Part shown: in pieces, positions 1-64,000 of the stretch
How the letters are laid out: every line of letters starts with the position of its first letter
Numbering within the stretch: the stretch's first letter is position 1
NCBI GenBank assembly: GCA_016875225.1
Contig: VGRW01000002.1
Coordinates: 1 to 64,000, forward strand
Direction of reading: 5' to 3'
DNA length: 64,000 bases
From: Deltaproteobacteria bacterium
GTDB lineage: Bacteria; Myxococcota_A; UBA9160; SZUA-336
Program-made: the position numbers and the translations under genes
Notes under the pieces: model-generated
Told to the model about the DNA's origin: nothing
Seen by the model: the letters and a program-made list of their open reading frames with translations, nothing else
Databases searched by the model: none

Positions 1-58
1 GCTTCGGTTCGCGAATCAGGGGCGCCACTCGCTCCCAGTCCCGATCCGTGAGGTCCAC
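1..58 (-). CDS. Possible N-terminus of an IS5-type transposase, cut by the window edge
   Basis: Reading the minus strand from a GTG at 58 gives 19 codons that begin V-D-L-T-D-R-D-W-E-R and continue V-A-P-L-I-R-E-P before the edge. This resembles the conserved start of IS5/IS4-group transposases (pattern xDLTDxxWxxLxPLLPxP, the DUF4096-type N-terminal domain). A GGGGGAGG tract just upstream on the same strand (about 62-69) can serve as ribosome binding site, though it is only about 3 nt from the GTG. The rest of the element lies outside the window, and I could not define a terminal inverted repeat in 59-159. The assignment rests on a short match and could be coincidence. Confidence 0.45.
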   Translation of the reverse strand, partial: MDLTDRDWERVAPLIREPK

Positions 59-159
59 GCACCTCCCCCTTCGAAAGGGGAGACGAGTCTCGCGTCAGCA
101 CCCGCTGCCCGAACTCGCGTTGGCTACACCGTAGCGCAACATCTATTTTGGGACCGCTT

Positions 160-1323
160 CTAGTCCTTCGGCAGGTGCAGGATGCGCTCGGCGATGATGT
201 TCTTCTGGATGTTGGGCGTGCCGCCGCCGATCACCACTTCCGGCCAGTTGAGCGCGCCGGTCGCCCAGCGCCCGCCGTCGACGGCCTCGTCGGCGCCGCG
301 CACGTACTGGTGGGCGCTGCCCAGGAGCTCGAGTGCGAAGTCGCCCATTTCGACCTCGAGCTCGGCGCGGTGCAGCTTGTTCACGCTGGTCTCGCTGGAG
401 AGCGGCTCGCCGCGCAGCTGCTTGGTCAGGTAGCGCAGGCCGTTCAGGCGCATCGCCTCGATCTTCGCCTCGAAGACCGCGAGCTGCCTTCGCACGCGCG
501 CGTCCTTCGCGGCGGGCGCGCCGTTACGCGTGGTCTTCTTCGCCAGCTCCGCGAGCTCCTCGAGCTTGCGGAACATGGCGGTGACCTCGGCGATGCTGGA
601 GCGCTCGCTCGCCAGTGCCGATACCGTCACCTGCCAGCCCTGGCCCTCGGCGCCGAGCCGGTTCTCCACCGGGACGCGCACGTCGTTGAAGAACACCTCG
701 GCGAACATCGCCGTGCCCGACATGTTTTGGATCGGCCGCACCTCGATGCCCGGCGTCGACATCTCGACCAGCAGACACGTGATGCCGTCGTGCTTCGACT
801 GCGAGCTCGCGTCGGTGCGCACCAGCAGGATCATCCACTTCGACCACATCGCGATCGAGGTCCAGATCTTCTGGCCGTTCACCACGTACACGTCGCCCTC
901 GCGTTCGCCCTTGCACGAGAGCGCGGCGAGGTCGCTGCCGACCGCGGGCTCCGAGTAGCCGGTGCACCACTGGTACTTGCCGTCGAGGATGTCGGGGATG
1001 AAGCGCTGCTTCTGCGCTTCGGTTCCGTACTGCACGATCGACGGGCCCACCCAGGCCAGGCCCATGAAGCAGGTGCCGAGCGGCGGGGCGTGCCGCTTGG
1101 CCATCTCCTCCTTCAGGATCACCTGCTCGACGATTCCGCCCCCGCCGCCGCCGACCTCCTTGGGCCAGGAGAAGCCGACCCAGCGCTTCTCGCGCACCTT
1201 GCGGCTCCACTCCGCGATGAAGGCGAAGTCGTTGCGGTTGGCGTCCGCGGGCAGGTTCGCGTCGAGGAACGCGCGAACCTCGTCGCGGAAGGCCTCTTCT
1301 TCGGGCGTGAACTTGAAGTCCAT
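160..1323 (-). CDS. Acyl-CoA dehydrogenase (FadE-type), second of a pair
   Basis: This is a 387-residue FAD-dependent acyl-CoA dehydrogenase, expected to introduce the alpha-beta double bond in an acyl-CoA thioester and pass electrons to ETF. The N-terminus (MDFKFTPEEEAFRDEVR) is typical of the helical N-domain. The middle holds the family signature W-C-T-G-Y-S-E-P-A-V-G-S-D-L, and the C-terminal domain ends with GGGTPNIQKNIIAERIL. The start ATG overlaps the stop of the upstream dehydrogenase by one base (TGATG), so the two are translationally coupled. An open frame continues far upstream of this ATG, but it is only the shadow of the neighbour. Such paired, dissimilar dehydrogenases often form alpha2beta2 enzymes in steroid or side-chain degradation; substrate is not readable here. 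Confidence 0.9.
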   Translation of the reverse strand: MDFKFTPEEEAFRDEVRAFLDANLPADANRNDFAFIAEWSRKVREKRWVGFSWPKEVGGGGGGIVEQVILKEEMAKRHAPPLGTCFMGLAWVGPSIVQYGTEAQKQRFIPDILDGKYQWCTGYSEPAVGSDLAALSCKGEREGDVYVVNGQKIWTSIAMWSKWMILLVRTDASSQSKHDGITCLLVEMSTPGIEVRPIQNMSGTAMFAEVFFNDVRVPVENRLGAEGQGWQVTVSALASERSSIAEVTAMFRKLEELAELAKKTTRNGAPAAKDARVRRQLAVFEAKIEAMRLNGLRYLTKQLRGEPLSSETSVNKLHRAELEVEMGDFALELLGSAHQYVRGADEAVDGGRWATGALNWPEVVIGGGTPNIQKNIIAERILHLPKD

Positions 1324-2450
1324 CACAGGCCTCCGAGCCGGGCGACGCGCTCGTAGTGGAAGTCGGAATCGCCGAACGCCGGCCGGGCCCACTTCGAGCG
1401 CTTCAGGTAGAGCTGGATGTCGTACTCCGCGGTGTAGCCCACCGCGCCGTGCAGCTGCACGCCGTCGATGCCGATGCGGGCGAACGCGTCGCTGGCGTAG
1501 GCCTTCGCGAGCGACGCCGAGCGGGGCACCTCGGCCGGGCTCTCGCCGAGCGCCCAGGCCGCGTAGTAGAGCAGCGACTTGGTCGACTCGACGTCGACGT
1601 ACATCTCGGCCAGCGGGTGCTTCACGCCCTGGTACTTGCCGATCGGATGGCCGAACTGGATCCGGTCCTTCGCGTACTGGACGGTGAGCGCGAGCGCGGC
1701 TTCGGCGGCGCCGATCATCTCGCCGGTGGTCGCGATCGCGCCGCGGTCGAAGAGCCGCTCGATCGCGGGCCAGGCGCGGCCGGGCGGACCGAGCAGCGCG
1801 CTCTTCGGCACGCGAGCGCCGTCGAGCGCGAGCGTTCCGACGCGCTTGGTCTGGTCCATCGTCGCCTGGCTCGTCGCGCGCACGCCGGGCGCGCCGCCGT
1901 CGAGCACGGCCAGCGCGAGGTCCTCGGCGCCCGCGCCAGTGCGGAACGCGACCACGAACAGGTTCGCGGCGCCCGCGTCGGCGACGAAGTGCTTGCGGCC
2001 GGAGAGCAGGAACGAGTCGCCGTCGGGCTTGCCGAGCAGCGTGATGCCGGACGGCGCGATCAGGTCGCTCGCCTCGAGCAGCGCCAGCGTCCCGATCCGG
2101 GTGCCGTCGGCGAGCCCGGGCAGCCAGCGCGCCTTCTGCTCCTCGCTTCCCGAATCGAGGATCGCGGCGGCCGCGAGCGTGGTCGAGACGAGCGGCGATG
2201 GGAACAGCGAGCGCCCGGTCTCTTCGAGCAGCACGACGAAGTCGATCCAGGAGAGGCCCGCCCCGCCGAACGCCTCGGGAATCGTGAGGCCGAGCCAGCC
2301 GAGCTCCGCGAGCTCCGACCAGAGCTCGACCGAGTAGCCCGGCTCGGTCGCCATGAGCTTTCGCACCTGCTCGAGCGGGCAGCGCGCGTCGAGCAGCTTT
2401 CGCACCTCGGCGCGCAGCAGGTCCTGTTCCTCGGAGAAGCCGAAATCCAT
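1323..2450 (-). CDS. Acyl-CoA dehydrogenase-like protein, first of a pair
   Basis: A 375-residue acyl-CoA dehydrogenase family protein, transcribed ahead of the 160-1323 gene and coupled to it. It starts MDFGFSEEQDLLRAEVRKLL, has the helical N-domain with the segment E-A-F-G-G-A-G-L-S-W, and a C-terminal domain containing D-G-V-Q-L-H-G-A-V-G-Y-T. The Y-S-E-P-x-A-G-S-D-L flavin/substrate signature of the partner is replaced by a degenerate L-L-E-A-S-D-L. This suggests it is the divergent subunit of a heteromeric enzyme, as in mycobacterial FadE28/FadE29-type pairs (inference). A GAGG ribosome binding site lies about 7 nt before the ATG. The gene faces away from nrdJ, so 2451-2906 serves two directions. 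Confidence 0.85.
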   Translation of the reverse strand: MDFGFSEEQDLLRAEVRKLLDARCPLEQVRKLMATEPGYSVELWSELAELGWLGLTIPEAFGGAGLSWIDFVVLLEETGRSLFPSPLVSTTLAAAAILDSGSEEQKARWLPGLADGTRIGTLALLEASDLIAPSGITLLGKPDGDSFLLSGRKHFVADAGAANLFVVAFRTGAGAEDLALAVLDGGAPGVRATSQATMDQTKRVGTLALDGARVPKSALLGPPGRAWPAIERLFDRGAIATTGEMIGAAEAALALTVQYAKDRIQFGHPIGKYQGVKHPLAEMYVDVESTKSLLYYAAWALGESPAEVPRSASLAKAYASDAFARIGIDGVQLHGAVGYTAEYDIQLYLKRSKWARPAFGDSDFHYERVARLGGL

Positions 2451-2629
2451 GCCGCGTCCTCACGTCCTAGTCGGCGGCGATCATCTCACGGTTCGGAGCA
2501 TGGTTCAGGGCGGCCCGCGGCCCCGGAGATGAAACCCGAGTGTTCTCGCGCGCTTGCGGGAACGGCCCCGAGACGGGCCCGCGTGGAACCACATGAGGGG
2601 GATCCCCGCCGGTCTGGAAACCCTAGAAA

Positions 2630-2676
2630 ACTCAACATCTTGGAGATCAGACTCCGATACACTCAACATCTTGTGG
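2630..2676 (+). promoter_or_regulatory. Tandem NrdR boxes upstream of nrdJ
   Basis: Two identical 10-base cores CAACATCTTG at 2633-2642 and 2664-2673 fit the core CwAtATaTwG of the NrdR box (16-bp boxes 2630-2645 and 2661-2676). Their centres are 31 bp apart, the roughly three-turn spacing typical of paired NrdR sites. The next gene on this strand is a ribonucleotide reductase, the usual NrdR target. The boxes end just upstream of a good -35 element. The nrdR gene itself is not in the window. Confidence 0.75.
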
Positions 2677-2685
2677 TGTTGCACG

Positions 2686-2714
2686 TTGACCCGACCCCAG
2701 GCCAGGAGTACAAA
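2686..2714 (+). promoter_or_regulatory. Predicted sigma-70-type promoter of nrdJ
   Basis: TTGACC at 2686-2691, a 17-bp spacer and TACAAA at 2709-2714 give a near-consensus housekeeping promoter. Transcription would start near 2721, leaving a leader of about 185 nt before nrdJ. It lies 10 bp downstream of the second NrdR box, which makes repression by NrdR plausible. Confidence 0.55.
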
Positions 2715-2863
2715 GAATCTCCGGGATTCAAGGATTCTTCCTCGGCAGCCAGGGGGGCTACGGGCGGCAGAGGGGAAGCGGGCGGAGCGCTCAGGAGGAG
2801 GGCTTTCGTCCGGGGGCCCTGAAGGTCAGGGCCTCTCCTTGGCCCGGAAATTCTCCGTTTTCG

Positions 2864-2898
2864 GGTTCCCAGGCGTGCGGTTTCCAGGCGAGCGGTTC
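2864..2898 (+). repeat. 15-bp tandem repeat before nrdJ
   Basis: Two imperfect copies of a 15-base unit (GGTTYCCAGGCGWGC) occur at 2864-2878 and 2879-2893, followed by the start of a third (GGTTC, 2894-2898). The array ends 8 nt before the GTG start of nrdJ, so it lies in the 5' leader where it could affect translation. Function unknown. Confidence 0.5.
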
Positions 2899-2906
2899 GG
2901 GGGGGT

Positions 2907-5714
2907 GTGAGAGTGGCGGAGTACCAGGCGATGACGGGCGGATCGGCGGGCGGCGGCGGCGCGAACGAGGGGAGCGTCCTGCGCGAGATTCCGATCCGCC
3001 GGCACTTCACGCGCGCGGGCGAGGACGTGTACGCGTCCGTCGAATGGGCCCGGCGCGCGGCGAAGATCAGCGCGGAGAACGGCGACGCCGTCTTCGAGCA
3101 GCCCGACGTCGAGGTGCCCGAGAGCTGGTCGGCCATCGCCACGAACATCGTCGCCTCGAAGTATTTCCGCGGGCATCTCGGTCAGCCTTCGCGCGAGTCG
3201 AGCGTGAAGCAGCTGATCGGCCGGGTCGTCGAGACGCTGCGCAAGTGGGGCCGAAGCGGCGGCTACTTCGCCGACGCCGAGCAGGAGCAGACCTTCGTCG
3301 ACGAGCTCACCTATCTGCTCCTGCACCAGAAGGTCTCGTTCAACTCGCCCGTCCGGTTCAACCTGGGCGTGGCCGATCCCGACGGGCGGCTGGTGCCGCA
3401 GCAGGCCAGCGCCTGCTTCATCAACTCGGTCGAGGACTCGATGACCTCGATCATGGACCTCGCGAAGACGGAGGCGCTGCTCTTCAAGGGCGGGTCCGGC
3501 GCGGGAACGAATCTGTCGACGATCCGCAGCTCGAAGGAGACGCTCGCGGGCGGGGGAATCGCCAGCGGCCCGGTCTCGTTCATGCGCGGCTTCGACTCGT
3601 TCGCGGGCGTGATCCGCTCCGGCGGCAAGACGCGGCGCGCCGCGAAGATGGTGATCCTGAACGCCGACCACCCCGACGTGCTCGACTTCGTGCGCTGCAA
3701 GGCCCAGGAAGAGACGAAGGCGTGGGCGCTGATCGACGCCGGCTTCGACGGGCGCTTCAACGTGCAGGGCGGCGCCTACGACTCGATCCAGTACCAGAAC
3801 GCGAATCACTCGGTGCGCGTCTCCGACGTGTTCATGAAGTCGGTGGTGAACGGCGGAACCTGGCAGACCCGCGCCGTCACGAGCGGCAAGGTGGTCGACA
3901 CGCTCCCGGCGCGCGACCTGATGCGCGAGATCGCGACGGCCGCGCACGTCTGCGGCGACCCCGGCCTGCAGTACGACACCACGATCAACCGCTGGAACCC
4001 GGTCAAGAACTCGGGCCGCATCAACGCCACCAATCCGTGCAGCGAGTTCATCTTCCTGGACGACACCGCGTGCAATCTCGCGTCGTTCAACCTGCTGAAG
4101 TTCGCCGACGAGTCGGGCACGTTCAGGACGGAGGACTTCGCGCAGGCGGTCGACACGATGATCCTGGCGATGGAGATCATCGTCGATCCGGCCGACTACC
4201 CGACGCCGAAGATCGCGAAGAACAGCCAGACGCTGCGGCCGCTCGGGCTGGGCTACGCGAACCTGGGCGCGCTGATCATGCTGAACGGCCTGGCCTACGA
4301 CAGCGACGAGGGCCGCAACCTCTGCGCCGCGATCACGTCGCTCATGACCGGGCGTTCCTACCACCGCTCGGCCGAGATCGCGGCGCGGATGGGTCCGTTC
4401 GCGGAGTACGAGAAGAACCGCGCGCCGTTCCTGGAAGTGATCGGCCTGCACAGCGAGTACGGCGATCGCGTGCCGGCCGAGGGCGTGCCGGGCGACCTGC
4501 ACCGCGCGGCGCGAGAGAGCTGGCACCGCGCGCTCGAGGCCGGGCGGCGCTCGGGCTTCCGCAACGCGCAGGTCACCGTGATCGCTCCGACCGGAACGAT
4601 CGCCTTCATGATGGACTGCGACACCACGGGGATCGAGCCGGACATCGCGCTCGTGAAGTACAAGCAGCTCGTCGGCGGCGGCATGCTGAAGATCGTGAAT
4701 CGCACCGTGCCGGCGGCGCTGGCGCGGCGGGGCTACTCGAAGACTCGGATGGAGGCGATCCTCGAATACATCAACGAGCACGACACGATCGAGGGCGCGC
4801 CCGGGCTCGAGCCCGAGCACCTGTCGATCTTCGACTGCGCGTTCACGTCGGCGCACGGCATGCGCTCGATCCACTACATGGGTCACATCCGCATGATGGC
4901 CGCTGCGCAGCCGTTCCTCTCCGGCGGAATCTCGAAGACCGTGAACCTGCCGAAAGAGGCGACGATCGCGGACATCGAGGAGGCGTACACGGAGGGCTGG
5001 CGGCTGGGGCTCAAGTCGCTCGCGGTCTACCGCGACGGCTCGAAGCGCACGCAGCCGCTGAAGACGAAGGCGGACGCGAGCGAGGCGAAGGCCGCGGTCG
5101 CGCTCGTCGCCGCGCCGGCGGCGGCCGAGCCGGAGCCGCGCCGACGCAAGCTCCCGGACGTGCGCAACGCGCGGACGCACAAGTTCTCGATCCAGGGCCA
5201 CGACGGCTATCTGACCGTCGGGCTGTACGAGGACGGCACGCCCGGTGAAGTGTTCCTGAAGATGTCGAAGGAGGGCTCGACCGTCTCGGGTCTGGTGGAC
5301 ACGATCGCGGTCATGACCTCGATCTCGCTGCAGTACGGCGTGCCGCTGAAGGCGCTGGTCGACAAGTTCAGCCACACGCGCTTCGAGCCCTCGGGCTACA
5401 CGCCCAACCCCGAGATCCCGTACGCGAAGTCGGTGACCGACTACGTATTCCGCTGGCTCGGTCTGAACTTCCCGACCGGCGAATCCGCGGGGAGCGACGA
5501 CGACGATCTGGCCGACGACGTGATCCTGGAGTCGCCCGCGCGCGCGAGCGGCGGCGAGCGCGTGGTCCCGATCCGCGGCGGAAGCGCGAGCGAGCCGCGC
5601 CGGAGCAGCAGCCAGGATGACGCGCCCGCGTGTCTCAGCTGCGGCTCGATCATGGTTCGCACGGGCACCTGCTACGGCTGCCCGAGCTGCGGCGAGTCCG
5701 GCGGCTGCGGCTGA
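2907..5714 (+). CDS. nrdJ: Adenosylcobalamin-dependent (class II) ribonucleoside-diphosphate reductase
   Basis: A 935-residue class II reductase that makes deoxyribonucleotides for DNA synthesis using a cobalamin-generated thiyl radical, needing neither oxygen nor an NrdB subunit. Cys170 (in ASACFINS) and Cys389 (in DTACNLASF) are the expected redox pair. Cys378 in N-P-C-S-E is the thiyl radical site, with Asn376 and Glu380 as catalytic partners. The C-terminal tail has a CxxC...CxxC cluster (CLSCGS and CPSCGE) that would bind zinc and relay reducing equivalents. GTG 2907 is used as start; an ATG eight codons later is possible. Tandem NrdR boxes and a promoter lie upstream. No nrdAB or nrdDG is present in the window. 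Confidence 0.95.
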   Translation: MRVAEYQAMTGGSAGGGGANEGSVLREIPIRRHFTRAGEDVYASVEWARRAAKISAENGDAVFEQPDVEVPESWSAIATNIVASKYFRGHLGQPSRESSVKQLIGRVVETLRKWGRSGGYFADAEQEQTFVDELTYLLLHQKVSFNSPVRFNLGVADPDGRLVPQQASACFINSVEDSMTSIMDLAKTEALLFKGGSGAGTNLSTIRSSKETLAGGGIASGPVSFMRGFDSFAGVIRSGGKTRRAAKMVILNADHPDVLDFVRCKAQEETKAWALIDAGFDGRFNVQGGAYDSIQYQNANHSVRVSDVFMKSVVNGGTWQTRAVTSGKVVDTLPARDLMREIATAAHVCGDPGLQYDTTINRWNPVKNSGRINATNPCSEFIFLDDTACNLASFNLLKFADESGTFRTEDFAQAVDTMILAMEIIVDPADYPTPKIAKNSQTLRPLGLGYANLGALIMLNGLAYDSDEGRNLCAAITSLMTGRSYHRSAEIAARMGPFAEYEKNRAPFLEVIGLHSEYGDRVPAEGVPGDLHRAARESWHRALEAGRRSGFRNAQVTVIAPTGTIAFMMDCDTTGIEPDIALVKYKQLVGGGMLKIVNRTVPAALARRGYSKTRMEAILEYINEHDTIEGAPGLEPEHLSIFDCAFTSAHGMRSIHYMGHIRMMAAAQPFLSGGISKTVNLPKEATIADIEEAYTEGWRLGLKSLAVYRDGSKRTQPLKTKADASEAKAAVALVAAPAAAEPEPRRRKLPDVRNARTHKFSIQGHDGYLTVGLYEDGTPGEVFLKMSKEGSTVSGLVDTIAVMTSISLQYGVPLKALVDKFSHTRFEPSGYTPNPEIPYAKSVTDYVFRWLGLNFPTGESAGSDDDDLADDVILESPARASGGERVVPIRGGSASEPRRSSSQDDAPACLSCGSIMVRTGTCYGCPSCGESGGCG

Positions 5715-5747
5715 GCTGCGGCTCCGATCCTCGTCGAAGGGAGCACC

Positions 5748-6311
5748 GTGAAAGCGAATCTCGCGCTCGTCGTCCTCGCGATCGCAGCAACCGCGATCTC
5801 CGCAACCGCGTCCGCACAGCAGCTCGAGCCCGGCCTCTGGGAAGTCAGCAGCAAGATGACGAGCGCCAGCGGAGAGCTCGAGAAGGCCACCGCCCAGATG
5901 CAGAAGGATCTGGCCGCCATGCCGCCCGAGCAGCGCAAGATGATGGAAGACATGATGGCCAAGCAGGGCATGAAGATGGGCGCGGGCGGCCCGGGCGAGA
6001 TGATCGCGAGGACCTGCATCACCGCGGAGATGATCGAACGCAACGAGATCCCGGCGCAGCAGGGCAAGTGCAAGACCACCGCGAAGCCGCGCTCCGGTAA
6101 CACCACGAAGATGAGCTTCGTCTGCACCGACCCGCCCTCGAGTGGAGAGGGCGAGTTCACCGTCGTTGGCCCGCAGGCCTACAGCTCGAAGATGGTGGTT
6201 CGCACGACCGCGCAGGGAAAGCCCGAGACGATGAACATGGATTCGTCCGGCAAGTGGCTCGGCGCGGACTGCGGGAGCAGCAAGCCGATGGCGTCGCCGG
6301 CGAGTCGCTAG
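5748..6311 (+). CDS. Secreted DUF3617-family protein
   Basis: A 187-residue protein with an N-terminal signal peptide (MKANLALVVLAIAATAISA, cleavage near ASA-QQ), followed by the L-E-P-G-L-W-E-V opening typical of DUF3617. Family members are periplasmic and of unknown function. A methionine-rich amphipathic stretch (residues about 60-85) and four cysteines after the signal (in ARTCITAEM, GKCKTT, SFVCTDP and GADCGSS) suggest two disulfides. The GTG start is preceded by AGGGAG. It lies 33 bp after nrdJ and could be co-transcribed, but no functional link is evident. Its last 4 bases overlap the convergent flavoprotein gene. Confidence 0.8.
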   Translation: MKANLALVVLAIAATAISATASAQQLEPGLWEVSSKMTSASGELEKATAQMQKDLAAMPPEQRKMMEDMMAKQGMKMGAGGPGEMIARTCITAEMIERNEIPAQQGKCKTTAKPRSGNTTKMSFVCTDPPSSGEGEFTVVGPQAYSSKMVVRTTAQGKPETMNMDSSGKWLGADCGSSKPMASPASR

Positions 6312-7429
6312 CCGTCGCTTCGAGAGCCGGGCGGGCGAAGCGCGTCGCGAAGCAACCGCCGACCGAGCCCGGTGTAGGGTTGCGCGACCATCAGCATGTC
6401 GGCCATCAGCAATCGCGCGCGCCGGCTACGGGCGGCGAGCGCCAGCGAGAAGTCGACGGTGCGAGGGCGGTAGAGGCGACGGGCGAGTCGTGCGCAGGCC
6501 TCGAGCTCGCCACCCGCGCCTTCGCTCCACCGCTCGGTGTAGAGAGCGGGCGCGGCGTCGGCGCCCGCCTCGTCGAGCGCGTCGGCGAGAAGCGCGGCCG
6601 AGTCGAGCGCGTGCTGGATGCCCTCGCCGCTGATCGCGTCGTTCGCGTTGGCCGCGTCGCCGATCAGCGCGAAGCGCGCGCCCGCGACGGGTCCCCCGCC
6701 GACGGGAATGCTCGCGGCGTAGGGCTCGCGCGCGAGCTCGAGGCTCCCCGGGTAGCGCTTGGCGAGCATCTCGACCACGCGCGCCGAGAGCTTCGCGCCG
6801 CTCTCGGCGCCGATCGGCGCGGCAACTCCGACCGAGCAGTGTCCGGGCCGCGGGAACACCCACAGGTAGCCCGCCCACTCGCGCACGAACTCGATGTAGA
6901 TCTCGCGTTCGTCCAGACCTTCGACGTGGAAGCCGGCCGTGGCGTAGCTCGCGGGGCCGCCGGGCTTGGCGCCCAGGAGCGAGCGGCGCACGATCGAAGC
7001 CGCCCCATCGGCGCCGACGACGAAGTCGTAGCGCGCCGAGTCGACCCGCGCGCCCGCAGCGTCGGCGGAGATCTGCCGCGCCCGTTCGACCCGAAGCTCC
7101 GCGCCGGCCTTGCGCGCGCGGTCGAGCAGGAGCGAGTCGAAGATCCGGCGCGAGAAGATCTCGATCGGGCGGGCGAGCGGTACGGTGAGCACGCGATCGC
7201 GTGGCCCGCGCATGCGCACGACCGAGGCGGGGCGACCCGAGCTCCGGATCGAGGCGAGCTCCGGGTACTTCTCGAACGCGCCCGGCGTGACTCCGCCTCC
7301 GCAGGGCTTCTCGCGCGGGTGGGAGGGATCGTAGATCGTGACCGCGAAGCCGGCGCGCGCGAGGCGCTCGGCGCAGAAGGCGCCGGCCGGGCCCGCGCCG
7401 ATGACCGCGACCGAACCCCGCGGGCTCAT
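6308..7429 (-). CDS. Geranylgeranyl reductase-family FAD-dependent oxidoreductase
   Basis: A 373-residue flavoprotein. The N-terminal Rossmann motif V-I-G-A-G-P-A-G-A binds FAD. It is followed by the K-P-C-G-G-G-V-T segment diagnostic of the geranylgeranyl-reductase group, which hydrogenates isoprenoid double bonds (lipids, quinones). A second FAD motif, A-L-I-G-D-A-A-N, lies near residue 240. It is the last gene of a minus-strand operon: its ATG is one base after the stop of the ETF-QO gene. The context with ETF-QO suggests membrane isoprenoid or quinone metabolism, but the actual substrate cannot be read from sequence. Confidence 0.8.
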   Translation of the reverse strand: MSPRGSVAVIGAGPAGAFCAERLARAGFAVTIYDPSHPREKPCGGGVTPGAFEKYPELASIRSSGRPASVVRMRGPRDRVLTVPLARPIEIFSRRIFDSLLLDRARKAGAELRVERARQISADAAGARVDSARYDFVVGADGAASIVRRSLLGAKPGGPASYATAGFHVEGLDEREIYIEFVREWAGYLWVFPRPGHCSVGVAAPIGAESGAKLSARVVEMLAKRYPGSLELAREPYAASIPVGGGPVAGARFALIGDAANANDAISGEGIQHALDSAALLADALDEAGADAAPALYTERWSEGAGGELEACARLARRLYRPRTVDFSLALAARSRRARLLMADMLMVAQPYTGLGRRLLRDALRPPGSRSDG

Positions 7430-7430
7430 G

Positions 7431-9134
7431 TCACATGTTCGTGTAGTCGGGCCCGTCGCCGCCTTCGGGCGTGGTCCAGGTGATCTGCGCGTACGGATCG
7501 GCGACGTCGCAGGTCTTGCAGTGCACGCAGTTCTCGTGGTGGATCACCAGGCGCCTGCCGTTCGGCGCGGCGGCGTCGGGGATCATCTCGTAGACGGCGG
7601 CGGGGCAGAAGTTCTCGCAGGGGTTTCCGTACTCACGCGTGCATCGGGTCGCGCACAGGTCCGTGTCGGCGACCTTCAGGTGGTGCGGCTGGTCGACCTC
7701 GTGCCGCGATCCGGCGAGCGCGACCGCGGTCACCTTGTCGAAGGTCAGCTTGTTGTCGTAGGCGACCTTCTGCTTCTTCGCCTGCTCCTTCGGCGTGAGC
7801 TCCGAGAGCTTCATCATGTGCTCGTGGTCGGGGTGCGTGTGCACCTGCTTCAGCAGGCCGCGGCCGCCCGTGACCATCGGGAGCGCCTGGCCGTTCACGA
7901 GCCACGGCAGCTGGCGCAGCCAGCCGAGCCAGCGCGGCATCTTCGACACGTACTTGAACGAGCCGTGGAAGTTTCGCGCCTTGAAGTGCTCCTTGGCGAG
8001 CCAGCTCTCGTGGAAGAGCCGCGAATAGCTCTCGAGCGTCTGCGCGGAGTAGTCGTCCTTCCGGATCGCCCCCACGAGCGCCTCGGCCGCGAGCATTCCG
8101 CTCTTGATCGCCAGGTGCACGCCCTTCAGACGCTCGCCGTTGCAGGTGCCGGCGGCGTCGCCGATCAGCAGCGCACCGTCGGCGAAGAGCTTCGGGAACG
8201 AGAAGTAGCCGCCGGCGGGCATGGTCTTCGCGCCGTAGCGGATGCACTCGCCGCCCTCGAGCAGCTCGCGCATGCGCGGGTGCGTCTTCCAGCGCTGCAT
8301 CAGGTCGTGCGGATCGGTGTGCGGGTTGTCGTAGTCGAGTCCGGTCACGAAGCCGATCGAGATGCACGAGTCCTTGAGATCGTAGATCCAGCCGCCGCCG
8401 AACGTGGTCGGGTCGTGAGGCCAGCCCATCGTGTGCACGACGCGGCCGGGCCGGTGGTTCTCCGGGCGGATCCGCCAGATCTCCTTGATTCCCGTCTCGT
8501 ACGCCTGCGGGTTCGAGCCGGCGAGCCCGAGCTCGTCGATCAGGATCTTGGTGCAGGATCCGCGCGTTCCCTCTCCGAAGATCACGCACTTGGCGTGGAT
8601 CTCCGGCCCGGCCTCGAAGACGGACTTCGGGCTGCCATCCTTGTCGACGCCTCGGTCCTGGACCTGCACGCCGACCACGCGCTTGCCGTCGAAGATCGGC
8701 TTCGCGGCCGCGAAGCCGGGGTAGATCTCGATCCCGCGCTCCTCCGCTTTCGCCCCCAGCCACTTCACGACGTCGGACAGCGAGATCGCGTAGTTGCCGT
8801 GATTCACGAACGGCGGCGGCGTGACCGGAACCGTGATCACCCGGTTCGGCGTCATCGCCCAGGTGTAGTCCTCCGTGCACTGGTAGTGGAACGGGAACCC
8901 CTGCTCCAGGAAGTCCGGCATCAGCTCCGCGAGGCCGCGCGGATCCATCATCGCGCCGGAAAGCTGGTGGCCGCCGATCTCGGGCGCCTTCTCGATCACG
9001 AGCACCGCGGGCATCTCGAGGTTCTGCGCCTTGCACAGGTCGGCCAGGCGAATCACGCTCGCGAGCGTCGCCACGCCCCCACCCACGAAGAGAAGATCCA
9101 CGTCCAGTCGCTCGCGCTCCACGGTCTCACTCAT
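7431..9134 (-). CDS. Electron transfer flavoprotein-ubiquinone oxidoreductase
   Basis: A 567-residue membrane-associated enzyme that takes electrons from ETF, reduced by acyl-CoA dehydrogenases, and gives them to quinone. The FAD motif (F-V-G-G-G-V-A-T-L-A) is at the N-terminus, and I-G-G-H-Q-L-S-G-A follows as in all ETF-QOs. The C-terminus carries the 4Fe-4S binding ferredoxin segment, with Cys residues in NPCENFCPA and NCVHCKTCD. I prefer the start MSETVERER at 9134; an in-frame ATG at 9146 adds four residues. It fits the two acyl-CoA dehydrogenases at 160-2450 as the respiratory exit for beta-oxidation electrons. Confidence 0.95.
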   Translation of the reverse strand: MSETVERERLDVDLLFVGGGVATLASVIRLADLCKAQNLEMPAVLVIEKAPEIGGHQLSGAMMDPRGLAELMPDFLEQGFPFHYQCTEDYTWAMTPNRVITVPVTPPPFVNHGNYAISLSDVVKWLGAKAEERGIEIYPGFAAAKPIFDGKRVVGVQVQDRGVDKDGSPKSVFEAGPEIHAKCVIFGEGTRGSCTKILIDELGLAGSNPQAYETGIKEIWRIRPENHRPGRVVHTMGWPHDPTTFGGGWIYDLKDSCISIGFVTGLDYDNPHTDPHDLMQRWKTHPRMRELLEGGECIRYGAKTMPAGGYFSFPKLFADGALLIGDAAGTCNGERLKGVHLAIKSGMLAAEALVGAIRKDDYSAQTLESYSRLFHESWLAKEHFKARNFHGSFKYVSKMPRWLGWLRQLPWLVNGQALPMVTGGRGLLKQVHTHPDHEHMMKLSELTPKEQAKKQKVAYDNKLTFDKVTAVALAGSRHEVDQPHHLKVADTDLCATRCTREYGNPCENFCPAAVYEMIPDAAAPNGRRLVIHHENCVHCKTCDVADPYAQITWTTPEGGDGPDYTNM

Positions 9135-9152
9135 GGCGGCGAGCATACCGGA

Positions 9153-10358
9153 TCAGGCTTGGGGCAGCAGCACCCGCGAGAAGGCCAGGAAGACCACGAG
9201 CGCGCCGAGCAATGCGATGCCGGCGAACAGGAACGGCGCCCCGGGGCCGATCGACGCGAAGACCCAGCCCCAGCACAAGGCGCCGATCGTGCGGCCCGTG
9301 TGCAGCATGGCCTGGCTCTGCGACATCGTCTCGCCCGCCTCGTGCGCGCCGCAGACCTTCGAGAACAAGCTCGTGAACGCCGGGATCGTGATCCCCGCGC
9401 CGAGCGCCATGCCGACCGAGCAGAGCGAGAGCGTCGCGAAGCCGTGGCTTGCGGACATTCCCGCGATCGAGATCCCCGTCAGCGTCAGGCCGACCATGGT
9501 CATTCGCGTCTCGCCGAGCGCGCGAGAGAGGCGGCCGACGAGCAGCCCCTGGCTCGCCCCCAGCACGATCGCGACGGCCGCGATGAAGAGCCCGGTCTGC
9601 GTCTCGTTCCAGTCGAAGCGAGCGGCCGCGAAGAGCGGGAACATCGCGTCGACCACGGAGAACGCGAAGAACATGTGGAAGAACAGATATAGGAAGAGGC
9701 GCTGGCTGCGCCCGTGGACGCTCGCCATGACGAGAAGCGGAGCGGGCACCAGCGCGCGCGCGAGCCCGCGCCAGCCGCCACGCGCGGGAACCGGGGCCTT
9801 GGATTCCGGGAGCGCGAACAGGGCGAGCACGAAGTTCAGCGCGGCCACGCCCGCCGTCGCGTAGAACGGCAGCGCCGGATCGATGCCGCCGAGGATTCCC
9901 CCGAGCGCGGTGCCGAGCACGATTCCGACGCCGGAAGCCGCGCCGATCAGACCCATTCCCTGCGCGCGTGAATCCTCGTCGGTGAGGTCGGTCATGTACG
10001 CCTGCGCCGTGCCGATGCTCGCGCCGAAGAATCCGCCGAGAAATCTCGCGATCAGCACGGTCGGCAGCGTCTGGGCGATCGCGAGCATCACGAACGAGAA
10101 CACCGTTCCGAGGAGCGAGACGAGCAGCACCGGCCTTCGCCCCACGCGATCCGAGATCCAACCCCAGAGCGGCAGGAACAGAACCAGGCCCAGCGCGTAG
10201 AGCGCCGTGATCAGGCCGATGTGGAACGCGTCGATTCCGAGCCTCTCGACGAAACCGGGCAGCACGGGGATCAGGATCGAGAAGCCGACGAAGTCGATCA
10301 GGATCGTGGTGAAGATGATTCCGACGGCGAGGCGGCGGTGTCGCTTGGCTTCACTCAT
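9153..10358 (-). CDS. Major facilitator superfamily transporter (TetA/MdtG-like)
   Basis: A protein of about 401 residues with 12 predicted membrane helices. The N-terminal half has I-L-I-D-F-V-G-F-S-I-L-I-P-V-L-P and the MFS motif A loop G-W-I-S-D-R-V-G-R-R-P. These are typical of the DHA1 drug:H+ antiporter group that includes TetA. Start MSEAKRHRR (10358) is chosen; MQTTM at 10370 is an alternative, and neither has a clear ribosome binding site. It is the first gene of the operon with ETF-QO and the flavoprotein, 18 bp upstream of the former. The substrate is not predictable. Confidence 0.85.
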   Translation of the reverse strand: MSEAKRHRRLAVGIIFTTILIDFVGFSILIPVLPGFVERLGIDAFHIGLITALYALGLVLFLPLWGWISDRVGRRPVLLVSLLGTVFSFVMLAIAQTLPTVLIARFLGGFFGASIGTAQAYMTDLTDEDSRAQGMGLIGAASGVGIVLGTALGGILGGIDPALPFYATAGVAALNFVLALFALPESKAPVPARGGWRGLARALVPAPLLVMASVHGRSQRLFLYLFFHMFFAFSVVDAMFPLFAAARFDWNETQTGLFIAAVAIVLGASQGLLVGRLSRALGETRMTMVGLTLTGISIAGMSASHGFATLSLCSVGMALGAGITIPAFTSLFSKVCGAHEAGETMSQSQAMLHTGRTIGALCWGWVFASIGPGAPFLFAGIALLGALVVFLAFSRVLLPQA

Positions 10359-10406
10359 CGTTGTCTGCATTCTAGGGGGCAATCCGCCGAGGCGGGAGGT
10401 CGATAC

Positions 10407-11324
10407 GTGGAGCTCCGCGAGCGAAGGCTTGCCCAGGTGGTGCGCGACTTCATGGAGGCGTTCGTGCTCGCGCGAACCCTGGGCGAGGATCTGCGCGCGG
10501 GACGGCTCTCGTTCCAGACCGTCACGCGCTTGGTGGGCGACGCGGAGGACAGCGCGCTCTACCGACTGAAGGAGGAGTGCCACGCGCTCTTCCGCCTCGA
10601 TTTCGAACGGCCGAGGACCGAAGTCCAGGCCGAGGAGTTCTTCGACCTCGCCGTGGGCGCGCTCTTCCACGAGACCATGAAGTTCCGCGAAGGGTTCTAC
10701 CTGACCGACCGCTACGGCCCACGGCTGCAGAAGATGATGGCCGAGGGATCGGCGACCGGGCCCCTCGCCGACACCTTCTGGCGCGTCGTCGAGGCCGGCC
10801 GACGCCGCATGCTCGAGTCCGAATCCGAGGCCGAGACCCTGTTCTCCGAGACGCGGGATCAGCTGCTGGTCCTGCTGCGTCAGCTCGAGTCGTCGGGCGC
10901 CGTGGCGCGAAGCCTGGTCGAGGATCCGGCGCGCGCGCAGCAGGTCTTCGGCCTTCCGCTGGCGCAGCTGCTCGCGGATACCTACGGCTCGGCCGAGCGC
11001 GGCTACCAGCTCGCGATCGACAGCCTGATCGACAACGGGCATTTCGAGGAGGCCGCCGCGGTGCTCGATCGCCCGGATGCGAGGGCCGCCGGTGTCACTG
11101 ACGGTGCGCTCGACTTTGCGCGAGGCATGGCGAGCTACTATGCGGGTGACAGTCTGGCGACGGTCGAGTCACTCTCGAGGTGGAGCAAGAAGGGAACGGT
11201 TTCGTCCCCGGCCTGGCATCAGCGGGCCGCTCGCGTGCTCTTGGCGCTCGCGAAAAGCGTCGAGCTCACGGACCCGAAGCTGGCGAAGCACGCGAGCGCG
11301 CTCGCGCGCGACTTCAGCCCTTAG
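10407..11324 (+). CDS. Uncharacterised alpha-helical protein
   Basis: A 305-residue protein that I do not recognise. GTG 10407 is favoured because GGGAGG lies 7 nt upstream. No signal peptide or membrane segment is visible. The sequence is almost wholly helical, with frequent E-x-R/x-L-x patterns. The C-terminal third (about 210-300) looks like two or three TPR-like helix pairs: H-F-E-E-A-A-A-V-L-D, A-R-G-M-A-S-Y-Y-A-G-D-S, and A-A-R-V-L-L-A-L-A-K. The gene is divergent from the MFS operon (48 bp between starts) and its last 11 bases overlap the convergent lgt. Codon pattern matches its neighbours. No function is proposed. Confidence 0.75.
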   Translation: MELRERRLAQVVRDFMEAFVLARTLGEDLRAGRLSFQTVTRLVGDAEDSALYRLKEECHALFRLDFERPRTEVQAEEFFDLAVGALFHETMKFREGFYLTDRYGPRLQKMMAEGSATGPLADTFWRVVEAGRRRMLESESEAETLFSETRDQLLVLLRQLESSGAVARSLVEDPARAQQVFGLPLAQLLADTYGSAERGYQLAIDSLIDNGHFEEAAAVLDRPDARAAGVTDGALDFARGMASYYAGDSLATVESLSRWSKKGTVSSPAWHQRAARVLLALAKSVELTDPKLAKHASALARDFSP

Positions 11325-12096
11325 CGCGTGTCGCGGCTGCGGCCGGATTCGCCCGCAGCCACAGCCAGCCCGACGCGCCGATCGCGATGCACACCAGCGC
11401 GACGACCTGCGCATTCGAGAACGGGCCGACCAGGATCGGATTCAAGCGATAGCTCTCGATCACGAGCCGGCCGATGCCGGAGAGCATCAGGTACTCGCCG
11501 AACAAGAACGGCGAGCGCGCGCGCCGGCGCCAGAGCAACGCTCCGACGGGGAGCAGCCAGAGCGTCTCGTACAGCATCGTCGCATGGACGCGGAAGACCT
11601 CGTTCGTCGCGGGGTCGATCGTCGGCGGAAGGCCCTGCGGGAAAGCCACCGCCCAGGGGACGTCGGAGCGCACGCCGTAATCGTCGCCGACGAGGAAGCA
11701 GCCGATCCGACCCAGCGCCTGACCGACGGCGAGTGAAGGCGCGGCGCAGTTCGCGGCCGTGAGCAGCGGCACCTTGCTCGAGTGCGCGGCCCACAGACCG
11801 AGAATCGTCCCGCCCAGAAATCCGCCGTACCAGGTGATCCCGCCGCGAGAGGTGAGCAGCTCGAATGCGCTCGCGCCCCCGTCGCGCGCGACCTGCTCCG
11901 CCACGTACCAGAGCTTCGCGCCGAGCAGGCCGCCCACCACGCACCAGGTGACCATGTCCCAGGCCGCCTTCCCCGGCAGGCCCGCCCGTTCGAAGGAACG
12001 CGCCGCGAGAAAGCCACCGGCGAGAAAGCCGGCCGCGACCATCACTCCGAAGGTCGAGATGGGAAAGCCGAAGATCTCGAAGAGGACCGGGTACAC
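11314..12096 (-). CDS. lgt: Prolipoprotein diacylglyceryl transferase
   Basis: A 260-residue inner-membrane enzyme that moves diacylglycerol from phosphatidylglycerol to the lipobox cysteine of prolipoproteins, the first step of lipoprotein maturation. About seven hydrophobic segments are visible. The Lgt signature A-L-G-R-I-G-C-F-L-V-G-D-D-Y-G is present at about residues 140-155. The R-G-G-I-T-W-Y-G-G-F-L-G-G segment carries Tyr where E. coli Lgt has the functionally important His103, a substitution seen in other Lgts. Its client in this window would be BamD at 49652-50551. The 3' end overlaps the convergent 305-residue gene by 11 bp. Confidence 0.93.
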   Translation of the reverse strand: MYPVLFEIFGFPISTFGVMVAAGFLAGGFLAARSFERAGLPGKAAWDMVTWCVVGGLLGAKLWYVAEQVARDGGASAFELLTSRGGITWYGGFLGGTILGLWAAHSSKVPLLTAANCAAPSLAVGQALGRIGCFLVGDDYGVRSDVPWAVAFPQGLPPTIDPATNEVFRVHATMLYETLWLLPVGALLWRRRARSPFLFGEYLMLSGIGRLVIESYRLNPILVGPFSNAQVVALVCIAIGASGWLWLRANPAAAATRAKG

Positions 12097-12111
12097 GCGC
12101 GGGCAGGATAC

Positions 12112-13584
12112 CTAAGCCTGGCCTTCGCGCTCATCCTCGCGCAGCCGCTCCTCGATCGCCGCGAGCTGCTCGGGGAAGCATTCCTTCGCGGTGCGCACGA
12201 ACTCGGCGATCCTGCGCGTCTCGAAGAAGTCCGGGCTCGAGTCACCGAGCTCGAGCCCGAGCAGCCGCACGTCGGGTCGGCTCCGGACGAGCTCGAGATC
12301 GCGGCGATGCATCGTCTCGATGCTCGCGGCCGCGACCGTCTGCATGAGTCGCAGCTTGCCGATCCGTCCCGGGTGTGAGCGGTAGTTCTGCAGCCCGCCC
12401 GTGAGCTTCACGTACAAGATCACCAGTCGTCCGCGCTTCTCCACGCCGGCCGCGCGGTCGAGATCCCACTTCCGGACGATCGAGTGCAGTGGGACATCCT
12501 CGGTGGTCGAGCCATCGATGTAGTGCGACGTGTGCCCGAGGCGCGGGATCACGCGCGGCACGAAGAGCAGGGGCACGCTCGACGAGGCGAGCGCCGCGGA
12601 GCGCGCTTCGGTCTGGATCATCAGCTCGCCGAGGTGGGGCGGGACCACGCCCGGCGTCAGCACCTCGGAGCGGCAGTGCAGCAGGTTGAAGGCGATGCAG
12701 TAGAAGGGGATTCGCGGCTCGATCGAGCCGCAGTACCGCTCGAGCAGCCGCGAGAGCCCGTCGGCGCAGTCCACGAATCCGGCGCCAGCGGATCCCAGCG
12801 ACGGAAGCAGCGCGTCGCGAACCAGGTGGCGCAGGAACTGCAGCTTCGAGGGGCGCAGCGCCAGATCGACGCGGCCCGTGTAGAGGTCGTAGCCGAGCTG
12901 CTCGATCGCGTGCGGCGAGAGCCCCTGAGCGTAGAGCAGCCCCGCCATGGCTCCGGCGCTCGAGCCCCAGACCTCGGTGAGGTGATCTGTTACTCCGAGC
13001 GTCTCGAAGAGCTGGAGCGCGGTCGCGTGCGCGAAGAGCTTCAACCCCCCCGAGCCGAGCGAGAGCACGACCCGCGCCTCGGGGTCGGAGCAGACCGCGC
13101 GAAGTCGGCGGAAGCGTTCGTGCAGCGCGGGCAGGGCCGCGTGCACTCCGGCGGGAATCACCTGCCAGACGTAGCGACGTTCTCCGCCTGCGCGGTCGAG
13201 AACGAAGCCGTCCGCGGGAACCCGGCGATTCCGGCCCAGGAAACGGATCTCGACCGAGCCGTTCGCGCGGTCTTCCGCGAGCAGGCGCGCGAGCACGGCC
13301 AGGCGAGCGTCCTCGGGCGGCCACTCGTCCACCGAGCCGTCGTGCGGCAGCGAGAAGCGCACCGGAAGCTCGGACTCGCTGATCCTGCGCACGATCTCCA
13401 GGCGGAGATCGTGCTTTCCCGTCTCGAGCAGCTCGACGTCGGTCAGGTAGAAGCTGCCGTCCGGAGCCTGGAATCGCAGCGGCGACTCGCGCTCCCGGAG
13501 CTCCGCCCAGACCTCCGGAGCCAGGTCGAGCTTGATCTGTACGACGTGACCCAAGGGGAGGCGGCGCTCCTTCGCTCGACCCAT
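12112..13584 (-). CDS. Patatin-like phospholipase with an extra N-terminal region
   Basis: A 490-residue protein with a patatin domain from about residue 170 on. The oxyanion-type turn is L-G-S-G-G-L-K (about 175-181). The nucleophile elbow is W-G-S-S-A-G with Ser209. The catalytic aspartate is Asp357 in Y-I-D-G-S-T. This Ser-Asp dyad hydrolyses acyl ester bonds of lipids. The first ~165 residues (beta-rich, with repeated L-x-x-x-V-E-L and R-R-x-S-E patterns) belong to no family I recognise and may be a regulatory or binding module. No signal peptide is seen, so it is probably cytoplasmic. It precedes lgt by 15 bp on the same strand and may share its transcript. Confidence 0.88.
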   Translation of the reverse strand: MGRAKERRLPLGHVVQIKLDLAPEVWAELRERESPLRFQAPDGSFYLTDVELLETGKHDLRLEIVRRISESELPVRFSLPHDGSVDEWPPEDARLAVLARLLAEDRANGSVEIRFLGRNRRVPADGFVLDRAGGERRYVWQVIPAGVHAALPALHERFRRLRAVCSDPEARVVLSLGSGGLKLFAHATALQLFETLGVTDHLTEVWGSSAGAMAGLLYAQGLSPHAIEQLGYDLYTGRVDLALRPSKLQFLRHLVRDALLPSLGSAGAGFVDCADGLSRLLERYCGSIEPRIPFYCIAFNLLHCRSEVLTPGVVPPHLGELMIQTEARSAALASSSVPLLFVPRVIPRLGHTSHYIDGSTTEDVPLHSIVRKWDLDRAAGVEKRGRLVILYVKLTGGLQNYRSHPGRIGKLRLMQTVAAASIETMHRRDLELVRSRPDVRLLGLELGDSSPDFFETRRIAEFVRTAKECFPEQLAAIEERLREDEREGQA

Positions 13585-13751
13585 CGGCCTCGGGCAAGGG
13601 CACCCTTAGAGGGACCGATCCGGAACCCGTCCCTGGCGATAAAAACCTTTTGCGTCCATCGGTTACGGATCGATACCGCGGGCTTGGCGCGACCGGACTT
13701 CCGCCCCGAGATGGGTTGGCGGGAGTGTCTGCTCGGATCTGCCGATACGCG

Positions 13752-13779
13752 TTGACACCCCCCCCGGTCCAGATAGCCT
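13752..13779 (+). promoter_or_regulatory. Predicted promoter of the transglycosylase–moaC operon
   Basis: A perfect -35 TTGACA (13752-13757), a 16-bp spacer and TAGCCT (13774-13779) precede the gene at 13811. The start would be near 13786, giving a leader of about 25 nt. That leader contains CCCCGGGAATTCGGGG (an imperfect hairpin, about 13782-13797) and a GGGAG ribosome binding site at 13803-13807. Confidence 0.55.
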
Positions 13780-13810
13780 GTCCCCGGGAATTCGGGGGCG
13801 TCGGGAGCCT

Positions 13811-14416
13811 ATGAACGACCTTGCCAAGCTTCGCCGGATCGCTCTGCTAGGCGGTCTCCTCCTGCTGCTGGGCAGCGCGCTTCTCGATCGCGCCGGCGCG
13901 ACATCAGGGATGCTGGCCGCGGTGTCCTCCGGCCCCGCGAGCGAGCCGGACGGCGCGCTGCGCCGCGGCGTGGTCGCCGCGCTCGAGGCGAAGGCGCCGC
14001 GTCTGGACCGACTGCTCTCGGCGCGAATCGCCGCCAGCATCGCGCGCTGCGGCCGCGAGCAGGCGCTCGCACCCGACCTCGTGCTCGCGGTGCTGATGCA
14101 GGAGAGCAGCGGTCGGCCAGGCGCGCGGAGCTCGAAGGGGGCGATCGGCCTGATGCAGGTGATGCCGCACATGTACGAGGTGCTGGCTCTGCCCGGCAGC
14201 GCGACGCACGTCGAGGCGAACATCGAGGCGGGCTGTCGCCTGCTCGCGGACAACATCCGCAGACTCGGCGAGGAGCGCGGAATCAGCAGCTACTGCTGGG
14301 GCAACGCCATCGGCAACGACTACTACCTGCGGCGCATCCAGCAGCTTCGCCGCGACCTGCGACCCTACCTGAACGACGGGAGCGCAAGCGGCCCGAGCGC
14401 TCCGGTCAGCGGATGA
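13811..14416 (+). CDS. Lytic transglycosylase, SLT domain
   Basis: A 201-residue periplasmic murein lytic transglycosylase. Residues 9-27 form a membrane/signal segment. The SLT fold starts near residue 80 with L-A-V-L-M-Q-E-S-S-G, where Glu98 is the catalytic acid. G-A-I-G-L-M-Q-V-M-P follows as in Slt70/MltC-type enzymes. It cleaves the MurNAc-GlcNAc bond, giving 1,6-anhydro ends. The stop overlaps the moaC start (ATGA), so the two are coupled, although their functions are unrelated. A promoter at 13752-13779 drives the pair. Confidence 0.9.
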   Translation: MNDLAKLRRIALLGGLLLLLGSALLDRAGATSGMLAAVSSGPASEPDGALRRGVVAALEAKAPRLDRLLSARIAASIARCGREQALAPDLVLAVLMQESSGRPGARSSKGAIGLMQVMPHMYEVLALPGSATHVEANIEAGCRLLADNIRRLGEERGISSYCWGNAIGNDYYLRRIQQLRRDLRPYLNDGSASGPSAPVSG

Positions 14417-14925
14417 AGCGTCCCGTCCGCGGGCGCGCCCGACCGCGGCGCTCCAGCCACTTCGACGAGCGGGGTGCCGCGCGCATGGTCGACGTCGGCG
14501 ACAAGGCGGTCACGTCTCGCGAGGCCGTCGCGCGCGGTCGAGTGAGCCTGTCGCGAGAGGCGTTCGACAGCATCGTCTCGGGCACCGCCAAGAAAGGGGA
14601 TGTCCTGGGCGTGGCGAGGATCGCGGCGATCCAGGCCGCGAAGCGGACCGCGGACTGGATCCCGCTCTGCCATCCCCTGGCCCTCGACGCGCTAGAGGTC
14701 TCTTTCGAGCCGGATGCCTCCGGTCCGGCCATCTCGATCGAGGCGCTGGTCCGAACGAGCGCGCGAACCGGTGTCGAGATGGAGGCGATGGTCGCCGTCT
14801 CCGCGGCGGCGCTCACGATCTACGACATGTGCAAGTCGATCGACCGAGGCATCTCGATCGGAGACGTGCGCTTGGTGCGGAAGTCGGGCGGAAAGAGCGG
14901 GCTCTACGAGCGCGCAGGCTCCTAG
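14413..14925 (+). CDS. moaC: Cyclic pyranopterin monophosphate synthase
   Basis: A 170-residue MoaC, which with MoaA converts GTP through 3',8-cyclo-dihydro-GTP to cyclic pyranopterin monophosphate in molybdenum cofactor synthesis. Family motifs present: M-V-D-V-G-D-K near the start, the helix A-A-I-Q-A-A-K-R-T, the core P-L-C-H-P-L at about residues 80-85, and Y-D-M-C-K-S-I-D-R-G near 138-147 with the catalytic Lys and Asp. The first ~18 residues are basic and probably flexible. moaC is separated from other mo-genes here; no moaA, moaD or moaE is in the window. Confidence 0.95.
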   Translation: MKRPVRGRARPRRSSHFDERGAARMVDVGDKAVTSREAVARGRVSLSREAFDSIVSGTAKKGDVLGVARIAAIQAAKRTADWIPLCHPLALDALEVSFEPDASGPAISIEALVRTSARTGVEMEAMVAVSAAALTIYDMCKSIDRGISIGDVRLVRKSGGKSGLYERAGS

Positions 14926-14986
14926 GCGGTCTTGTCAGCCCCGTAGCCTTGGGGATAAGCTCGCATGGCCCTTCCCGGGCCCACCG

Positions 14987-16198
14987 ATGAGAACGGTCGA
15001 ACGGCTCCTCGCTCTGGCTCTCGTCTGCTCGCCGCTCGCCGCGGCGTCGGCCGCCCCGACTCCGGATCAGGGCGCGGCCGTGGTCGAGCTGATTCCGCTG
15101 GAGCGCGCCGCGTGGACGCCGAAGCACGTGCTGGTCGGCTTGTCGGGCGTCTTCGGCAGCTGGGACTACTGGTACGCCGACCGCGAGATCGAGATCGAGA
15201 CCGTCCCTCCGGACGCCGAACTCGGCCTCTACTACCTGCGGCGGAATTTCCAGAAGCGCTTCGAGCGCGCGAGCGCGCCCGCGAAGGTGCGGCTGCCGCC
15301 GCGCGCGGACTCGACCCCCAGGGACGCGATCCGGATCCACGCGACCGCGAACGGCTACCTCGCGAAGGACGTGAGCTTCCCGTCTGGAGAAGTCCCGTCG
15401 CGGGTGACGATCACGCTCAGCGCTCTGCCGAACTCGCTGGTGTTCCTGGGCCAGACCAGCTTCAGGGGGCGGACCACGCTCACGCTTCGAACCACCGAGC
15501 AGCCGGAGGTGCGCCTCGCCAAGAGCTCGCGCAGCGACGGCTTCTCGATCGCGCTCACCAAGACCGCGCTGAAGCTCGAGCGAGCGGCGTCGGGCTCGGG
15601 CGCGCGGCTTACCAGCATCGACGCCACCCAGATCGCGGAGGATGCCGTCATTCGGGTCCAGACGGACGCGCCCGACGTGGAGGTCCGTTCGAAGCAGAGC
15701 TTCGATCCGGTGAACTCGCAGTACGTGCTGATCTTCGATCTGATGCGGCCCGGGTCGACCGCCCCGTCGGACGCGGAGATCCGCGCGCAGCTGCAGAGCG
15801 TCGCGTTCTCTCCGAGCCCTGACTGCGACGCCCGCTACGCCGAAGCGCTGCGCTCGCGCCTGGGCGACGCGGCGATCGCGGAGGCGCTGCGCCCGTCGGG
15901 CGGGGTCACGGATCTGTACCGACGCGAGGCGATGCTGCGGCTCGGGCGCTTCCGCGAGGGAAGCGTGCGAACGGAGGCCGGCGAGACGCTGCGCACCGGG
16001 AGCTCGCTCGAGATGGCCCTGGCGATTCAGTCGGCGGCCACGGTCGAGGGCTACCTGGCGCTGCTCGGTGCGCTCGCGCGCTCGGAGCCGCAGCCGGAAC
16101 AGACCATGAGAAGCCTGGTCGCGCCGCAGCTCTCGGATTCCGAGTTCGCTCCGATCTACGAAGCCGTCGAGGGCGCCCGGCGCAGCTGCCACCGTTAG
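14987..16198 (+). CDS. Secreted protein with a PEGA-like segment, function unknown
   Basis: A 403-residue protein beginning MRTVERLLALALVCSPLAAA, a clear Sec signal peptide with cleavage near S-A-A-P. Residues about 60-145 contain V-P-P-D-A-E-L-G-L-Y-Y-L and later A-R/T-A-N-G-Y-L-A-K-D-V. The alternation resembles a PEGA-type beta-sandwich, found in surface or signalling proteins. The C-terminal part (about 270-403) is helical with two Cys (P-D-C-D-A-R and R-R-S-C-H-R). The true start is the ATG at 14987; an open frame upstream is only the moaC shadow. It lies 61 bp after moaC and may be read from the same promoter. I do not recognise a specific family. Confidence 0.7.
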   Translation: MRTVERLLALALVCSPLAAASAAPTPDQGAAVVELIPLERAAWTPKHVLVGLSGVFGSWDYWYADREIEIETVPPDAELGLYYLRRNFQKRFERASAPAKVRLPPRADSTPRDAIRIHATANGYLAKDVSFPSGEVPSRVTITLSALPNSLVFLGQTSFRGRTTLTLRTTEQPEVRLAKSSRSDGFSIALTKTALKLERAASGSGARLTSIDATQIAEDAVIRVQTDAPDVEVRSKQSFDPVNSQYVLIFDLMRPGSTAPSDAEIRAQLQSVAFSPSPDCDARYAEALRSRLGDAAIAEALRPSGGVTDLYRREAMLRLGRFREGSVRTEAGETLRTGSSLEMALAIQSAATVEGYLALLGALARSEPQPEQTMRSLVAPQLSDSEFAPIYEAVEGARRSCHR

Positions 16199-16243
16199 CC
16201 GCGATCCGCCACTCCCTCGGGCGGGCGAACGTCGCCCCTCTTT

Positions 16244-16266
16244 GCTCCTCACCCCGAACGAGGAGC
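16244..16266 (+). promoter_or_regulatory. Hairpin that covers the radC ribosome binding site
   Basis: GCTCCTC (16244-16250) is an exact reverse complement of GAGGAGC (16260-16266), with a 9-nt loop. The right arm contains GAGGAG, the only good ribosome binding site for the GTG at 16274 (8-nt spacing). In RNA this would sequester the site, which could lower or condition translation of radC. Confidence 0.45.
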
Positions 16267-16273
16267 CGTCGTC

Positions 16274-16957
16274 GTGAGCTTCGACTCGCGCTTCGAGTGG
16301 CCGCGCGAGCGCCTGGATCGCGAGGGGCCGGAGTCGCTCGCGCTCGCGGAGCTGATCGCGCTGCTCGTGCGCACCGGCGCGCGCGGGTCCACTTCGCTGC
16401 GGGTCGCGGATGCCCTGCTCGAGCGCTTCGGCTCGCTCGAGGCGCTGGCGCGCGCGGGCAACGCGGAGTTGCGACGGGTTCCGGGAATGGGCCCCGCGAA
16501 GATCGCCTCGCTGCGCGCGGCCTTCGAGATCGGCGCTCGGCTGGCGCGAACACCGCTCCTGCCCGGAGAGAAGCTGCAGTCTCCGGAGCAGGTCGCCGCG
16601 CACTTTGGTGCTCGAATGCGCCGCTATCGCCAGGAGGTCTTCGTCGTGCTTCTCCTGGACAGCCGGCACCGGATGATCGGCGAGGTGGAGGTCAGCCGCG
16701 GCAGCTTGAATCAGAGCCTGGTGCACCCGCGCGAGGTCTTCGCTCCGGCGCTGCGGGAGTCGGCGGCCGCGATCCTCGTCTTGCACAACCACCCGAGCGG
16801 GGATCCCCAGCCGAGTCGCGAGGACCACGAGGTGACGCGACGGCTCGTCCGCGCCGGCGAGATCCTGGGGATCCGGCTGGTCGACCACCTGGTGATCGCG
16901 AACGAGGCGTTCACGAGCTTCGCGCGGATCGGGCAACTCCTGGGCTCAAGTGACTGA
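16274..16957 (+). CDS. radC: RadC-family JAB-domain protein
   Basis: A 227-residue RadC/UPF0758 protein. Residues about 1-80 form a helix-hairpin-helix region (R-R-V-P-G-M-G-P-A-K-I-A-S-L). The remainder is an MPN/JAB fold with the metal motif L-H-N-H-P-S-G-D-P-x-P-S-x-E-D (about residues 172-187) and the upstream glutamate of the fold. Despite its name its role in DNA repair is doubtful; many members occur with mobile or competence genes. The start is GTG 16274, with the ribosome binding site inside a hairpin. It is followed closely by the PilZ gene. Confidence 0.9.
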   Translation: MSFDSRFEWPRERLDREGPESLALAELIALLVRTGARGSTSLRVADALLERFGSLEALARAGNAELRRVPGMGPAKIASLRAAFEIGARLARTPLLPGEKLQSPEQVAAHFGARMRRYRQEVFVVLLLDSRHRMIGEVEVSRGSLNQSLVHPREVFAPALRESAAAILVLHNHPSGDPQPSREDHEVTRRLVRAGEILGIRLVDHLVIANEAFTSFARIGQLLGSSD

Positions 16958-16999
16958 ACTGGCCGACCGATCGGATCGACGTAGGTGCGGAGGATGCCG

Positions 17000-17356
17000 A
17001 TGGCACCGAAGGGCAGACCGACCCAGAGCGACCGGCGAAGATCCGATCGAGGGGATCTGAAGATCCGCGTCGACTACTCAGCCGTGGACGCCTTCTTCAG
17101 CGAGTTCACGACGAACGTCAACGAGGGCGGAATGTTCATCGCGACCGAGACTCCCGCGCCGCTCGACTCGGACGTCGCGCTGGAGTTCCGGCTCCCGGGC
17201 CTCGAGGGACCGGTGAGCGTATCCGGTCGCGTCGCCTGGATCAGCGACGGAAAGGGCGAGGCGCCCGTAGGAATGGGAATCGAGTTTCGCGACCTCGCCC
17301 CGGCGGCACGCGCGACGATCAACGATCTCGCGCGAAGCCTCCGGCGCCAGCGCTAG
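17000..17356 (+). CDS. PilZ-domain protein
   Basis: A 118-residue single-domain PilZ protein (cyclic-di-GMP receptor fold) of the kind common in myxobacteria. N-V-N-E-G-G-M-F-I lies in the position of the D/N-x-S-x-x-G motif, and V-S-G-R-V-A-W and G-M-G-I-E-F follow as expected. The R-x-x-x-R half of the c-di-GMP site would be R-R-S-D-R, about 20 residues from the start. The serine of the second motif is replaced by glutamate, so ligand binding is uncertain. ATG 17000 is preferred since GGAGG (16989-16993) is 6 nt ahead; GTG 16985 and ATG 16994 are in frame. The 3' end overlaps ssb by 4 bp. Confidence 0.85.
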
Positions 17357-17784
17357 AACGGGATCTCGTCGTCTCCACCGCCGCCGGAACCCCCGGGCGC
17401 GCTGTACTCGAAATCCCCGCCGGATCGCGACGACGGTTCGTCGCCGCCGCCACGCGGTGAACCGAGCATCTGCATGCTCTGCGCGATCACCTCGGTCGTG
17501 TACCGCTTGTGCCCATCCTTGTCTTCCCAGTCGCGCGTCTGCAGGCGGCCCTCGATGTAGACCTGCCGGCCCTTCTTCAGGTATTCGCCGCAGATCTCCG
17601 CGAGTCGTCCCCACGCGACCACGCGGTGCCACTCGGTGCGGTCCTGCCACTCGCCGCTCTTGTCCTTGAACCGCTCGTTGGTTGCGACCGAGAACGTAGA
17701 GACGTTCTGGCCGCCCTGGGTCGTGCGCAGCTCCGGATCGCGCCCCACGTTTCCGACGATGATCACCTTGTTGACGCCAGCCAT
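17353..17784 (-). CDS. ssb: Single-stranded DNA-binding protein
   Basis: A 143-residue SSB. The OB fold spans residues 1-110, opening with [17 protein letters not shown] and including W-H-R-V-V-A-W-G and [10 protein letters not shown] Gly/Ser-rich linker follows, then the acidic tip D-D-E-I-P-F that recruits replication and repair proteins. It coats single-stranded DNA in replication, recombination and repair. AGAGGAG lies 6-7 nt before the ATG. It is monocistronic, facing away from ftsK, with the convergent PilZ gene overlapping its end by 4 bp. Confidence 0.97.
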
Positions 17785-18031
17785 TGCGGACTCCTCTCGT
17801 GCACAGCGGGGCGAGGATTCGTCGACAGGCTAGCACACCGTCGCAGGCGCCGACCTCGAAGATCTTGCCTTTCTCGTCGGCGTTCCCGATCGTAGAGTTC
17901 CCCTCTGGGTTCGAGAGCGCGCTCGGCCCGTCGCCGCAGCTCGCGCTCGGCGGATCGGCGCGACGAGAGATCACGAGGACCGCGAATGAGGGGACAGCGC
18001 AACTCGCGAGCGATGCGACTTGGGTAGAGGC
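17785..18031. other. Divergent ssb/ftsK intergenic region
   Basis: A 247-bp gap between the divergent starts of ssb and ftsK must hold promoters for both. On the ssb strand a TAGCCT (around 17828-17833), the same -10 as in the promoter at 13774, is the best candidate, but no matching -35 is convincing. I see no gene, repeat or structured RNA here. Confidence 0.4.
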
Positions 18032-20308
18032 GTGAAGCGACCCGCGGCAAAACGCTCGGCCAGAACGGAGCCCCGGCTTCCCGGACGGCTCGAGGCCGAG
18101 GCCGTCGCGGTCACGCTCGCTGCTCTCGCCCTCTTCACGGAGGCGGCGCTGCTCTCCTACGATCCCGCCGATCCGCTGATCGCGAGCGGCGCGCGGGTCT
18201 CGAACTGGTGCGGCCCGGTCGGTGCCCTCGTCGCGGGAGCTCTCGCGGGAACTCTGGGCCTGGCGGCCCACGTGCTGCCGTTCGCCGCCGGCGTGGTCGC
18301 GATTCGCTACCTGCGAGGGCTTCCGTTTCGGCCGCGCTGGATTCCCTTGGCCGGTTGGTCGCTGAGCCTGCTCAGCCTCGCGGCGGGATTCGAGGTGCTG
18401 CACCGCGCGTTTCCGGAGACGATCCCCGTCGGCGCGGGCGGATTCCTGGGCGCTGGCGTCGTCGGGCCGCTGTCGCGGGCCCTCTACCTGGCCGGGTCTT
18501 CGTTCGTCCTGTTGATCACGGGCGCGCTCGGTCTGCTCGCAGCCACGGGGGTCTCGCTGCGAGATGCGACCCAGGGAGCGCGGCAGCTCGCGCGCGCGGC
18601 GACGCGCGAGCTCGGTCAGCTCGTGCGCGTGAACGGCGCGCGACTCCGACGGCGTCTCGCCGAGCGCGCGGAGGCCAGAGCTGCAGAGCGCGACGAGCCC
18701 GAGCCCGAGGAGGCGGAGGCGCGCAAGGCTCCCAGACCCGCGCTCCGTCTCACACCGAAGCAAAAGGCGAAGGCCGGCGAGCCGGAGGTCGTCGAGCATC
18801 GCGTCGCCGCCCCCGCGCCACTGCGTCAGGAGGCATTGCCCTTCGCCGACGGACGCGGCGAGGGGCCCTACAAGCTTCCGGACCTGGATCTGCTCGCGCG
18901 CGGTCCGGACCAGAGCCCGAATCTCGATCGCGACGCGCTGATCCGGAATTCGCAGATCCTCGAGAAGAAGCTCGCCGACTTCTCGGTGCTCGGGCGGGTG
19001 GTGAAGGTGCACCCCGGCCCGGTGATCACGATGTACGAGTTCGAGCCTGCGCCGGGTGTGAAGGTCTCGCGCATCGTCAATCTCTCGGACGATCTCGCGC
19101 TGGCGCTGCGCGCGATCTCCGTGCGCATCGTCGCGCCGATCCCGGGCAAGAACGTGGTCGGAATCGAGGTGCCGAACGTCGAGCGCGACGTGGTGGTGAT
19201 CCGCGACGTGATCGCGCATCCGTGCTTCCAGGAGACCGACTCGCGAATTCCGATCGCGCTCGGCAAGGACATCTTCGGCAATCCCGTGACGGCCGACCTC
19301 GCCGCGACACCGCACCTGCTCGTCGCTGGCGCCACGGGAACCGGCAAGTCGGTATTCCTGAACGCGTTGCTCTGCAGCATCCTCATGCGTTCGACGCCGG
19401 AAGAGGTGAAGCTTCTGCTCGTCGATCCGAAGATGCTCGAGTTCTCGCTCTATCAGGGCGTTCCGCATCTGATCGCCGACGTCGTCACGAATCCGAAGCG
19501 GGCCGCTGCGGCTCTGCTCGGCATCGTGAACAAGATGGAAGAGCGCTACCAGCTGATGGCGAAGCGCGGCGTCCGGAACATCGATCAGTACAACAAGGCG
19601 ATCGCCAAGGATCTCGCGACGAATCGACCGAAGGCCGACGACGAGATCGTCCCGAAGAAGCTTCCCTACATCGTCGTCGTGATCGACGAGCTCGCCGATC
19701 TGATGATCGTCGCGGCGCGCGACGTCGAGGAGTCGCTGATGCGGCTGGCGCAGATGGCGCGAGCTGCCGGGATCCACCTCGTGCTCGCGACGCAGCGTCC
19801 GAGCGTCGACGTCCTGACGGGCATCATCAAGGCGAACTTCCCGTCGCGCATCTCGTTCCAGGTGAGCTCGCGCACGGATTCGCGCACGGTTCTGGACGCA
19901 AATGGTGCGGAGCGCCTTCTGGGCATGGGCGACCTGCTCTACGTGCCGCCCGGAAGCTCAAAGCTCGAACGCATCCATGGGCCGTACATCTCCGAGAAGG
20001 AGGTCGAAGCGGTCACCCTCTGGGTACGCCAGCAGGGTTCGCCAGAATTCGACCCGACGCTGATTCGTCTGAGCCAGGAGAGCGAGAAGACCGAGGAGCG
20101 CGGAGGAGAGCTCGACGAGCTCTTCGATCAGGCCGTGGACGTGGTCGCTCGCAATCGCATCGCGTCGATCTCGTTCGTCCAACGCAAGCTGAAGATCGGA
20201 TACAACCGGTCGGCGCGGATTCTGGAGCAGATGGAAGCCGACGGGATCGTCGGACCTCAAGAGGGAACCAAGCCCCGTGAAATCTTCGTCCGTCCGCCCG
20301 ACGACTAG
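18032..20308 (+). CDS. ftsK: DNA translocase FtsK/SpoIIIE
   Basis: A protein of about 758 residues that pumps DNA at the division septum and aids chromosome dimer resolution. Residues about 25-190 contain four membrane helices. A charged, Ala/Glu-rich linker follows (about 195-270), then the motor with Walker A G-A-T-G-T-G-K-S (near 433), Walker B I-V-V-V-I-D-E-L-A-D-L, and the A-T-Q-R-P-S-V-D-V segment. The C-terminal gamma winged helix (I-A-S-I-S-F-V-Q-R-K-L-K-I-G-Y-N-R-S-A-R) reads KOPS-type sites. The start is uncertain: GTG 18032 is chosen, TTG 18020 is in frame. It overlaps lolA by 32 bp. Confidence 0.95.
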   Translation: MKRPAAKRSARTEPRLPGRLEAEAVAVTLAALALFTEAALLSYDPADPLIASGARVSNWCGPVGALVAGALAGTLGLAAHVLPFAAGVVAIRYLRGLPFRPRWIPLAGWSLSLLSLAAGFEVLHRAFPETIPVGAGGFLGAGVVGPLSRALYLAGSSFVLLITGALGLLAATGVSLRDATQGARQLARAATRELGQLVRVNGARLRRRLAERAEARAAERDEPEPEEAEARKAPRPALRLTPKQKAKAGEPEVVEHRVAAPAPLRQEALPFADGRGEGPYKLPDLDLLARGPDQSPNLDRDALIRNSQILEKKLADFSVLGRVVKVHPGPVITMYEFEPAPGVKVSRIVNLSDDLALALRAISVRIVAPIPGKNVVGIEVPNVERDVVVIRDVIAHPCFQETDSRIPIALGKDIFGNPVTADLAATPHLLVAGATGTGKSVFLNALLCSILMRSTPEEVKLLLVDPKMLEFSLYQGVPHLIADVVTNPKRAAAALLGIVNKMEERYQLMAKRGVRNIDQYNKAIAKDLATNRPKADDEIVPKKLPYIVVVIDELADLMIVAARDVEESLMRLAQMARAAGIHLVLATQRPSVDVLTGIIKANFPSRISFQVSSRTDSRTVLDANGAERLLGMGDLLYVPPGSSKLERIHGPYISEKEVEAVTLWVRQQGSPEFDPTLIRLSQESEKTEERGGELDELFDQAVDVVARNRIASISFVQRKLKIGYNRSARILEQMEADGIVGPQEGTKPREIFVRPPDD

Positions 20309-20954
20309 CGCATGCGCCCTGCTGGCGTGTCTGGCGCTCGCGCTCGTCGCTGCAGAGGCGGACGACGAGGCCGGCCGAACGCTCGATGCCGTTCAGAAGC
20401 GCTATGACGGCGTCCGCGACCTGCGCGCGAGTTTCGAACAGACGAGCTTCAGCGCGGCGCTTGGCACGGAGACCACGTCCAGGGGTGCGGTGACCGTCGA
20501 GAGGCCGGGGCGGATGCGCTGGGAGTACGCCGCGCCCGACGGGCGCGTGATCGTGCTCGACAAGGACTCGATCCGGATCTGGAATCCCGACGAGAAGCAG
20601 CTTCAGATTGCGGCGCTCTCCGAGGGAAACGTCTCACCGACAGCGCTCGGCTTCCTGCTCGGCCAGTCCGTTCTGCGAGAAACGTTCGATGCGGAGCTGA
20701 TCTCCGAGCCCGCGCGTGCGGAGCGCGGCCTGCGCCTGCGACCGCGAAGCGACGGCGGCTTCGAGTCGCTCGAGCTCTGGGTCGATCCGAAGACGCTCCA
20801 GCTGCGGGAGTCGGTGGTCCTCGATCTGTTCGGCAATCGGACTCGCCTCCGCCTCGGGCAGATGCGCGAGAACGCGGGCGTCGAGGCGCGCGAGTTCGAA
20901 TTCCCCGTCCCTGCGGGTGCGGAGGTCATCGATCTGCGAGCGAGGGGTCGATGA
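20277..20954 (+). CDS. lolA: Outer-membrane lipoprotein carrier protein
   Basis: A 225-residue periplasmic chaperone that ferries lipoproteins from LolCDE to the outer membrane. A signal peptide spans about residues 10-26 (C-A-L-L-A-C-L-A-L-A-L-V-A-A). The mature part has the LolA hallmarks: D-L-R-A-S-F-E-Q-T, then R-P-G-R-M-R-W-E-Y, then D-x-x-x-I-R-I-W-N-P-D-E-K-Q-L-Q. The GTG start lies inside the end of ftsK, so expression is coupled to it. ftsK-lolA adjacency is a classic Gram-negative arrangement. With bamD and lgt it shows a true lipoprotein-bearing outer membrane. Confidence 0.93.
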   Translation: MKSSSVRPTTSACALLACLALALVAAEADDEAGRTLDAVQKRYDGVRDLRASFEQTSFSAALGTETTSRGAVTVERPGRMRWEYAAPDGRVIVLDKDSIRIWNPDEKQLQIAALSEGNVSPTALGFLLGQSVLRETFDAELISEPARAERGLRLRPRSDGGFESLELWVDPKTLQLRESVVLDLFGNRTRLRLGQMRENAGVEAREFEFPVPAGAEVIDLRARGR

Positions 20955-21146
20955 GACCTTCGAATCCCAGCCGAGCCGCGCACCATCGAAGTTTCAGTGC
21001 GCCGGATCTCCGCCCGAGTGGCGAAGTCTTGACGGTCGGGCCGTCGGCGATTCGTCGCGCGGTCTGGCGCGGAATCGCGTCGGATCGATGAGCGATTAAC
21101 TCTTTCGTCTCAAGGGCTTTCGCCGCCCGGTGCGCGCTTGGGGCCG

Positions 21147-21174
21147 TTGCAATGAAAAGCCGTTTTGATAGAAT
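21147..21174 (+). promoter_or_regulatory. Predicted promoter of the Pup-proteasome operon
   Basis: TTGCAA (21147-21152), a 16-bp spacer and TAGAAT (21169-21174) form a strong sigma-70-like promoter inside an AT-rich island. The predicted start near 21181 leaves about 285 nt of leader before the mpa ATG. Confidence 0.6.
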
Positions 21175-21352
21175 TCGAGAGCATTCTAACTGGTCGATAT
21201 ATCAGGTGATTTCGGATCGAAGCCGGGTTCTGGAGTCGAGCCTTCACGTGACGGGCCGCGCAGCGCAGCGCCGGCGCTATGCAAGGACCTGCAGCGCGCG
21301 CGCGAGCTCCGCGTACAAGCCCTCGAAAGCTGAGGAATTTCCCGCGCTCGAG

Positions 21353-21373
21353 CGCGATCCCTCAGAGATCGCG
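21353..21373 (+). other. Stem-loop in the mpa leader
   Basis: CGCGATC (21353-21359) pairs exactly with GATCGCG (21367-21373) around a 7-nt loop, CCTCAGA. It lies about 93 nt before the mpa start. No U-run follows, so it is not a standard terminator; an operator or mRNA stability element is possible. Confidence 0.35.
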
Positions 21374-21465
21374 TCGGTACCGCGAGCCGGTCGTCCCGCC
21401 GCCAGAGCTTGGTATGTCGATTGCAATTCTCGGTGGCGTCGATCAGCCGAAGGCGAGGAAGTTCA

Positions 21466-23298
21466 ATGAGCGACACGGGTTCGGGTTCGGGTTCCGGGAG
21501 GAGAGGGTTCGTCCGAGACGTGATGAAACGCATCTCCGTGTCTCGCGGAGCTGATGACGAACGGGAGAGCCGCGTGCCTGACGAGATGGACGAGATCGAG
21601 AAGGTTCGAGACTCACTGCGCTTCCTGGGGCCCGAGTCGGCCGATCTTGCGCGGCGGGTCGAACACCTGCTGATGGAATACGAGCTGCTGCGACAGCGCA
21701 TCGACCGGCAGCGGCAGCAGGTCTTCGACTCGGAGCGCCAGAACGAGAAGCTCGTCGGCGCGCTGCAGGACGCGAAGCAGCAGATCGACCTGCTGAAGCA
21801 GGAAGTCGACAAGCTCTGCTCGCCACCCAACACCTACGGGATATTCGAGCGCAGCAACAAGGACGGAACCTGCGAGATCAACGTCGACGGCAAGATGATG
21901 CGGGTGAACTCGCACCCGAGCATCCACGTCGAGGAGCTGATGGAAGGCCAGCTGGTCGTGTTGAACGAGGCGTTCAACATCGTCGACGCGACCACCTTCG
22001 ATCCGCGCGGCGAGGTGATGACCGTTTCCGACGTGCTCGACGACGGCCGGGTGATCGTCCTCGGTCATGCCGACGAGGAGCGGGTGGTGAGCCTCGCGCA
22101 GCCGATGCGGCGCGAGAAGCTCAAGGCCGGCGACAACCTGCTCGTGAATCCGCGCACCGGGTTCGGCGTCGAGCGCCTGCCGAAGTCGACCGTCGACCAG
22201 GTCATGCTCGAGGAGGTCCCCGACGTCACGTACGAGGACATCGGAGGTCTCGGCGACCAGATCGAGGTCCTGCGCGACGCGATCGAGCTGCCGTATCTGC
22301 ACGCGGACCGGTTCAAGCGCTACAACCTGTCGCCGCCGAAGGGCATTCTGCTCTACGGACCTCCGGGCTGCGGCAAGACCATGATCGGCAAGGCGGTGGC
22401 GAACAGCCTCGCGCTACGCATCCAGGAGATGCGCGGCGGCGAAGCGAAGAGCTACTTCCTGAACGTGAAGGGGCCGGAGCTCCTGAACAAGTACGTCGGC
22501 GAGACCGAGCACAAGATCCGCGAGGTGTTCAAGAACGCGCGCGAGAAGGCGGAGGAGGACGTCCCGGTCGTCATCTTCTTCGACGAGATGGACTCGCTGT
22601 TCCGGATGCGCGGTTCCGGGATCTCCTCCGACATGGAGGCGACCGTCGTCGCGCAGTTCCTCTCGGAGATCGACGGCATCGAGTCGCTGCGGAACGTGAT
22701 CGTGATCGGCGCGAGCAACCGGCAGGATCTGATCGATCCGGCCGTGCTTCGCCCGGGCCGTCTCGATCTGAAGGTCAAGGTGCACCGGCCGGAGAAGGCG
22801 GGGGCGCTGCAGATCTTCACCAAGTACCTGACGACGGATCTCCCGTTCAGCCAGGACGCGACGCGGAAGTACGGGCCCGAACCGAAGGAAATCGTGCGCG
22901 GCATCCTCTCGGAGACGGTCGAATCGATGTATGCGGAGAACGAGGAGAACAAGTTCCTCGAGGTCACGTACGCGAAGGGCGAGCGGGAGATCTTCTACTT
23001 CAAGGACTTCTCGAGCGGCGCGATGCTGAAGAACATCGTCGACCGGGCCAAGAAGAAGGCGGTGAAGCGCGCGATCACCTCGGACGACGAGGGCGTGCGT
23101 CTCTCGGACATGCTCGAGTCCGTGCGCGAGGAGTTCAAGGAGAACGAGGATCTCCCGAACACCACCAACCCCGACGACTGGGCGCGGATCTCCGGCCGGA
23201 AGGGCGAGCGCATCATCAACGTCCGCACGCTCATCACCGGCATGAGTCGCACGGAGCACCAGATCGAGAACGTCGGCGGCTCGGGGCAGTATCTCTGA
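21466..23298 (+). CDS. mpa: Proteasome-activating AAA+ ATPase (Mpa/ARC)
   Basis: A 610-residue AAA+ ring ATPase that recognises pupylated proteins and threads them into the 20S core. A coiled coil occupies about residues 50-112 (the Pup-binding region). Two OB-fold segments follow, then one AAA domain with Walker A G-P-P-G-C-G-K-T (about 298-305), Walker B V-V-I-F-F-D-E-M-D (about 366-374) and R-P-G-R-L-D. The C-terminus is G-S-G-Q-Y-L, the same penultimate-Tyr tail that mycobacterial Mpa uses to dock into and open the 20S gate. ATG 21466 is chosen because GAGGAA lies 5 nt upstream. The first gene of the operon; dop starts 1 nt after its stop. Confidence 0.97.
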   Translation: MSDTGSGSGSGRRGFVRDVMKRISVSRGADDERESRVPDEMDEIEKVRDSLRFLGPESADLARRVEHLLMEYELLRQRIDRQRQQVFDSERQNEKLVGALQDAKQQIDLLKQEVDKLCSPPNTYGIFERSNKDGTCEINVDGKMMRVNSHPSIHVEELMEGQLVVLNEAFNIVDATTFDPRGEVMTVSDVLDDGRVIVLGHADEERVVSLAQPMRREKLKAGDNLLVNPRTGFGVERLPKSTVDQVMLEEVPDVTYEDIGGLGDQIEVLRDAIELPYLHADRFKRYNLSPPKGILLYGPPGCGKTMIGKAVANSLALRIQEMRGGEAKSYFLNVKGPELLNKYVGETEHKIREVFKNAREKAEEDVPVVIFFDEMDSLFRMRGSGISSDMEATVVAQFLSEIDGIESLRNVIVIGASNRQDLIDPAVLRPGRLDLKVKVHRPEKAGALQIFTKYLTTDLPFSQDATRKYGPEPKEIVRGILSETVESMYAENEENKFLEVTYAKGEREIFYFKDFSSGAMLKNIVDRAKKKAVKRAITSDDEGVRLSDMLESVREEFKENEDLPNTTNPDDWARISGRKGERIINVRTLITGMSRTEHQIENVGGSGQYL

Positions 23299-23299
23299 C

Positions 23300-24787
23300 A
23301 TGCCACTTCCGTGTGTATTCGGCAGCGAGATCGAATACGGGATCACCGTCCAGGGAGACCCGGACTTCGATCCGATCTCGAGCTGCGTCCTGCTGGTCAA
23401 CGCGTACCAGGACATCGAGGACGCGCGAATACTCTGGGACTACGAGCAGGAGAACCCGCTGGCCGACGCTCGCGGCTTCCACGTCGAGGGCGAGAAGTAC
23501 ACGCCCAACCAGCAGGAGAACATCGCGCGCAACAAGACGCTCCGGAACGGCGCGCGCTTCTACGTGGACCACGCGCACCCGGAGTACTCGACGCCAGAGG
23601 TCACGAACGTCCGCGATCTGATCGCGTTCGAACGCGCCGGCGAGCGCACGATGGAGGCGGCGAGGCGCGCCGCCACGGCTCTTCTGCCCAGCGGACAGAC
23701 GGTCCTGATCCACAAGAACAACAGCGACCGCAAGGGCAACTCCTACGGGAATCACGAAAACTACCTGATCGAGCGCCGGACGCCGTTTCGCGAGATCGTC
23801 GAGCACATGACGCCGTTCCTGGTCACGCGCAACATCTTCTGTGGCGCGGGCAAGGCCGGCAGCGAGAACCGCGCGCAGCCGTGCGACTACCAGATCAGCC
23901 AGCGGGCCGACTTCTTCGAGACCGAGGTCGCGCTCGACACGATGGTGAAGCGGCCGATCATCAACACACGCGACGAGCCCCATGCGGATCGCGAGAAGTA
24001 CCGACGCTTCCACGTGATCATCGGCGACTCGAATCTCTGCGAGGTCTCCACGTATCTGCGGATGGGCACGACTGCGGTCGTGCTCGCCCTCGTCGAGGAC
24101 GGGGCGATTCCGAGGAGTCTCGCGGTCAGCGATCCGGTCAAGGTCGTGAAGGAGATCTCCCACGACCTCGCGTGCAAACGAAGCTACGCCATGGAGCGCG
24201 GCGGACGCCTGACCGCGATCGAGATCCAGAAGGAATACCTGGAGTACGCGCTGCGCTACTTCTCGTCCCGCAGCCTCGACCCGATCGTGAAGGACGTCCT
24301 GGTCAGGTGGGAGCGCGTGCTGTCGAAGCTCGCAGAGGATCCGCTACAGCTCGACCGAGAGGTCGACTGGGTGATCAAGCACAAGCTGATCACGAGCTAC
24401 ATGAAGCGGCACGGTGTGGACTGGCACCATCCGCAGGTCCACATGCTCGATCTGCAGTACCACGACATCCGCCCCGACAAGGGCCTCTACCACGTGCTCG
24501 AGCGACGCGGCGAGGTCGACCGGATCGTCGATTCCGATGCGATCGAGCGCGCCGTGCGGACTCCTCCGAGCGACACTCGCGCCTACTTCCGCGGCGAGTG
24601 CATCCGACGCTATCCTGATGAAGTGTTCGGCGTGAACTGGGATTCGATCTCGTTCAACGTCGGCGACGAGCCGATCAAGCGCATCCTCATGAACGAACCG
24701 CTGAAGGGCACGCGGGCGCACGTGGGCGAGCTGCTCGACTCGAGTCCGACGGCCCGAGTTCTGGTTCAGAACCTCACGACCGCGTGA
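23300..24787 (+). CDS. dop: Pup deamidase/depupylase
   Basis: A 495-residue Dop, a carboxylate-amine ligase-fold enzyme that removes Pup from substrates and, where Pup ends in Gln, deamidates it. The nucleotide/Mg site starts at F-G-S-E-I-E-Y-G-I, and the catalytic aspartate lies in F-Y-V-D-H-A-H-P-E-Y-S-T-P-E. The segment between them (about residues 35-85) is the extra Dop loop that PafA lacks. Other family motifs are H-K-N-N-S-D-R-K-G-N-S-Y-G and N-T-R-D-E-P-H-A-D. Because the neighbouring Pup already ends in Glu, depupylation is the likely main role. Coupled to mpa (1-nt gap) and followed by pup 15 bp later. Confidence 0.95.
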   Translation: MPLPCVFGSEIEYGITVQGDPDFDPISSCVLLVNAYQDIEDARILWDYEQENPLADARGFHVEGEKYTPNQQENIARNKTLRNGARFYVDHAHPEYSTPEVTNVRDLIAFERAGERTMEAARRAATALLPSGQTVLIHKNNSDRKGNSYGNHENYLIERRTPFREIVEHMTPFLVTRNIFCGAGKAGSENRAQPCDYQISQRADFFETEVALDTMVKRPIINTRDEPHADREKYRRFHVIIGDSNLCEVSTYLRMGTTAVVLALVEDGAIPRSLAVSDPVKVVKEISHDLACKRSYAMERGGRLTAIEIQKEYLEYALRYFSSRSLDPIVKDVLVRWERVLSKLAEDPLQLDREVDWVIKHKLITSYMKRHGVDWHHPQVHMLDLQYHDIRPDKGLYHVLERRGEVDRIVDSDAIERAVRTPPSDTRAYFRGECIRRYPDEVFGVNWDSISFNVGDEPIKRILMNEPLKGTRAHVGELLDSSPTARVLVQNLTTA

Positions 24788-24802
24788 GCTAGGGAGAGAG
24801 GC

Positions 24803-25060
24803 ATGAAGATCGTACGACCCAAGACCGAGCCGGCCACCGGCATCTGGGGCGCCGCGGGCGACCAGACGCAGAAGCAGAAGTCCGGTGGCGGCGACTCGAG
24901 CGGCTCTTCCTCCTCCGACGCCGGCGGGCAGAAGAAGCTCGCCAAGAAGGGCGAAGACCTGAAGGAAGAGATGGACAACCTGATCGACGAGATCGACGAG
25001 GTCCTCGAGGCGAATGCCGAGGAGTTCGTGAAGAACTACGTCCAGCGCGGCGGCGAGTAG
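24803..25060 (+). CDS. pup: Prokaryotic ubiquitin-like protein Pup, GGE-ending
   Basis: An 85-residue Pup, the tag that PafA joins through its C-terminal glutamate to substrate lysines. The C-terminal half matches mycobacterial Pup closely: I-D-E-I-D-E-V-L-E-A-N-A-E-E-F-V-K-N-Y-V, then Q-R-G-G-E. It ends in Glu, not Gln, so no deamidation is needed before ligation. It is some 20 residues longer than the 64-residue M. tuberculosis Pup; the extra N-terminal part (G-I-W-G-A-A-G-D-Q and a Ser/Gly run) should be the disordered strand that the Mpa pore engages. GAGAGAGG lies before the ATG. Too short and low-complexity for automatic calling, but context makes it certain. Confidence 0.96.
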   Translation: MKIVRPKTEPATGIWGAAGDQTQKQKSGGGDSSGSSSSDAGGQKKLAKKGEDLKEEMDNLIDEIDEVLEANAEEFVKNYVQRGGE

Positions 25061-25064
25061 CCCG

Positions 25065-25847
25065 GTGTTCAAAGGCCAGACGTACGCCGGTGACAGCTTC
25101 TACGAGTTCCTCCGCGTCGACCACCCGGGGCTGCTTCCCGACTGGACGCGAATGGATTGGACGCAGGTCTCGCTGCTCCACGGAACCACCGTGCTCGCGA
25201 TCGTCTGCAAGGAAGGCGCTCTGATGGCGGGCGACCGGCTCGCCACCGAAGGCCACCAGGTCGGCACGCGGGATCTCGAGAAGGTGTTCCGCATCGACGA
25301 ATCGAGCCTGATGGCGATCGCCGGCGCCGCGGGCCCGGCGATCGAGATGGTCCGGATGTTCCAGCTCGAGCTCGAGCACTTCGAGAAGCTCGACGGTCAG
25401 CCGCTGACCTTCGAGGGCAAGGCGAACCGGCTCTCGTTCCTGCTGCGCCAGAATCTGCCCGCTGCGATGCAGGGCTTGGTCGTGATGCCGATCTTCGCGG
25501 GCTTCGATCACGACAAGGGTCGCGGCCGCATCTACAAGTTCGACATCACCGGCGGTCGCTTCCGCGAGGCCGACTACTACTCCACCGGATCGGGCGGCAA
25601 GGACGCGAGGAGCTCGTTGAAGCGGATCGTGCGCCACGAAGACCTCTCCCGCGAGGAGGCGATTCGCGCCGCGATCGAGGCTCTGCTCGATGCCGCCGAC
25701 GAGGATCGCGCCACGGGCGGCATCGATGTGGCGCGCGGCATCTTCCCGACCGTGAAGCTCGCGACGCGCTCCGGTGTCGAGGACGTCAAGGACGAGGAGC
25801 TGAAGCGCATCCACGAGGCGATCGCGGCCGAGAGGAGAGCCGCCTGA
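25065..25847 (+). CDS. prcB: 20S proteasome beta subunit
   Basis: A 260-residue beta subunit carrying the protease activity. A 40-residue propeptide ends in L-L-H-G, and autocleavage would expose Thr41 (mature Thr1) of T-T-V-L-A-I-V. Counting from it, Asp17 (M-A-G-D-R) and Lys33 (D-L-E-K-V-F) fall exactly at the catalytic positions of active proteasomes. The Y-S-T-G-S-G-G segment of the beta fold is also present. Two rings of seven assemble with PrcA. GTG 25065 starts 4 nt after pup; the stop overlaps the prcA ATG (TGATG). Confidence 0.97.
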   Translation: MFKGQTYAGDSFYEFLRVDHPGLLPDWTRMDWTQVSLLHGTTVLAIVCKEGALMAGDRLATEGHQVGTRDLEKVFRIDESSLMAIAGAAGPAIEMVRMFQLELEHFEKLDGQPLTFEGKANRLSFLLRQNLPAAMQGLVVMPIFAGFDHDKGRGRIYKFDITGGRFREADYYSTGSGGKDARSSLKRIVRHEDLSREEAIRAAIEALLDAADEDRATGGIDVARGIFPTVKLATRSGVEDVKDEELKRIHEAIAAERRAA

Positions 25848-26536
25848 TGAGCACACCCTTCTACGTCTCTCCCGAGCAGTGGTACCAGGACAAGGCCGAG
25901 TACGCGCGCAAGGGAATCGCGCGCGGGCGGCCGATCGTCGCGCTCGAGTACGAGACCGGCATCGTGATGATGGCCGAGAACCGCAGCGCCACGCTGCGCA
26001 AGATCTCGGAGATCTACGACCGCATCGCGTTCGGCGGGGTCGGAAAGCTCGACGAGTACGAGACGCTGCGGAAGTCCGGCGTGCGCTACGCCGACATGCG
26101 CGGCTACTCGTTCTCGCGCGAGGACGTGGCCGGCAAGAGCCTGGCGAACGAGTACTCCAACGTCCTCGGCTCGGTCTTCACGCGCGAGATGAAGCCGCTC
26201 GAGGTGGAGATCCTCGTGGTCGAGATCAAGGAGAACGGGAGCGCCCTCTATCAGATCCGTTACGACGGAAGCATGAGCGACATGACCCACTTCGCGACGA
26301 TCGGCGGGGACGGCGACAAGCTCGGCGACCTGATTCGCGCCGGCTGGAAGCCGGGGATGCCGCTCAAGGACGCCGCGAAGCTGGCTCGTCGCGCGCTCGC
26401 CGGCTCAGGGAACTCGGGATCGGTCGAAGACCTCGACGAGAAGAGCCTCGAGATCGCGATACTCGACCGGACGCGCACGGGACGTACCTTCAGGCGGATC
26501 GCGGGCGAGGAGGCCAGGGCTCTCCTCCGGGATTGA
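25847..26536 (+). CDS. prcA: 20S proteasome alpha subunit
   Basis: A 229-residue alpha subunit forming the outer gating rings. The N-terminus M-S-T-P-F-Y-V-S-P-E-Q-W and A-R-K-G-I-A-R-G matches the gate and H0 helix of actinobacterial PrcA almost residue by residue. There is no propeptide and no N-terminal Thr, as expected for the non-catalytic subunit. The last residues (E-E-A-R-A-L-L-R-D) differ from the long actinobacterial tail. The ATG overlaps the prcB stop by one base, consistent with 1:1 synthesis. It is followed by pafA after 13 bp. Confidence 0.96.
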   Translation: MSTPFYVSPEQWYQDKAEYARKGIARGRPIVALEYETGIVMMAENRSATLRKISEIYDRIAFGGVGKLDEYETLRKSGVRYADMRGYSFSREDVAGKSLANEYSNVLGSVFTREMKPLEVEILVVEIKENGSALYQIRYDGSMSDMTHFATIGGDGDKLGDLIRAGWKPGMPLKDAAKLARRALAGSGNSGSVEDLDEKSLEIAILDRTRTGRTFRRIAGEEARALLRD

Positions 26537-26549
26537 TCGGCGGAAACAA

Positions 26550-27956
26550 GTGCAGAAGCGGATCTACGGCCTCGAGACGGAATACGGGATCATCTTCACG
26601 CCGGAGGGTCGCAAGACCCTGCCGGTGGAGAAGGCGATCCGCTTCCTGTTCGAGAAGCTGATCACGACCGAGCACTTCCTGAACGTGTTCCTCGAGAACG
26701 GGGCGCGCTTCTACCAGGACACCGGCTGCCACCCCGAGTACGCGACGCCCGAGTGCGCGAGCCCGCGGGACCTGGTCATATTCGATCGCGCCGGCGAGCG
26801 CATCCTGGAGGACCTGCAGCTCTACGCGGAGGAGAAGATCCGCGAGGAGCGCGTCCCCGGGAAGCTCTCGATCTTCAAGAACAACACCGACTTCGTCGGG
26901 AACTCCTACGGCTGCCACGAGAACTACCTGGTCGACCGCGACGTCGACTTCTACTACCTCGCCGAGCAGCTGATTCCGTTCCTGGTCACGCGCCAGATCT
27001 TCAGCGGCGCGGGCAAGGTGTTCCAGACGCAGGACGGCGTGCACTACTGCATCAGCCAGCGCGCGCAGCACATCTACCAGAAGATCTCGGGCACGACGAC
27101 GAACGACCGCTCGATCATCAACACGCGCGACGAGCCCCACGCCGATCGCGAGAAGTACCGCAGGCTGCACGTGATCGTGGGCGACTCGAACATGAGCGAG
27201 TACACGAACTTCGTGAAGATCGCGACGGCCGCGGTCGTGCTGCAGATGATCGAGGACGGGTTCATCAACAAGGACTTCACGCTCCGACACCCCGTGAAGG
27301 CGATCAAGGACATCTCCTACGACACGACCTGCAAGCGCAAGCTGCGGCTCGAGAACGGGCGCGAGTACTCGCCGATCGAGATCCAGCGCGACTACTGCGA
27401 GATGGCGCAGCGCTACATGGAGCAGTTCCCCGTGAGCGACCAGCTTCGCGAGGGCGTCCGCGAGTGGCAGTACATCCTCGACTGCCTCGACAGCGACCCC
27501 GAGAAGCTCGATCGCAAGATCGACTGGATCATCAAGCGCAAGGTGCTGCGCAGCTACATCGAGAAGCACCAGATCTCCTGGCACGACCCGCGCGTCTTCA
27601 TGATCGACCTGCAGTTCCACGACCTGCGCCGCGACCGCGGCTTCTTCTACATGCTCGAGCGCGGCGGGCACGTCGATCGGCTCTACACCGACTCGGAGAT
27701 CGAGAAGGCGAAGACCGAGCCGCCTCAGGACACGCGCGCGAGGATGCGCGGCGATTTCATCAAGCTGGCCCGCCAGAACAACATCCAGTACGACCTCGAC
27801 TGGTCGAACATCCGGCTGGGAAACCTCCTGAACGTCCGCGTGATCTGCAACAACCCGTTCGAGACCGACACCGAGAAGGTCACCGAGCTCGTGCGCACGA
27901 TCCAGAAGACGAACCTGCGCCGCACCTCGCTCTCCAAACTCGTGATCCAGAGCTGA
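26550..27956 (+). CDS. pafA: Pup-protein ligase
   Basis: A 468-residue ligase that activates the C-terminal Glu of Pup with ATP and joins it to substrate lysines. The motifs are G-L-E-T-E-Y-G-I (metal/ATP), F-Y-Q-D-T-G-C-H-P-E-Y-A-T-P-E with the catalytic Asp, F-K-N-N-T-D-F-V-G-N-S-Y-G, and N-T-R-D-E-P-H-A-D. It lacks the Dop-specific insertion, which separates it from the paralogue at 23300-24787. The GTG start (26550) is 13 bp downstream of prcA. It is the last recognised member of the proteasome operon, and an unknown membrane gene follows 4 bp later. Confidence 0.96.
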   Translation: MQKRIYGLETEYGIIFTPEGRKTLPVEKAIRFLFEKLITTEHFLNVFLENGARFYQDTGCHPEYATPECASPRDLVIFDRAGERILEDLQLYAEEKIREERVPGKLSIFKNNTDFVGNSYGCHENYLVDRDVDFYYLAEQLIPFLVTRQIFSGAGKVFQTQDGVHYCISQRAQHIYQKISGTTTNDRSIINTRDEPHADREKYRRLHVIVGDSNMSEYTNFVKIATAAVVLQMIEDGFINKDFTLRHPVKAIKDISYDTTCKRKLRLENGREYSPIEIQRDYCEMAQRYMEQFPVSDQLREGVREWQYILDCLDSDPEKLDRKIDWIIKRKVLRSYIEKHQISWHDPRVFMIDLQFHDLRRDRGFFYMLERGGHVDRLYTDSEIEKAKTEPPQDTRARMRGDFIKLARQNNIQYDLDWSNIRLGNLLNVRVICNNPFETDTEKVTELVRTIQKTNLRRTSLSKLVIQS

Positions 27957-27960
27957 ACCC

Positions 27961-28347
27961 ATGGACCAGGAACCCAAGCTCCGCTCCGTTTCCCCCACTG
28001 CCGCCGAGTCGCGCCGCGATCCGGCGTCGCGATCCGAGCCGGACCGGCCGCAGAACCGGACGCAGCTGGTGCTGGCGACCGCGCTCGCGCTGGCGCTCGT
28101 CCTGCTGATCTGGAGCTACATCTCGCTCGGCTCCCGCATCGACTCGCTCGAAGGCGAAGCGCAGCTCCTGCGCGCGGCTGTCGCCGAACGGGACGAGCTA
28201 ATCAACGCCCAACGCGCCCGGCTCGACGAGGTCCGCGGCCGCGTGAAGGATCTGCTCCAGATCGTCGAGCAGCCGATGATCAGCGCGCCCGCCGCGGGAC
28301 CCGAAGCGCCCGAGGCGTCGCCCGCGCCGCCCCCCGAAGACCCGTAG
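27961..28347 (+). CDS. Small single-pass membrane protein with coiled coil, in the proteasome operon
   Basis: A 128-residue protein that I do not recognise. Residues 1-34 are polar and Pro/Arg-rich. Residues about 36-56 form one membrane helix (T-Q-L-V-L-A-T-A-L-A-L-A-L-V-L-L-I-W). Residues about 60-102 form a heptad-bearing coiled coil (I-D-S-L-E-G-E-A-Q-L-L and V-K-D-L-L-Q-I-V-E). A Pro/Ala/Glu tail ends it. The positive N-terminus suggests the tail lies outside and the N-terminus in the cytoplasm. Only 4 bp separate it from pafA, so it is almost surely co-transcribed with the proteasome genes. Whether it is part of that system is inference; it could equally be a cell-shape accessory of mreB. 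Confidence 0.7.
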   Translation: MDQEPKLRSVSPTAAESRRDPASRSEPDRPQNRTQLVLATALALALVLLIWSYISLGSRIDSLEGEAQLLRAAVAERDELINAQRARLDEVRGRVKDLLQIVEQPMISAPAAGPEAPEASPAPPPEDP

Positions 28348-28350
28348 TCG

Positions 28351-28367
28351 GCGCCCGAACCGGGCGC
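28351..28367 (+). other. GC-rich hairpin after the proteasome operon
   Basis: GCGCCC (28351-28356) pairs with GGGCGC (28362-28367) around GAACC, 3 nt after the stop of the last operon gene. No U-run follows, so intrinsic termination is not supported; it may slow polymerase or protect the 3' end of the mRNA. Confidence 0.3.
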
Positions 28368-28449
28368 GCGCTCTCAGGGTCCGCCGCTTCCTTGCCGATG
28401 GAAGAGAAGGCTTGGGGCGGGGTCCCCCTCGAGATTCGGAGCCGACACG

Positions 28450-29484
<1,035 letters not shown>

Positions 29485-29490
29485 CCAGCG

Positions 29491-30090
29491 CTAATCGGGC
29501 GTCATGATGGCCATCGCCATCTTCATCGGAACCTCGACGTCGCCGCCGAGCTCGAGCTTGCCCGTCATGAACGCGCCCTGAAGATCGAGCTGGCCGCCGA
29601 GAAGCTGGCCGAACTCGGCCTCGCCGATCGAGACCGTCGTCGTGACCGAGGGTACGGGGGGCGCGCCGAAGTGCAGGACGACGCCCCAATCCGTCGCACC
29701 CTTCACCTCGATCCGCATCGTTCCCCTGATCTCGCGCAGCGCGGCCAGGCGCGCCGGCGTGAGCACGAAGTCGGGATTGCCGCCGACCCCGCCGAGGAGC
29801 GCCATCGGCGATGGACCGACGCTCGTCTCGAGCCGCGCGCAGTCCGCTTCCGACAGTGCGAGCGTCAGCAGTGGTGCGGCGTGCGCGCCGGGCGCGGCGC
29901 GCATCTCGCCCCGCTCGGTCGAGAGGTGGAAGCGTCCGCCGTCGCCGATCTCGACCTCGAGGGCGAAGTCCGCCGCGCGCATCTTCGCGAGCAGATCCGC
30001 GCCGCCCGCACCGCGCGCGACCTGGTCCGCGAGCCGCTGGTTCCATGCCTCGGGCACGCGCTTCTCGAAGTAGCTAGCGGCGTTGGCCAT
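29491..30090 (-). CDS. SCP2 sterol-transfer-like protein
   Basis: A 199-residue cytoplasmic protein without signal or membrane segment. The C-terminal half has the SCP2 fold pattern: F-G-Q-L-L-G-G-Q-L-D-L-Q-G-A-F-M-T-G-K-L-E-L-G-G-style repeats, with the A-F-M-T-G-K-L-x-L-x-G-D signature near residues 172-184. SCP2 domains hold lipids or acyl-CoAs in a hydrophobic tunnel, in line with the lipid-oxidising genes at the left of the window. Its start overlaps the end of mltG by 17 bp, so it belongs to the ruvX-mltG transcript. Confidence 0.75.
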   Translation of the reverse strand: MANAASYFEKRVPEAWNQRLADQVARGAGGADLLAKMRAADFALEVEIGDGGRFHLSTERGEMRAAPGAHAAPLLTLALSEADCARLETSVGPSPMALLGGVGGNPDFVLTPARLAALREIRGTMRIEVKGATDWGVVLHFGAPPVPSVTTTVSIGEAEFGQLLGGQLDLQGAFMTGKLELGGDVEVPMKMAMAIMTPD

Positions 30091-31147
30091 CTTCGTTCCT
30101 CACCAGATTCCTCCCGCGTTTGCTCTGATGGCGTCTCACCGCCGAATTGTGGTCCGCAAGATTGGTCGAGAATTCGTGCGAGCCGTCGTTTCGAGCCACG
30201 AAATACAGGTAGGGCATGTCGGCCGGAGAGAGCACCGCCCGGATCGCCTCGATCGACGGGCTCGCGATCGGGCTCGGCGGCAGGCCGGCTCGCGTGTAGG
30301 TGTTCCAGGCGTTGTCCTCGCGCAGATCCCGGCTGCGGATGTCGCCGTCGAAGGACCCACGGGTCCGGACGATTCCGTAGATCACCGTCGGATCCGACTG
30401 CAGCCGCATCCCGATCCTGAGCCGATTGCGGTACACGCCCGCGATCAGCGGCCTTTCGTCCGCCCGCGCGGATTCCTTCTCGACGATCGAGGCCAGCGTC
30501 ACGATCTGATCCAGGGTGAGTCCGGACTTCGCGACCGCATCCAGATCCTCGGGCGTGAGCCGGCTGCGGAACTCGGCCAGCATCCGCTCGAGCACCTCTT
30601 CGGGAGGCGTGTGGCGGCGGAAGTGATACGTCTCGGGATACGCGTAGCCTTCGAACGAGCTCGTCAGCAGGCCGAGCCCGCGCGCGAAGCTCTCGTCGTG
30701 GGCCAGGGCTAGAAACGCCTCGCCATCCGTGATGCCGGCATCGCCCAGACGCAGAGCGACCTCGTCCAGACGCAGCCCCTCCGGAAGCGTGACCTCGTGC
30801 ATCTTGACCTTGCCCTGCACGATCCTCTCCAGGATCTCGATCGGCGACATCGCGGCCGACAGCTCGTACTCGCCGCTCTTGATCTCGCGGTCCCATCGGT
30901 TCAGCCGCGCGTAGGCGACCAGCGCGCGCGGTCCGGACATGCTGCGCTCGCGAATCAGCCCGGATTCGGCGAGGCGCCGGGCGATCGGCGAGAGCGACTC
31001 GCCCGGCGCGACCCAGAACAGTCGGTCGCCCGCATCGGGGTCCGCGGGCTCGCGCAGTCCGGATGCGGCAAGGGCCAGGAAGATCGCGCTCGCGGCGACG
31101 ATCGCACCAACGGCTGCAAGCGCCGCGACCCATGCCCTGCGGATCAT
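30074..31147 (-). CDS. mltG: Endolytic murein transglycosylase
   Basis: A 357-residue inner-membrane protein. One membrane helix spans residues 7-29. A LysM-like/YceG N-domain follows, then the catalytic core with A-S-I-V-E-K-E-S, where Glu223 corresponds to the catalytic Glu218 of E. coli MltG. R-L-R-I-G-M-R-L-Q-S-D-P-T-V-I-Y-G is strictly conserved in the family. It cuts nascent glycan strands inside the chain and so sets their length. Its ATG overlaps the ruvX stop by 4 bp (ATGA). The adjacency with ruvX is common in bacteria. Confidence 0.95.
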   Translation of the reverse strand: MIRRAWVAALAAVGAIVAASAIFLALAASGLREPADPDAGDRLFWVAPGESLSPIARRLAESGLIRERSMSGPRALVAYARLNRWDREIKSGEYELSAAMSPIEILERIVQGKVKMHEVTLPEGLRLDEVALRLGDAGITDGEAFLALAHDESFARGLGLLTSSFEGYAYPETYHFRRHTPPEEVLERMLAEFRSRLTPEDLDAVAKSGLTLDQIVTLASIVEKESARADERPLIAGVYRNRLRIGMRLQSDPTVIYGIVRTRGSFDGDIRSRDLREDNAWNTYTRAGLPPSPIASPSIEAIRAVLSPADMPYLYFVARNDGSHEFSTNLADHNSAVRRHQSKRGRNLVRNEDGQRR

Positions 31148-31560
31148 TTGGGCCGGCGCTCCAGCCAGGTACGCAGGAGCAGCGACGCGGCGATCGGATC
31201 GACGCGACCGCGCTGCTTCTTCCGCGACACGCCGGAGTCGTCGAGCATCCGCTCCGCCTCGCGCGAGGACCAGCGCTCGTCCAGATACTCCACGGAGACT
31301 CCGGTGCGCTGCTTCACCTTCTCGCCAAAGGCACGGGTGCGCTCGGCTTCCGGCCCCGCGCGCCCGCTCATGTGCAGCGGCAGGCCGATCACGATCTGAC
31401 CGACGTCACGCGTGGCCACGATCTCCGCGATCCGTGACATGGCGGCGGCATCCCCCGGCTTCGTCGCGATCGTCTCGAGCGGTTGAGCGAGGATCCCCAA
31501 CGAGTCGCTGATCGCGACGCCGATTCGTGCCTCTCCGTAGTCGAGGGCAAGGATTCGCAC
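31144..31560 (-). CDS. ruvX: Putative pre-16S rRNA nuclease / Holliday junction resolvase (YqgF/RuvX)
   Basis: A 138-residue RNase H-fold nuclease. Asp7 in L-A-L-D-Y-G-E-A-R-I-G-V, the E-Y-L-D-E-R-W-S-S segment, and the C-terminal aspartate in R-V-D-P-I-A-A give the acidic triad. E. coli YqgF matures the 5' end of 16S rRNA; a resolvase role has also been proposed. It is coupled to mltG downstream. The start codon is about 45 bp from the end of the HEAT-repeat gene upstream on the same strand, so all four minus-strand genes may be one transcript. Confidence 0.93.
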   Translation of the reverse strand: MRILALDYGEARIGVAISDSLGILAQPLETIATKPGDAAAMSRIAEIVATRDVGQIVIGLPLHMSGRAGPEAERTRAFGEKVKQRTGVSVEYLDERWSSREAERMLDDSGVSRKKQRGRVDPIAASLLLRTWLERRPK

Positions 31561-31605
31561 TCGGAGAGCATAGCGACGATCCGAATCCGACTCGCGCGAC
31601 GCCCG

Positions 31606-33105
31606 TCACGTTTTTCCGGCAGCCGCTCCCGCGAGCCGCCGCAGACCCTCCTGGCACGCCCTGCTCACGGAGGGATCCCCGCGACGCTCGTGCACCCGGA
31701 GCGCCTGAAACGCTGCGACGCCGCCGATCTGGGCGATCGCCTGCGCAGCCGCGATACGCAGCTCCCTGACCCGCGCCGCCCCGAAGAACGGGACGCGGTC
31801 GAGAATCTCCTTCAGGCTGCGGAGCGCAGCGGGGTTGCCGATCCGGCCCAGCGCCTGTATCGCGGCTCGTCTCACGCTCTCGGATCGACCTCGCCGCTCA
31901 TCGATCACCTCGTGGAGCGCCGGGAGCGCCGTGGGTCGACGCAGGCCTCCGAGACAGCCCGCGCACGCCTCCGCGACCTCGTCGCTGCCGCGCAGTCCGC
32001 GGAGCAGCGCCTGCAGCGCGGCGTCGTCGCCGATCCGCGCCAGCGACAGCGCCGCCTCTCGCGAAAGTGATGGGTCGGGCCCGGCCAGCGCGTCGGCGAG
32101 GAAGCAGACGCCCTTGGGATTTTGCATCTCCCCGAGCAGGCGAGCGGCGCGGCGCGCGCGTTCCGGCTGCCCGGAACCGAGTTCGTCGACGACCTGCGCG
32201 ATCGCCGCGTCTCCGAGCGCGATCAGGAGCTGCGTAACGCGGGCGCGAGACGCGTCCTTGCGGGTCTCCAGTCCGCGGAGCAGCCGCGCTGCCGCGATGC
32301 TGCCGACGGCGATCAGGACCTGGCTGGCCTGCACGCTCGCCAGCCCCGAGTCTCCGCACGCTTGCTCGACCACCGCGTCGAGCAGCTCTTCCTTGTGCGC
32401 GAGCCGTCGCAGCCGATCACCGGCTTCGCGCCGGATCGCATCGCTTCGCGTTCGCGGGTCGGTCGCGTGGCGCGCGACGACCAGCATCGCGCGGTACGCG
32501 TCCATGCTGCGCTTGGCGCGCACGAGCACGTCGACGCTGCTCTCGATCTTGTTCGCCGTCAGGTTGTAGCTGGCCAGGTCGTCGCAGCTCTCGAGCTCCG
32601 AGAGGCGCCGGACGAGATCCGCGATGTGCTGCGCCAGGAACCCGCTCTGCTCGCGGCTCGCGGAGCCGTCGCGATCCGAGGTGCGCGCCACCGCCTCGAC
32701 GCTGCTCGCTCCACAGGCGCGCAGCGCGGTCTCCAGACCGCCTTGCTTCGCGAGTGCTTCAGGCTCGCGAGCGAGTGCGTCCACGAGCGCCGCGAGCTCG
32801 GCCGCGCTCGGCGCGCCGCGGAAGCGAACCTTCTGCACCTGGCGGGCGCGCAGCTCGTCCGCGAGGTCGTCGGCGCCAGGCCCGGTGACCCTTGCGCCGT
32901 CTTCGAGCACGAGCCCGGCTTCGCCGGGCCCGAGCGAGAACTCGGCTGCGCCGGCTCCGAGCTCCCGCCACGCCGAATCGCAGCGCTGCAGCGCCGCTTC
33001 CGCGACCGGGTGGCGTGCGGGATGCAGATGTCTGGCGCGAATCGCGCGCGTCAGCTCGAAGACGAGCGGCGCGAGCTCCGCTGCGGTCGCTCTCCCCGGC
33101 TGCAT
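31606..33105 (-). CDS. HEAT-repeat protein
   Basis: A 499-residue soluble protein. The N-terminal ~150 residues (helical, beginning F-E-L-T-R-A-I-R-A-R-H-L-H-P) resemble a domain seen in delta-type HEAT proteins. From about residue 260 to the end there are at least five HEAT/PBS-lyase-type repeats, such as A-A-R-L-L-G-E-M-Q-N, A-A-L-S-L-A-R-I-G-D and A-A-I-Q-A-L-G-R-I-G-N. Such arrays are protein-interaction scaffolds. ATG 33105 is favoured because GAGGGGAAG lies just ahead; longer starts up to 33186 are in frame. No partner can be named. Confidence 0.8.
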   Translation of the reverse strand: MQPGRATAAELAPLVFELTRAIRARHLHPARHPVAEAALQRCDSAWRELGAGAAEFSLGPGEAGLVLEDGARVTGPGADDLADELRARQVQKVRFRGAPSAAELAALVDALAREPEALAKQGGLETALRACGASSVEAVARTSDRDGSASREQSGFLAQHIADLVRRLSELESCDDLASYNLTANKIESSVDVLVRAKRSMDAYRAMLVVARHATDPRTRSDAIRREAGDRLRRLAHKEELLDAVVEQACGDSGLASVQASQVLIAVGSIAAARLLRGLETRKDASRARVTQLLIALGDAAIAQVVDELGSGQPERARRAARLLGEMQNPKGVCFLADALAGPDPSLSREAALSLARIGDDAALQALLRGLRGSDEVAEACAGCLGGLRRPTALPALHEVIDERRGRSESVRRAAIQALGRIGNPAALRSLKEILDRVPFFGAARVRELRIAAAQAIAQIGGVAAFQALRVHERRGDPSVSRACQEGLRRLAGAAAGKT

Positions 33106-33228
33106 CGCTTCCCCTCGGCTCGCAGGATCGGCCCTGCGGATGCTTGACTTGAGCGCGGAGCTGCCGCTCCCTGAAGTCCCGGTCAATGGCTTTGCGTGCG
33201 GTCGTAGTTTCGCTATTCATTCGTCTTC

Positions 33229-33257
33229 TTGACGCAGGTAGAGACGCGGTCTAGGAT
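33229..33257 (+). promoter_or_regulatory. Predicted promoter of the pgpA-cinA-thpR-recA operon
   Basis: TTGACG (33229-33234), a 17-bp spacer and TAGGAT (33252-33257) make a good housekeeping promoter 32 bp before the pgpA ATG. I see no recognisable LexA box near it. Confidence 0.6.
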
Positions 33258-33288
33258 CGGCAAAGGATCCAGAAGTGCTTGAATTTCA

Positions 33289-33753
33289 ATGAGAATATTC
33301 ATTCTCGCGATCGCCACCGCAGGCGGGTCGGGCTATGCGCCGATCGCCTCCGGGACGTTCGGGTCGGCGGTCGGGCTGCTGCTCTGGTGGGCAATCGCGG
33401 GGATGGGGGCGGCCGCGCACGCGATCGGTCTCGTGCTGGTCGTCCTGATCGGGATCTGGGCGGCGGACCGCGCTCAGGCGATCTTCCGGCGCCACGACGA
33501 CGGCCGAATCACGATCGACGAGGTCGCCGGGATGCTGCTCTCCCTGCTCTTCCTGCCCGCGCGTGCCGAGGTCGCCGGGGCCGCGTTCCTGCTGTTCCGG
33601 CTCTTCGACATCTGGAAGCCCGCACCCGCTCGCGCCGCGGAGCGGCTTCCCGGCGGACTCGGCGTGATGGCGGATGACCTGGTCGCGGGCCTCTACGCCA
33701 ATCTCGTCGGCCAGCTGCTCTGGCGCGTGATCTTCGCGGAGGCTGCGGCGTGA
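33289..33753 (+). CDS. pgpA: Phosphatidylglycerophosphatase A
   Basis: A 154-residue membrane phosphatase that makes phosphatidylglycerol from its phosphate. The PgpA signature is present: G-S-G-Y-A-P-I-A-S-G-T-F-G-S near the start, I-D-E-V-A-G-M (about residues 79-85), and F-D-I-W-K-P. Three to four hydrophobic segments are seen. It is the first gene of the operon, and its stop overlaps the cinA start (GTGA). The pathway partner PgsA could be the CDP-alcohol phosphotransferase at 50919-51548. Confidence 0.93.
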   Translation: MRIFILAIATAGGSGYAPIASGTFGSAVGLLLWWAIAGMGAAAHAIGLVLVVLIGIWAADRAQAIFRRHDDGRITIDEVAGMLLSLLFLPARAEVAGAAFLLFRLFDIWKPAPARAAERLPGGLGVMADDLVAGLYANLVGQLLWRVIFAEAAA

Positions 33754-35084
33754 GCGCGCCCGCGGCGCGCGACGCGGTCTGGGTGATCACGATCGGCGAC
33801 GAGCTGCTGCGCGGCGAGATCGTGGACTCGAACAAGTCTCACCTCTCGGAGCGGATGCTCGCGCTCGACCTCGAGACCGCGCGCCACGTCAGCGTTCCAG
33901 ACGATCCGGACGCGATCGAAGAGGTTCTGCGCGAGGCGGCGACCCGTGCGCGAGTGGTGCTGGTCTCGGGCGGGCTCGGCCCGACGCGCGACGACATCTC
34001 CACGGAAATCGCCGCGCGCACGTTCGGACGCAAAATCTACCGGGACGAGGCCGCGCTGGAGCAGATCCGCGCATTCTTCCGCCGCTTCAATCGCGAGATG
34101 GCGGAGAACAACGCGAAGCAGGCCGATTTTCCCGAGGGCGCCGTCGTGCTCGCGAATCCGCTGGGCACTGCGCCGGGGTTCATGCTCGAGGTGACCGACC
34201 CCGCGAGCGGCGAGCGCACGCAGCTGTTCTTCATGCCCGGAGTTCCGCGCGAGCTCTACCGCATGCTCGACGAGGAGGTCGTGCCGCGAATCGCCGCGCG
34301 CCTCGGCCGCAGCCAGGTGGTTCGCGCGCGGCTGCTGCGCACCTTCGGGATCGGCGAGTCGAATCTCGACCGCATCCTCGACGACCTGGCGAGAGGCGAC
34401 GCCGGCACGGTGCTCGGCTTCCGCACGCAGTTTCCCGACAACCTCGTGCGGATCCTGGTGCGCGCACCCGACGCGGCCGGCGCGGAGCGCCGGCTCGACC
34501 AGCTCGAAGCGGAGATCCGCGAGCGGCTCGGCGACCTCGTGCTCGGCGTCGGCGAGCGCGGGCTCGAGGCGATCGTCGCGGAGCTCCTGCTCGAGAGGAA
34601 GCTCACGATCGCCGTCGCGGAATCGCTCACCGGGGGGCTCGTGACGAGCCGGCTCACCGACGTGCCCGGCAGCTCCGCGTATCTGCTCGCCTCCTTCGTC
34701 GCGTATGCGAACGAGGCGAAGCTGCGCGAGTTCGGCGTGGATCCGGAAGCGCTCACCCGACACGGAGCCGTGTCGGAGATGGTCGCCCGTCAGATGGCGG
34801 AGGGCGCGCGGCGTCGAGCCGGCACCGACCTGGGCCTGGCGACGACCGGGATCGCGGGTCCGGACGGGGGCTCGCCGGAAAAGCCGGTCGGAACCCTCTG
34901 GCTGGCCCTGGCCGACGCCAGCGGAACCATCGCGCACCGCTACCAGATGATGACGGAGCGCCGCCGCAACAAGGAGCTCGCGAGCCAGCTCGCGCTCGAC
35001 TGGGTGCGCCGACGCCTGCTCGGGCTTCCGATCACGGCCAACCTGTTTCCGCGGCTGGCGAGCGCGCCGGGGCCGCGCGAATGA
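33750..35084 (+). CDS. cinA: CinA: ADP-ribose pyrophosphatase/NMN amidohydrolase-type protein
   Basis: A 444-residue two-domain protein. The N-terminal MoaB/COG1058 fold begins I-T-I-G-D-E-L-L-R-G-E-I-V-D-S-N and includes V-S-G-G-L-G-P-T-R-D-D. The C-terminal CinA/PncC domain (about 280-430) contains A-V-A-E-S-L-T-G-G-L-V-T-S-R-L-T and A-T-T-G-I-A-G-P-D-G-G; family members there deamidate nicotinamide mononucleotide. GTG 33750 overlaps the pgpA stop, and its own stop overlaps the thpR ATG. cinA-thpR-recA is a conserved order. Confidence 0.95.
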   Translation: MSAPAARDAVWVITIGDELLRGEIVDSNKSHLSERMLALDLETARHVSVPDDPDAIEEVLREAATRARVVLVSGGLGPTRDDISTEIAARTFGRKIYRDEAALEQIRAFFRRFNREMAENNAKQADFPEGAVVLANPLGTAPGFMLEVTDPASGERTQLFFMPGVPRELYRMLDEEVVPRIAARLGRSQVVRARLLRTFGIGESNLDRILDDLARGDAGTVLGFRTQFPDNLVRILVRAPDAAGAERRLDQLEAEIRERLGDLVLGVGERGLEAIVAELLLERKLTIAVAESLTGGLVTSRLTDVPGSSAYLLASFVAYANEAKLREFGVDPEALTRHGAVSEMVARQMAEGARRRAGTDLGLATTGIAGPDGGSPEKPVGTLWLALADASGTIAHRYQMMTERRRNKELASQLALDWVRRRLLGLPITANLFPRLASAPGPRE

Positions 35085-35680
35085 GCGACCTGCTTCGCGC
35101 GTTCTTCGCGATCGACCTGCCGAGCGAGGCGCGCGCGCGCTCGACCGAGGCGGCCGAAAGCCTCAGAGCGGTGGCGCCGCGCGGGGTGCGCTGGATGACG
35201 CCCGACAGCCTGCACCTGACGCTGAAGTTCCTGGGCGAGATCCCCGAGGCCGGCGTTCCGCGTCTGGTCGAGCGCGCGCGGGCGAAGCTGGCGCCCGAGC
35301 AGCCCTTCGAGATCGAGCTCTCGGGCTTCGGCGCGTTTCCGAACGCGCGCGAGGCGCGCGCCCTCTGGCTCGGCGTGCGTCAAGGTGCCGCGGCGCTCGC
35401 GCGGCTCGCGCGGAAGCTCGACTCCGCTGCGCGCGTGATCGGCGCGGAGCGAGAGCGCCGGCCCTTCGAGCCCCACCTCACGCTCGGACGCCTGCGCGAC
35501 CCGCTTCGCGTCGAGCTCGAACGCGCGATTGCGCAGGAGCCCGTCGCCTGGACGGTTTCCGAGGTCATACTCTACGAGAGTCGCCTTCCCCCCGGCGGCG
35601 CTCGTTTCGTTCCCCTGGCGCGCTTTCCGCTCGGAGCGGGTGGCGACGCCGATTTCGCCGAATTCGCCCCAGAGACGTAG
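35081..35680 (+). CDS. thpR: RNA 2',3'-cyclic phosphodiesterase
   Basis: A 199-residue 2H phosphoesterase (LigT/ThpR). The two catalytic H-x-T motifs are visible: S-L-H-L-T-L-K-F near residue 45 and P-H-L-T-L-G-R near residue 130. The end, S-R-L-P-P-G-G-A-R-F, matches the family. It hydrolyses 2',3'-cyclic phosphate RNA ends to 2'-phosphate. Coupled by ATGA overlap to cinA and 9 bp ahead of recA. Confidence 0.92.
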   Translation: MSDLLRAFFAIDLPSEARARSTEAAESLRAVAPRGVRWMTPDSLHLTLKFLGEIPEAGVPRLVERARAKLAPEQPFEIELSGFGAFPNAREARALWLGVRQGAAALARLARKLDSAARVIGAERERRPFEPHLTLGRLRDPLRVELERAIAQEPVAWTVSEVILYESRLPPGGARFVPLARFPLGAGGDADFAEFAPET

Positions 35681-35689
35681 GAGAGACAG

Positions 35690-36760
<1,071 letters not shown>

Positions 36761-36850
36761 GCGCACGGGCGCCCTCAAGAACGGCTCGGGTCGGGACGAT
36801 CCACCCGCAGGTACCCCTTGCATCCATGCGAGCGGTGAGGCTTGGCGGGA

Positions 36851-38023
36851 ATGGAACTCAACGACATCCTGACGATCGCGATCAAGGGCCTGGCGTCGGA
36901 CATCCACCTGAAGGCCGGCCTGCCGCCGCTCTTCCGGGTGGACGGCGCGCTGGTTCCGCTCAAGAACGGCGAGCGGCTCACGCCCGAGCAGCTTCACGGC
37001 ATCGCGACGTCGATCATGACGCCGGGCCAGAAGAACCACTTCGACAAGCACCACGAGGTGGACCTCGCCTACTCGATCGCGGGTCTCGGCCGGTTCCGCG
37101 TGAACGCGTTCATGCAGCGAGGCACGGTCGGAATCGTCTTCCGCGTGATCCCGTTCGGCGTGAAGACGATCGAGCAGCTCGTCATGCCCAAGGTCGTCGA
37201 GCGTGTCGCGATGGAAGCCCGCGGACTCGTGCTCGTGACCGGCACGACCGGATCCGGCAAGTCGACCACGCTCGCCGCGATGATCGACTACATCAACACG
37301 AACCGGACCTGCCACATCATCACGATCGAGGACCCGATCGAGTTCCTGATCCGGGACAAGCGCTCGATCGTGAATCAGCGCGAGATCGGCGTCGACACGA
37401 ACAGCTTCGCGACGGCGCTGCGCGCCGCCCTGCGTCAGGATCCGGACGTCATCCTGGTCGGCGAGATGCGCGACTTCGAGACGATCGAGACGGCGCTGAT
37501 GGCGGCCGAGACCGGACATCTGGTCATGTCGACGCTGCACACGATCGACGCGGCCGAGACCATCACCCGCATCGTCTCGGTCTTCCCGCCGCATCAGCAG
37601 CCGCAGATCCGGCTGCAGCTCGCGAGCATCATCAAGGGAGTGATCAGCCAGCGTCTGGTGCCGCGGGCGGACGGCAAGGGCCGCGTGCCCGCGGTCGAGA
37701 TCCTGGTCGCCTCGGCGCGCGTGCGCGAGTGCATCGCCGACCCCGAGATGACCAAGGAGCTGAACGACGCCATCGCCAAGGGCTTCACGACCTACGGCAT
37801 GCAGAGCTTCGACCAGTCGCTGATGCAGCACGTGAAGGCCGGCCGCGTCTCGTACGAAGAGGCGCTGCAGCACGTGTCCAACGCCGACGACTTCGCGCTG
37901 CGCTTCAAGGGCATCTCCGGCACCTCCGACAGCTCCTGGGACGACTTCGACAAGGAGCAGGCGGAGAAGGGGATCGAGCTCAACGAGCCGGCGGACGACG
38001 ATCTGAAGATCGACCGTTTCTGA
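36851..38023 (+). CDS. pilT: Type IV pilus retraction ATPase PilT
   Basis: A 390-residue secretion-type ATPase that powers pilus retraction and twitching. An N-terminal PAS-like domain starts A-S-D-I-H-L-K-A-G-L-P-P. The RecA-like core has Walker A G-T-T-G-S-G-K-S-T (about 131-139), the Asp box I-T-I-E-D-P-I-E, Walker B D-P-D-V-I-L-V-G-E-M-R-D and the His box. The PilT hallmark A-I-R-N-L-I-R-E-like motif is not obvious, and an acidic tail of about 40 residues follows residue 350, so PilU or another paralogue is possible. ATG 36851 is preferred over TTG 36842. No other pilus genes are near. Confidence 0.9.
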   Translation: MELNDILTIAIKGLASDIHLKAGLPPLFRVDGALVPLKNGERLTPEQLHGIATSIMTPGQKNHFDKHHEVDLAYSIAGLGRFRVNAFMQRGTVGIVFRVIPFGVKTIEQLVMPKVVERVAMEARGLVLVTGTTGSGKSTTLAAMIDYINTNRTCHIITIEDPIEFLIRDKRSIVNQREIGVDTNSFATALRAALRQDPDVILVGEMRDFETIETALMAAETGHLVMSTLHTIDAAETITRIVSVFPPHQQPQIRLQLASIIKGVISQRLVPRADGKGRVPAVEILVASARVRECIADPEMTKELNDAIAKGFTTYGMQSFDQSLMQHVKAGRVSYEEALQHVSNADDFALRFKGISGTSDSSWDDFDKEQAEKGIELNEPADDDLKIDRF

Positions 38024-38078
38024 GCCGCGGCACCCGCTCCGCGCGCGAGCCCTGTCTCGCGGGCGCGGCGCTGGTACC

Positions 38079-40721
<2,643 letters not shown>

Positions 40722-40788
40722 CCCACCGAGAACGCTGGCAAGATCGAGGTCGGCCCGCGCCACCCAACCGGCGGGACGGCCACTTGGA

Positions 40789-40803
40789 GTAGAGTTCGTC
40801 TAC
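40789..40803. promoter_or_regulatory. Inverted repeat upstream of the two-partner secretion genes
   Basis: GTAGA (40789-40793) and TCTAC (40799-40803) are perfect inverted arms around GTTCG, extended imperfectly by GAG/CTC. It lies 25 bp before the tpsB start, in the only gap (106 bp) between alaS and the secretion operon. It may be an operator; no confident promoter hexamers were found next to it. Confidence 0.3.
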
Positions 40804-40827
40804 ACTCGGACTGAATTGGGAGCGCGG

Positions 40828-42729
40828 ATGGGCGTGCGCAGCGGAATTCGGACGCTCTCGATTCTGCTCGTGGTCTTCGCCCTTCCGCTGCCAGCGCGGG
40901 CGAGCTTCGACCCGAGCGATCCCCCGGCGGGCGAGCACACCCGGACCGAGGGCCCGCGCTACGCGATCGGGGAGATCGAGCTCCGCTACGCCGAGAACCA
41001 CCTGCTGCACCCGCCGGTCGACCTGGTGAGCTCCGGGCAGTACGGACTCGGGCGGGCCTCCGACGGCTACGTGGGCGCGCGCCGCGGCGGCGACATCGAG
41101 TGGTTCGAGCTCCGCGATCTCGGCGTGGACGGCGCGGTTCCCGTCTACGCGACGGGGCTCCGCGACCTCTGCGAGCAGATCGTCGCCGAGCTCGGCGAGC
41201 GCGGGCTGATCGGCGTGTACGTCGCCCCCGATCCGGCGCAGATCGATCCCGACACCGGCGCCGATCTGCGCGAGGACACCACCACGCTCGCGCTCGTGAT
41301 CCACACCGGCCGGGTGCGCGCGGTGCGCACGTTCACCGCGGGCGAGGCGCCCCCCGGCGCGCTACCGCCGGTACAGGAATCGCCAGAGCACGAGCAGATC
41401 GCGAGCCGCTCGCCGCTCCAGCCCGTCGGCGCCGGCGACCCGCTCGCCAAGCGCGAGCTCGACGCCTACGTCGCGACGCTGAACCGACTTCCCGGCCGCG
41501 TCGTCGACGTCGTGATCACGCCGACGCTCACGCCCGGCGTGGTGAACCTCGACTATCTCGTCTCCGAGCAGCGGCCCTGGACGATCTCGAGCTCGATCTC
41601 CGACACGGGGACCGACCAGACCGGCGAGATGCGCCAGCGCTTCAGCTTCGCGAGCTACCAGCTCACCGGTCACGACGACGTGCTTCTGCTCGACTACATG
41701 ACCGCGAGCTTCGACGAGGTGAACGCGCTGGCCGGCTCGTACGAGGCGAATCTGCCGCTGGCCTTCGGCCTGCGCGGTCGCCTGAACGGCTCCTGGAGCG
41801 AGTACGCCGCGGACCAGTTCGGCCTCAGCAACGCCTTCGAGGGCGAGCAGTTCGAGATCGGCGGCGCGCTCGTGTCGAGCCTGGTCCGGCGGCCGGGCTT
41901 CTTCGTCGACGCCACGCTCGGCGCGCGCTGGATGGACATCGACGTCACGAACCTGAGCACGAGCGCGAGCATGCCGTTCTTCGTGCCCGAGCTCGCGCTC
42001 TCGCTCGAGCGCACGCGTTCGACCTCGCGCGTGTTCGCGCGCCTCGGCTTCGAGCAGAGCCTGCCGTTCCTGGCCGGCACGAGCTCGAGCGACCTCGACG
42101 ACTTCTCCGCCGCCGGCCGCAGCGACGTCGACGACAGCTGGCGGCTGGTCTCGCTCGACGTGCGCGGATCGTTCTTCCTGCGCCCCTGGCTGCGCGGTGT
42201 GCCCGTGCGGGACGGCCGCACGCTGCGCCCGCGAGAGCTGGTGCACGAGATCGCCTGGCGACTCGGCGGCCAGTACTCACTCGGCACGCGCCTGATCGCG
42301 CAGGTCGAGGGCGTGCTGGGCGGCCCGGGCACCGTGCGCGGCTACCCGCAGTCGATCGTCGCGGGCGACTCGATGCTCGGCGGCAGCATCGAGTACCGCT
42401 ACCACATCCCGCTGTCGCTTTCGGCGACGGTTCCGTGGCAGCTGCCGTGGCTCGGCGAGTTCCGGCCCGGACCGGACGCGAATCAGCGCATGCCCGACTG
42501 GGACTTCGTGATCGCGACCTTCTACGACTACGGCCAGACCTGGAACGACCAGGCCGTTGCCGGCGAGGAAGACGCGACGCTCTCGTCGCTGGGTCTGGGC
42601 CTGGAGATCGTCGTGCGGCAGAACCTATCGCTGCGGATCGACCACGGCTTCGTGCTCAGCGACGTGGAGGCCGCGGACGTCTCGTCGGGCGACAGCAAGA
42701 CGAACTTCGCCGCGACGGTGCGGTATTAG
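40828..42729 (+). CDS. Two-partner secretion outer-membrane transporter (TpsB/FhaC-ShlB type)
   Basis: A 633-residue protein with a signal peptide (T-L-S-I-L-L-V-V-F-A-L-P-L-P-A-R-A). It continues with a POTRA-containing periplasmic part (about residues 100-255, with L-N-R-L-P-G-R-V-V-D-V near its end, as in ShlB). From about 260 on there is a C-terminal Omp85-type 16-strand barrel, with the V-R-G-Y-P-Q motif of the pore loop (about residue 507) and a final aromatic-ended strand (A-A-T-V-R-Y). It exports the TpsA protein encoded 2 bp downstream. ATG 40828 has GGGAG 5 nt upstream. Homology within the POTRA region is weak, which hints at a divergent recognition module. Confidence 0.88.
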   Translation: MGVRSGIRTLSILLVVFALPLPARASFDPSDPPAGEHTRTEGPRYAIGEIELRYAENHLLHPPVDLVSSGQYGLGRASDGYVGARRGGDIEWFELRDLGVDGAVPVYATGLRDLCEQIVAELGERGLIGVYVAPDPAQIDPDTGADLREDTTTLALVIHTGRVRAVRTFTAGEAPPGALPPVQESPEHEQIASRSPLQPVGAGDPLAKRELDAYVATLNRLPGRVVDVVITPTLTPGVVNLDYLVSEQRPWTISSSISDTGTDQTGEMRQRFSFASYQLTGHDDVLLLDYMTASFDEVNALAGSYEANLPLAFGLRGRLNGSWSEYAADQFGLSNAFEGEQFEIGGALVSSLVRRPGFFVDATLGARWMDIDVTNLSTSASMPFFVPELALSLERTRSTSRVFARLGFEQSLPFLAGTSSSDLDDFSAAGRSDVDDSWRLVSLDVRGSFFLRPWLRGVPVRDGRTLRPRELVHEIAWRLGGQYSLGTRLIAQVEGVLGGPGTVRGYPQSIVAGDSMLGGSIEYRYHIPLSLSATVPWQLPWLGEFRPGPDANQRMPDWDFVIATFYDYGQTWNDQAVAGEEDATLSSLGLGLEIVVRQNLSLRIDHGFVLSDVEAADVSSGDSKTNFAATVRY

Positions 42730-42731
42730 CC

Positions 42732-45700
42732 ATGAAGACCCTGCGAACGCTCCCCGGACTGATCGCGCGCGACGCGCTGGTCTCCTTTCTGGTCGCGGCG
42801 ATCGCGGCCGGGCCCGCGGCGCTTCCCGCGCTCGCCGGTCCGCGCGGTGAGTCGGTGCGGCGTGGCGACGTCTCGATCGACCACGTGGAGGGGAGCACCA
42901 ACTGGGTGATCCACGCCTCCGACGGCAGCATCATCCAGTACGACAGCTTCGACATCGCGCTCGGCGAGGCGGTGCAGTTCATCCAGACGCGGAACGGCGT
43001 CGTGAACGACGACGCGCGTGTGCTGAACCGCATCCTCGGCGACGCACCCACGCGGATCGAGGGCTCGCTCACCGGGAACGGCCACATCTACATCGTGAAC
43101 CCCGCCGGCGTGTTCTTCGCCGACGGCGCCGTGGTGAACGCCAACGCGATCCACGCCGCGGGCGGCCGCCTGTCCGACGCCGACTTCGCGAGCGGGGTCG
43201 ACCATTACACCGGTGTGTACGGCGACGTGGGGAACGCCGGCGAGATCGCCGCTTCGGCCGTCAGCCTGGTCGGAGCGCAGGTCACGAACTCCGGGCGGAT
43301 CATCGCCGAGGCCGGCTGGATCGTGATGGCCGCCGGCAACGACGTGCTGATCGGTCGCGACGACGGCGGCCGAGGGTACCTGCTTCGCGTCGAGGGCGCG
43401 GCCAGCTCGGTCTTCGACCAGAACGCGACGGGCGTGTCGAATACGGGCGAGATCTCCGCAGGAGCCGACGGCACGGTCCGCGTCGGCGCGGGCGATCTCT
43501 ACGGCACGGCGATCTTCAGCAACCAGGCGATCCGCGCGCGCGAGATCGCGCTCGCGGCCGGCAATCGCGGCGACGTCGCGCTTGCCGGCGCGGTCGAGGC
43601 GGAGAAGCTCGACGTTTCGTTCCGCGGAGCGACGCCGGGCGAGCTGCGCAGCGCGGCGGCCGCGGGCGAGACCACGACCGTTCGCGCCGACGAGCTCCGG
43701 CTCTCCGCGAGCGGCTCGGGCGCGCAGGTCACCGTCGGCGACGGCCTTGCGTTTCGCAGCCGAGACGACGCCGCGCAGGGTCCGGGCAAGGTCACGCTCC
43801 AGCAGTCGGCGTCGCTCGCGAGCTCTCGGCTCGCCGCGCTCGATCTCGGCGCCAGCGCGGGACGCGAGATCACGCTCTTCTCGACCGGAAGCAGCGTGGT
43901 CATCGACGACAAGGCCGTCGTCGCGGATAGCCACCTTGCGCTGACCGGCACGACCTCCGAGATCCGCGGCACGGACGCGCTCCAGGTCAGGTCGCTCGCG
44001 GTGACCGGCAACGCCAGCTCGCAGGGCGACCTCGTCGCGAGCGAGGGCGACATCGCGGTGAGCGGAAACCTCCAGCTCGTCACCAAGCCGGTGGAGACGG
44101 GAGACCCCGAGCCCGAGACGCTCGTCTCGGCCCACCAGGGCACGCTGGACGTGAACGGAAACGTGAGCACGAGCGCCGGCGGCCGGCTCCGGCTCGAGGC
44201 GCGCGACGTCGCGATCGGCGGCACCGCCGCCGACGGCACTCCGCTGGCGGGCGCGATCACCTCGCGCGGCGCCGTCCAGATCGGCTTTGCCGACGCTGGC
44301 GTGGAGCAGACGCAGACGGTTCGCGTCAATTCCATCGACACGCGCGGCGCGAGCGGCGCCGAGGGCGGGAACGTCGCGGTGGCGGCGAGCGGCGACGTGA
44401 CGATCGGCGCGATCGCGACCAGCGGCGGCGCGGCGAGCTCGTCGTCGCGACCTCCGCTGGACGGCGGCTCGGTGTCGGTCCGCACGGGCGCAGCCGCAAC
44501 GCTCGAGATCGGCTCCGTCGCGACCGGCGGCGGCAGCGATGTGGAGAAGGGCACGATCGACCTCTCGGCGGGAACCGTCCGGCTCTCAGGGCCGCTCGAC
44601 GCGACCGGCGGCTCGATCTCGAACGCGGACGGCGCGCGCGATCGCGCGGTTCAGGTACAGGGAGACATCCGGCTCGCCGCGAACTCGCTCAGCATCGCGG
44701 GCGGCGACGTCCACCTCGACGGCGCGATCTCCGGAGCAGAGGTCGTTCCCGCGACGGACCCGCCCACGACGCGCCGGGTCGATCTCCGCATCGCCGCGAG
44801 CGGAGAGACGCGCCTCGGCTCGAGCGCCGACCTGCGGTCGCTGTCGATCTCGAGCACGGGCGACTCGGTCGTGCTCGGCGGAGACGTCGTCGCGGACCGC
44901 TCCATCGCCATCGCCTTCGAGGGGTCGGGCACGGGAACGGTCTCGAACGCCGGCACCGACGTCGCACTCCACACCAACCGCGTGGAGCTCGCAGCTTCCG
45001 ATTCGAGCCAGACGGACGGCCGCACGGCGCAGATCGTGCTCGGCGAGGGCGTGCACCTCGACCTCGAGGCGATCACCGGAACCGCTCCGGCGCCCGCGAC
45101 GCTCGTGCTCGATCAGGATGGCGCAATCGACAGCGCCGCCGTCTCGCGTCTGGCGGATGCCGCCTCGGGCGTGACCGATCTGGCGCTCTCGCTGCGCTCG
45201 AACGACGCCGTCTCGCTCGACGCCGCCTCGCGAGCCGATCTGGCGGGTCTCTCCGGCATCGACCTCGCGATCGTCGCGCGGAGCTTCAGCGCGCTCGGCG
45301 CGACGCAGACCGCCAGCGACTTCACGCTCTCCTCGTTGGATCTTACGACGCGGGATGCGCTCGACGTCGACTTCGGCGTGACCGCGGAGAGCGTGAGCCT
45401 GGCCGGCGGCGCCAGCGGAACGGGCGACCTCCTGCTTCGCTCGGAGCTTCGCGCCGACACGATCCGCCTGCTCGCCGGCGACGGCGCGGGCGGCGCGGGG
45501 GCGGCGTCCAAGATCGAGATCGCGGCCGGAGGCAGCTTGCGGAGCCGCTCGGACGCGAGCGCTCAGCCGACGCGCGTCGATCTGATCCAGGACGCCGCGC
45601 TCGACAGCGCCGCTCTTCCGGACGCCGATGTATTCGGGGCCGCGGGCGTCGCAGGCCTCGACTACCGGCTCCAGTCTCGCGACGGGGCGATCAGCCTCTC

Positions 45701-48700
45701 CGCGGGCAGCTCGGCCAAGTTCACCGGCAGCCGACTCGATCTGCGCGGTCAGACGGGCATCGATCTCGGGGCCGAGCCGCTCTCGCTCGCCTCGCTCACG
45801 GCCGAAACTCCCGCCGGACTCGTGGTGGGCGCGCGTATCGACGCCGACGAGAAGATCCGCCTGCGTGCGGGCTCGGACGGAACCGGCGACCTCGAGATCG
45901 GCGCGCGCCTGGCTTCGGACGAGATCGAGCTCGTGGCGGGCTCCGGCAACGGCACCGATCTGTCGGCCAGGGTTCTGCTCTCGGAAGGCGCGCGCTTCTC
46001 GGCGGCTTCGAGCGACGCCGCGCCGGGCAGCTTCACGCTCGAGCAGGACGCGGCGATCGGCGCGACGAGCGCGGGCGTGCCGAACACGGCGCTCCCCGGC
46101 CTCGCGGTCTTCGGCGGCAGCGTCGCCGGGATGGACTACGCGCTGCGCTCGAAGGGCGCGAGCGTGCGAATCGACGACACCTCTGTCGTGGCGGGCTCGA
46201 ATCTCGCGCTCGCGGGCGATACGGGCGTCGACATCAACGGCAACCTCGACGTGGCCGGGCTCGAGCTCGAGACCGCCGCGAATCTCTCGGGAAGCGTCGC
46301 GAGCTCGGGCGACGTCACGATTCGCGGCCCGCTCTCGCTCGACGGAACGGGCGCTCAGAGCCTCTCGGCGGGAGCGGGCGTTCTCGGCGCCACCGGCGCG
46401 ATCTCGAAGCAGGGCGCCGGGGCGCTCGCGCTTTCCGGACGGCAGGTCAGCGTCTCTACGGTCACGACCGGGCGAACCGGCGACTCACTCTCGATCACCG
46501 CCAGCGAGGGAGTCACGACCGGCGCGCTCAACGCGTCGGGCTCGCTCGGCATGGACGGCGGCGACGTCTCGATCGACGGCGGCACCGGGTCGGTCGTGAT
46601 CGCCAGCGTCACGACCCGCGGTGCGAGCGGACCGGTGTCGACCACGGCTCCGACCGACGGACGCGACGGCGGCGATGTCGCGGTTTCGGGCGCGACGATC
46701 GCGATCGGCAGCGTGGACAGCCGCGGCGGCGACGCGAGCGCGATCGCGACGGGCACGACCGAGATCACGCGGCAAGGCGGCGACGCGGGCGCGATCACGC
46801 TTTCCGCGGGCCAGATCACCCTGACCTCGGGTCTCGACGCCAGCGGCGGCGCGGGGGCCGCGAGCTCCCCGAGTCTGGTTGCCGGGCTGGCCGGTGACTC
46901 GGCGGACGTGCTCGTGGATGGCGCGCTTCGTCTCGGAGCGAACGCGACGACCGGCATCGTGAACTCGATCCGCGGTGACCACGTGGCGGTGACCGGCGCG
47001 GTGAGCCGCGCGGACGGCCGCGCCGCGGGCGAGACGGCGCTCGTCGTCGCCGCAAAGCGCGGGATCTCCTTCGGCGGAGACCTCTCGGCGGGCCGGATCG
47101 ACCTCGAGCTCGCCAGCGGAAATCTCGAGCTCGCGGCGGGCGGAGTGGGCCAGATCTCGGCGGACACGATCCGGCTTTCGGCGAGCGACGGAAACGGCGG
47201 CAGCACGACCGGCGAGGTGATGCTCACGGGCCTGCTGCTCGCGAACGAGGCCGGAGACGCGGCGCCGAAGTCGTTCACGCTCGATCAGGATCGCTCGATC
47301 GGCGGCGCGTCCGGCTCGGCCGTGCCGGACGGCGGGCTGTTCCTGGGCGGCTCGATCAGCGGCGCCGGCCACTCGGTCGCGCTGATCTCGCACGACGGCG
47401 AGGTCGCGCTGGGTCCGAGCGAGGTCGCGACGTTCGCCGGCACGAGCCTCACCCTGGCCGCGAACGGTCTGGCGGGAAGCACGGGCTACGCGGTCCGCGT
47501 CGACGGCTCGGGCCTCGACCTCGCCTCGCTCGCGATCGGCAGCGACGTGAACGGCGTGCGCGTCGACGGCGACGCGCGCATCGACGGCGATCTGGTCGTG
47601 GGCAGCTCCGGATTCCTCTCGTACGCCGACGTCGACGTCGTGGGCGGCGCGGTGATCGGCGGACCCGCGCGATTCCTCGGCACGGGTGACCAGGTGCTGC
47701 GCGTCGGCGCGGGCGAGACCCTCGAGCTCGGCGGCGCGCTCACGTCGAAGAGCACCGACGGCAAGCTCACCCTCGACGCGGACCGGATCGAGCTGACGGC
47801 GAGCGGCGCGCAGACGATCGAGAGTCGCTTCGGAAAGCTCGAGATCGGCTCTGCGGCAGGCACCGGTCTGGTGCGCGGCAGCTTCGACGCCTCGGGCGCG
47901 CCGGATCCGGCGAGCGCGCGCTCCGATCTCACCCTGCGCGGCTCCGCGGTGGACGGAACCGGACCTGCGATCACCGTGCACGGCACGCGAACGCTCGGCG
48001 ACGGTCGCAGCTACGCGCTCGCGCTCGCCAACGGCGACCTGCTCGTCGACGCGCGCGCGATCGCGTCGGAGACGAACGCGACGCCCGGTCCCGCGACGTG
48101 GGCGGCGGACGGCGACGTGCTCGCGTACGGAGACGTCGACCTGAAGGGCCGCGGAGTGCTGGCCGGCGGCGCGGCGGACTACGCGATCACGGCGCGGCGC
48201 TTCGGGACTTCTGCGACGAGCTTGCGAGGCGGCGTGCTGCGAATCGGCGGCATCGCCAGCGTCGACGGGAATCTCGCGCTGCGCGCCGATGGCGACGCTC
48301 CGACCGCGCTGGCCCCCGACCCGAGCGCCGTCTTCCTCGGCGGCGAGTTCGATCTGGCGCACGACCTGGTGGTCTCTGGAACGACGGAGACGAGCGCCGA
48401 CTCGGGGATTCGCGCGGCTGGCGACGTGGTCTTCGAGTCGCTTGTCCGCGGCACCGGTGATCTCTCGGTCGAGAGCGAGGGCCGCATCGACCTGCGGAGC
48501 GACGTCGCGCTCAGCGGATCCGATTTCGCGGCCTTGGGCGCGGAGGGGATCGCGTTCTCCTCGACGCAGCCGCTCCAGACGATCTCGGCGGGGAGCGTCT
48601 CGTTCGGGTCCGGGAATACGGCGCCCGCGGGCGCTCCGATCCTCCTGTACCGAGACGGCGACCTCGCGCTGCAGGCCACGTCGGGCAACGTGGAGTTCGG

Positions 48701-49649
48701 CGCTGGCCAACGCCTGATCGTGGCGGGCGACCTGGATGTCTCCGCGGCCAAGAAGGCCACGCTCGCGGATGCGGCAGCGCTCGACATCGACGTGCGCGCG
48801 CAGGAGATCCAGGTCCGCGGTCGGTCGGTCGTCGTCGCCAACGAGATCCACCTCTCGAATCGCCCCAGCGCTCGCGGCGGCAGAGGCGGGACGATCGCCG
48901 CTCCCACGCGCGAGCTGATCCGCGGCGACGTCTCCAACGAGGAAGTGCTGCTGCGTCAGATCGCGAACGGTTACGTCGAGCTCAGCCAGGCCGACCTCGC
49001 GGCCGGGATCTTCCCGACCGTGACCGGCCCGGCGTACTTCGACTACGGGCGGGAGACGCCGATCCTCGGCCGCCCGGCCGCGATCGCCCGCCCGCGCGCG
49101 GATGTCGCGCGCCTCGCGCTCGCGGAGGACGCGCGTCCGCTCTGGGCCGACGAGCTGCTCGTCTATCTCGATGCGCGCTCTCGCCGCGCGCCGAGCGAGC
49201 GGGAGCAGGGCGCACTTCCGCCCGTGAGCGCCGGGCCGACCGCGACGACGTCGGATGCGGACCTCGCGCAGACGAGCCCCGCCGTGGAGGCCGCAATCGC
49301 GCCGTACCGCGCGCTGTTCCGCCCATCGGCGGACGTCGATCCCGAGACAGGCATCGTGCAGGAGAGGGACCGAGCTCCCGAGATCCGGGCCGCCTTCGAG
49401 CGCGCCGTCGGCGTCGCGACGGGCGGTCGGACTGGCGCGAAGGCGACGGCGGCCGAGGTCGCAAGCGCGCTCGAGCGCGATCCGAGTCTCTCCGACGCTC
49501 GCGCCTACCGCAGCGACCTCGCGGCCCTCGTGGCGCAGGCGAACCGCGTGCTCGACGCGAATCAGCGCGCTCGCTTCCGCGGGCTGCTGCTGGCGCGGGT
49601 CACGCCGGCTGGAATCGAGCCGGCCGAGTTCGACGCGCTGATCCCCTAG
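42732..49649 (+). CDS. Giant filamentous-haemagglutinin-type TpsA exoprotein
   Basis: A 2305-residue exoprotein. The signal peptide covers residues 1-35 (cleavage A-L-A-G-P). The TPS domain follows: G-S-T-N-W-V-I-H-A-S-D-G-S-I-I-Q, then I-V-N-P-A-G-V-F-F-A-D-G-A near residue 122 (the N-P-x-G motif that TpsB recognises), and W-I-V-M-A-A-G-N-D-V-L. Thereafter come about 1900 residues of Ala/Gly/Ser/Asp-rich right-handed beta-helix with recurring A-G-D-I/L-x-L turns and at least five diverged larger repeats. The last ~150 residues are helical with P-Y-R-A-L-F-R. I see no cysteine, no VENN motif and no nuclease-like toxin, so an adhesin/biofilm role fits better than CdiA-type inhibition. Confidence 0.88.
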   Translation: MKTLRTLPGLIARDALVSFLVAAIAAGPAALPALAGPRGESVRRGDVSIDHVEGSTNWVIHASDGSIIQYDSFDIALGEAVQFIQTRNGVVNDDARVLNRILGDAPTRIEGSLTGNGHIYIVNPAGVFFADGAVVNANAIHAAGGRLSDADFASGVDHYTGVYGDVGNAGEIAASAVSLVGAQVTNSGRIIAEAGWIVMAAGNDVLIGRDDGGRGYLLRVEGAASSVFDQNATGVSNTGEISAGADGTVRVGAGDLYGTAIFSNQAIRAREIALAAGNRGDVALAGAVEAEKLDVSFRGATPGELRSAAAAGETTTVRADELRLSASGSGAQVTVGDGLAFRSRDDAAQGPGKVTLQQSASLASSRLAALDLGASAGREITLFSTGSSVVIDDKAVVADSHLALTGTTSEIRGTDALQVRSLAVTGNASSQGDLVASEGDIAVSGNLQLVTKPVETGDPEPETLVSAHQGTLDVNGNVSTSAGGRLRLEARDVAIGGTAADGTPLAGAITSRGAVQIGFADAGVEQTQTVRVNSIDTRGASGAEGGNVAVAASGDVTIGAIATSGGAASSSSRPPLDGGSVSVRTGAAATLEIGSVATGGGSDVEKGTIDLSAGTVRLSGPLDATGGSISNADGARDRAVQVQGDIRLAANSLSIAGGDVHLDGAISGAEVVPATDPPTTRRVDLRIAASGETRLGSSADLRSLSISSTGDSVVLGGDVVADRSIAIAFEGSGTGTVSNAGTDVALHTNRVELAASDSSQTDGRTAQIVLGEGVHLDLEAITGTAPAPATLVLDQDGAIDSAAVSRLADAASGVTDLALSLRSNDAVSLDAASRADLAGLSGIDLAIVARSFSALGATQTASDFTLSSLDLTTRDALDVDFGVTAESVSLAGGASGTGDLLLRSELRADTIRLLAGDGAGGAGAASKIEIAAGGSLRSRSDASAQPTRVDLIQDAALDSAALPDADVFGAAGVAGLDYRLQSRDGAISLSAGSSAKFTGSRLDLRGQTGIDLGAEPLSLASLTAETPAGLVVGARIDADEKIRLRAGSDGTGDLEIGARLASDEIELVAGSGNGTDLSARVLLSEGARFSAASSDAAPGSFTLEQDAAIGATSAGVPNTALPGLAVFGGSVAGMDYALRSKGASVRIDDTSVVAGSNLALAGDTGVDINGNLDVAGLELETAANLSGSVASSGDVTIRGPLSLDGTGAQSLSAGAGVLGATGAISKQGAGALALSGRQVSVSTVTTGRTGDSLSITASEGVTTGALNASGSLGMDGGDVSIDGGTGSVVIASVTTRGASGPVSTTAPTDGRDGGDVAVSGATIAIGSVDSRGGDASAIATGTTEITRQGGDAGAITLSAGQITLTSGLDASGGAGAASSPSLVAGLAGDSADVLVDGALRLGANATTGIVNSIRGDHVAVTGAVSRADGRAAGETALVVAAKRGISFGGDLSAGRIDLELASGNLELAAGGVGQISADTIRLSASDGNGGSTTGEVMLTGLLLANEAGDAAPKSFTLDQDRSIGGASGSAVPDGGLFLGGSISGAGHSVALISHDGEVALGPSEVATFAGTSLTLAANGLAGSTGYAVRVDGSGLDLASLAIGSDVNGVRVDGDARIDGDLVVGSSGFLSYADVDVVGGAVIGGPARFLGTGDQVLRVGAGETLELGGALTSKSTDGKLTLDADRIELTASGAQTIESRFGKLEIGSAAGTGLVRGSFDASGAPDPASARSDLTLRGSAVDGTGPAITVHGTRTLGDGRSYALALANGDLLVDARAIASETNATPGPATWAADGDVLAYGDVDLKGRGVLAGGAADYAITARRFGTSATSLRGGVLRIGGIASVDGNLALRADGDAPTALAPDPSAVFLGGEFDLAHDLVVSGTTETSADSGIRAAGDVVFESLVRGTGDLSVESEGRIDLRSDVALSGSDFAALGAEGIAFSSTQPLQTISAGSVSFGSGNTAPAGAPILLYRDGDLALQATSGNVEFGAGQRLIVAGDLDVSAAKKATLADAAALDIDVRAQEIQVRGRSVVVANEIHLSNRPSARGGRGGTIAAPTRELIRGDVSNEEVLLRQIANGYVELSQADLAAGIFPTVTGPAYFDYGRETPILGRPAAIARPRADVARLALAEDARPLWADELLVYLDARSRRAPSEREQGALPPVSAGPTATTSDADLAQTSPAVEAAIAPYRALFRPSADVDPETGIVQERDRAPEIRAAFERAVGVATGGRTGAKATAAEVASALERDPSLSDARAYRSDLAALVAQANRVLDANQRARFRGLLLARVTPAGIEPAEFDALIP
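43789..47470 (+). repeat. Five diverged L-x-Q-D/S repeats inside the TpsA gene
   Basis: Similar segments start at about residues 353, 790, 949, 1100 and 1514 of the protein (DNA near 43790, 45100, 45577, 46031 and 47272). Each opens with a hydrophobic-x-L-x-Q-D/S-A-x-I/L core, for example L-I-Q-D-A-A-L-D-S-A or L-D-Q-D-R-S-I-G-G. Each is followed 15-30 residues later by a G-x-x-Y/L-x-L-x-S-x-x-G/D-x-V/I-x-L strand. The spacing is irregular (about 437, 159, 151 and 414 residues), so copies were probably duplicated and then drifted. Confidence 0.6.
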
Positions 49650-49651
49650 AG

Positions 49652-50551
49652 TTACTCGATCCTGGGACAGGACGGATTCGGATCCGTGACGCAGCTCTTG
49701 GGCAGCACGCGCGGGCCGTAGAGTGGAAGGTGCGCGAGCTGGTCGAGCTCGAACTCTGCTCGGTCCCGGACCTCTTCGTCGGGCCCGAGCTCGAGCGCGC
49801 GCCGCAGCGTGCCCTCGGCCTCGCCGTGGAGACGCAGGCGCGAGAGCGAGACGCCGAGCATCACCATCGTGCGCGCGCGGTCTCGGTGACCCGGGTAGCT
49901 GGTGAGAGCCAGGCGATAGCGCCGCGCCGCGGCGTGATAGTCGTGCTGAGAGTAGTAGAAGTCGGCGATGTCGATGATCTGCTGCGCGAGCCGACCCTCC
50001 GCCTCGGCCAGGCGAACTCGCGCATCGGGAGCCATCTCGGAGCTCGGAAAGCGCTCGAGCAGCGCGCGAAACTGCGCCGCCGCCTCGCGCGTCGGCGCCT
50101 GATCGCGATCCGCCGCGCGCATCTGGTTGTACGAGCACAGGCCGTTGCGGTACAGCGCATAGGCGACCTTCGCGTGATTCGGGTGCAGCTCGACGAAGTC
50201 GTGGTAGTAGCTCGAGGCCTCTTCGTAGTTCTCGCGATCGAAGTGGATGTCTGCGATCGCGAGCTCGGAGAGCAGCGAGTATTCGCTGTAGGGGTAGTTG
50301 TCGATCACCTCCTGGAAGGACTCGATCGCCTTGGGGTAGTCGACGTCGCGGAAGAACAGGAACGAGCGCTGCCCCTCCAGGATCTTCTGGCCTCGCTGGT
50401 AGTACGATTCGGCGGACGGAAGCTCCTCTTCGGGCGGCGCAGTTGCGCAGGCGCAAAGAAGGGCGATCGTCAGGACCACGATCGCCCGCGACGCCTTCTC
50501 GAGCCCGCCGGGTCGGGGCTCGCGGGCTTCTGTAAGTGTCCGGTTTTTCAC
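49652..50551 (-). CDS. bamD: Outer-membrane assembly lipoprotein BamD
   Basis: A 299-residue lipoprotein of the BAM complex, which folds beta-barrel proteins such as the TpsB encoded next door. The signal segment (A-I-V-V-L-T-I-A-L-L-C-A-C) ends in a lipobox with Cys36 as the likely lipidated residue. Then come about five TPR repeats beginning S-A-E-S-Y-Y-Q-R-G-Q-K, with the BamD-typical A-I-E-S-F-Q-E-V-I-D-N-Y-P-Y-S-E-Y. Its start is not firm: GTG 50551 lacks a clear ribosome binding site. It is convergent with tpsA, 2 bp away. Confidence 0.85.
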   Translation of the reverse strand: MKNRTLTEAREPRPGGLEKASRAIVVLTIALLCACATAPPEEELPSAESYYQRGQKILEGQRSFLFFRDVDYPKAIESFQEVIDNYPYSEYSLLSELAIADIHFDRENYEEASSYYHDFVELHPNHAKVAYALYRNGLCSYNQMRAADRDQAPTREAAAQFRALLERFPSSEMAPDARVRLAEAEGRLAQQIIDIADFYYSQHDYHAAARRYRLALTSYPGHRDRARTMVMLGVSLSRLRLHGEAEGTLRRALELGPDEEVRDRAEFELDQLAHLPLYGPRVLPKSCVTDPNPSCPRIE

Positions 50552-50626
50552 GGATTTTGCACAGTAAGCGGCGATCCGAGCGCTGTCAACGCCGGATCCC
50601 GCGCGAACTCGAGAAGAGGACCCACG

Positions 50627-50902
50627 ATGTCAGCCGAGAATCCGAGCAGCGACCTGCGCATGGTCGAGCGAGAGCAGCGAAGACAGGGAACGGCGACGCG
50701 CAGCGCAGCCCCCGACCAGAAGGGCCTGGCCGATCTGGCCGCACAGGTCGCGACTCCGACGGCGGAGGAGCTCGAGAAGCTGCGCGCCGAGCTGATCAGC
50801 GAAGGCGAGGCCAGGAATCGCCGCATCGAGCGATTCGTGCGCGAGGGTCCGCTGAAGCCGGTGCCGCGAATCGTGGTCCCGGTCTCGGAGAACGATCTCT
50901 AG
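50627..50902 (+). CDS. Small hydrophilic protein of unknown function
   Basis: A 91-residue, charged, mostly helical protein. GAGAAGAGG at about 50611-50619 marks the ATG at 50627; the longer open frame before it lies antisense to bamD and is not genuine. The central part reads P-T-A-E-E-L-E-K-L-R-A-E-L-I-S-E-G-E-A-R and ends in P-R-I-V-V-P-V-S-E-N-D-L. No membrane helix, signal or cysteine is seen. I do not recognise it. It precedes the CDP-alcohol phosphotransferase by 16 bp. Confidence 0.65.
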   Translation: MSAENPSSDLRMVEREQRRQGTATRSAAPDQKGLADLAAQVATPTAEELEKLRAELISEGEARNRRIERFVREGPLKPVPRIVVPVSENDL

Positions 50903-50918
50903 CGCCGGAGACGGCCTC

Positions 50919-51548
50919 GTGATCAAGGAACGCCTCGGATCGGACGTCGACGCGGTCGTGTACCGCCTGTTTCCGTTCGTGCGCTCGCTGCGCATACACC
51001 CCGACACCCTCACGCTGACGGGCGCGCTGGTCTCGCTCGCAGCGGCGTGGGCGCTCGCGGAGGAGCAGCGATTCGGCGCGGGTCTGCTGCTCATGGTCGC
51101 GGGCTTCTTCGATCTGGTCGACGGTGTGGTGGCGCGGCAGCAGGGGCTCTCGTCGAGCGCGGGCGCGTTCTTCGACTCGTCGATCGACCGGCTCTCCGAC
51201 CTCGTGATCTTCGGCGGAATCGCCGTCGCGCGCGCATCGGCGGGCGACACGGGTGGAACCGTGCTGGTGATGTGGGCGATCACGGCGACCGTGATGACGA
51301 GCTACACGCGCGCATCCGCCGAGAAGCGCCTGCACACGCTGAAGGTCGGCGTGATGGAGCGCGGCGAGCGGTTCGGCGTGCTGATCGTCGGGGCGCTCTC
51401 GGGCTTCTTGCTCACGGCGGTCTTCGCGATCGCGGTCGGGGCGACGATCACGGCTCTGCAGCGGGTGCGTGAGGGGCGCCGGCTGCTGCGCGAGCTCGAC
51501 GCGACCGGCGTCGATCCGACCCGCGAGGAGGTGGCCAGTGGCGGGTGA
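50919..51548 (+). CDS. CDP-alcohol phosphatidyltransferase-family protein
   Basis: A 209-residue integral membrane enzyme. The catalytic signature D-x2-D-G-x2-A-R-x8-G-x3-D-x3-D is exact: D-L-V-D-G-V-V-A-R, then G-A-F-F-D-S-S-I-D (about residues 66-91). Five to six membrane helices are predicted. It transfers a phosphatidyl group from CDP-diacylglycerol to an alcohol such as glycerol-3-phosphate or inositol-1-phosphate. The specificity is uncertain; PgsA-like is attractive given pgpA, but the gene looks closer to the archaetidylinositol-phosphate-synthase branch. GTG 50919 starts the gene, and the stop lies inside the DUF1844 gene. Confidence 0.85.
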   Translation: MIKERLGSDVDAVVYRLFPFVRSLRIHPDTLTLTGALVSLAAAWALAEEQRFGAGLLLMVAGFFDLVDGVVARQQGLSSSAGAFFDSSIDRLSDLVIFGGIAVARASAGDTGGTVLVMWAITATVMTSYTRASAEKRLHTLKVGVMERGERFGVLIVGALSGFLLTAVFAIAVGATITALQRVREGRRLLRELDATGVDPTREEVASGG

Positions 51549-51852
51549 ACAGGGCGGACCGCGCGGATTCAAGCTGGTGGACGACGCGGGCGAGGCGGCG
51601 CTTGCGGAGATGAGCTTCGGGACGCTGGTGATCTCGCTTGCGAGCAGCGCGCTGGTTCACCTCGGCGTCGCGCCCGAGCCGGGTACCGCGAACCCGGGCC
51701 CGCCCGACCTTCCGCTCGCGCGTCAGACGATCGACATCCTCGAGGTGCTCAAGCGCAAGACGCGCGGGAACCTCGACGCCGACGAGGAGGCGCTCCTCGA
51801 GCAGACGCTTCACGACCTGCACATGCGATTTCTCGCTGCGAGGCGGAGCTAG
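51538..51852 (+). CDS. DUF1844 protein
   Basis: A 104-residue protein with the DUF1844 core: S-F-G-T-L-V-I-S-L-A-S-S-A-L-V-H-L-G (about 25-42), then D-L-P-L-A-R-Q-T-I-D-I-L-E-V-L (about 58-72), then T-R-G-N-L-D-A-D-E-E-A-L-L. These are hallmarks of this small, conserved deltaproteobacterial/Planctomycetes-type family of unknown function. GTG 51538 is selected: GAGGAGG lies 6 nt upstream, inside the end of the phosphotransferase gene, which it overlaps by 11 bp. ispE follows 7 bp later. Confidence 0.85.
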   Translation: MAGEQGGPRGFKLVDDAGEAALAEMSFGTLVISLASSALVHLGVAPEPGTANPGPPDLPLARQTIDILEVLKRKTRGNLDADEEALLEQTLHDLHMRFLAARRS

Positions 51853-51859
51853 CGCGAAG

Positions 51860-52744
51860 GTGATCGAGCGCCTCGCGCCCGCGAAGCTGAATCTGGGTCT
51901 TTCGGTCCTGCGCCGCCGCGAGGACGGCTACCACGAGATCGAGACGATCTTCCTGCCGCTCCGGCTCGCGGATCGACTCGTGGTCCGACGCGGGGCTGCG
52001 GGAAGCGGGATCCGGCTCGCGATCAGCGGCGCCGAGCTGCCGGCGGATCGCGAGAACCTGGTCCATCGTGCGGCGGCGCGCGCCTGCGCCGAGCTCGGCG
52101 TGCGTGCGGATCTCGAGATCGAGCTCGAAAAGCGCGTTCCGATCGCGGCCGGGCTCGGCGGAGGCTCGTCCGACGCCGCGGCCACCCTGCTCGCGCTCGA
52201 GGCGCTCTTCGGGCAGACGCTCGGCGAGGCGCTGCGCAGCCGGGTGGCGCTCTCGCTCGGGGCCGACGTCCCGTTCTTTCTCGACCCGAGGCCTGCGCTG
52301 GGGCGCGGGGTCGGGGAGCGCCTCGAGACCCTGGACGGCGTGCCCGAGATGTCCTGGGTGCTGGTGGCGTTCCCGTTCCCGATCTCGACGGCGCAGGCCT
52401 ACGCCGAGGCCACTCGTGAATTGACGCTCCCGCGCGTCCCGACTAGTATCGGCGCGCTTCTGGGGCCCGCCGGCCTGCTCGCATCTCCTCGCAACGACCT
52501 CGAAGCGACCGCTTTGCGGCGCCATCCGGAGATCCGAGAGGCGCAGCGGGCGCTCGAGAGGGCCGGCGCGCTCGCGACCGGCATGACCGGAAGCGGGCCG
52601 ACGGTGTTCGGGCGTTTTCCGAACGACCACGCGGCGCAGCAGGCAGCCGTTCGAATCGAGGTACCGGCGGGAGCGAGGACGATCGCAACGAGTTCGCCCG
52701 GCAGCGCCTCCGCCGAATCCAAGGGGAATCGGGCTGGGGCGTAG
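51860..52744 (+). CDS. ispE: 4-diphosphocytidyl-2-C-methyl-D-erythritol kinase
   Basis: A 294-residue GHMP kinase that phosphorylates CDP-ME in the MEP isoprenoid pathway. The start M-I-E-R-L-A-P-A-K-L-N-L-G-L holds the catalytic Lys. The ATP loop is I-A-A-G-L-G-G-G-S-S-D-A-A (about 95-107), and M-T-G-S-G-P-T-V-F-G near the C-terminus is motif III. The gene starts at GTG 51860. Its stop codon UAG coincides with bases 8-10 of tRNA-Gln, a 10-bp overlap. This order (ispE, tRNA-Gln, prs) is also found in gammaproteobacteria. Confidence 0.95.
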   Translation: MIERLAPAKLNLGLSVLRRREDGYHEIETIFLPLRLADRLVVRRGAAGSGIRLAISGAELPADRENLVHRAAARACAELGVRADLEIELEKRVPIAAGLGGGSSDAAATLLALEALFGQTLGEALRSRVALSLGADVPFFLDPRPALGRGVGERLETLDGVPEMSWVLVAFPFPISTAQAYAEATRELTLPRVPTSIGALLGPAGLLASPRNDLEATALRRHPEIREAQRALERAGALATGMTGSGPTVFGRFPNDHAAQQAAVRIEVPAGARTIATSSPGSASAESKGNRAGA

Positions 52745-52809
52745 CCAAGCGGTAAGGCAGCGGCCTTTGGAGCCGCGCATCGGAGGTTCGAATCCTCCCG
52801 CCCCAACCA
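52735..52809 (+). tRNA. tRNA-Gln (anticodon UUG), CCA encoded
   Basis: A full cloverleaf reads cleanly. The acceptor TGGGGCG pairs with CGCCCCA, and the D stem is GCC/GGC. The anticodon stem GCGGC/GCCGC encloses loop CTTTGGA, with anticodon TTG at 52767-52769. A 5-base variable loop and the T stem GGAGG/CCTCC with loop TTCGAAT follow. Discriminator A and an encoded CCA follow (52806-52809). The 5' 10 bases overlap the end of ispE, so tRNA processing would cut an ispE-containing transcript. Confidence 0.97.
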
Positions 52810-52835
52810 AGTAGAGAATCGAGCGAGAACCCACG

Positions 52836-53786
<951 letters not shown>

Positions 53787-53807
53787 GCTCCCGCGGAGGA
53801 AATCGAA

Positions 53808-54479
53808 ATGGCGATCGAAAGACTCGAGCTCGAGGTGAGCCTGCGCGACGGGCGCGGCAAGAGCGTCACGCGCAAGCTTCGCGCCGCGGGCCAGGTCCCC
53901 GCCGTCGTCTACGGAAGCGGCATCTCGCCGACGGCGATCTGTGTCGAGAGCCTCGCGCTCGCGAAGGTCCTGCGCGGCGGCGCAAACGCCCTCGTCGATC
54001 TGAAGGGCGCCAAGGCGATCGAGGGCAAGCCGGTGCTGGTGAAGGAGATCCAGCGCGATCCCCTGTCGCGGCGGGTGGTCCACTGCGACCTCTACGCCGT
54101 GAACCTGCAGGCGCGGCTCGACGTCGAGATCCCGATCCACTTCGTCGGCGTGCCGCGCGGCGTCGCGCTCGACGGCGGCGTGCTCGAGCCGCTGCTGCGC
54201 ACGCTCGAGGTCTCCTGCATGCCGCTGGCGATTCCGGAGTCGATCGATGTCGACGTCTCGGATCTCGGCATCGGCGACGCGATCCACGTGCGCGACATCA
54301 CGTTCCCGGCCGACGTCGTCAGCAAGACCGATCGCGACCTGACGGTCACGCACGTCGTCGCGCCGAGGCTCGAGGAGGTCGCTGCACCGGTCGCTGTCGA
54401 GGGCGCGGCGGTCGAGGGCGAGGCCGCACCGGCCGCGGGCGCCGCGCCGGCCGCGGGCGCGGCGAAGTCCGGGGAGTAG
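53808..54479 (+). CDS. rplY: 50S ribosomal protein L25 (CTC form)
   Basis: A 223-residue L25 of the long TL5/CTC type, binding 5S rRNA in the 50S subunit. The N-terminal 5S-binding domain spans about 1-95 (L-R-D-G-R-G-K-S-V-T-R-K-L-R-A, G-Q-V-P-A-V-V-Y-G). The C-terminal beta domain reaches residue ~185 (I-P-I-H-F-V-G-V-P-R-G-V). An Ala/Pro/Glu tail, unusually repetitive (A-A-P-A-A-G-A twice), ends it. GGAGGAAA precedes the ATG. Confidence 0.95.
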   Translation: MAIERLELEVSLRDGRGKSVTRKLRAAGQVPAVVYGSGISPTAICVESLALAKVLRGGANALVDLKGAKAIEGKPVLVKEIQRDPLSRRVVHCDLYAVNLQARLDVEIPIHFVGVPRGVALDGGVLEPLLRTLEVSCMPLAIPESIDVDVSDLGIGDAIHVRDITFPADVVSKTDRDLTVTHVVAPRLEEVAAPVAVEGAAVEGEAAPAAGAAPAAGAAKSGE

Positions 54480-54499
54480 CGCGGGGCGCGGGCTCGCAG

Positions 54500-55102
54500 A
54501 TGCTGCTCTTCGTCGGACTCGGAAATCCCGGGCCCCGCTACGCCGAGACCCCGCACAACGCCGGATTCGCGGTCTGCGATCGCCTGATCGCGAAGCACCG
54601 CTTCCCGGCGGCGGCCGAGAAGTTCCAGGGCCTGTTCACCCGCGGCAAGCTCTCGGGTCGGGAGGTCGGCATCCTGAAGCCACAGACCTTCATGAATCTC
54701 TCCGGCCAGTCGGTTTCCTCCGCGCTGCGCTACCTGCCGGTCGAGCCTCCGGACCTGGTGGTCGTGTTCGACGAGATGGACATCCCCGGCGGCAAGCTGC
54801 GGCTTCGCCGCTCCGGCGGGCACGGGGGCCACAACGGCCTGCGCTCGATCATCGAGCAGCTCGGCTCTTCCGACTTCCCGCGGATCCGCGTCGGGATCGG
54901 CCGCCCGCCCGCGGGCCGCGAGCCGACCGGCCACCTGCTCTCGAAGGTCCACGCGGACGATCGCCAGCGCTACTCGGCCACGATCGATCTCGCGGTCGAC
55001 GCGCTCGAGATGGTGGCGAGCCAGGGATTCGAGGCGGCGATGAACCACTTCAACGGGCTTCCGGCGGTCGGGCCGCTGGCGTCGCCGGACGCCCCGGTCT
55101 AG
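54500..55102 (+). CDS. pth: Peptidyl-tRNA hydrolase
   Basis: A 200-residue Pth, which frees tRNA from prematurely released peptidyl-tRNA. The motif F-V-G-L-G-N-P-G-P-R-Y-A-x-T-P-H-N-A-G-F contains the catalytic His at about residue 22. The P-Q-T-F-M-N-L-S-G and R-L-R-R-S-G-G-H-G-G-H-N-G-L segments complete the site. rplY-pth is a conserved pair. The ATG follows rplY by 20 bp. Confidence 0.96.
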   Translation: MLLFVGLGNPGPRYAETPHNAGFAVCDRLIAKHRFPAAAEKFQGLFTRGKLSGREVGILKPQTFMNLSGQSVSSALRYLPVEPPDLVVVFDEMDIPGGKLRLRRSGGHGGHNGLRSIIEQLGSSDFPRIRVGIGRPPAGREPTGHLLSKVHADDRQRYSATIDLAVDALEMVASQGFEAAMNHFNGLPAVGPLASPDAPV

Positions 55103-55171
55103 ACTGCGCCGGCCGAACGGAACCTTCCTTGGTCCTGGCAGCGCCAGGGCCCGAAGCCACGAGGAGAGGAC

Positions 55172-55651
55172 GTGCGAGAGTACGAGTTTGTCTACGTGAT
55201 CCAGCCCGACGCGACTCCGGAGCGCGAGGCCGAGATCCACCAGCGCATCGATCAGGTCGTCGCCGACCAGAACGGGCGCTTCCTGCTTCGCGACGACTGG
55301 GGCAAGCGCCGGCTCGCCTACGAGATCAAGAAGTTCCAGAAGGGCCATTACTTCCAGGTGAACTTTCTCGGCAGCGGCAAGGAGATCGGCGAGATCGAGC
55401 GGCTCATGCGGATCGACGCCGACGTGCTCCGCTACCTCTCGGTGCTCGCCGACGAAGAGGTCACCGACATCGAGACCCGCGTGGTCGAGGCGGCCAAACA
55501 GGCCGCCGAGCAGGCCCAGCGGCGCGCGGAGCGCGAAGCCGAGCGGGTGGCGCGCGAGGAGCGCGACAAGGAGCGCGAGCGCGGCGCTCCGGTGGGCGAC
55601 GACGACGAGGACGAGCCGCGCTTCCGGGCCGACGACGAGGACGAGGAGTAG
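55172..55651 (+). CDS. rpsF: 30S ribosomal protein S6
   Basis: A 159-residue S6, which binds 16S rRNA together with S18. The ferredoxin-like core is residues 1-95 (R-E-Y-E-F-V-Y-V-I-Q-P-D and W-G-K-R-R-L-A-Y-E-I-K-K). Residues ~100-159 are a charged helical/acidic extension ending D-D-E-D-E-E, longer than in most S6. GTG 55172 starts the gene, with GAGGAGAGGA upstream. rpsF, rpsR and rplI form an operon. Confidence 0.95.
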   Translation: MREYEFVYVIQPDATPEREAEIHQRIDQVVADQNGRFLLRDDWGKRRLAYEIKKFQKGHYFQVNFLGSGKEIGEIERLMRIDADVLRYLSVLADEEVTDIETRVVEAAKQAAEQAQRRAEREAERVAREERDKERERGAPVGDDDEDEPRFRADDEDEE

Positions 55652-55657
55652 ACGATC

Positions 55658-55933
55658 ATGGTCGACGTCATTGCCAAGAGGCCGGCCAAGAAGCGACGCC
55701 GCGCCGGGCGCAAGATGTTCTCGCGCCACAAGGTGTGCCGCTTCTGCGCGGACAAAGAGATCGACATCGATTACAAGGACGCGAAGACGCTGCGCATCTT
55801 CCTGACCGAGCGCTGCAAGATCATTCCCCGCCGGATCAGCGGAAACTGCGCCCGGCACCAGCGCCGCCTGACCACGGCCGTCAAGCGCGCCCGGCATCTC
55901 GCGCTCGTTCCGTACACGACGGCGCACGTCTAG
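55658..55933 (+). CDS. rpsR: 30S ribosomal protein S18
   Basis: A 91-residue S18. The core motif [19 protein letters not shown] and [11 protein letters not shown] are strongly conserved. The N-terminus is basic and has a Cys pair V-C-R-F-C that, with Cys58 and Cys68, gives the four-cysteine (zinc-binding, C+) form of S18. It begins 6 bp after rpsF. Confidence 0.96.
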
Positions 55934-55943
55934 GGAGATCGCG

Positions 55944-56477
55944 ATGGCGACGATCGAGGTGATTCTGACCGAGGACATCCACCGGCTCGGCAACGCCGGT
56001 GACGTCGTGCGCGTGAAGGCCGGCTTCGGGCGCAACTATCTGCTCCCGCAGGGGAAGGCCATGCTGGCCACGGCCTCGCGCGTGAAGCAGGTCGAGCACC
56101 AGCGCCGCGTGATCGACGAGCTGCAGAAGAAGGCGGTCGCCGGATTCCAGGACCTGGCGCGGCGCGTGGCTGCGGTCGGGATGACCTTCGAGATGCAGGC
56201 GAGCCCGGAGGGCAAGCTCTTCGGCTCGGTCACGAACGCGGACATCGCGGCGCGACTGGCCGCGGGCGGTGTCGAGATCGAGCGCCGCAAGATCGTGATC
56301 GCGGAGCCGATCAAGAGCGTCGGCGACCATGCGGTCGTGGTCCGGCTCCACCGCGAGGTGCAGACGCCGATCGTGGTGAAGGTGGTGGCCGCGAGCCACG
56401 CGGCCGCCGAGAGCGCAGAGGCCGAGCCCGAGGGAATGGAGACCGAAGAGCGGCGGGATTTCGACGACGAGGGCTGA
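55944..56477 (+). CDS. rplI: 50S ribosomal protein L9
   Basis: A 177-residue L9. The N-terminal domain has L-G-N-A-G-D-V-V-R-V-K-A-G-F-G-R-N-Y-L-L-P-Q-G-K-A, which binds 23S rRNA. A connecting helix and C-terminal domain (G-K-L-F-G-S-V-T) follow. The last ~25 residues are an acidic extension (E-A-E-P-E-G-M-E-T-E-E). GGGAGA precedes the ATG, 10 bp after rpsR. Confidence 0.96.
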   Translation: MATIEVILTEDIHRLGNAGDVVRVKAGFGRNYLLPQGKAMLATASRVKQVEHQRRVIDELQKKAVAGFQDLARRVAAVGMTFEMQASPEGKLFGSVTNADIAARLAAGGVEIERRKIVIAEPIKSVGDHAVVVRLHREVQTPIVVKVVAASHAAAESAEAEPEGMETEERRDFDDEG

Positions 56478-56526
56478 TCCGCTCGTGTAGTATCCAAGGC
56501 GACTTCCGGCGAGGTAGGGGGGCCAC

Positions 56527-57948
56527 TTGCCGAGATCCGCAGAGCCAATTCGCGCGATCCCGACCGACCATGACGCCGAGAAGGCCGTGCTCGGCGCGAT
56601 CCTGCTCGACGGCGATGCGCTGTTCAAGGTCGCGGATCGCCTGGAGCCCGCCGCCTTCGACCTGCCTCGACACCGAATCGTGTACGAGGCCCTGCGCGAC
56701 CTGGCGGCGAAGGGCCAGGGCGTGACGCTGATCACGCTGCGCGCCGCGCTCGAGGAGCGCGGGGTGCTCGAGCAGGCCGGCGGAGCTGCATTCCTCTCGC
56801 ACCTGCTAGACGCCGTGCCGACGGCCGCGCACGTCGAGCACCACGCCGAGATCGTGCACCAGAAGTCGACCGCGCGCGCGCTGATCCGCACCTGCGAGCG
56901 GATCGCCGCGCGCGGCTACGACGCGCAGGAGAGCGTCGCGCTTCTGCTCGAGGAGGCCGAGCGCGAGGTGCTCTCGATCGCGATGCACGGCGTGCACAAG
57001 GGCTTCACCTCCATGAAGGAGGAGATGCAGAGCACGTTCGAGTACATCGAGCGGGTCCAGTCGGGCCAGATCGTCGGCGTGCGCACCGGCTTCGAGGACT
57101 TCGACGTGCTCACCGGCGGGCTGAACGGCGGAGACCTGGCGATCCTCGCCGCGCGCCCGAGCATGGGCAAGACGGCGCTCGCGCTGAACATCGCCCGAAA
57201 CCACGCGATCGACTTCAACGGCTGCGTCGCGTTCTTCTCGCTCGAGATGACCAAACGCGAGCTCGTGCTTCGGCTTCTGCTCGGCGAGGCGCAGGTCGAC
57301 AACAGCCGCTTCCGCAGCGGCGTGCTCTCCGACAAGGACTGGCGCCGGCTCACCCAGGCCGCGAGCGTGCTCGAGGGCGCGCGCATCATGTTCGACGACA
57401 GCATGGCGGTCACCGTCGGCGATCTGGCGGCGAAGGCGCGCCGGCTCGACCGCGAGCAGAAGCTCTCGCTGCTCGTGATCGACTACATCCAGCTCGTCTC
57501 CGGCCGCGGCGACGGCGAGCGCCGCGAGCAGCAGGTGGCCGACATCAGCCGCTCGCTGAAGCTGCTCGCCAAGGATCTCGACATCCCGGTGATCGCGCTC
57601 TCGCAGCTGAACCGCGGCCCCGAGAACCGCCCCGACAAGCGGCCCCAGCTGGGCGACCTGCGCGAGTCGGGCGCGATCGAGCAGGACGCGGACATCGTCA
57701 TGTTCGTGTATCGCGACGAGGTCTACGATTCCGAGAGCCCCGACGCCGGCAAGGCCGAGCTGATCATCTCGAAGCAGCGCAACGGTCCGACCGGAATGGT
57801 GAAGCTGCACTTCGACAAGGAGCACGGGCGTTTCCGTTCGCTCTCGCACCGAACCGATTCGCCGCCGCCGTCGGCGGGCTTCGACTCCGGATCGGCCGAC
57901 GTCTGGGGGCCGTCCGCGGGCCGCGGAGAAGTGGAGCCGCCGTTCTGA
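56527..57948 (+). CDS. dnaB: Replicative DNA helicase DnaB
   Basis: A 473-residue hexameric helicase of the replication fork. The N-terminal primase-interacting domain covers ~1-110 (D-A-E-K-A-V-L-G-A-I-L-L-D). The RecA-like domain has Walker A A-R-P-S-M-G-K-T-A-L-A (about 209-219), Walker B L-S-L-L-V-I-D-Y-I-Q-L and S-Q-L-N-R-G. No intein is present. The start codon is TTG 56527, with GTAGGGGGG upstream. The Ser/Pro/Gly-rich tail (about 440-473) is nonconserved. rplI-dnaB adjacency is common in bacteria. Confidence 0.96.
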   Translation: MPRSAEPIRAIPTDHDAEKAVLGAILLDGDALFKVADRLEPAAFDLPRHRIVYEALRDLAAKGQGVTLITLRAALEERGVLEQAGGAAFLSHLLDAVPTAAHVEHHAEIVHQKSTARALIRTCERIAARGYDAQESVALLLEEAEREVLSIAMHGVHKGFTSMKEEMQSTFEYIERVQSGQIVGVRTGFEDFDVLTGGLNGGDLAILAARPSMGKTALALNIARNHAIDFNGCVAFFSLEMTKRELVLRLLLGEAQVDNSRFRSGVLSDKDWRRLTQAASVLEGARIMFDDSMAVTVGDLAAKARRLDREQKLSLLVIDYIQLVSGRGDGERREQQVADISRSLKLLAKDLDIPVIALSQLNRGPENRPDKRPQLGDLRESGAIEQDADIVMFVYRDEVYDSESPDAGKAELIISKQRNGPTGMVKLHFDKEHGRFRSLSHRTDSPPPSAGFDSGSADVWGPSAGRGEVEPPF

Positions 57949-57974
57949 CGCGCGGCCGCGCTCCGCTCCGGCTG

Positions 57975-58886
57975 GTGAAACCTCGGGCGCTGCGGCCCGG
58001 CGCCGCGATCGGCGTCTGCGCGCCGGCCGGACCCGTGAATCCCGAAGTCCTCGACGCCTGTCTCGCCTGGCTCTCCGAGCAGGGGCATCCGATCGTGCTC
58101 GGCAAGCACCTGCGCGCGCGCGCCGGCTATCTCGCCGGGGGCGATGCCGAGCGCCTGGAGGATCTGCTCGCGCTGGTCCGGGACCCGAACGTCGCGGTGA
58201 TCCTCTGCGCGCGCGGCGGGTACGGCGTCGGCCGCATCCTGCGCGGCGTTCCGCCGCTCGAGCTTCGCGAGGCGCGCAAGCTCGTGGTCGGCTACAGCGA
58301 CGCGACGCTTCTGCTCTCGTTCCTGCACCGCTGCGCCGGGCTCGCCTCTCTGCACGGCCCCATGCTCGAGCGCGAAGACGTCACGCCTGCGGCGCGCGCG
58401 CGCGAGCTCGCGCTGATGCGAGGCGAGCCCGCGGGCCTGGCCGCGCTCACCGGCCGACCCGTTCGCGAGGGCGTGGTCGAGGCCCCGCTCGTCGGTGGGA
58501 ACCTGAAGCTCCTGCAGGCGAGCATCGGCACGGAGTGGCAGGTCGACCTTCGCGGCGCGGTGCTCTTCCTCGAAGAGGTCTCCGAGGCGCCGTACTCGCT
58601 CGACCGCGCGCTGGTTCACCTGCGCGAGGCGGGCGTGCTCGACGGCGTGCGCGGCGTCGCGCTGGGTCAGCTCGTGCGCTGCGAATCGGAGCGTTACCCT
58701 GGCGCGTCGGCGGGCGAGACCGTGCGCGAGATCCTGTCGAGCAGCATCGACGGCCCGATCGTCGAGGATCTTCCGTTCGGCCACGTCGCGGACAACCACG
58801 CGCTCGGCGTGGGAGTGCGCTGTCGCCTGGACGGAGCTCGCGGCGAGCTCGCGCTCCTGGAACCCGTGGTGGAGGTCGATTCTTGA
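57975..58886 (+). CDS. ldcA: Murein tetrapeptide LD-carboxypeptidase (S66)
   Basis: A 303-residue S66 peptidase that removes the terminal D-Ala from cytoplasmic murein tetrapeptide to give tripeptide. The catalytic Ser107 is in V-V-G-Y-S-D-A-T, the Glu in A-V-L-F-L-E-E-V, and the His in F-G-H-V-A-D-N. C-A-R-G-G-Y-G-V-G is typical. GTG 57975 starts the gene 26 bp after dnaB. Its stop overlaps the TTG of the next gene by 4 bp. The tripeptide it makes is the substrate of Mpl, encoded two genes on. Confidence 0.93.
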   Translation: MKPRALRPGAAIGVCAPAGPVNPEVLDACLAWLSEQGHPIVLGKHLRARAGYLAGGDAERLEDLLALVRDPNVAVILCARGGYGVGRILRGVPPLELREARKLVVGYSDATLLLSFLHRCAGLASLHGPMLEREDVTPAARARELALMRGEPAGLAALTGRPVREGVVEAPLVGGNLKLLQASIGTEWQVDLRGAVLFLEEVSEAPYSLDRALVHLREAGVLDGVRGVALGQLVRCESERYPGASAGETVREILSSSIDGPIVEDLPFGHVADNHALGVGVRCRLDGARGELALLEPVVEVDS

Positions 58887-60013
58887 AGCTCGCCGAGGTG
58901 AAGCGGCGGCTCGGCAGGGTCGAGCGCGCGATCGAGAAGGCGATCGAGGCCGGCGAGCTGCCGGGCGCGGTCGTGATGGCACAGATGGGCGAGGAGCTCT
59001 CGTTCCACCACGCCACGGGCGCGGCAACGCTCGCGCCGGAGCGCATCGAGGCGCGCCTCGCCACCATCTACGACCTGGCGTCGCTCACCAAGGTCATGGC
59101 GACGACGGCGGCCATGATGCTGCACGTCGCGGAGCGCAAGGTCGACCTGGACGCCCCCGTCGCGAGCTACCTGCCGTCGTTCGCCGAGCGCGACAAGGAG
59201 AAGATCAGCGTCCGCCACCTGCTCACGCACAGCTCCGGTCTGCGGCCCTGGCGCGCGTACCACGCGGACCTGCGCGAGCGCGACCTGCGGCGCGGCGAGC
59301 ACGTGGTCGGCACGCAGGCCGGCAAGGCCGAGATCACCAATCGCGTCCTGCGCAGCGCACCCGTGCACGAGCCGGGCGAGGCGTCGGTCTACGGTGATCT
59401 CGACTTCATTGCGCTCGGCGCGCTCGTCGAAGCGCTCGCGGGCGAGGCGCTCGACGCCTTCTGCCAGCGCCGCATCTACGGCCCGCTGGGGCTTTCCGAC
59501 ACGCACTTCAACCGGCTTCCCTTCACGGGCGAGCGCGCGCGCTACGCCGCCACCGAGCAGTGTAGCTTCCGCGAGCGCGTGCTCTGGGGGGAGGTGCACG
59601 ATCCGAACGCCTGGGCGATGGGCGGCGTGGCTGGCCACGCGGGGCTCTTCTCCAGCGCCGGCGAGGTGCTGCGCTTCGGCCAGGAGATGCTCGCGGCCGA
59701 CCGCGGCGAGAGCGCGATCTTCCCCGCCGAGGTCGCGCGCGAGTTCTTCCGCCGCCAGGAGATCGCGCCGGGTAGCGACTGGGCGCTCGGCTGGGATACC
59801 CCGACGCGCGGTCACTCGACCTCGGGCGAGCACTTCTCCTCTCGCTCGATCGGGCACACCGGATTCACCGGCACGAGCCTGTGGATCGACCTCGAGCGCG
59901 GGATGGTGATCGTGTTCCTGTCCAACCGCATCCACCTGGTCGCCAAGCGCAGCCGCTTCGAGCTGCGCCCGCAGGTGCACGACCTGATCTGGGAGGCGTT
60001 CCTTGCGGCCTGA
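58883..60013 (+). CDS. Serine beta-lactamase-like hydrolase
   Basis: A 376-residue penicillin-binding/esterase-family protein. S-x-x-K is Y-D-L-A-S-L-T-K-V (Ser ~69). The Y-x-N position is V-Y-G-D-L-D-F, thus Tyr-Gly-Asp, and the third motif is I-G-H-T-G-F-T-G. No signal peptide is visible, so it would act in the cytoplasm. The gene starts at TTG 58883, overlapping ldcA (TTGA), with GGTGGAGG upstream. Between ldcA and mpl, it may act on murein peptides or be an amidase/esterase of the same salvage route (inference). The mpl start lies inside its last codons. Confidence 0.8.
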   Translation: MKLAEVKRRLGRVERAIEKAIEAGELPGAVVMAQMGEELSFHHATGAATLAPERIEARLATIYDLASLTKVMATTAAMMLHVAERKVDLDAPVASYLPSFAERDKEKISVRHLLTHSSGLRPWRAYHADLRERDLRRGEHVVGTQAGKAEITNRVLRSAPVHEPGEASVYGDLDFIALGALVEALAGEALDAFCQRRIYGPLGLSDTHFNRLPFTGERARYAATEQCSFRERVLWGEVHDPNAWAMGGVAGHAGLFSSAGEVLRFGQEMLAADRGESAIFPAEVAREFFRRQEIAPGSDWALGWDTPTRGHSTSGEHFSSRSIGHTGFTGTSLWIDLERGMVIVFLSNRIHLVAKRSRFELRPQVHDLIWEAFLAA

Positions 60014-61433
60014 GATCCCCTCGATCGAGAGCATCCGGCACGTGCATCTGGTCGCGATCTGCGGCACGGCGATGGGGTCGCTCGCCTGCATGCTGGTCGA
60101 CCGGGGCTTTCGCGTCACCGGAAGCGACACCGACGCGTACCCGCCGATGAGCGATCAGCTGCGCGCGGCCGGGATCGAAGTGCAGAAGGGCTTCGCGCCC
60201 GAGCACGTGCTCTCGGACCGCCCGGACCTGGTGGTGATCGGCAACGCCGTGCGGCGCGAGAACCCCGAGGCGCGCGCCGCGATCGACTCTGGCCTTCCGT
60301 ACGTCTCGTTCTGCGACGCGATCCACCACTTCTTCCTGCGCGGCAAGCACAGCGTGGTGATCACGGGCACGCACGGGAAGACCACGACCACGAGCATCGT
60401 GGCCTGGATGCTGACCCACGCGGGGCGCGACCCCTCGGCGCTGATCGGCGGCGTGTTCGCGAATTTCGGCGGCAGCTTCCGGCTCGGCGAGGGGCGCGAG
60501 TTCGTGATCGAGGGCGACGAGTACGACACGGCGTTCTTCGACAAGACGCCGAAGTTCCTGCACTACGACGCGCGCACGTTGCTCGTGACATCGGTCGAGT
60601 TCGACCACGCCGACATCTACGCGTCGCTCGAGCAGATCCAGGACGCCTTCCGCGCGCTGGTCGCGCAGGTTCCCTCCGACGGCGTGATCATCGCCGCGAG
60701 CGACGCCGACTCCGTCCGCGAGGTGCTCGCCGGCGCAAGAGCGAGAGTCGAGAGCTACGGATTCCGCGACGGCGCCGTCTGGCGCGTCTCGGACGTCGCG
60801 TTCGATCCCGAGGGCACGCAGTTCACCGTCTGGCGCCGCGACGAGCGCGTCGCGCGCGTGCGAATGCCGATGCACGGCCGCCACAACGTCGAGAACGTGC
60901 TCGGCGCGATCGCGGTCTGCGCGAATCTGGGCCTCGAGCCGGAGCTCGCCGCGCGCGCGATGACCGAGTTCCGCGGCGTGAAGCGCCGGCAGGAGCTCCG
61001 CGGCGAGGCCGCCGGAATGGCCGTGATCGACGACTTCGCGCACCACCCGACGGCGGTTCGCGAGACGATCGCGGCGATCCGCTCGCGCTATCCCGACCGC
61101 AAGCTCTGGGCGATCCTCGAGCCGCGCACGAACACGAGCCGCCGCCGCTTCTTCGAGAGCGACTTCGCCGACGCGCTCGCGACCGCCGACGAGGTGATCC
61201 TCGCCGGCGTGTTCCGCTCCGACGCGCTCGCCGAGGACGAGCGCATGCGCCCCGAGAAGGTGATCGAGCGCATCCGCGCCGCCGGCAAGCCCGCCAGCTA
61301 CCAGGCCGAGGTCGACGAGATCATCGAGCACCTGGTCCGGAAGCGGACCGGCCGTGACGTCGCGCTCGTGATGTCCAACGGCGGCTTCGGCGGAATCTGG
61401 GAGCGACTGCTCGCGCGGCTGCGGCAGGGCTAG
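60003..61433 (+). CDS. mpl: UDP-N-acetylmuramate:L-Ala-gamma-D-Glu-meso-DAP ligase
   Basis: A 476-residue Mur-ligase family enzyme that joins recycled tripeptide directly to UDP-MurNAc. The N-domain opens I-R-H-V-H-L-V-A-I-C-G-T-A-M-G-S-L-A, specific to Mpl. The ATP loop is I-T-G-T-H-G-K-T-T-T-T-S (near 120-131). Other markers are G-D-E-Y-D-T-A-F-F-D-K and D-D-F-A-H-H-P-T-A. The TTG start (60003) overlaps the hydrolase by 11 bp. With ldcA it forms a two-step murein-recycling cassette. Confidence 0.93.
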   Translation: MRPEIPSIESIRHVHLVAICGTAMGSLACMLVDRGFRVTGSDTDAYPPMSDQLRAAGIEVQKGFAPEHVLSDRPDLVVIGNAVRRENPEARAAIDSGLPYVSFCDAIHHFFLRGKHSVVITGTHGKTTTTSIVAWMLTHAGRDPSALIGGVFANFGGSFRLGEGREFVIEGDEYDTAFFDKTPKFLHYDARTLLVTSVEFDHADIYASLEQIQDAFRALVAQVPSDGVIIAASDADSVREVLAGARARVESYGFRDGAVWRVSDVAFDPEGTQFTVWRRDERVARVRMPMHGRHNVENVLGAIAVCANLGLEPELAARAMTEFRGVKRRQELRGEAAGMAVIDDFAHHPTAVRETIAAIRSRYPDRKLWAILEPRTNTSRRRFFESDFADALATADEVILAGVFRSDALAEDERMRPEKVIERIRAAGKPASYQAEVDEIIEHLVRKRTGRDVALVMSNGGFGGIWERLLARLRQG

Positions 61434-61446
61434 CGCGAGCGCGCGG

Positions 61447-61878
61447 CTACTCGGCGACGGTCTCGCCCGAGCCGCCGAAGTCCTTCGGGAAGTCCCGGAA
61501 TTTTGGCAGGCCGTCGCGGACCGCGAGCACCTTCTCGCCGTAGTGGACGTGCAGCGTTGGCTTGAACGCGAATCCGCCGATCGTGCCGGCGGGGACGTCC
61601 ACCATGCCGATCGCGGGGTGCCGGACCAGGACCGGGCTGCCGCAGCTCTTGCAGAACTGGCGGTGACTCGCCTCGGTGCGCTTGATCAGGCCCAGGTCGT
61701 CCGCGCCCTTCACGACGCGGACGCTCGCCGCGGGCCAGAGCGTCGCGGCGTGGATCGGCGCGCCGAGCCAGCCCCGACACGAGCTGCAGTGGCAGAACGC
61801 CTGGACCGCGGGCTCGCCGTCGAGCTCGAGCTGAACCGCGCCGCAGAAGCAGACGGTCTTGCGTGCCTGATTCGCCAT
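61447..61878 (-). CDS. GFA/CENP-V-type zinc protein
   Basis: A 143-residue protein of the glutathione-dependent formaldehyde-activating (GFA) fold. Cys ligands are visible in C-F-C-G-A-V, C-H-C-S-S-C-R-G-W and F-C-K-S-C-G-S. The enzyme type binds two zinc ions; true glutathione/formaldehyde activity is proven for few members, so function stays open. The gene is convergent with mpl (13 bp) and divergent from efp. ATG 61878. Confidence 0.85.
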   Translation of the reverse strand: MANQARKTVCFCGAVQLELDGEPAVQAFCHCSSCRGWLGAPIHAATLWPAASVRVVKGADDLGLIKRTEASHRQFCKSCGSPVLVRHPAIGMVDVPAGTIGGFAFKPTLHVHYGEKVLAVRDGLPKFRDFPKDFGGSGETVAE

Positions 61879-61982
61879 CGATGCTCCTCCTCGGGTCGAT
61901 GGCCCGGATTCTCCGTCGCGGCCCCTCGCGGGCGCAAGCCCGCCGGCTATCCTCCCGCCCCACGACGGGGGACGAGCCGGAG

Positions 61983-62540
61983 ATGCAAGCCAACGAGCTG
62001 CGCCGCGGGATGAACGTGATGATCGACGGCCGGCCGTTCCGCGTGCTGGAGAGCGAGATACGCTCGCCGGGAAAGGGCCGCGCGTTCATCCAGGTGAAGC
62101 TGCGCAGCATCCTCGACGGCACCCAGCGCGAGATCAAGTTCTCGACCGCGGACCAGGTCGACGAGGCCGCGATCGAGTCGCGAGAGATGGACTATCTGTA
62201 CTCCGACGCCGACGGCGCGATCTTCATGGACACCGAGAGCTACGAGCAGACGAGCCTGTCGGACGAGGTGCTCGGCGAAGCGAAGCCGTGGCTCGCCGAG
62301 GGAATGAAGTGCTGGGTCGAGACGCTCGACGGGCGCCCGATCGGAATCACGCTGCCGAAATCGATCGAGATCACCGTGCGCGAGGCCGAGGCCACCGTGA
62401 AGGGGCAGACCGCGGCGAAGTCGAGCAAGCCGGCGGTGCTCGAGAACGGCGTCGCGATCCAGGTCCCGTCGTTCGTCGAGTCCGGCCAGCGCATCCGCGT
62501 CGACCCGGCCGAGAAGCGCTACATCGAGCGGGTGAAGTAG
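61983..62540 (+). CDS. efp: Elongation factor P
   Basis: A 185-residue EF-P, which relieves ribosome stalling at polyproline. The three beta domains are complete. Lys31 in S-P-G-K-G-R-A-F sits at the tip of domain I, where the modified residue of EF-P lies. The E-x-x-Y-I-like and G-x-x-I-x-V-P-x-F regions are typical. ATG 61983 is chosen; the longer frame has no family match. The last 22 bp overlap the convergent thiD. No epmA/epmB or earP is in the window, so the modification is unknown. Confidence 0.94.
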   Translation: MQANELRRGMNVMIDGRPFRVLESEIRSPGKGRAFIQVKLRSILDGTQREIKFSTADQVDEAAIESREMDYLYSDADGAIFMDTESYEQTSLSDEVLGEAKPWLAEGMKCWVETLDGRPIGITLPKSIEITVREAEATVKGQTAAKSSKPAVLENGVAIQVPSFVESGQRIRVDPAEKRYIERVK

Positions 62541-63322
62541 CCCTCCGCGACGGCCAGACGCAGGATCGGCGCGCCCTTGCCGAGCGGCTGCGCGCCCGCG
62601 ATCGCGCGCGCGACGAAGGCCTTCGCTCCGCGCACGGCGTCGAGAAGCGGCTCGCCGTGCGCGAGACGCGCCGCGATCGCGGCGGAGAGCGCGCAGCCGG
62701 TGCCGTGCACCGGGGCGCCCGCGATGCGCTCGCCGCGAAGCCAGGTGACTCCCTCGCGGGTCGCGAGCAGGTCGTCGGCCGGGCCCTCACCGTGGCCGGC
62801 CTTCACCAGCACCGCCTGCGCGCCTGCGTCCAGGAACGCCTGCGCCGCGCGGAGAGGATCGCTCTCTCCAGTCAGTGTCTCGGCCTCCGGAAGGTTCGGA
62901 GTCACCAGCCGCGCGCCGGCGATCAGCCGCTCGACCAGGCTCCTCCACGCGCGTCGCTCGAGCAGGTACGAGCCGTCGCTCGCGCGAAGCACCGGATCGA
63001 CCACGCGCGGGATGTCGTCGTGGCCGTCGAGCACGTTCGCCACGCGCAGCAGCACGTCGTCCGACGCCAGCATTCCGAGCTTGATCGCCGCGGGCCGGAT
63101 GTCGCCGAGCAGCGCTGTCAGCTGCTCGCCCACGATGTTCGGAAACACCGGCAGCGTGCGCTGCACCCCGCGCGTGGTCTGCACCGTGAGCGCAGTCGGG
63201 ACCGCCATTCCGTGCACGCCGTGGAGCGCGAAGACCTGCAGATCCATCTGCAGCCCGGCGCCACCCGTCGGGTCGGAGCCCGCGATCGCTAGCGCGGTCG
63301 CCGCCGCGAGCTGCGTCGTCAG
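62519..63322 (-). CDS. thiD: Hydroxymethylpyrimidine/phosphomethylpyrimidine kinase
   Basis: A 267-residue ribokinase-fold enzyme of thiamine synthesis. Opening motif: A-L-A-I-A-G-S-D-P-T-G-G-A-G-L-Q-M-D-L. The catalytic/anion-hole end is P-V-H-G-T-G-C-A-L-S-A-A. No ATG, GTG or TTG lies between the metallophosphatase end and the conserved opening motif. A CTG at 63322 overlaps the upstream stop (CTGA) and has GGAGG 4 nt ahead, so I propose it as the start. The 3' end overlaps efp. Confidence 0.9.
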   Translation of the reverse strand: MTTQLAAATALAIAGSDPTGGAGLQMDLQVFALHGVHGMAVPTALTVQTTRGVQRTLPVFPNIVGEQLTALLGDIRPAAIKLGMLASDDVLLRVANVLDGHDDIPRVVDPVLRASDGSYLLERRAWRSLVERLIAGARLVTPNLPEAETLTGESDPLRAAQAFLDAGAQAVLVKAGHGEGPADDLLATREGVTWLRGERIAGAPVHGTGCALSAAIAARLAHGEPLLDAVRGAKAFVARAIAGAQPLGKGAPILRLAVAEGYFTRSM

Positions 63323-64000
63323 AACGCCTCCGACCCGGTCGGGAAGACCGGGATCTGTGCCGACCGCGCGAGCTCGAAGGAGTCGATCGAGCTGCCGGAA
63401 AGATCGTAGGCGTTCCAGACCAGCCTGCCGGGCGAGACGTCCATGATCGCGAAGTGGTGAACGGGTCGCGCGACCTCGATGAAGCTCCAGCCTGGAGGGA
63501 TGAAGACGGTGTCGAGCGCGCCGCCCGCACCGCCCACGACGGTGTAGGTCACTCCGTTTCGCGCGCCGCGCTGGTAGCAGTGGGCATGTCCGCTGATCAC
63601 CAGGTCGACGCCGAACTCCTCGAAGATCGGGACCCAGACGTCGCGGACGTAAGGCTCGCCGTCCCATCCGGGCTGGTCCCACAGATTCGTGTAGGGCGGG
63701 TGATGAGAGACCACTACGAGGAACTCGGCGTTCTGGGCGGCGGGCGAAGCGAGCTCGGCGCGCAGGTACTCGTCCTGCGCGGGAAGAACGACGTTCGACT
63801 CCATGAAGACGAACCGCACTCGGCCGATCGTCTCGGCGTACCAGTGCCCGTTCTCGGGCAGCCAGTGGTAGGCGAGCGCAGGGGGCGAGCCGCCGTCGTG
63901 GTTCCCGCGCGCGACCAGGACCGGGGTGCGCTGCCCCAGAGCCGACGCCGAAGCGAGCGGGTCGAAGTACTGCGTCTGCCACTCGGAGAGCACCGGACCG
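63319..64000 (-). CDS. Metallophosphatase (purple acid phosphatase type), 5' end beyond the window
   Basis: The C-terminal ~225 residues of a calcineurin-fold phosphoesterase. Present motifs are V-A-R-G-N-H-D-G-G, V-V-S-H-H-P-P-Y-T and I-S-G-H-A-H-C-Y-Q-R, i.e. the later metal ligands. The first G-D-x motif would lie past 64000. The frame is open to the edge (the reading P-V-L-S-E-W-Q continues upstream), so the protein is truncated only by the window. Coupled to thiD by the 4-bp overlap. Export cannot be judged without the N-terminus. Confidence 0.85.
   Translation of the reverse strand, partial: GPVLSEWQTQYFDPLASASALGQRTPVLVARGNHDGGSPPALAYHWLPENGHWYAETIGRVRFVFMESNVVLPAQDEYLRAELASPAAQNAEFLVVVSHHPPYTNLWDQPGWDGEPYVRDVWVPIFEEFGVDLVISGHAHCYQRGARNGVTYTVVGGAGGALDTVFIPPGWSFIEVARPVHHFAIMDVSPGRLVWNAYDLSGSSIDSFELARSAQIPVFPTGSEAF

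Follow-up and report, generated by a model that had tools for sequence, protein, structure and literature searches.

Organization of the Pup-proteasome operon

The window analyzed here covers 64 kb from the start of a contig of 122,888 bp (draft genome of 3.87 Mb, 97.8% complete) and carries six genes in the order mpa-dop-pup-prcB-prcA-pafA (21466-27956), all on the forward strand and separated by successive gaps of 1, 15, 4, -1, and 13 bp. Gene identities were assigned by using NCBIfam equivalog models with their cut-offs, and Pfam matches were in agreement. A preliminary description of this DNA had proposed a complete operon of these genes, spaced -1 to 15 bp apart and with hallmark residues in each product; the former is borne out by the open reading frames (ORFs) and curated-family matches, and catalytic or docking residues were found in all six proteins. 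The sequence traits that mark members of the Pup-proteasome group are present, including a Pup with a GG[EQ] tail and helical core, a bacterial-type 20S proteasome with an N-terminal Thr in the beta subunit, and an Mpa/ARC docking motif. The locus is confirmed as a complete and, judging from its sequence, functional-looking Pup-proteasome system, and coincidental resemblance can be set aside.

The first gene, mpa (21466-23298), encodes a proteasome-associated AAA ATPase (TIGR03689, pup_AAA, 720 bits against a cut-off of 505), which was aligned to M. tuberculosis Mpa. Residue checks and structure alignment revealed OB domains, a Walker A motif (GPPGCGKT), and a C-terminal GQYL, the last of which is present in 16 of 17 Mpa proteins from the class of the host (hereafter, the class). 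The next gene, dop (23300-24787), encodes a depupylase/deamidase with a Dop-loop (TIGR03688, depupylase_Dop, 579 bits, cut-off 492); its product is 50% identical to Acidothermus Dop, with the Dop-loop aligned, and the hallmarks GhExE, NGARFYVDHAHPEY, and Dop-loop could all be recognized. The pafA gene (26550-27956) at the end of the operon encodes the Pup ligase (PF03136, 501 bits), with the hallmarks GLETEYG and NGARFYQDTGCHPEY. Its score of 539 bits for TIGR03686 (pupylate_PafA) is slightly below the NCBIfam cut-off of 551, indicating a somewhat divergent PafA; identity is 81-90% within the class. Comparison with solved structures located the GhExE strand and the region of the catalytic Asp in Dop and PafA alike; these ligase-fold enzymes are two separate orthologues, each placed in its own half of a mutually rooted tree.

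The pup gene (24803-25060) encodes an 85-residue protein with the C-terminus FVKNYVQRGGE (PF05639, 66 bits; TIGR03687, pupylate_cterm, 57 bits, cut-off 41), and a search of the genome found no Pup other than this one. Residues 1-18 (24803-24856) form an N-terminal extension that ends in IWGAA. The 20S beta subunit is encoded by prcB (25065-25847; TIGR03690, 20S_bact_beta, 273 bits, cut-off 192), in which a 40-residue propeptide precedes Thr1; GTT marks the mature N-terminus, and the Rhodococcus beta subunit aligns from Thr1 on. The alpha subunit gene, prcA (25847-26536; TIGR03691, 20S_bact_alpha, 280 bits, cut-off 139), encodes a protein that begins with MSTPFYVSP and is 47% identical to Rhodococcus PrcA.

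Genomic context and host

The operon is preceded by lolA (20277-20954, forward strand; PF03548, TIGR00547) and followed by mreB (28450-29484, forward strand; PF06723, 489 bits), both of which also adjoin it in other loci of the class. Between pafA and mreB lies orf128 (27961-28347, forward strand), with an apparent single membrane segment and a coiled coil and with no match in Pfam or NCBIfam; an ORF of similar make-up occupies this place in most class loci examined and could go with either the operon or mreB.

Because the operon has lolA and mreB as its direct neighbors and BamD is confirmed at 49652-50551 in the same window, the host is a diderm, and it is a Myxococcota MAG. Named records of its lineage are Deltaproteobacteria/Myxococcota MAGs, and the nearest named relative, OFTM108 (90% identity for both pafA and mreB), is placed in Myxococcota by NCBI. 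A UBA4427 member suggests GTDB class UBA9160, which is probably the class of the host. The earlier picture of an outer-membrane host with lolA beside the operon and bamD within 30 kb is borne out. The label "proteobacteria-like" is better put as Myxococcota. The TpsB/TpsA pair described previously was not confirmed; the 2849-residue ORF at 41100-49649 has no Pfam match.

The genome also encodes HslV, which is shared by 28 out of 30 listed class genomes, and this rules out the proteasome as a stand-in for a lost HslUV. A search of the window genome for the accessory activator Bpa/PafE, run without a positive control and therefore saying little, gave no match. Elsewhere in this genome, outside the operon, a ligase paralogue was found that resembles the membrane-inserted Pup ligase of Plesiocystis and Rhodopirellula (PMC2588565), with a hydrophobic segment inserted behind the H-x-[NH] strand; neither Pup nor proteasome genes were seen linked to it.

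Distribution within the class and phylum

The occurrence of the bacterial PrcA was surveyed in 284 genomes of the phylum, including 60 of the class and 224 from the other classes. PrcA was detected in 54 of the former and in none of the latter, and Pup_ligase was found in 59 of the 60 class genomes. Among the six class genomes without PrcA, five have ligase genes, several of which are cut at contig ends, and the sixth genome is only 74% complete. In addition, the order ftsK-lolA-mpa-dop-pup-prcB-prcA-pafA-(orf)-mreB is repeated in independent class assemblies wherever contigs reach. Since PrcA is present in such a large majority, the misses are mostly cut contigs, and the gene order recurs, the Pup-proteasome is a class-wide, normally single-copy, and vertically kept trait.

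These data also bear on the possibility that the contig is a chimera in which an actinobacterial fragment was joined to a Gram-negative one. The GC content of the operon (62-66%, compared with approximately 69% across the window) is a few percent below that of its flanks, as such a join might produce. However, its GC3 is host-like (0.88-0.97), its products are nearest to those of other Myxococcota MAGs, and both junctions recur in many independent assemblies of the class. The preliminary description had itself named a chimeric join at 21-28 kb as the finding that would overturn its interpretation; conserved junctions and class-wide presence rule this out, leaving it a practically negligible probability. 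Its statement that the base composition resembles that of the neighbors holds for GC3 and codon usage, which are adapted to the host, but not for overall GC. The view that any acquisition was not recent and that the genes are now adapted holds as well.

Pup-proteasome systems in other phyla

Among bacteria, the proteasome is commonly described as a peculiarity of Actinobacteria, the tagging and degradation system being most familiar from tuberculosis bacteria. By scanning approximately 85,000 species genomes with a degenerate DNA pattern for the ligase motif, relatives of the window system were found in Actinobacteria, Nitrospirota, Acidobacteria, Poribacteria, Latescibacterota, Verrucomicrobia, and Gemmatimonadota. 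Phage and plasmid collections yielded a single "phage" record, which is unannotated, and two records from Actinobacteria. Two kinds of system could be distinguished among those found. Type A, with PrcA approximately 40-55% identical to that of the window, includes the class, Actinobacteria, one Nitrospirota set, one Poribacteria set, and one set in an Acidobacteria MAG. Type B is more distant (Mpa approximately 35% and PrcA 26-31% identical) and its Mpa is without GQYL; host range and RTGQ-type tails suggest that it is probably UBact (Lehmann et al. 2017, as cited in PMC5751360). UBact or type-B systems of Nitrospira, Poribacteria, Latescibacterota, and Verrucomicrobia share gene order, protein families, and Gram-negative hosts with the window operon, but they form a separate clade (100/100) apart from the class, by which assignment of the operon to this type is ruled out.

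Pup ligases were present in 58 of 118 Nitrospirota genomes, many of which have four, and type A and type B often occur together. Two Pup-proteasome systems have been reported earlier in Leptospirillum ferrooxidans (PMC3511204, which cites De Mot 2007 for the Pup-proteasome of Leptospirillum). The type-A systems of Leptospirillum and its relatives, a possible sister group of the class, are like the window system in their Gram-negative host, operon, and PafA signature. On the other hand, their Pup is short and has no extension, their Mpa ends in GHYL or GHYF rather than GQYL, and, unlike the window genome with its single proteasome-linked set, many Nitrospirota have a type-B system in addition. 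The actinobacterial system, as represented by Mpa, Dop, Pup, PrcBA, and PafA of M. tuberculosis, has the same six genes, order, and active-site or docking motifs (GQYL, Thr1, and GGE/GGQ); the window system differs from it in its diderm Myxococcota host, its separate clade, and its PafA, which has another signature and is only 37% identical to C. glutamicum PafA.

The gene order described as actinobacteria-like is correct but not specific to Actinobacteria, as it is identical in the type-B systems of Nitrospirota, Poribacteria, and Latescibacterota. Likewise, "scattered" is too weak a term for a trait found in about half of the sampled Nitrospirota and in nearly every class genome. Gram-negative Pup-proteasomes were already known from Leptospirillum and UBact and are not new as a kind. 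No study of the Pup-proteasome in the host class was found in the literature searched, and the newer aspects are the class-wide spread, the third deep branch, and the N-terminally extended Pup.

Phylogeny and origin

Phylogenetic trees were built from up to 99 systems, of which 45 were from Actinobacteria, 23 from Nitrospirota, and 19 from the class, and these three groups came out as separate clades. In a mixture-model tree of five concatenated proteins, rooted on the distant type-B systems, which form a long branch, each of the three received support of 100/100. The largest tree, which used a simpler, quick model, also separated the three groups, bar one Acidobacteria MAG inside Actinobacteria, and placed the class as sister to Nitrospirota plus Actinobacteria at 91. 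A 39-row mixture tree grouped the class with Nitrospirota (87/82), and the actinobacterial clade again excluded the class. Type-A Nitrospirota were monophyletic, and the class was not nested inside them. Moreover, the class, Nitrospirota, and Poribacteria fell outside the actinobacterial clade in both halves of the mutually rooted Dop and PafA tree.

Systems outside Actinobacteria are generally viewed as horizontally acquired from that phylum, the published view being that the pathway arose there before it spread (PMC7947786). An actinobacterial donor for the window operon would also agree with the lack of 20S genes in the sister classes of the phylum and with the position of Actinobacteria as the largest known holders. 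However, both the mutually rooted and the concatenated trees leave the class outside Actinobacteria, which form a fully supported clade, and the AU test rejects its grouping with either sampled actinobacterial group (Acidimicrobiia, p = 3.7e-70; Actinomycetes, p = 5e-37), so that nesting of the class in Actinobacteria is rejected for these two groups. In addition, the PafA signature NGARFYQDTGCHPEY is common to the class and the type-A systems of Nitrospirota and Poribacteria, whereas Actinobacteria mostly have NGARLYLDVGSHPEY. The early horizontal acquisition from Actinobacteria proposed previously is thus unsupported, and such an origin appears unlikely. Grouping of the class with all Actinobacteria was not rejected (p = 0.085), and the donor may have been a stem actinobacterium or a member of a lineage outside the sampling.

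An old exchange, in either direction, linking the ancestor of the class with Nitrospirota or one of their relatives would fit the common PafA signature and the best mixture-model grouping, which the AU test did not reject (p = 0.27). One Nitrospirota MAG (L182) also has mreB approximately 3 kb downstream of pafA, but this proximity is confined to a single lineage (it is absent in four other MAGs) and the intervening genes differ. Tree support for this grouping is weak, and the larger quick tree places the class outside both Nitrospirota and Actinobacteria. Such an exchange is a credible possibility that falls some way short of being probable.

Compared with these two alternatives, the sequences argue for a working Pup-proteasome that has likely been inherited vertically since the class ancestor and forms a deep lineage of its own, next to the nitrospirotal and actinobacterial ones. 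It is quite possible that the ancestor of the class received the system by transfer, the other classes of the phylum being without it, and what that ancestor possessed could have come from either an old transfer or older inheritance. A whole Gram-negative class that keeps a single copy of the system at a conserved locus and branches outside Actinobacteria offers an independent reference point for the origin of pupylation and makes that question testable.

The extended Pup and its possible role

The N-terminal extension of the window Pup is found in 34 of 39 distinct class Pups, which are 82-97 residues long and have the motif [IL][YFW]xAA or one close to it. The motif, IWGAA at residues 14-18 in the window, has a distance of 67.3 +/- 1.7 residues to the C-terminus, and the part before it is variable. 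For L028, which is among the 34, the match fell on a spurious site, but its PLYMAA fits the rule. Pup length was given as 60-70 residues in a review (PMC3511204) and as 50-90 residues earlier (PMC2588565). Actinobacterial Pups have approximately 59-72 residues, compared with 85 and an N-terminal motif in the window. The motif was absent from the Actinobacteria and Nitrospirota Pups compared (approximately 59-79 residues), among which the few longer ones reflect start-codon ambiguities.

The extension might itself be a start-codon artifact, with the true class Pups starting at an internal M or V near the AA. Many class Pups indeed have an in-frame ATG just before the AA (for example, IWMAAS), and the remainder would then have the canonical Pup length. 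However, ATG, GTG, and TTG are all missing there in the window copy, as in several others, and the residues preceding the internal Met are themselves conserved. Moreover, the upstream ATG has a Shine-Dalgarno match of 4-6/6 at a normal distance in most class Pups and a strong ribosome-binding site in the window, while the internal starts mostly reach only about 3/6. Because of the good upstream signal, the weak internal starts, and their complete lack in the window copy, the extension is very probably translated, and an artifact is quite improbable.

The biochemical steps considered for the window system are drawn from characterized relatives and applied to the parts, residues, synteny, and phylogeny observed here. 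As in these relatives, PafA would activate the C-terminal Glu of Pup and join it to target lysines. Dop would remove Pup and, in relatives with a GGQ-ending Pup, also deamidates it; since the window Pup is encoded with GGE, deamidation would be unneeded here (class Pup tails are GGE in 23 and GGQ in 16 of 39). Previous work showed that the coiled coils of Mpa provide the binding site for the Pup helix, that the disordered N-terminus serves as the pore threader, that GQYL docks Mpa on the alpha ring, and that M1 of Pup lies approximately 35 angstrom from the 20S gate (PMC8755798). By analogy, the helix of the window Pup would be held by the coiled coils while its disordered N-terminus enters the pore of Mpa, which would be docked by GQYL on the 20S alpha ring, and Thr1 of PrcB would cut the substrate.

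When aligned from the C-terminus, the class motif would fall a few residues beyond the known position of M1, and the extra residues, at approximately 3.3 angstrom per extended residue, could reach the gate. As the likeliest role of the extension we tentatively suggest, at somewhat less than even chance, that it lengthens the threading tip, its bulky residues giving the Mpa pore loops a hold in front of a Gly-rich (Gly/Ser-rich) linker and the tip reaching towards the 20S gate. A bolder reading, which we regard as rather doubtful, would combine a third primary Pup-proteasome lineage, equal in age to the actinobacterial and nitrospirotal ones, with an N-terminal aromatic-x-Ala-Ala motif at a fixed position that acts as a new kind of engagement signal, by gripping the pore or contacting the 20S gate, in a way not seen in any characterized Pup. 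If true, this would imply that the system is not simply actinobacterial in origin and leaked out. The extended Pup provides a natural experiment on how a disordered tag engages the unfoldase and the proteasome gate. The extension is not essential to the system, because five class Pups are without it; these short forms, with 66-69 residues, start about where the motif ends.

Conservation and neighborhood of the operon within the class

Within the Myxococcota class of the host, the components of the Pup-proteasome system are unevenly conserved. PafA showed 81-86% identity between class families (class loci such as L004-L033), and the values for Dop (58-73%), PrcB (49-58%), and PrcA (48-57%) were all far below this level, as was, to a lesser extent, that of the operon neighbor MreB (73-75%). 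Between pafA and mreB, a coiled-coil ORF with an apparent single membrane segment (27961-28347) recurs in most of the class loci compared. Elsewhere in the window, a 2849-aa open reading frame (41100-49649), which had zero matches in a Pfam search, directly adjoins bamD.

A third Pup-ligase homologue

The genome of the host also encodes a third Pup-ligase homologue of approximately 610 aa (L003; contig C83, 2300-4012, minus strand), flanked by fpg and gatC. A hydrophobic (membrane) insertion positioned after the H-x-[NH] strand resembles that of the Plesiocystis/Rhodopirellula ligases. Similar copies were found in approximately 10 class genomes and in 10 genomes from other classes of the phylum, and no second Pup was found in the host genome.

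Systems in other lineages and further records

In Nitrospirota and one Poribacteria genome, two complete Pup-proteasome systems per genome were observed on separate contigs (loci L183-L187 and L190-L193; genomes G285, G287, G291, and G295, and also G286), one of type A, as in the class and Actinobacteria, and one of the divergent type B, probably UBact. In one Nitrospirota MAG (L182, JACQBY010000097.1), a co-directional mreB lies ~3 kb downstream of the type-A pafA, a layout similar to that of the class; four further Nitrospirota loci did not show this layout.

The type-A system of Acidobacteria bacterium REEB96 (L188/L082) was placed inside Actinobacteria in the tree, reflecting either a mis-binned contig or a genuine transfer. 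Since the operon and ftsK-lolA flank of NZGT01000100.1 ('Spirochaeta sp. MED672', L089) match those of the Myxococcota class, this record looks misnamed. In the phages collection, MT835496.1, a 159-kb 'Bacteriophage sp.' entry with faeces as its source, codes at 43724-45100 for a protein resembling PafA (37% identity at 97% coverage); this entry may be a bacterial contig under a wrong label.
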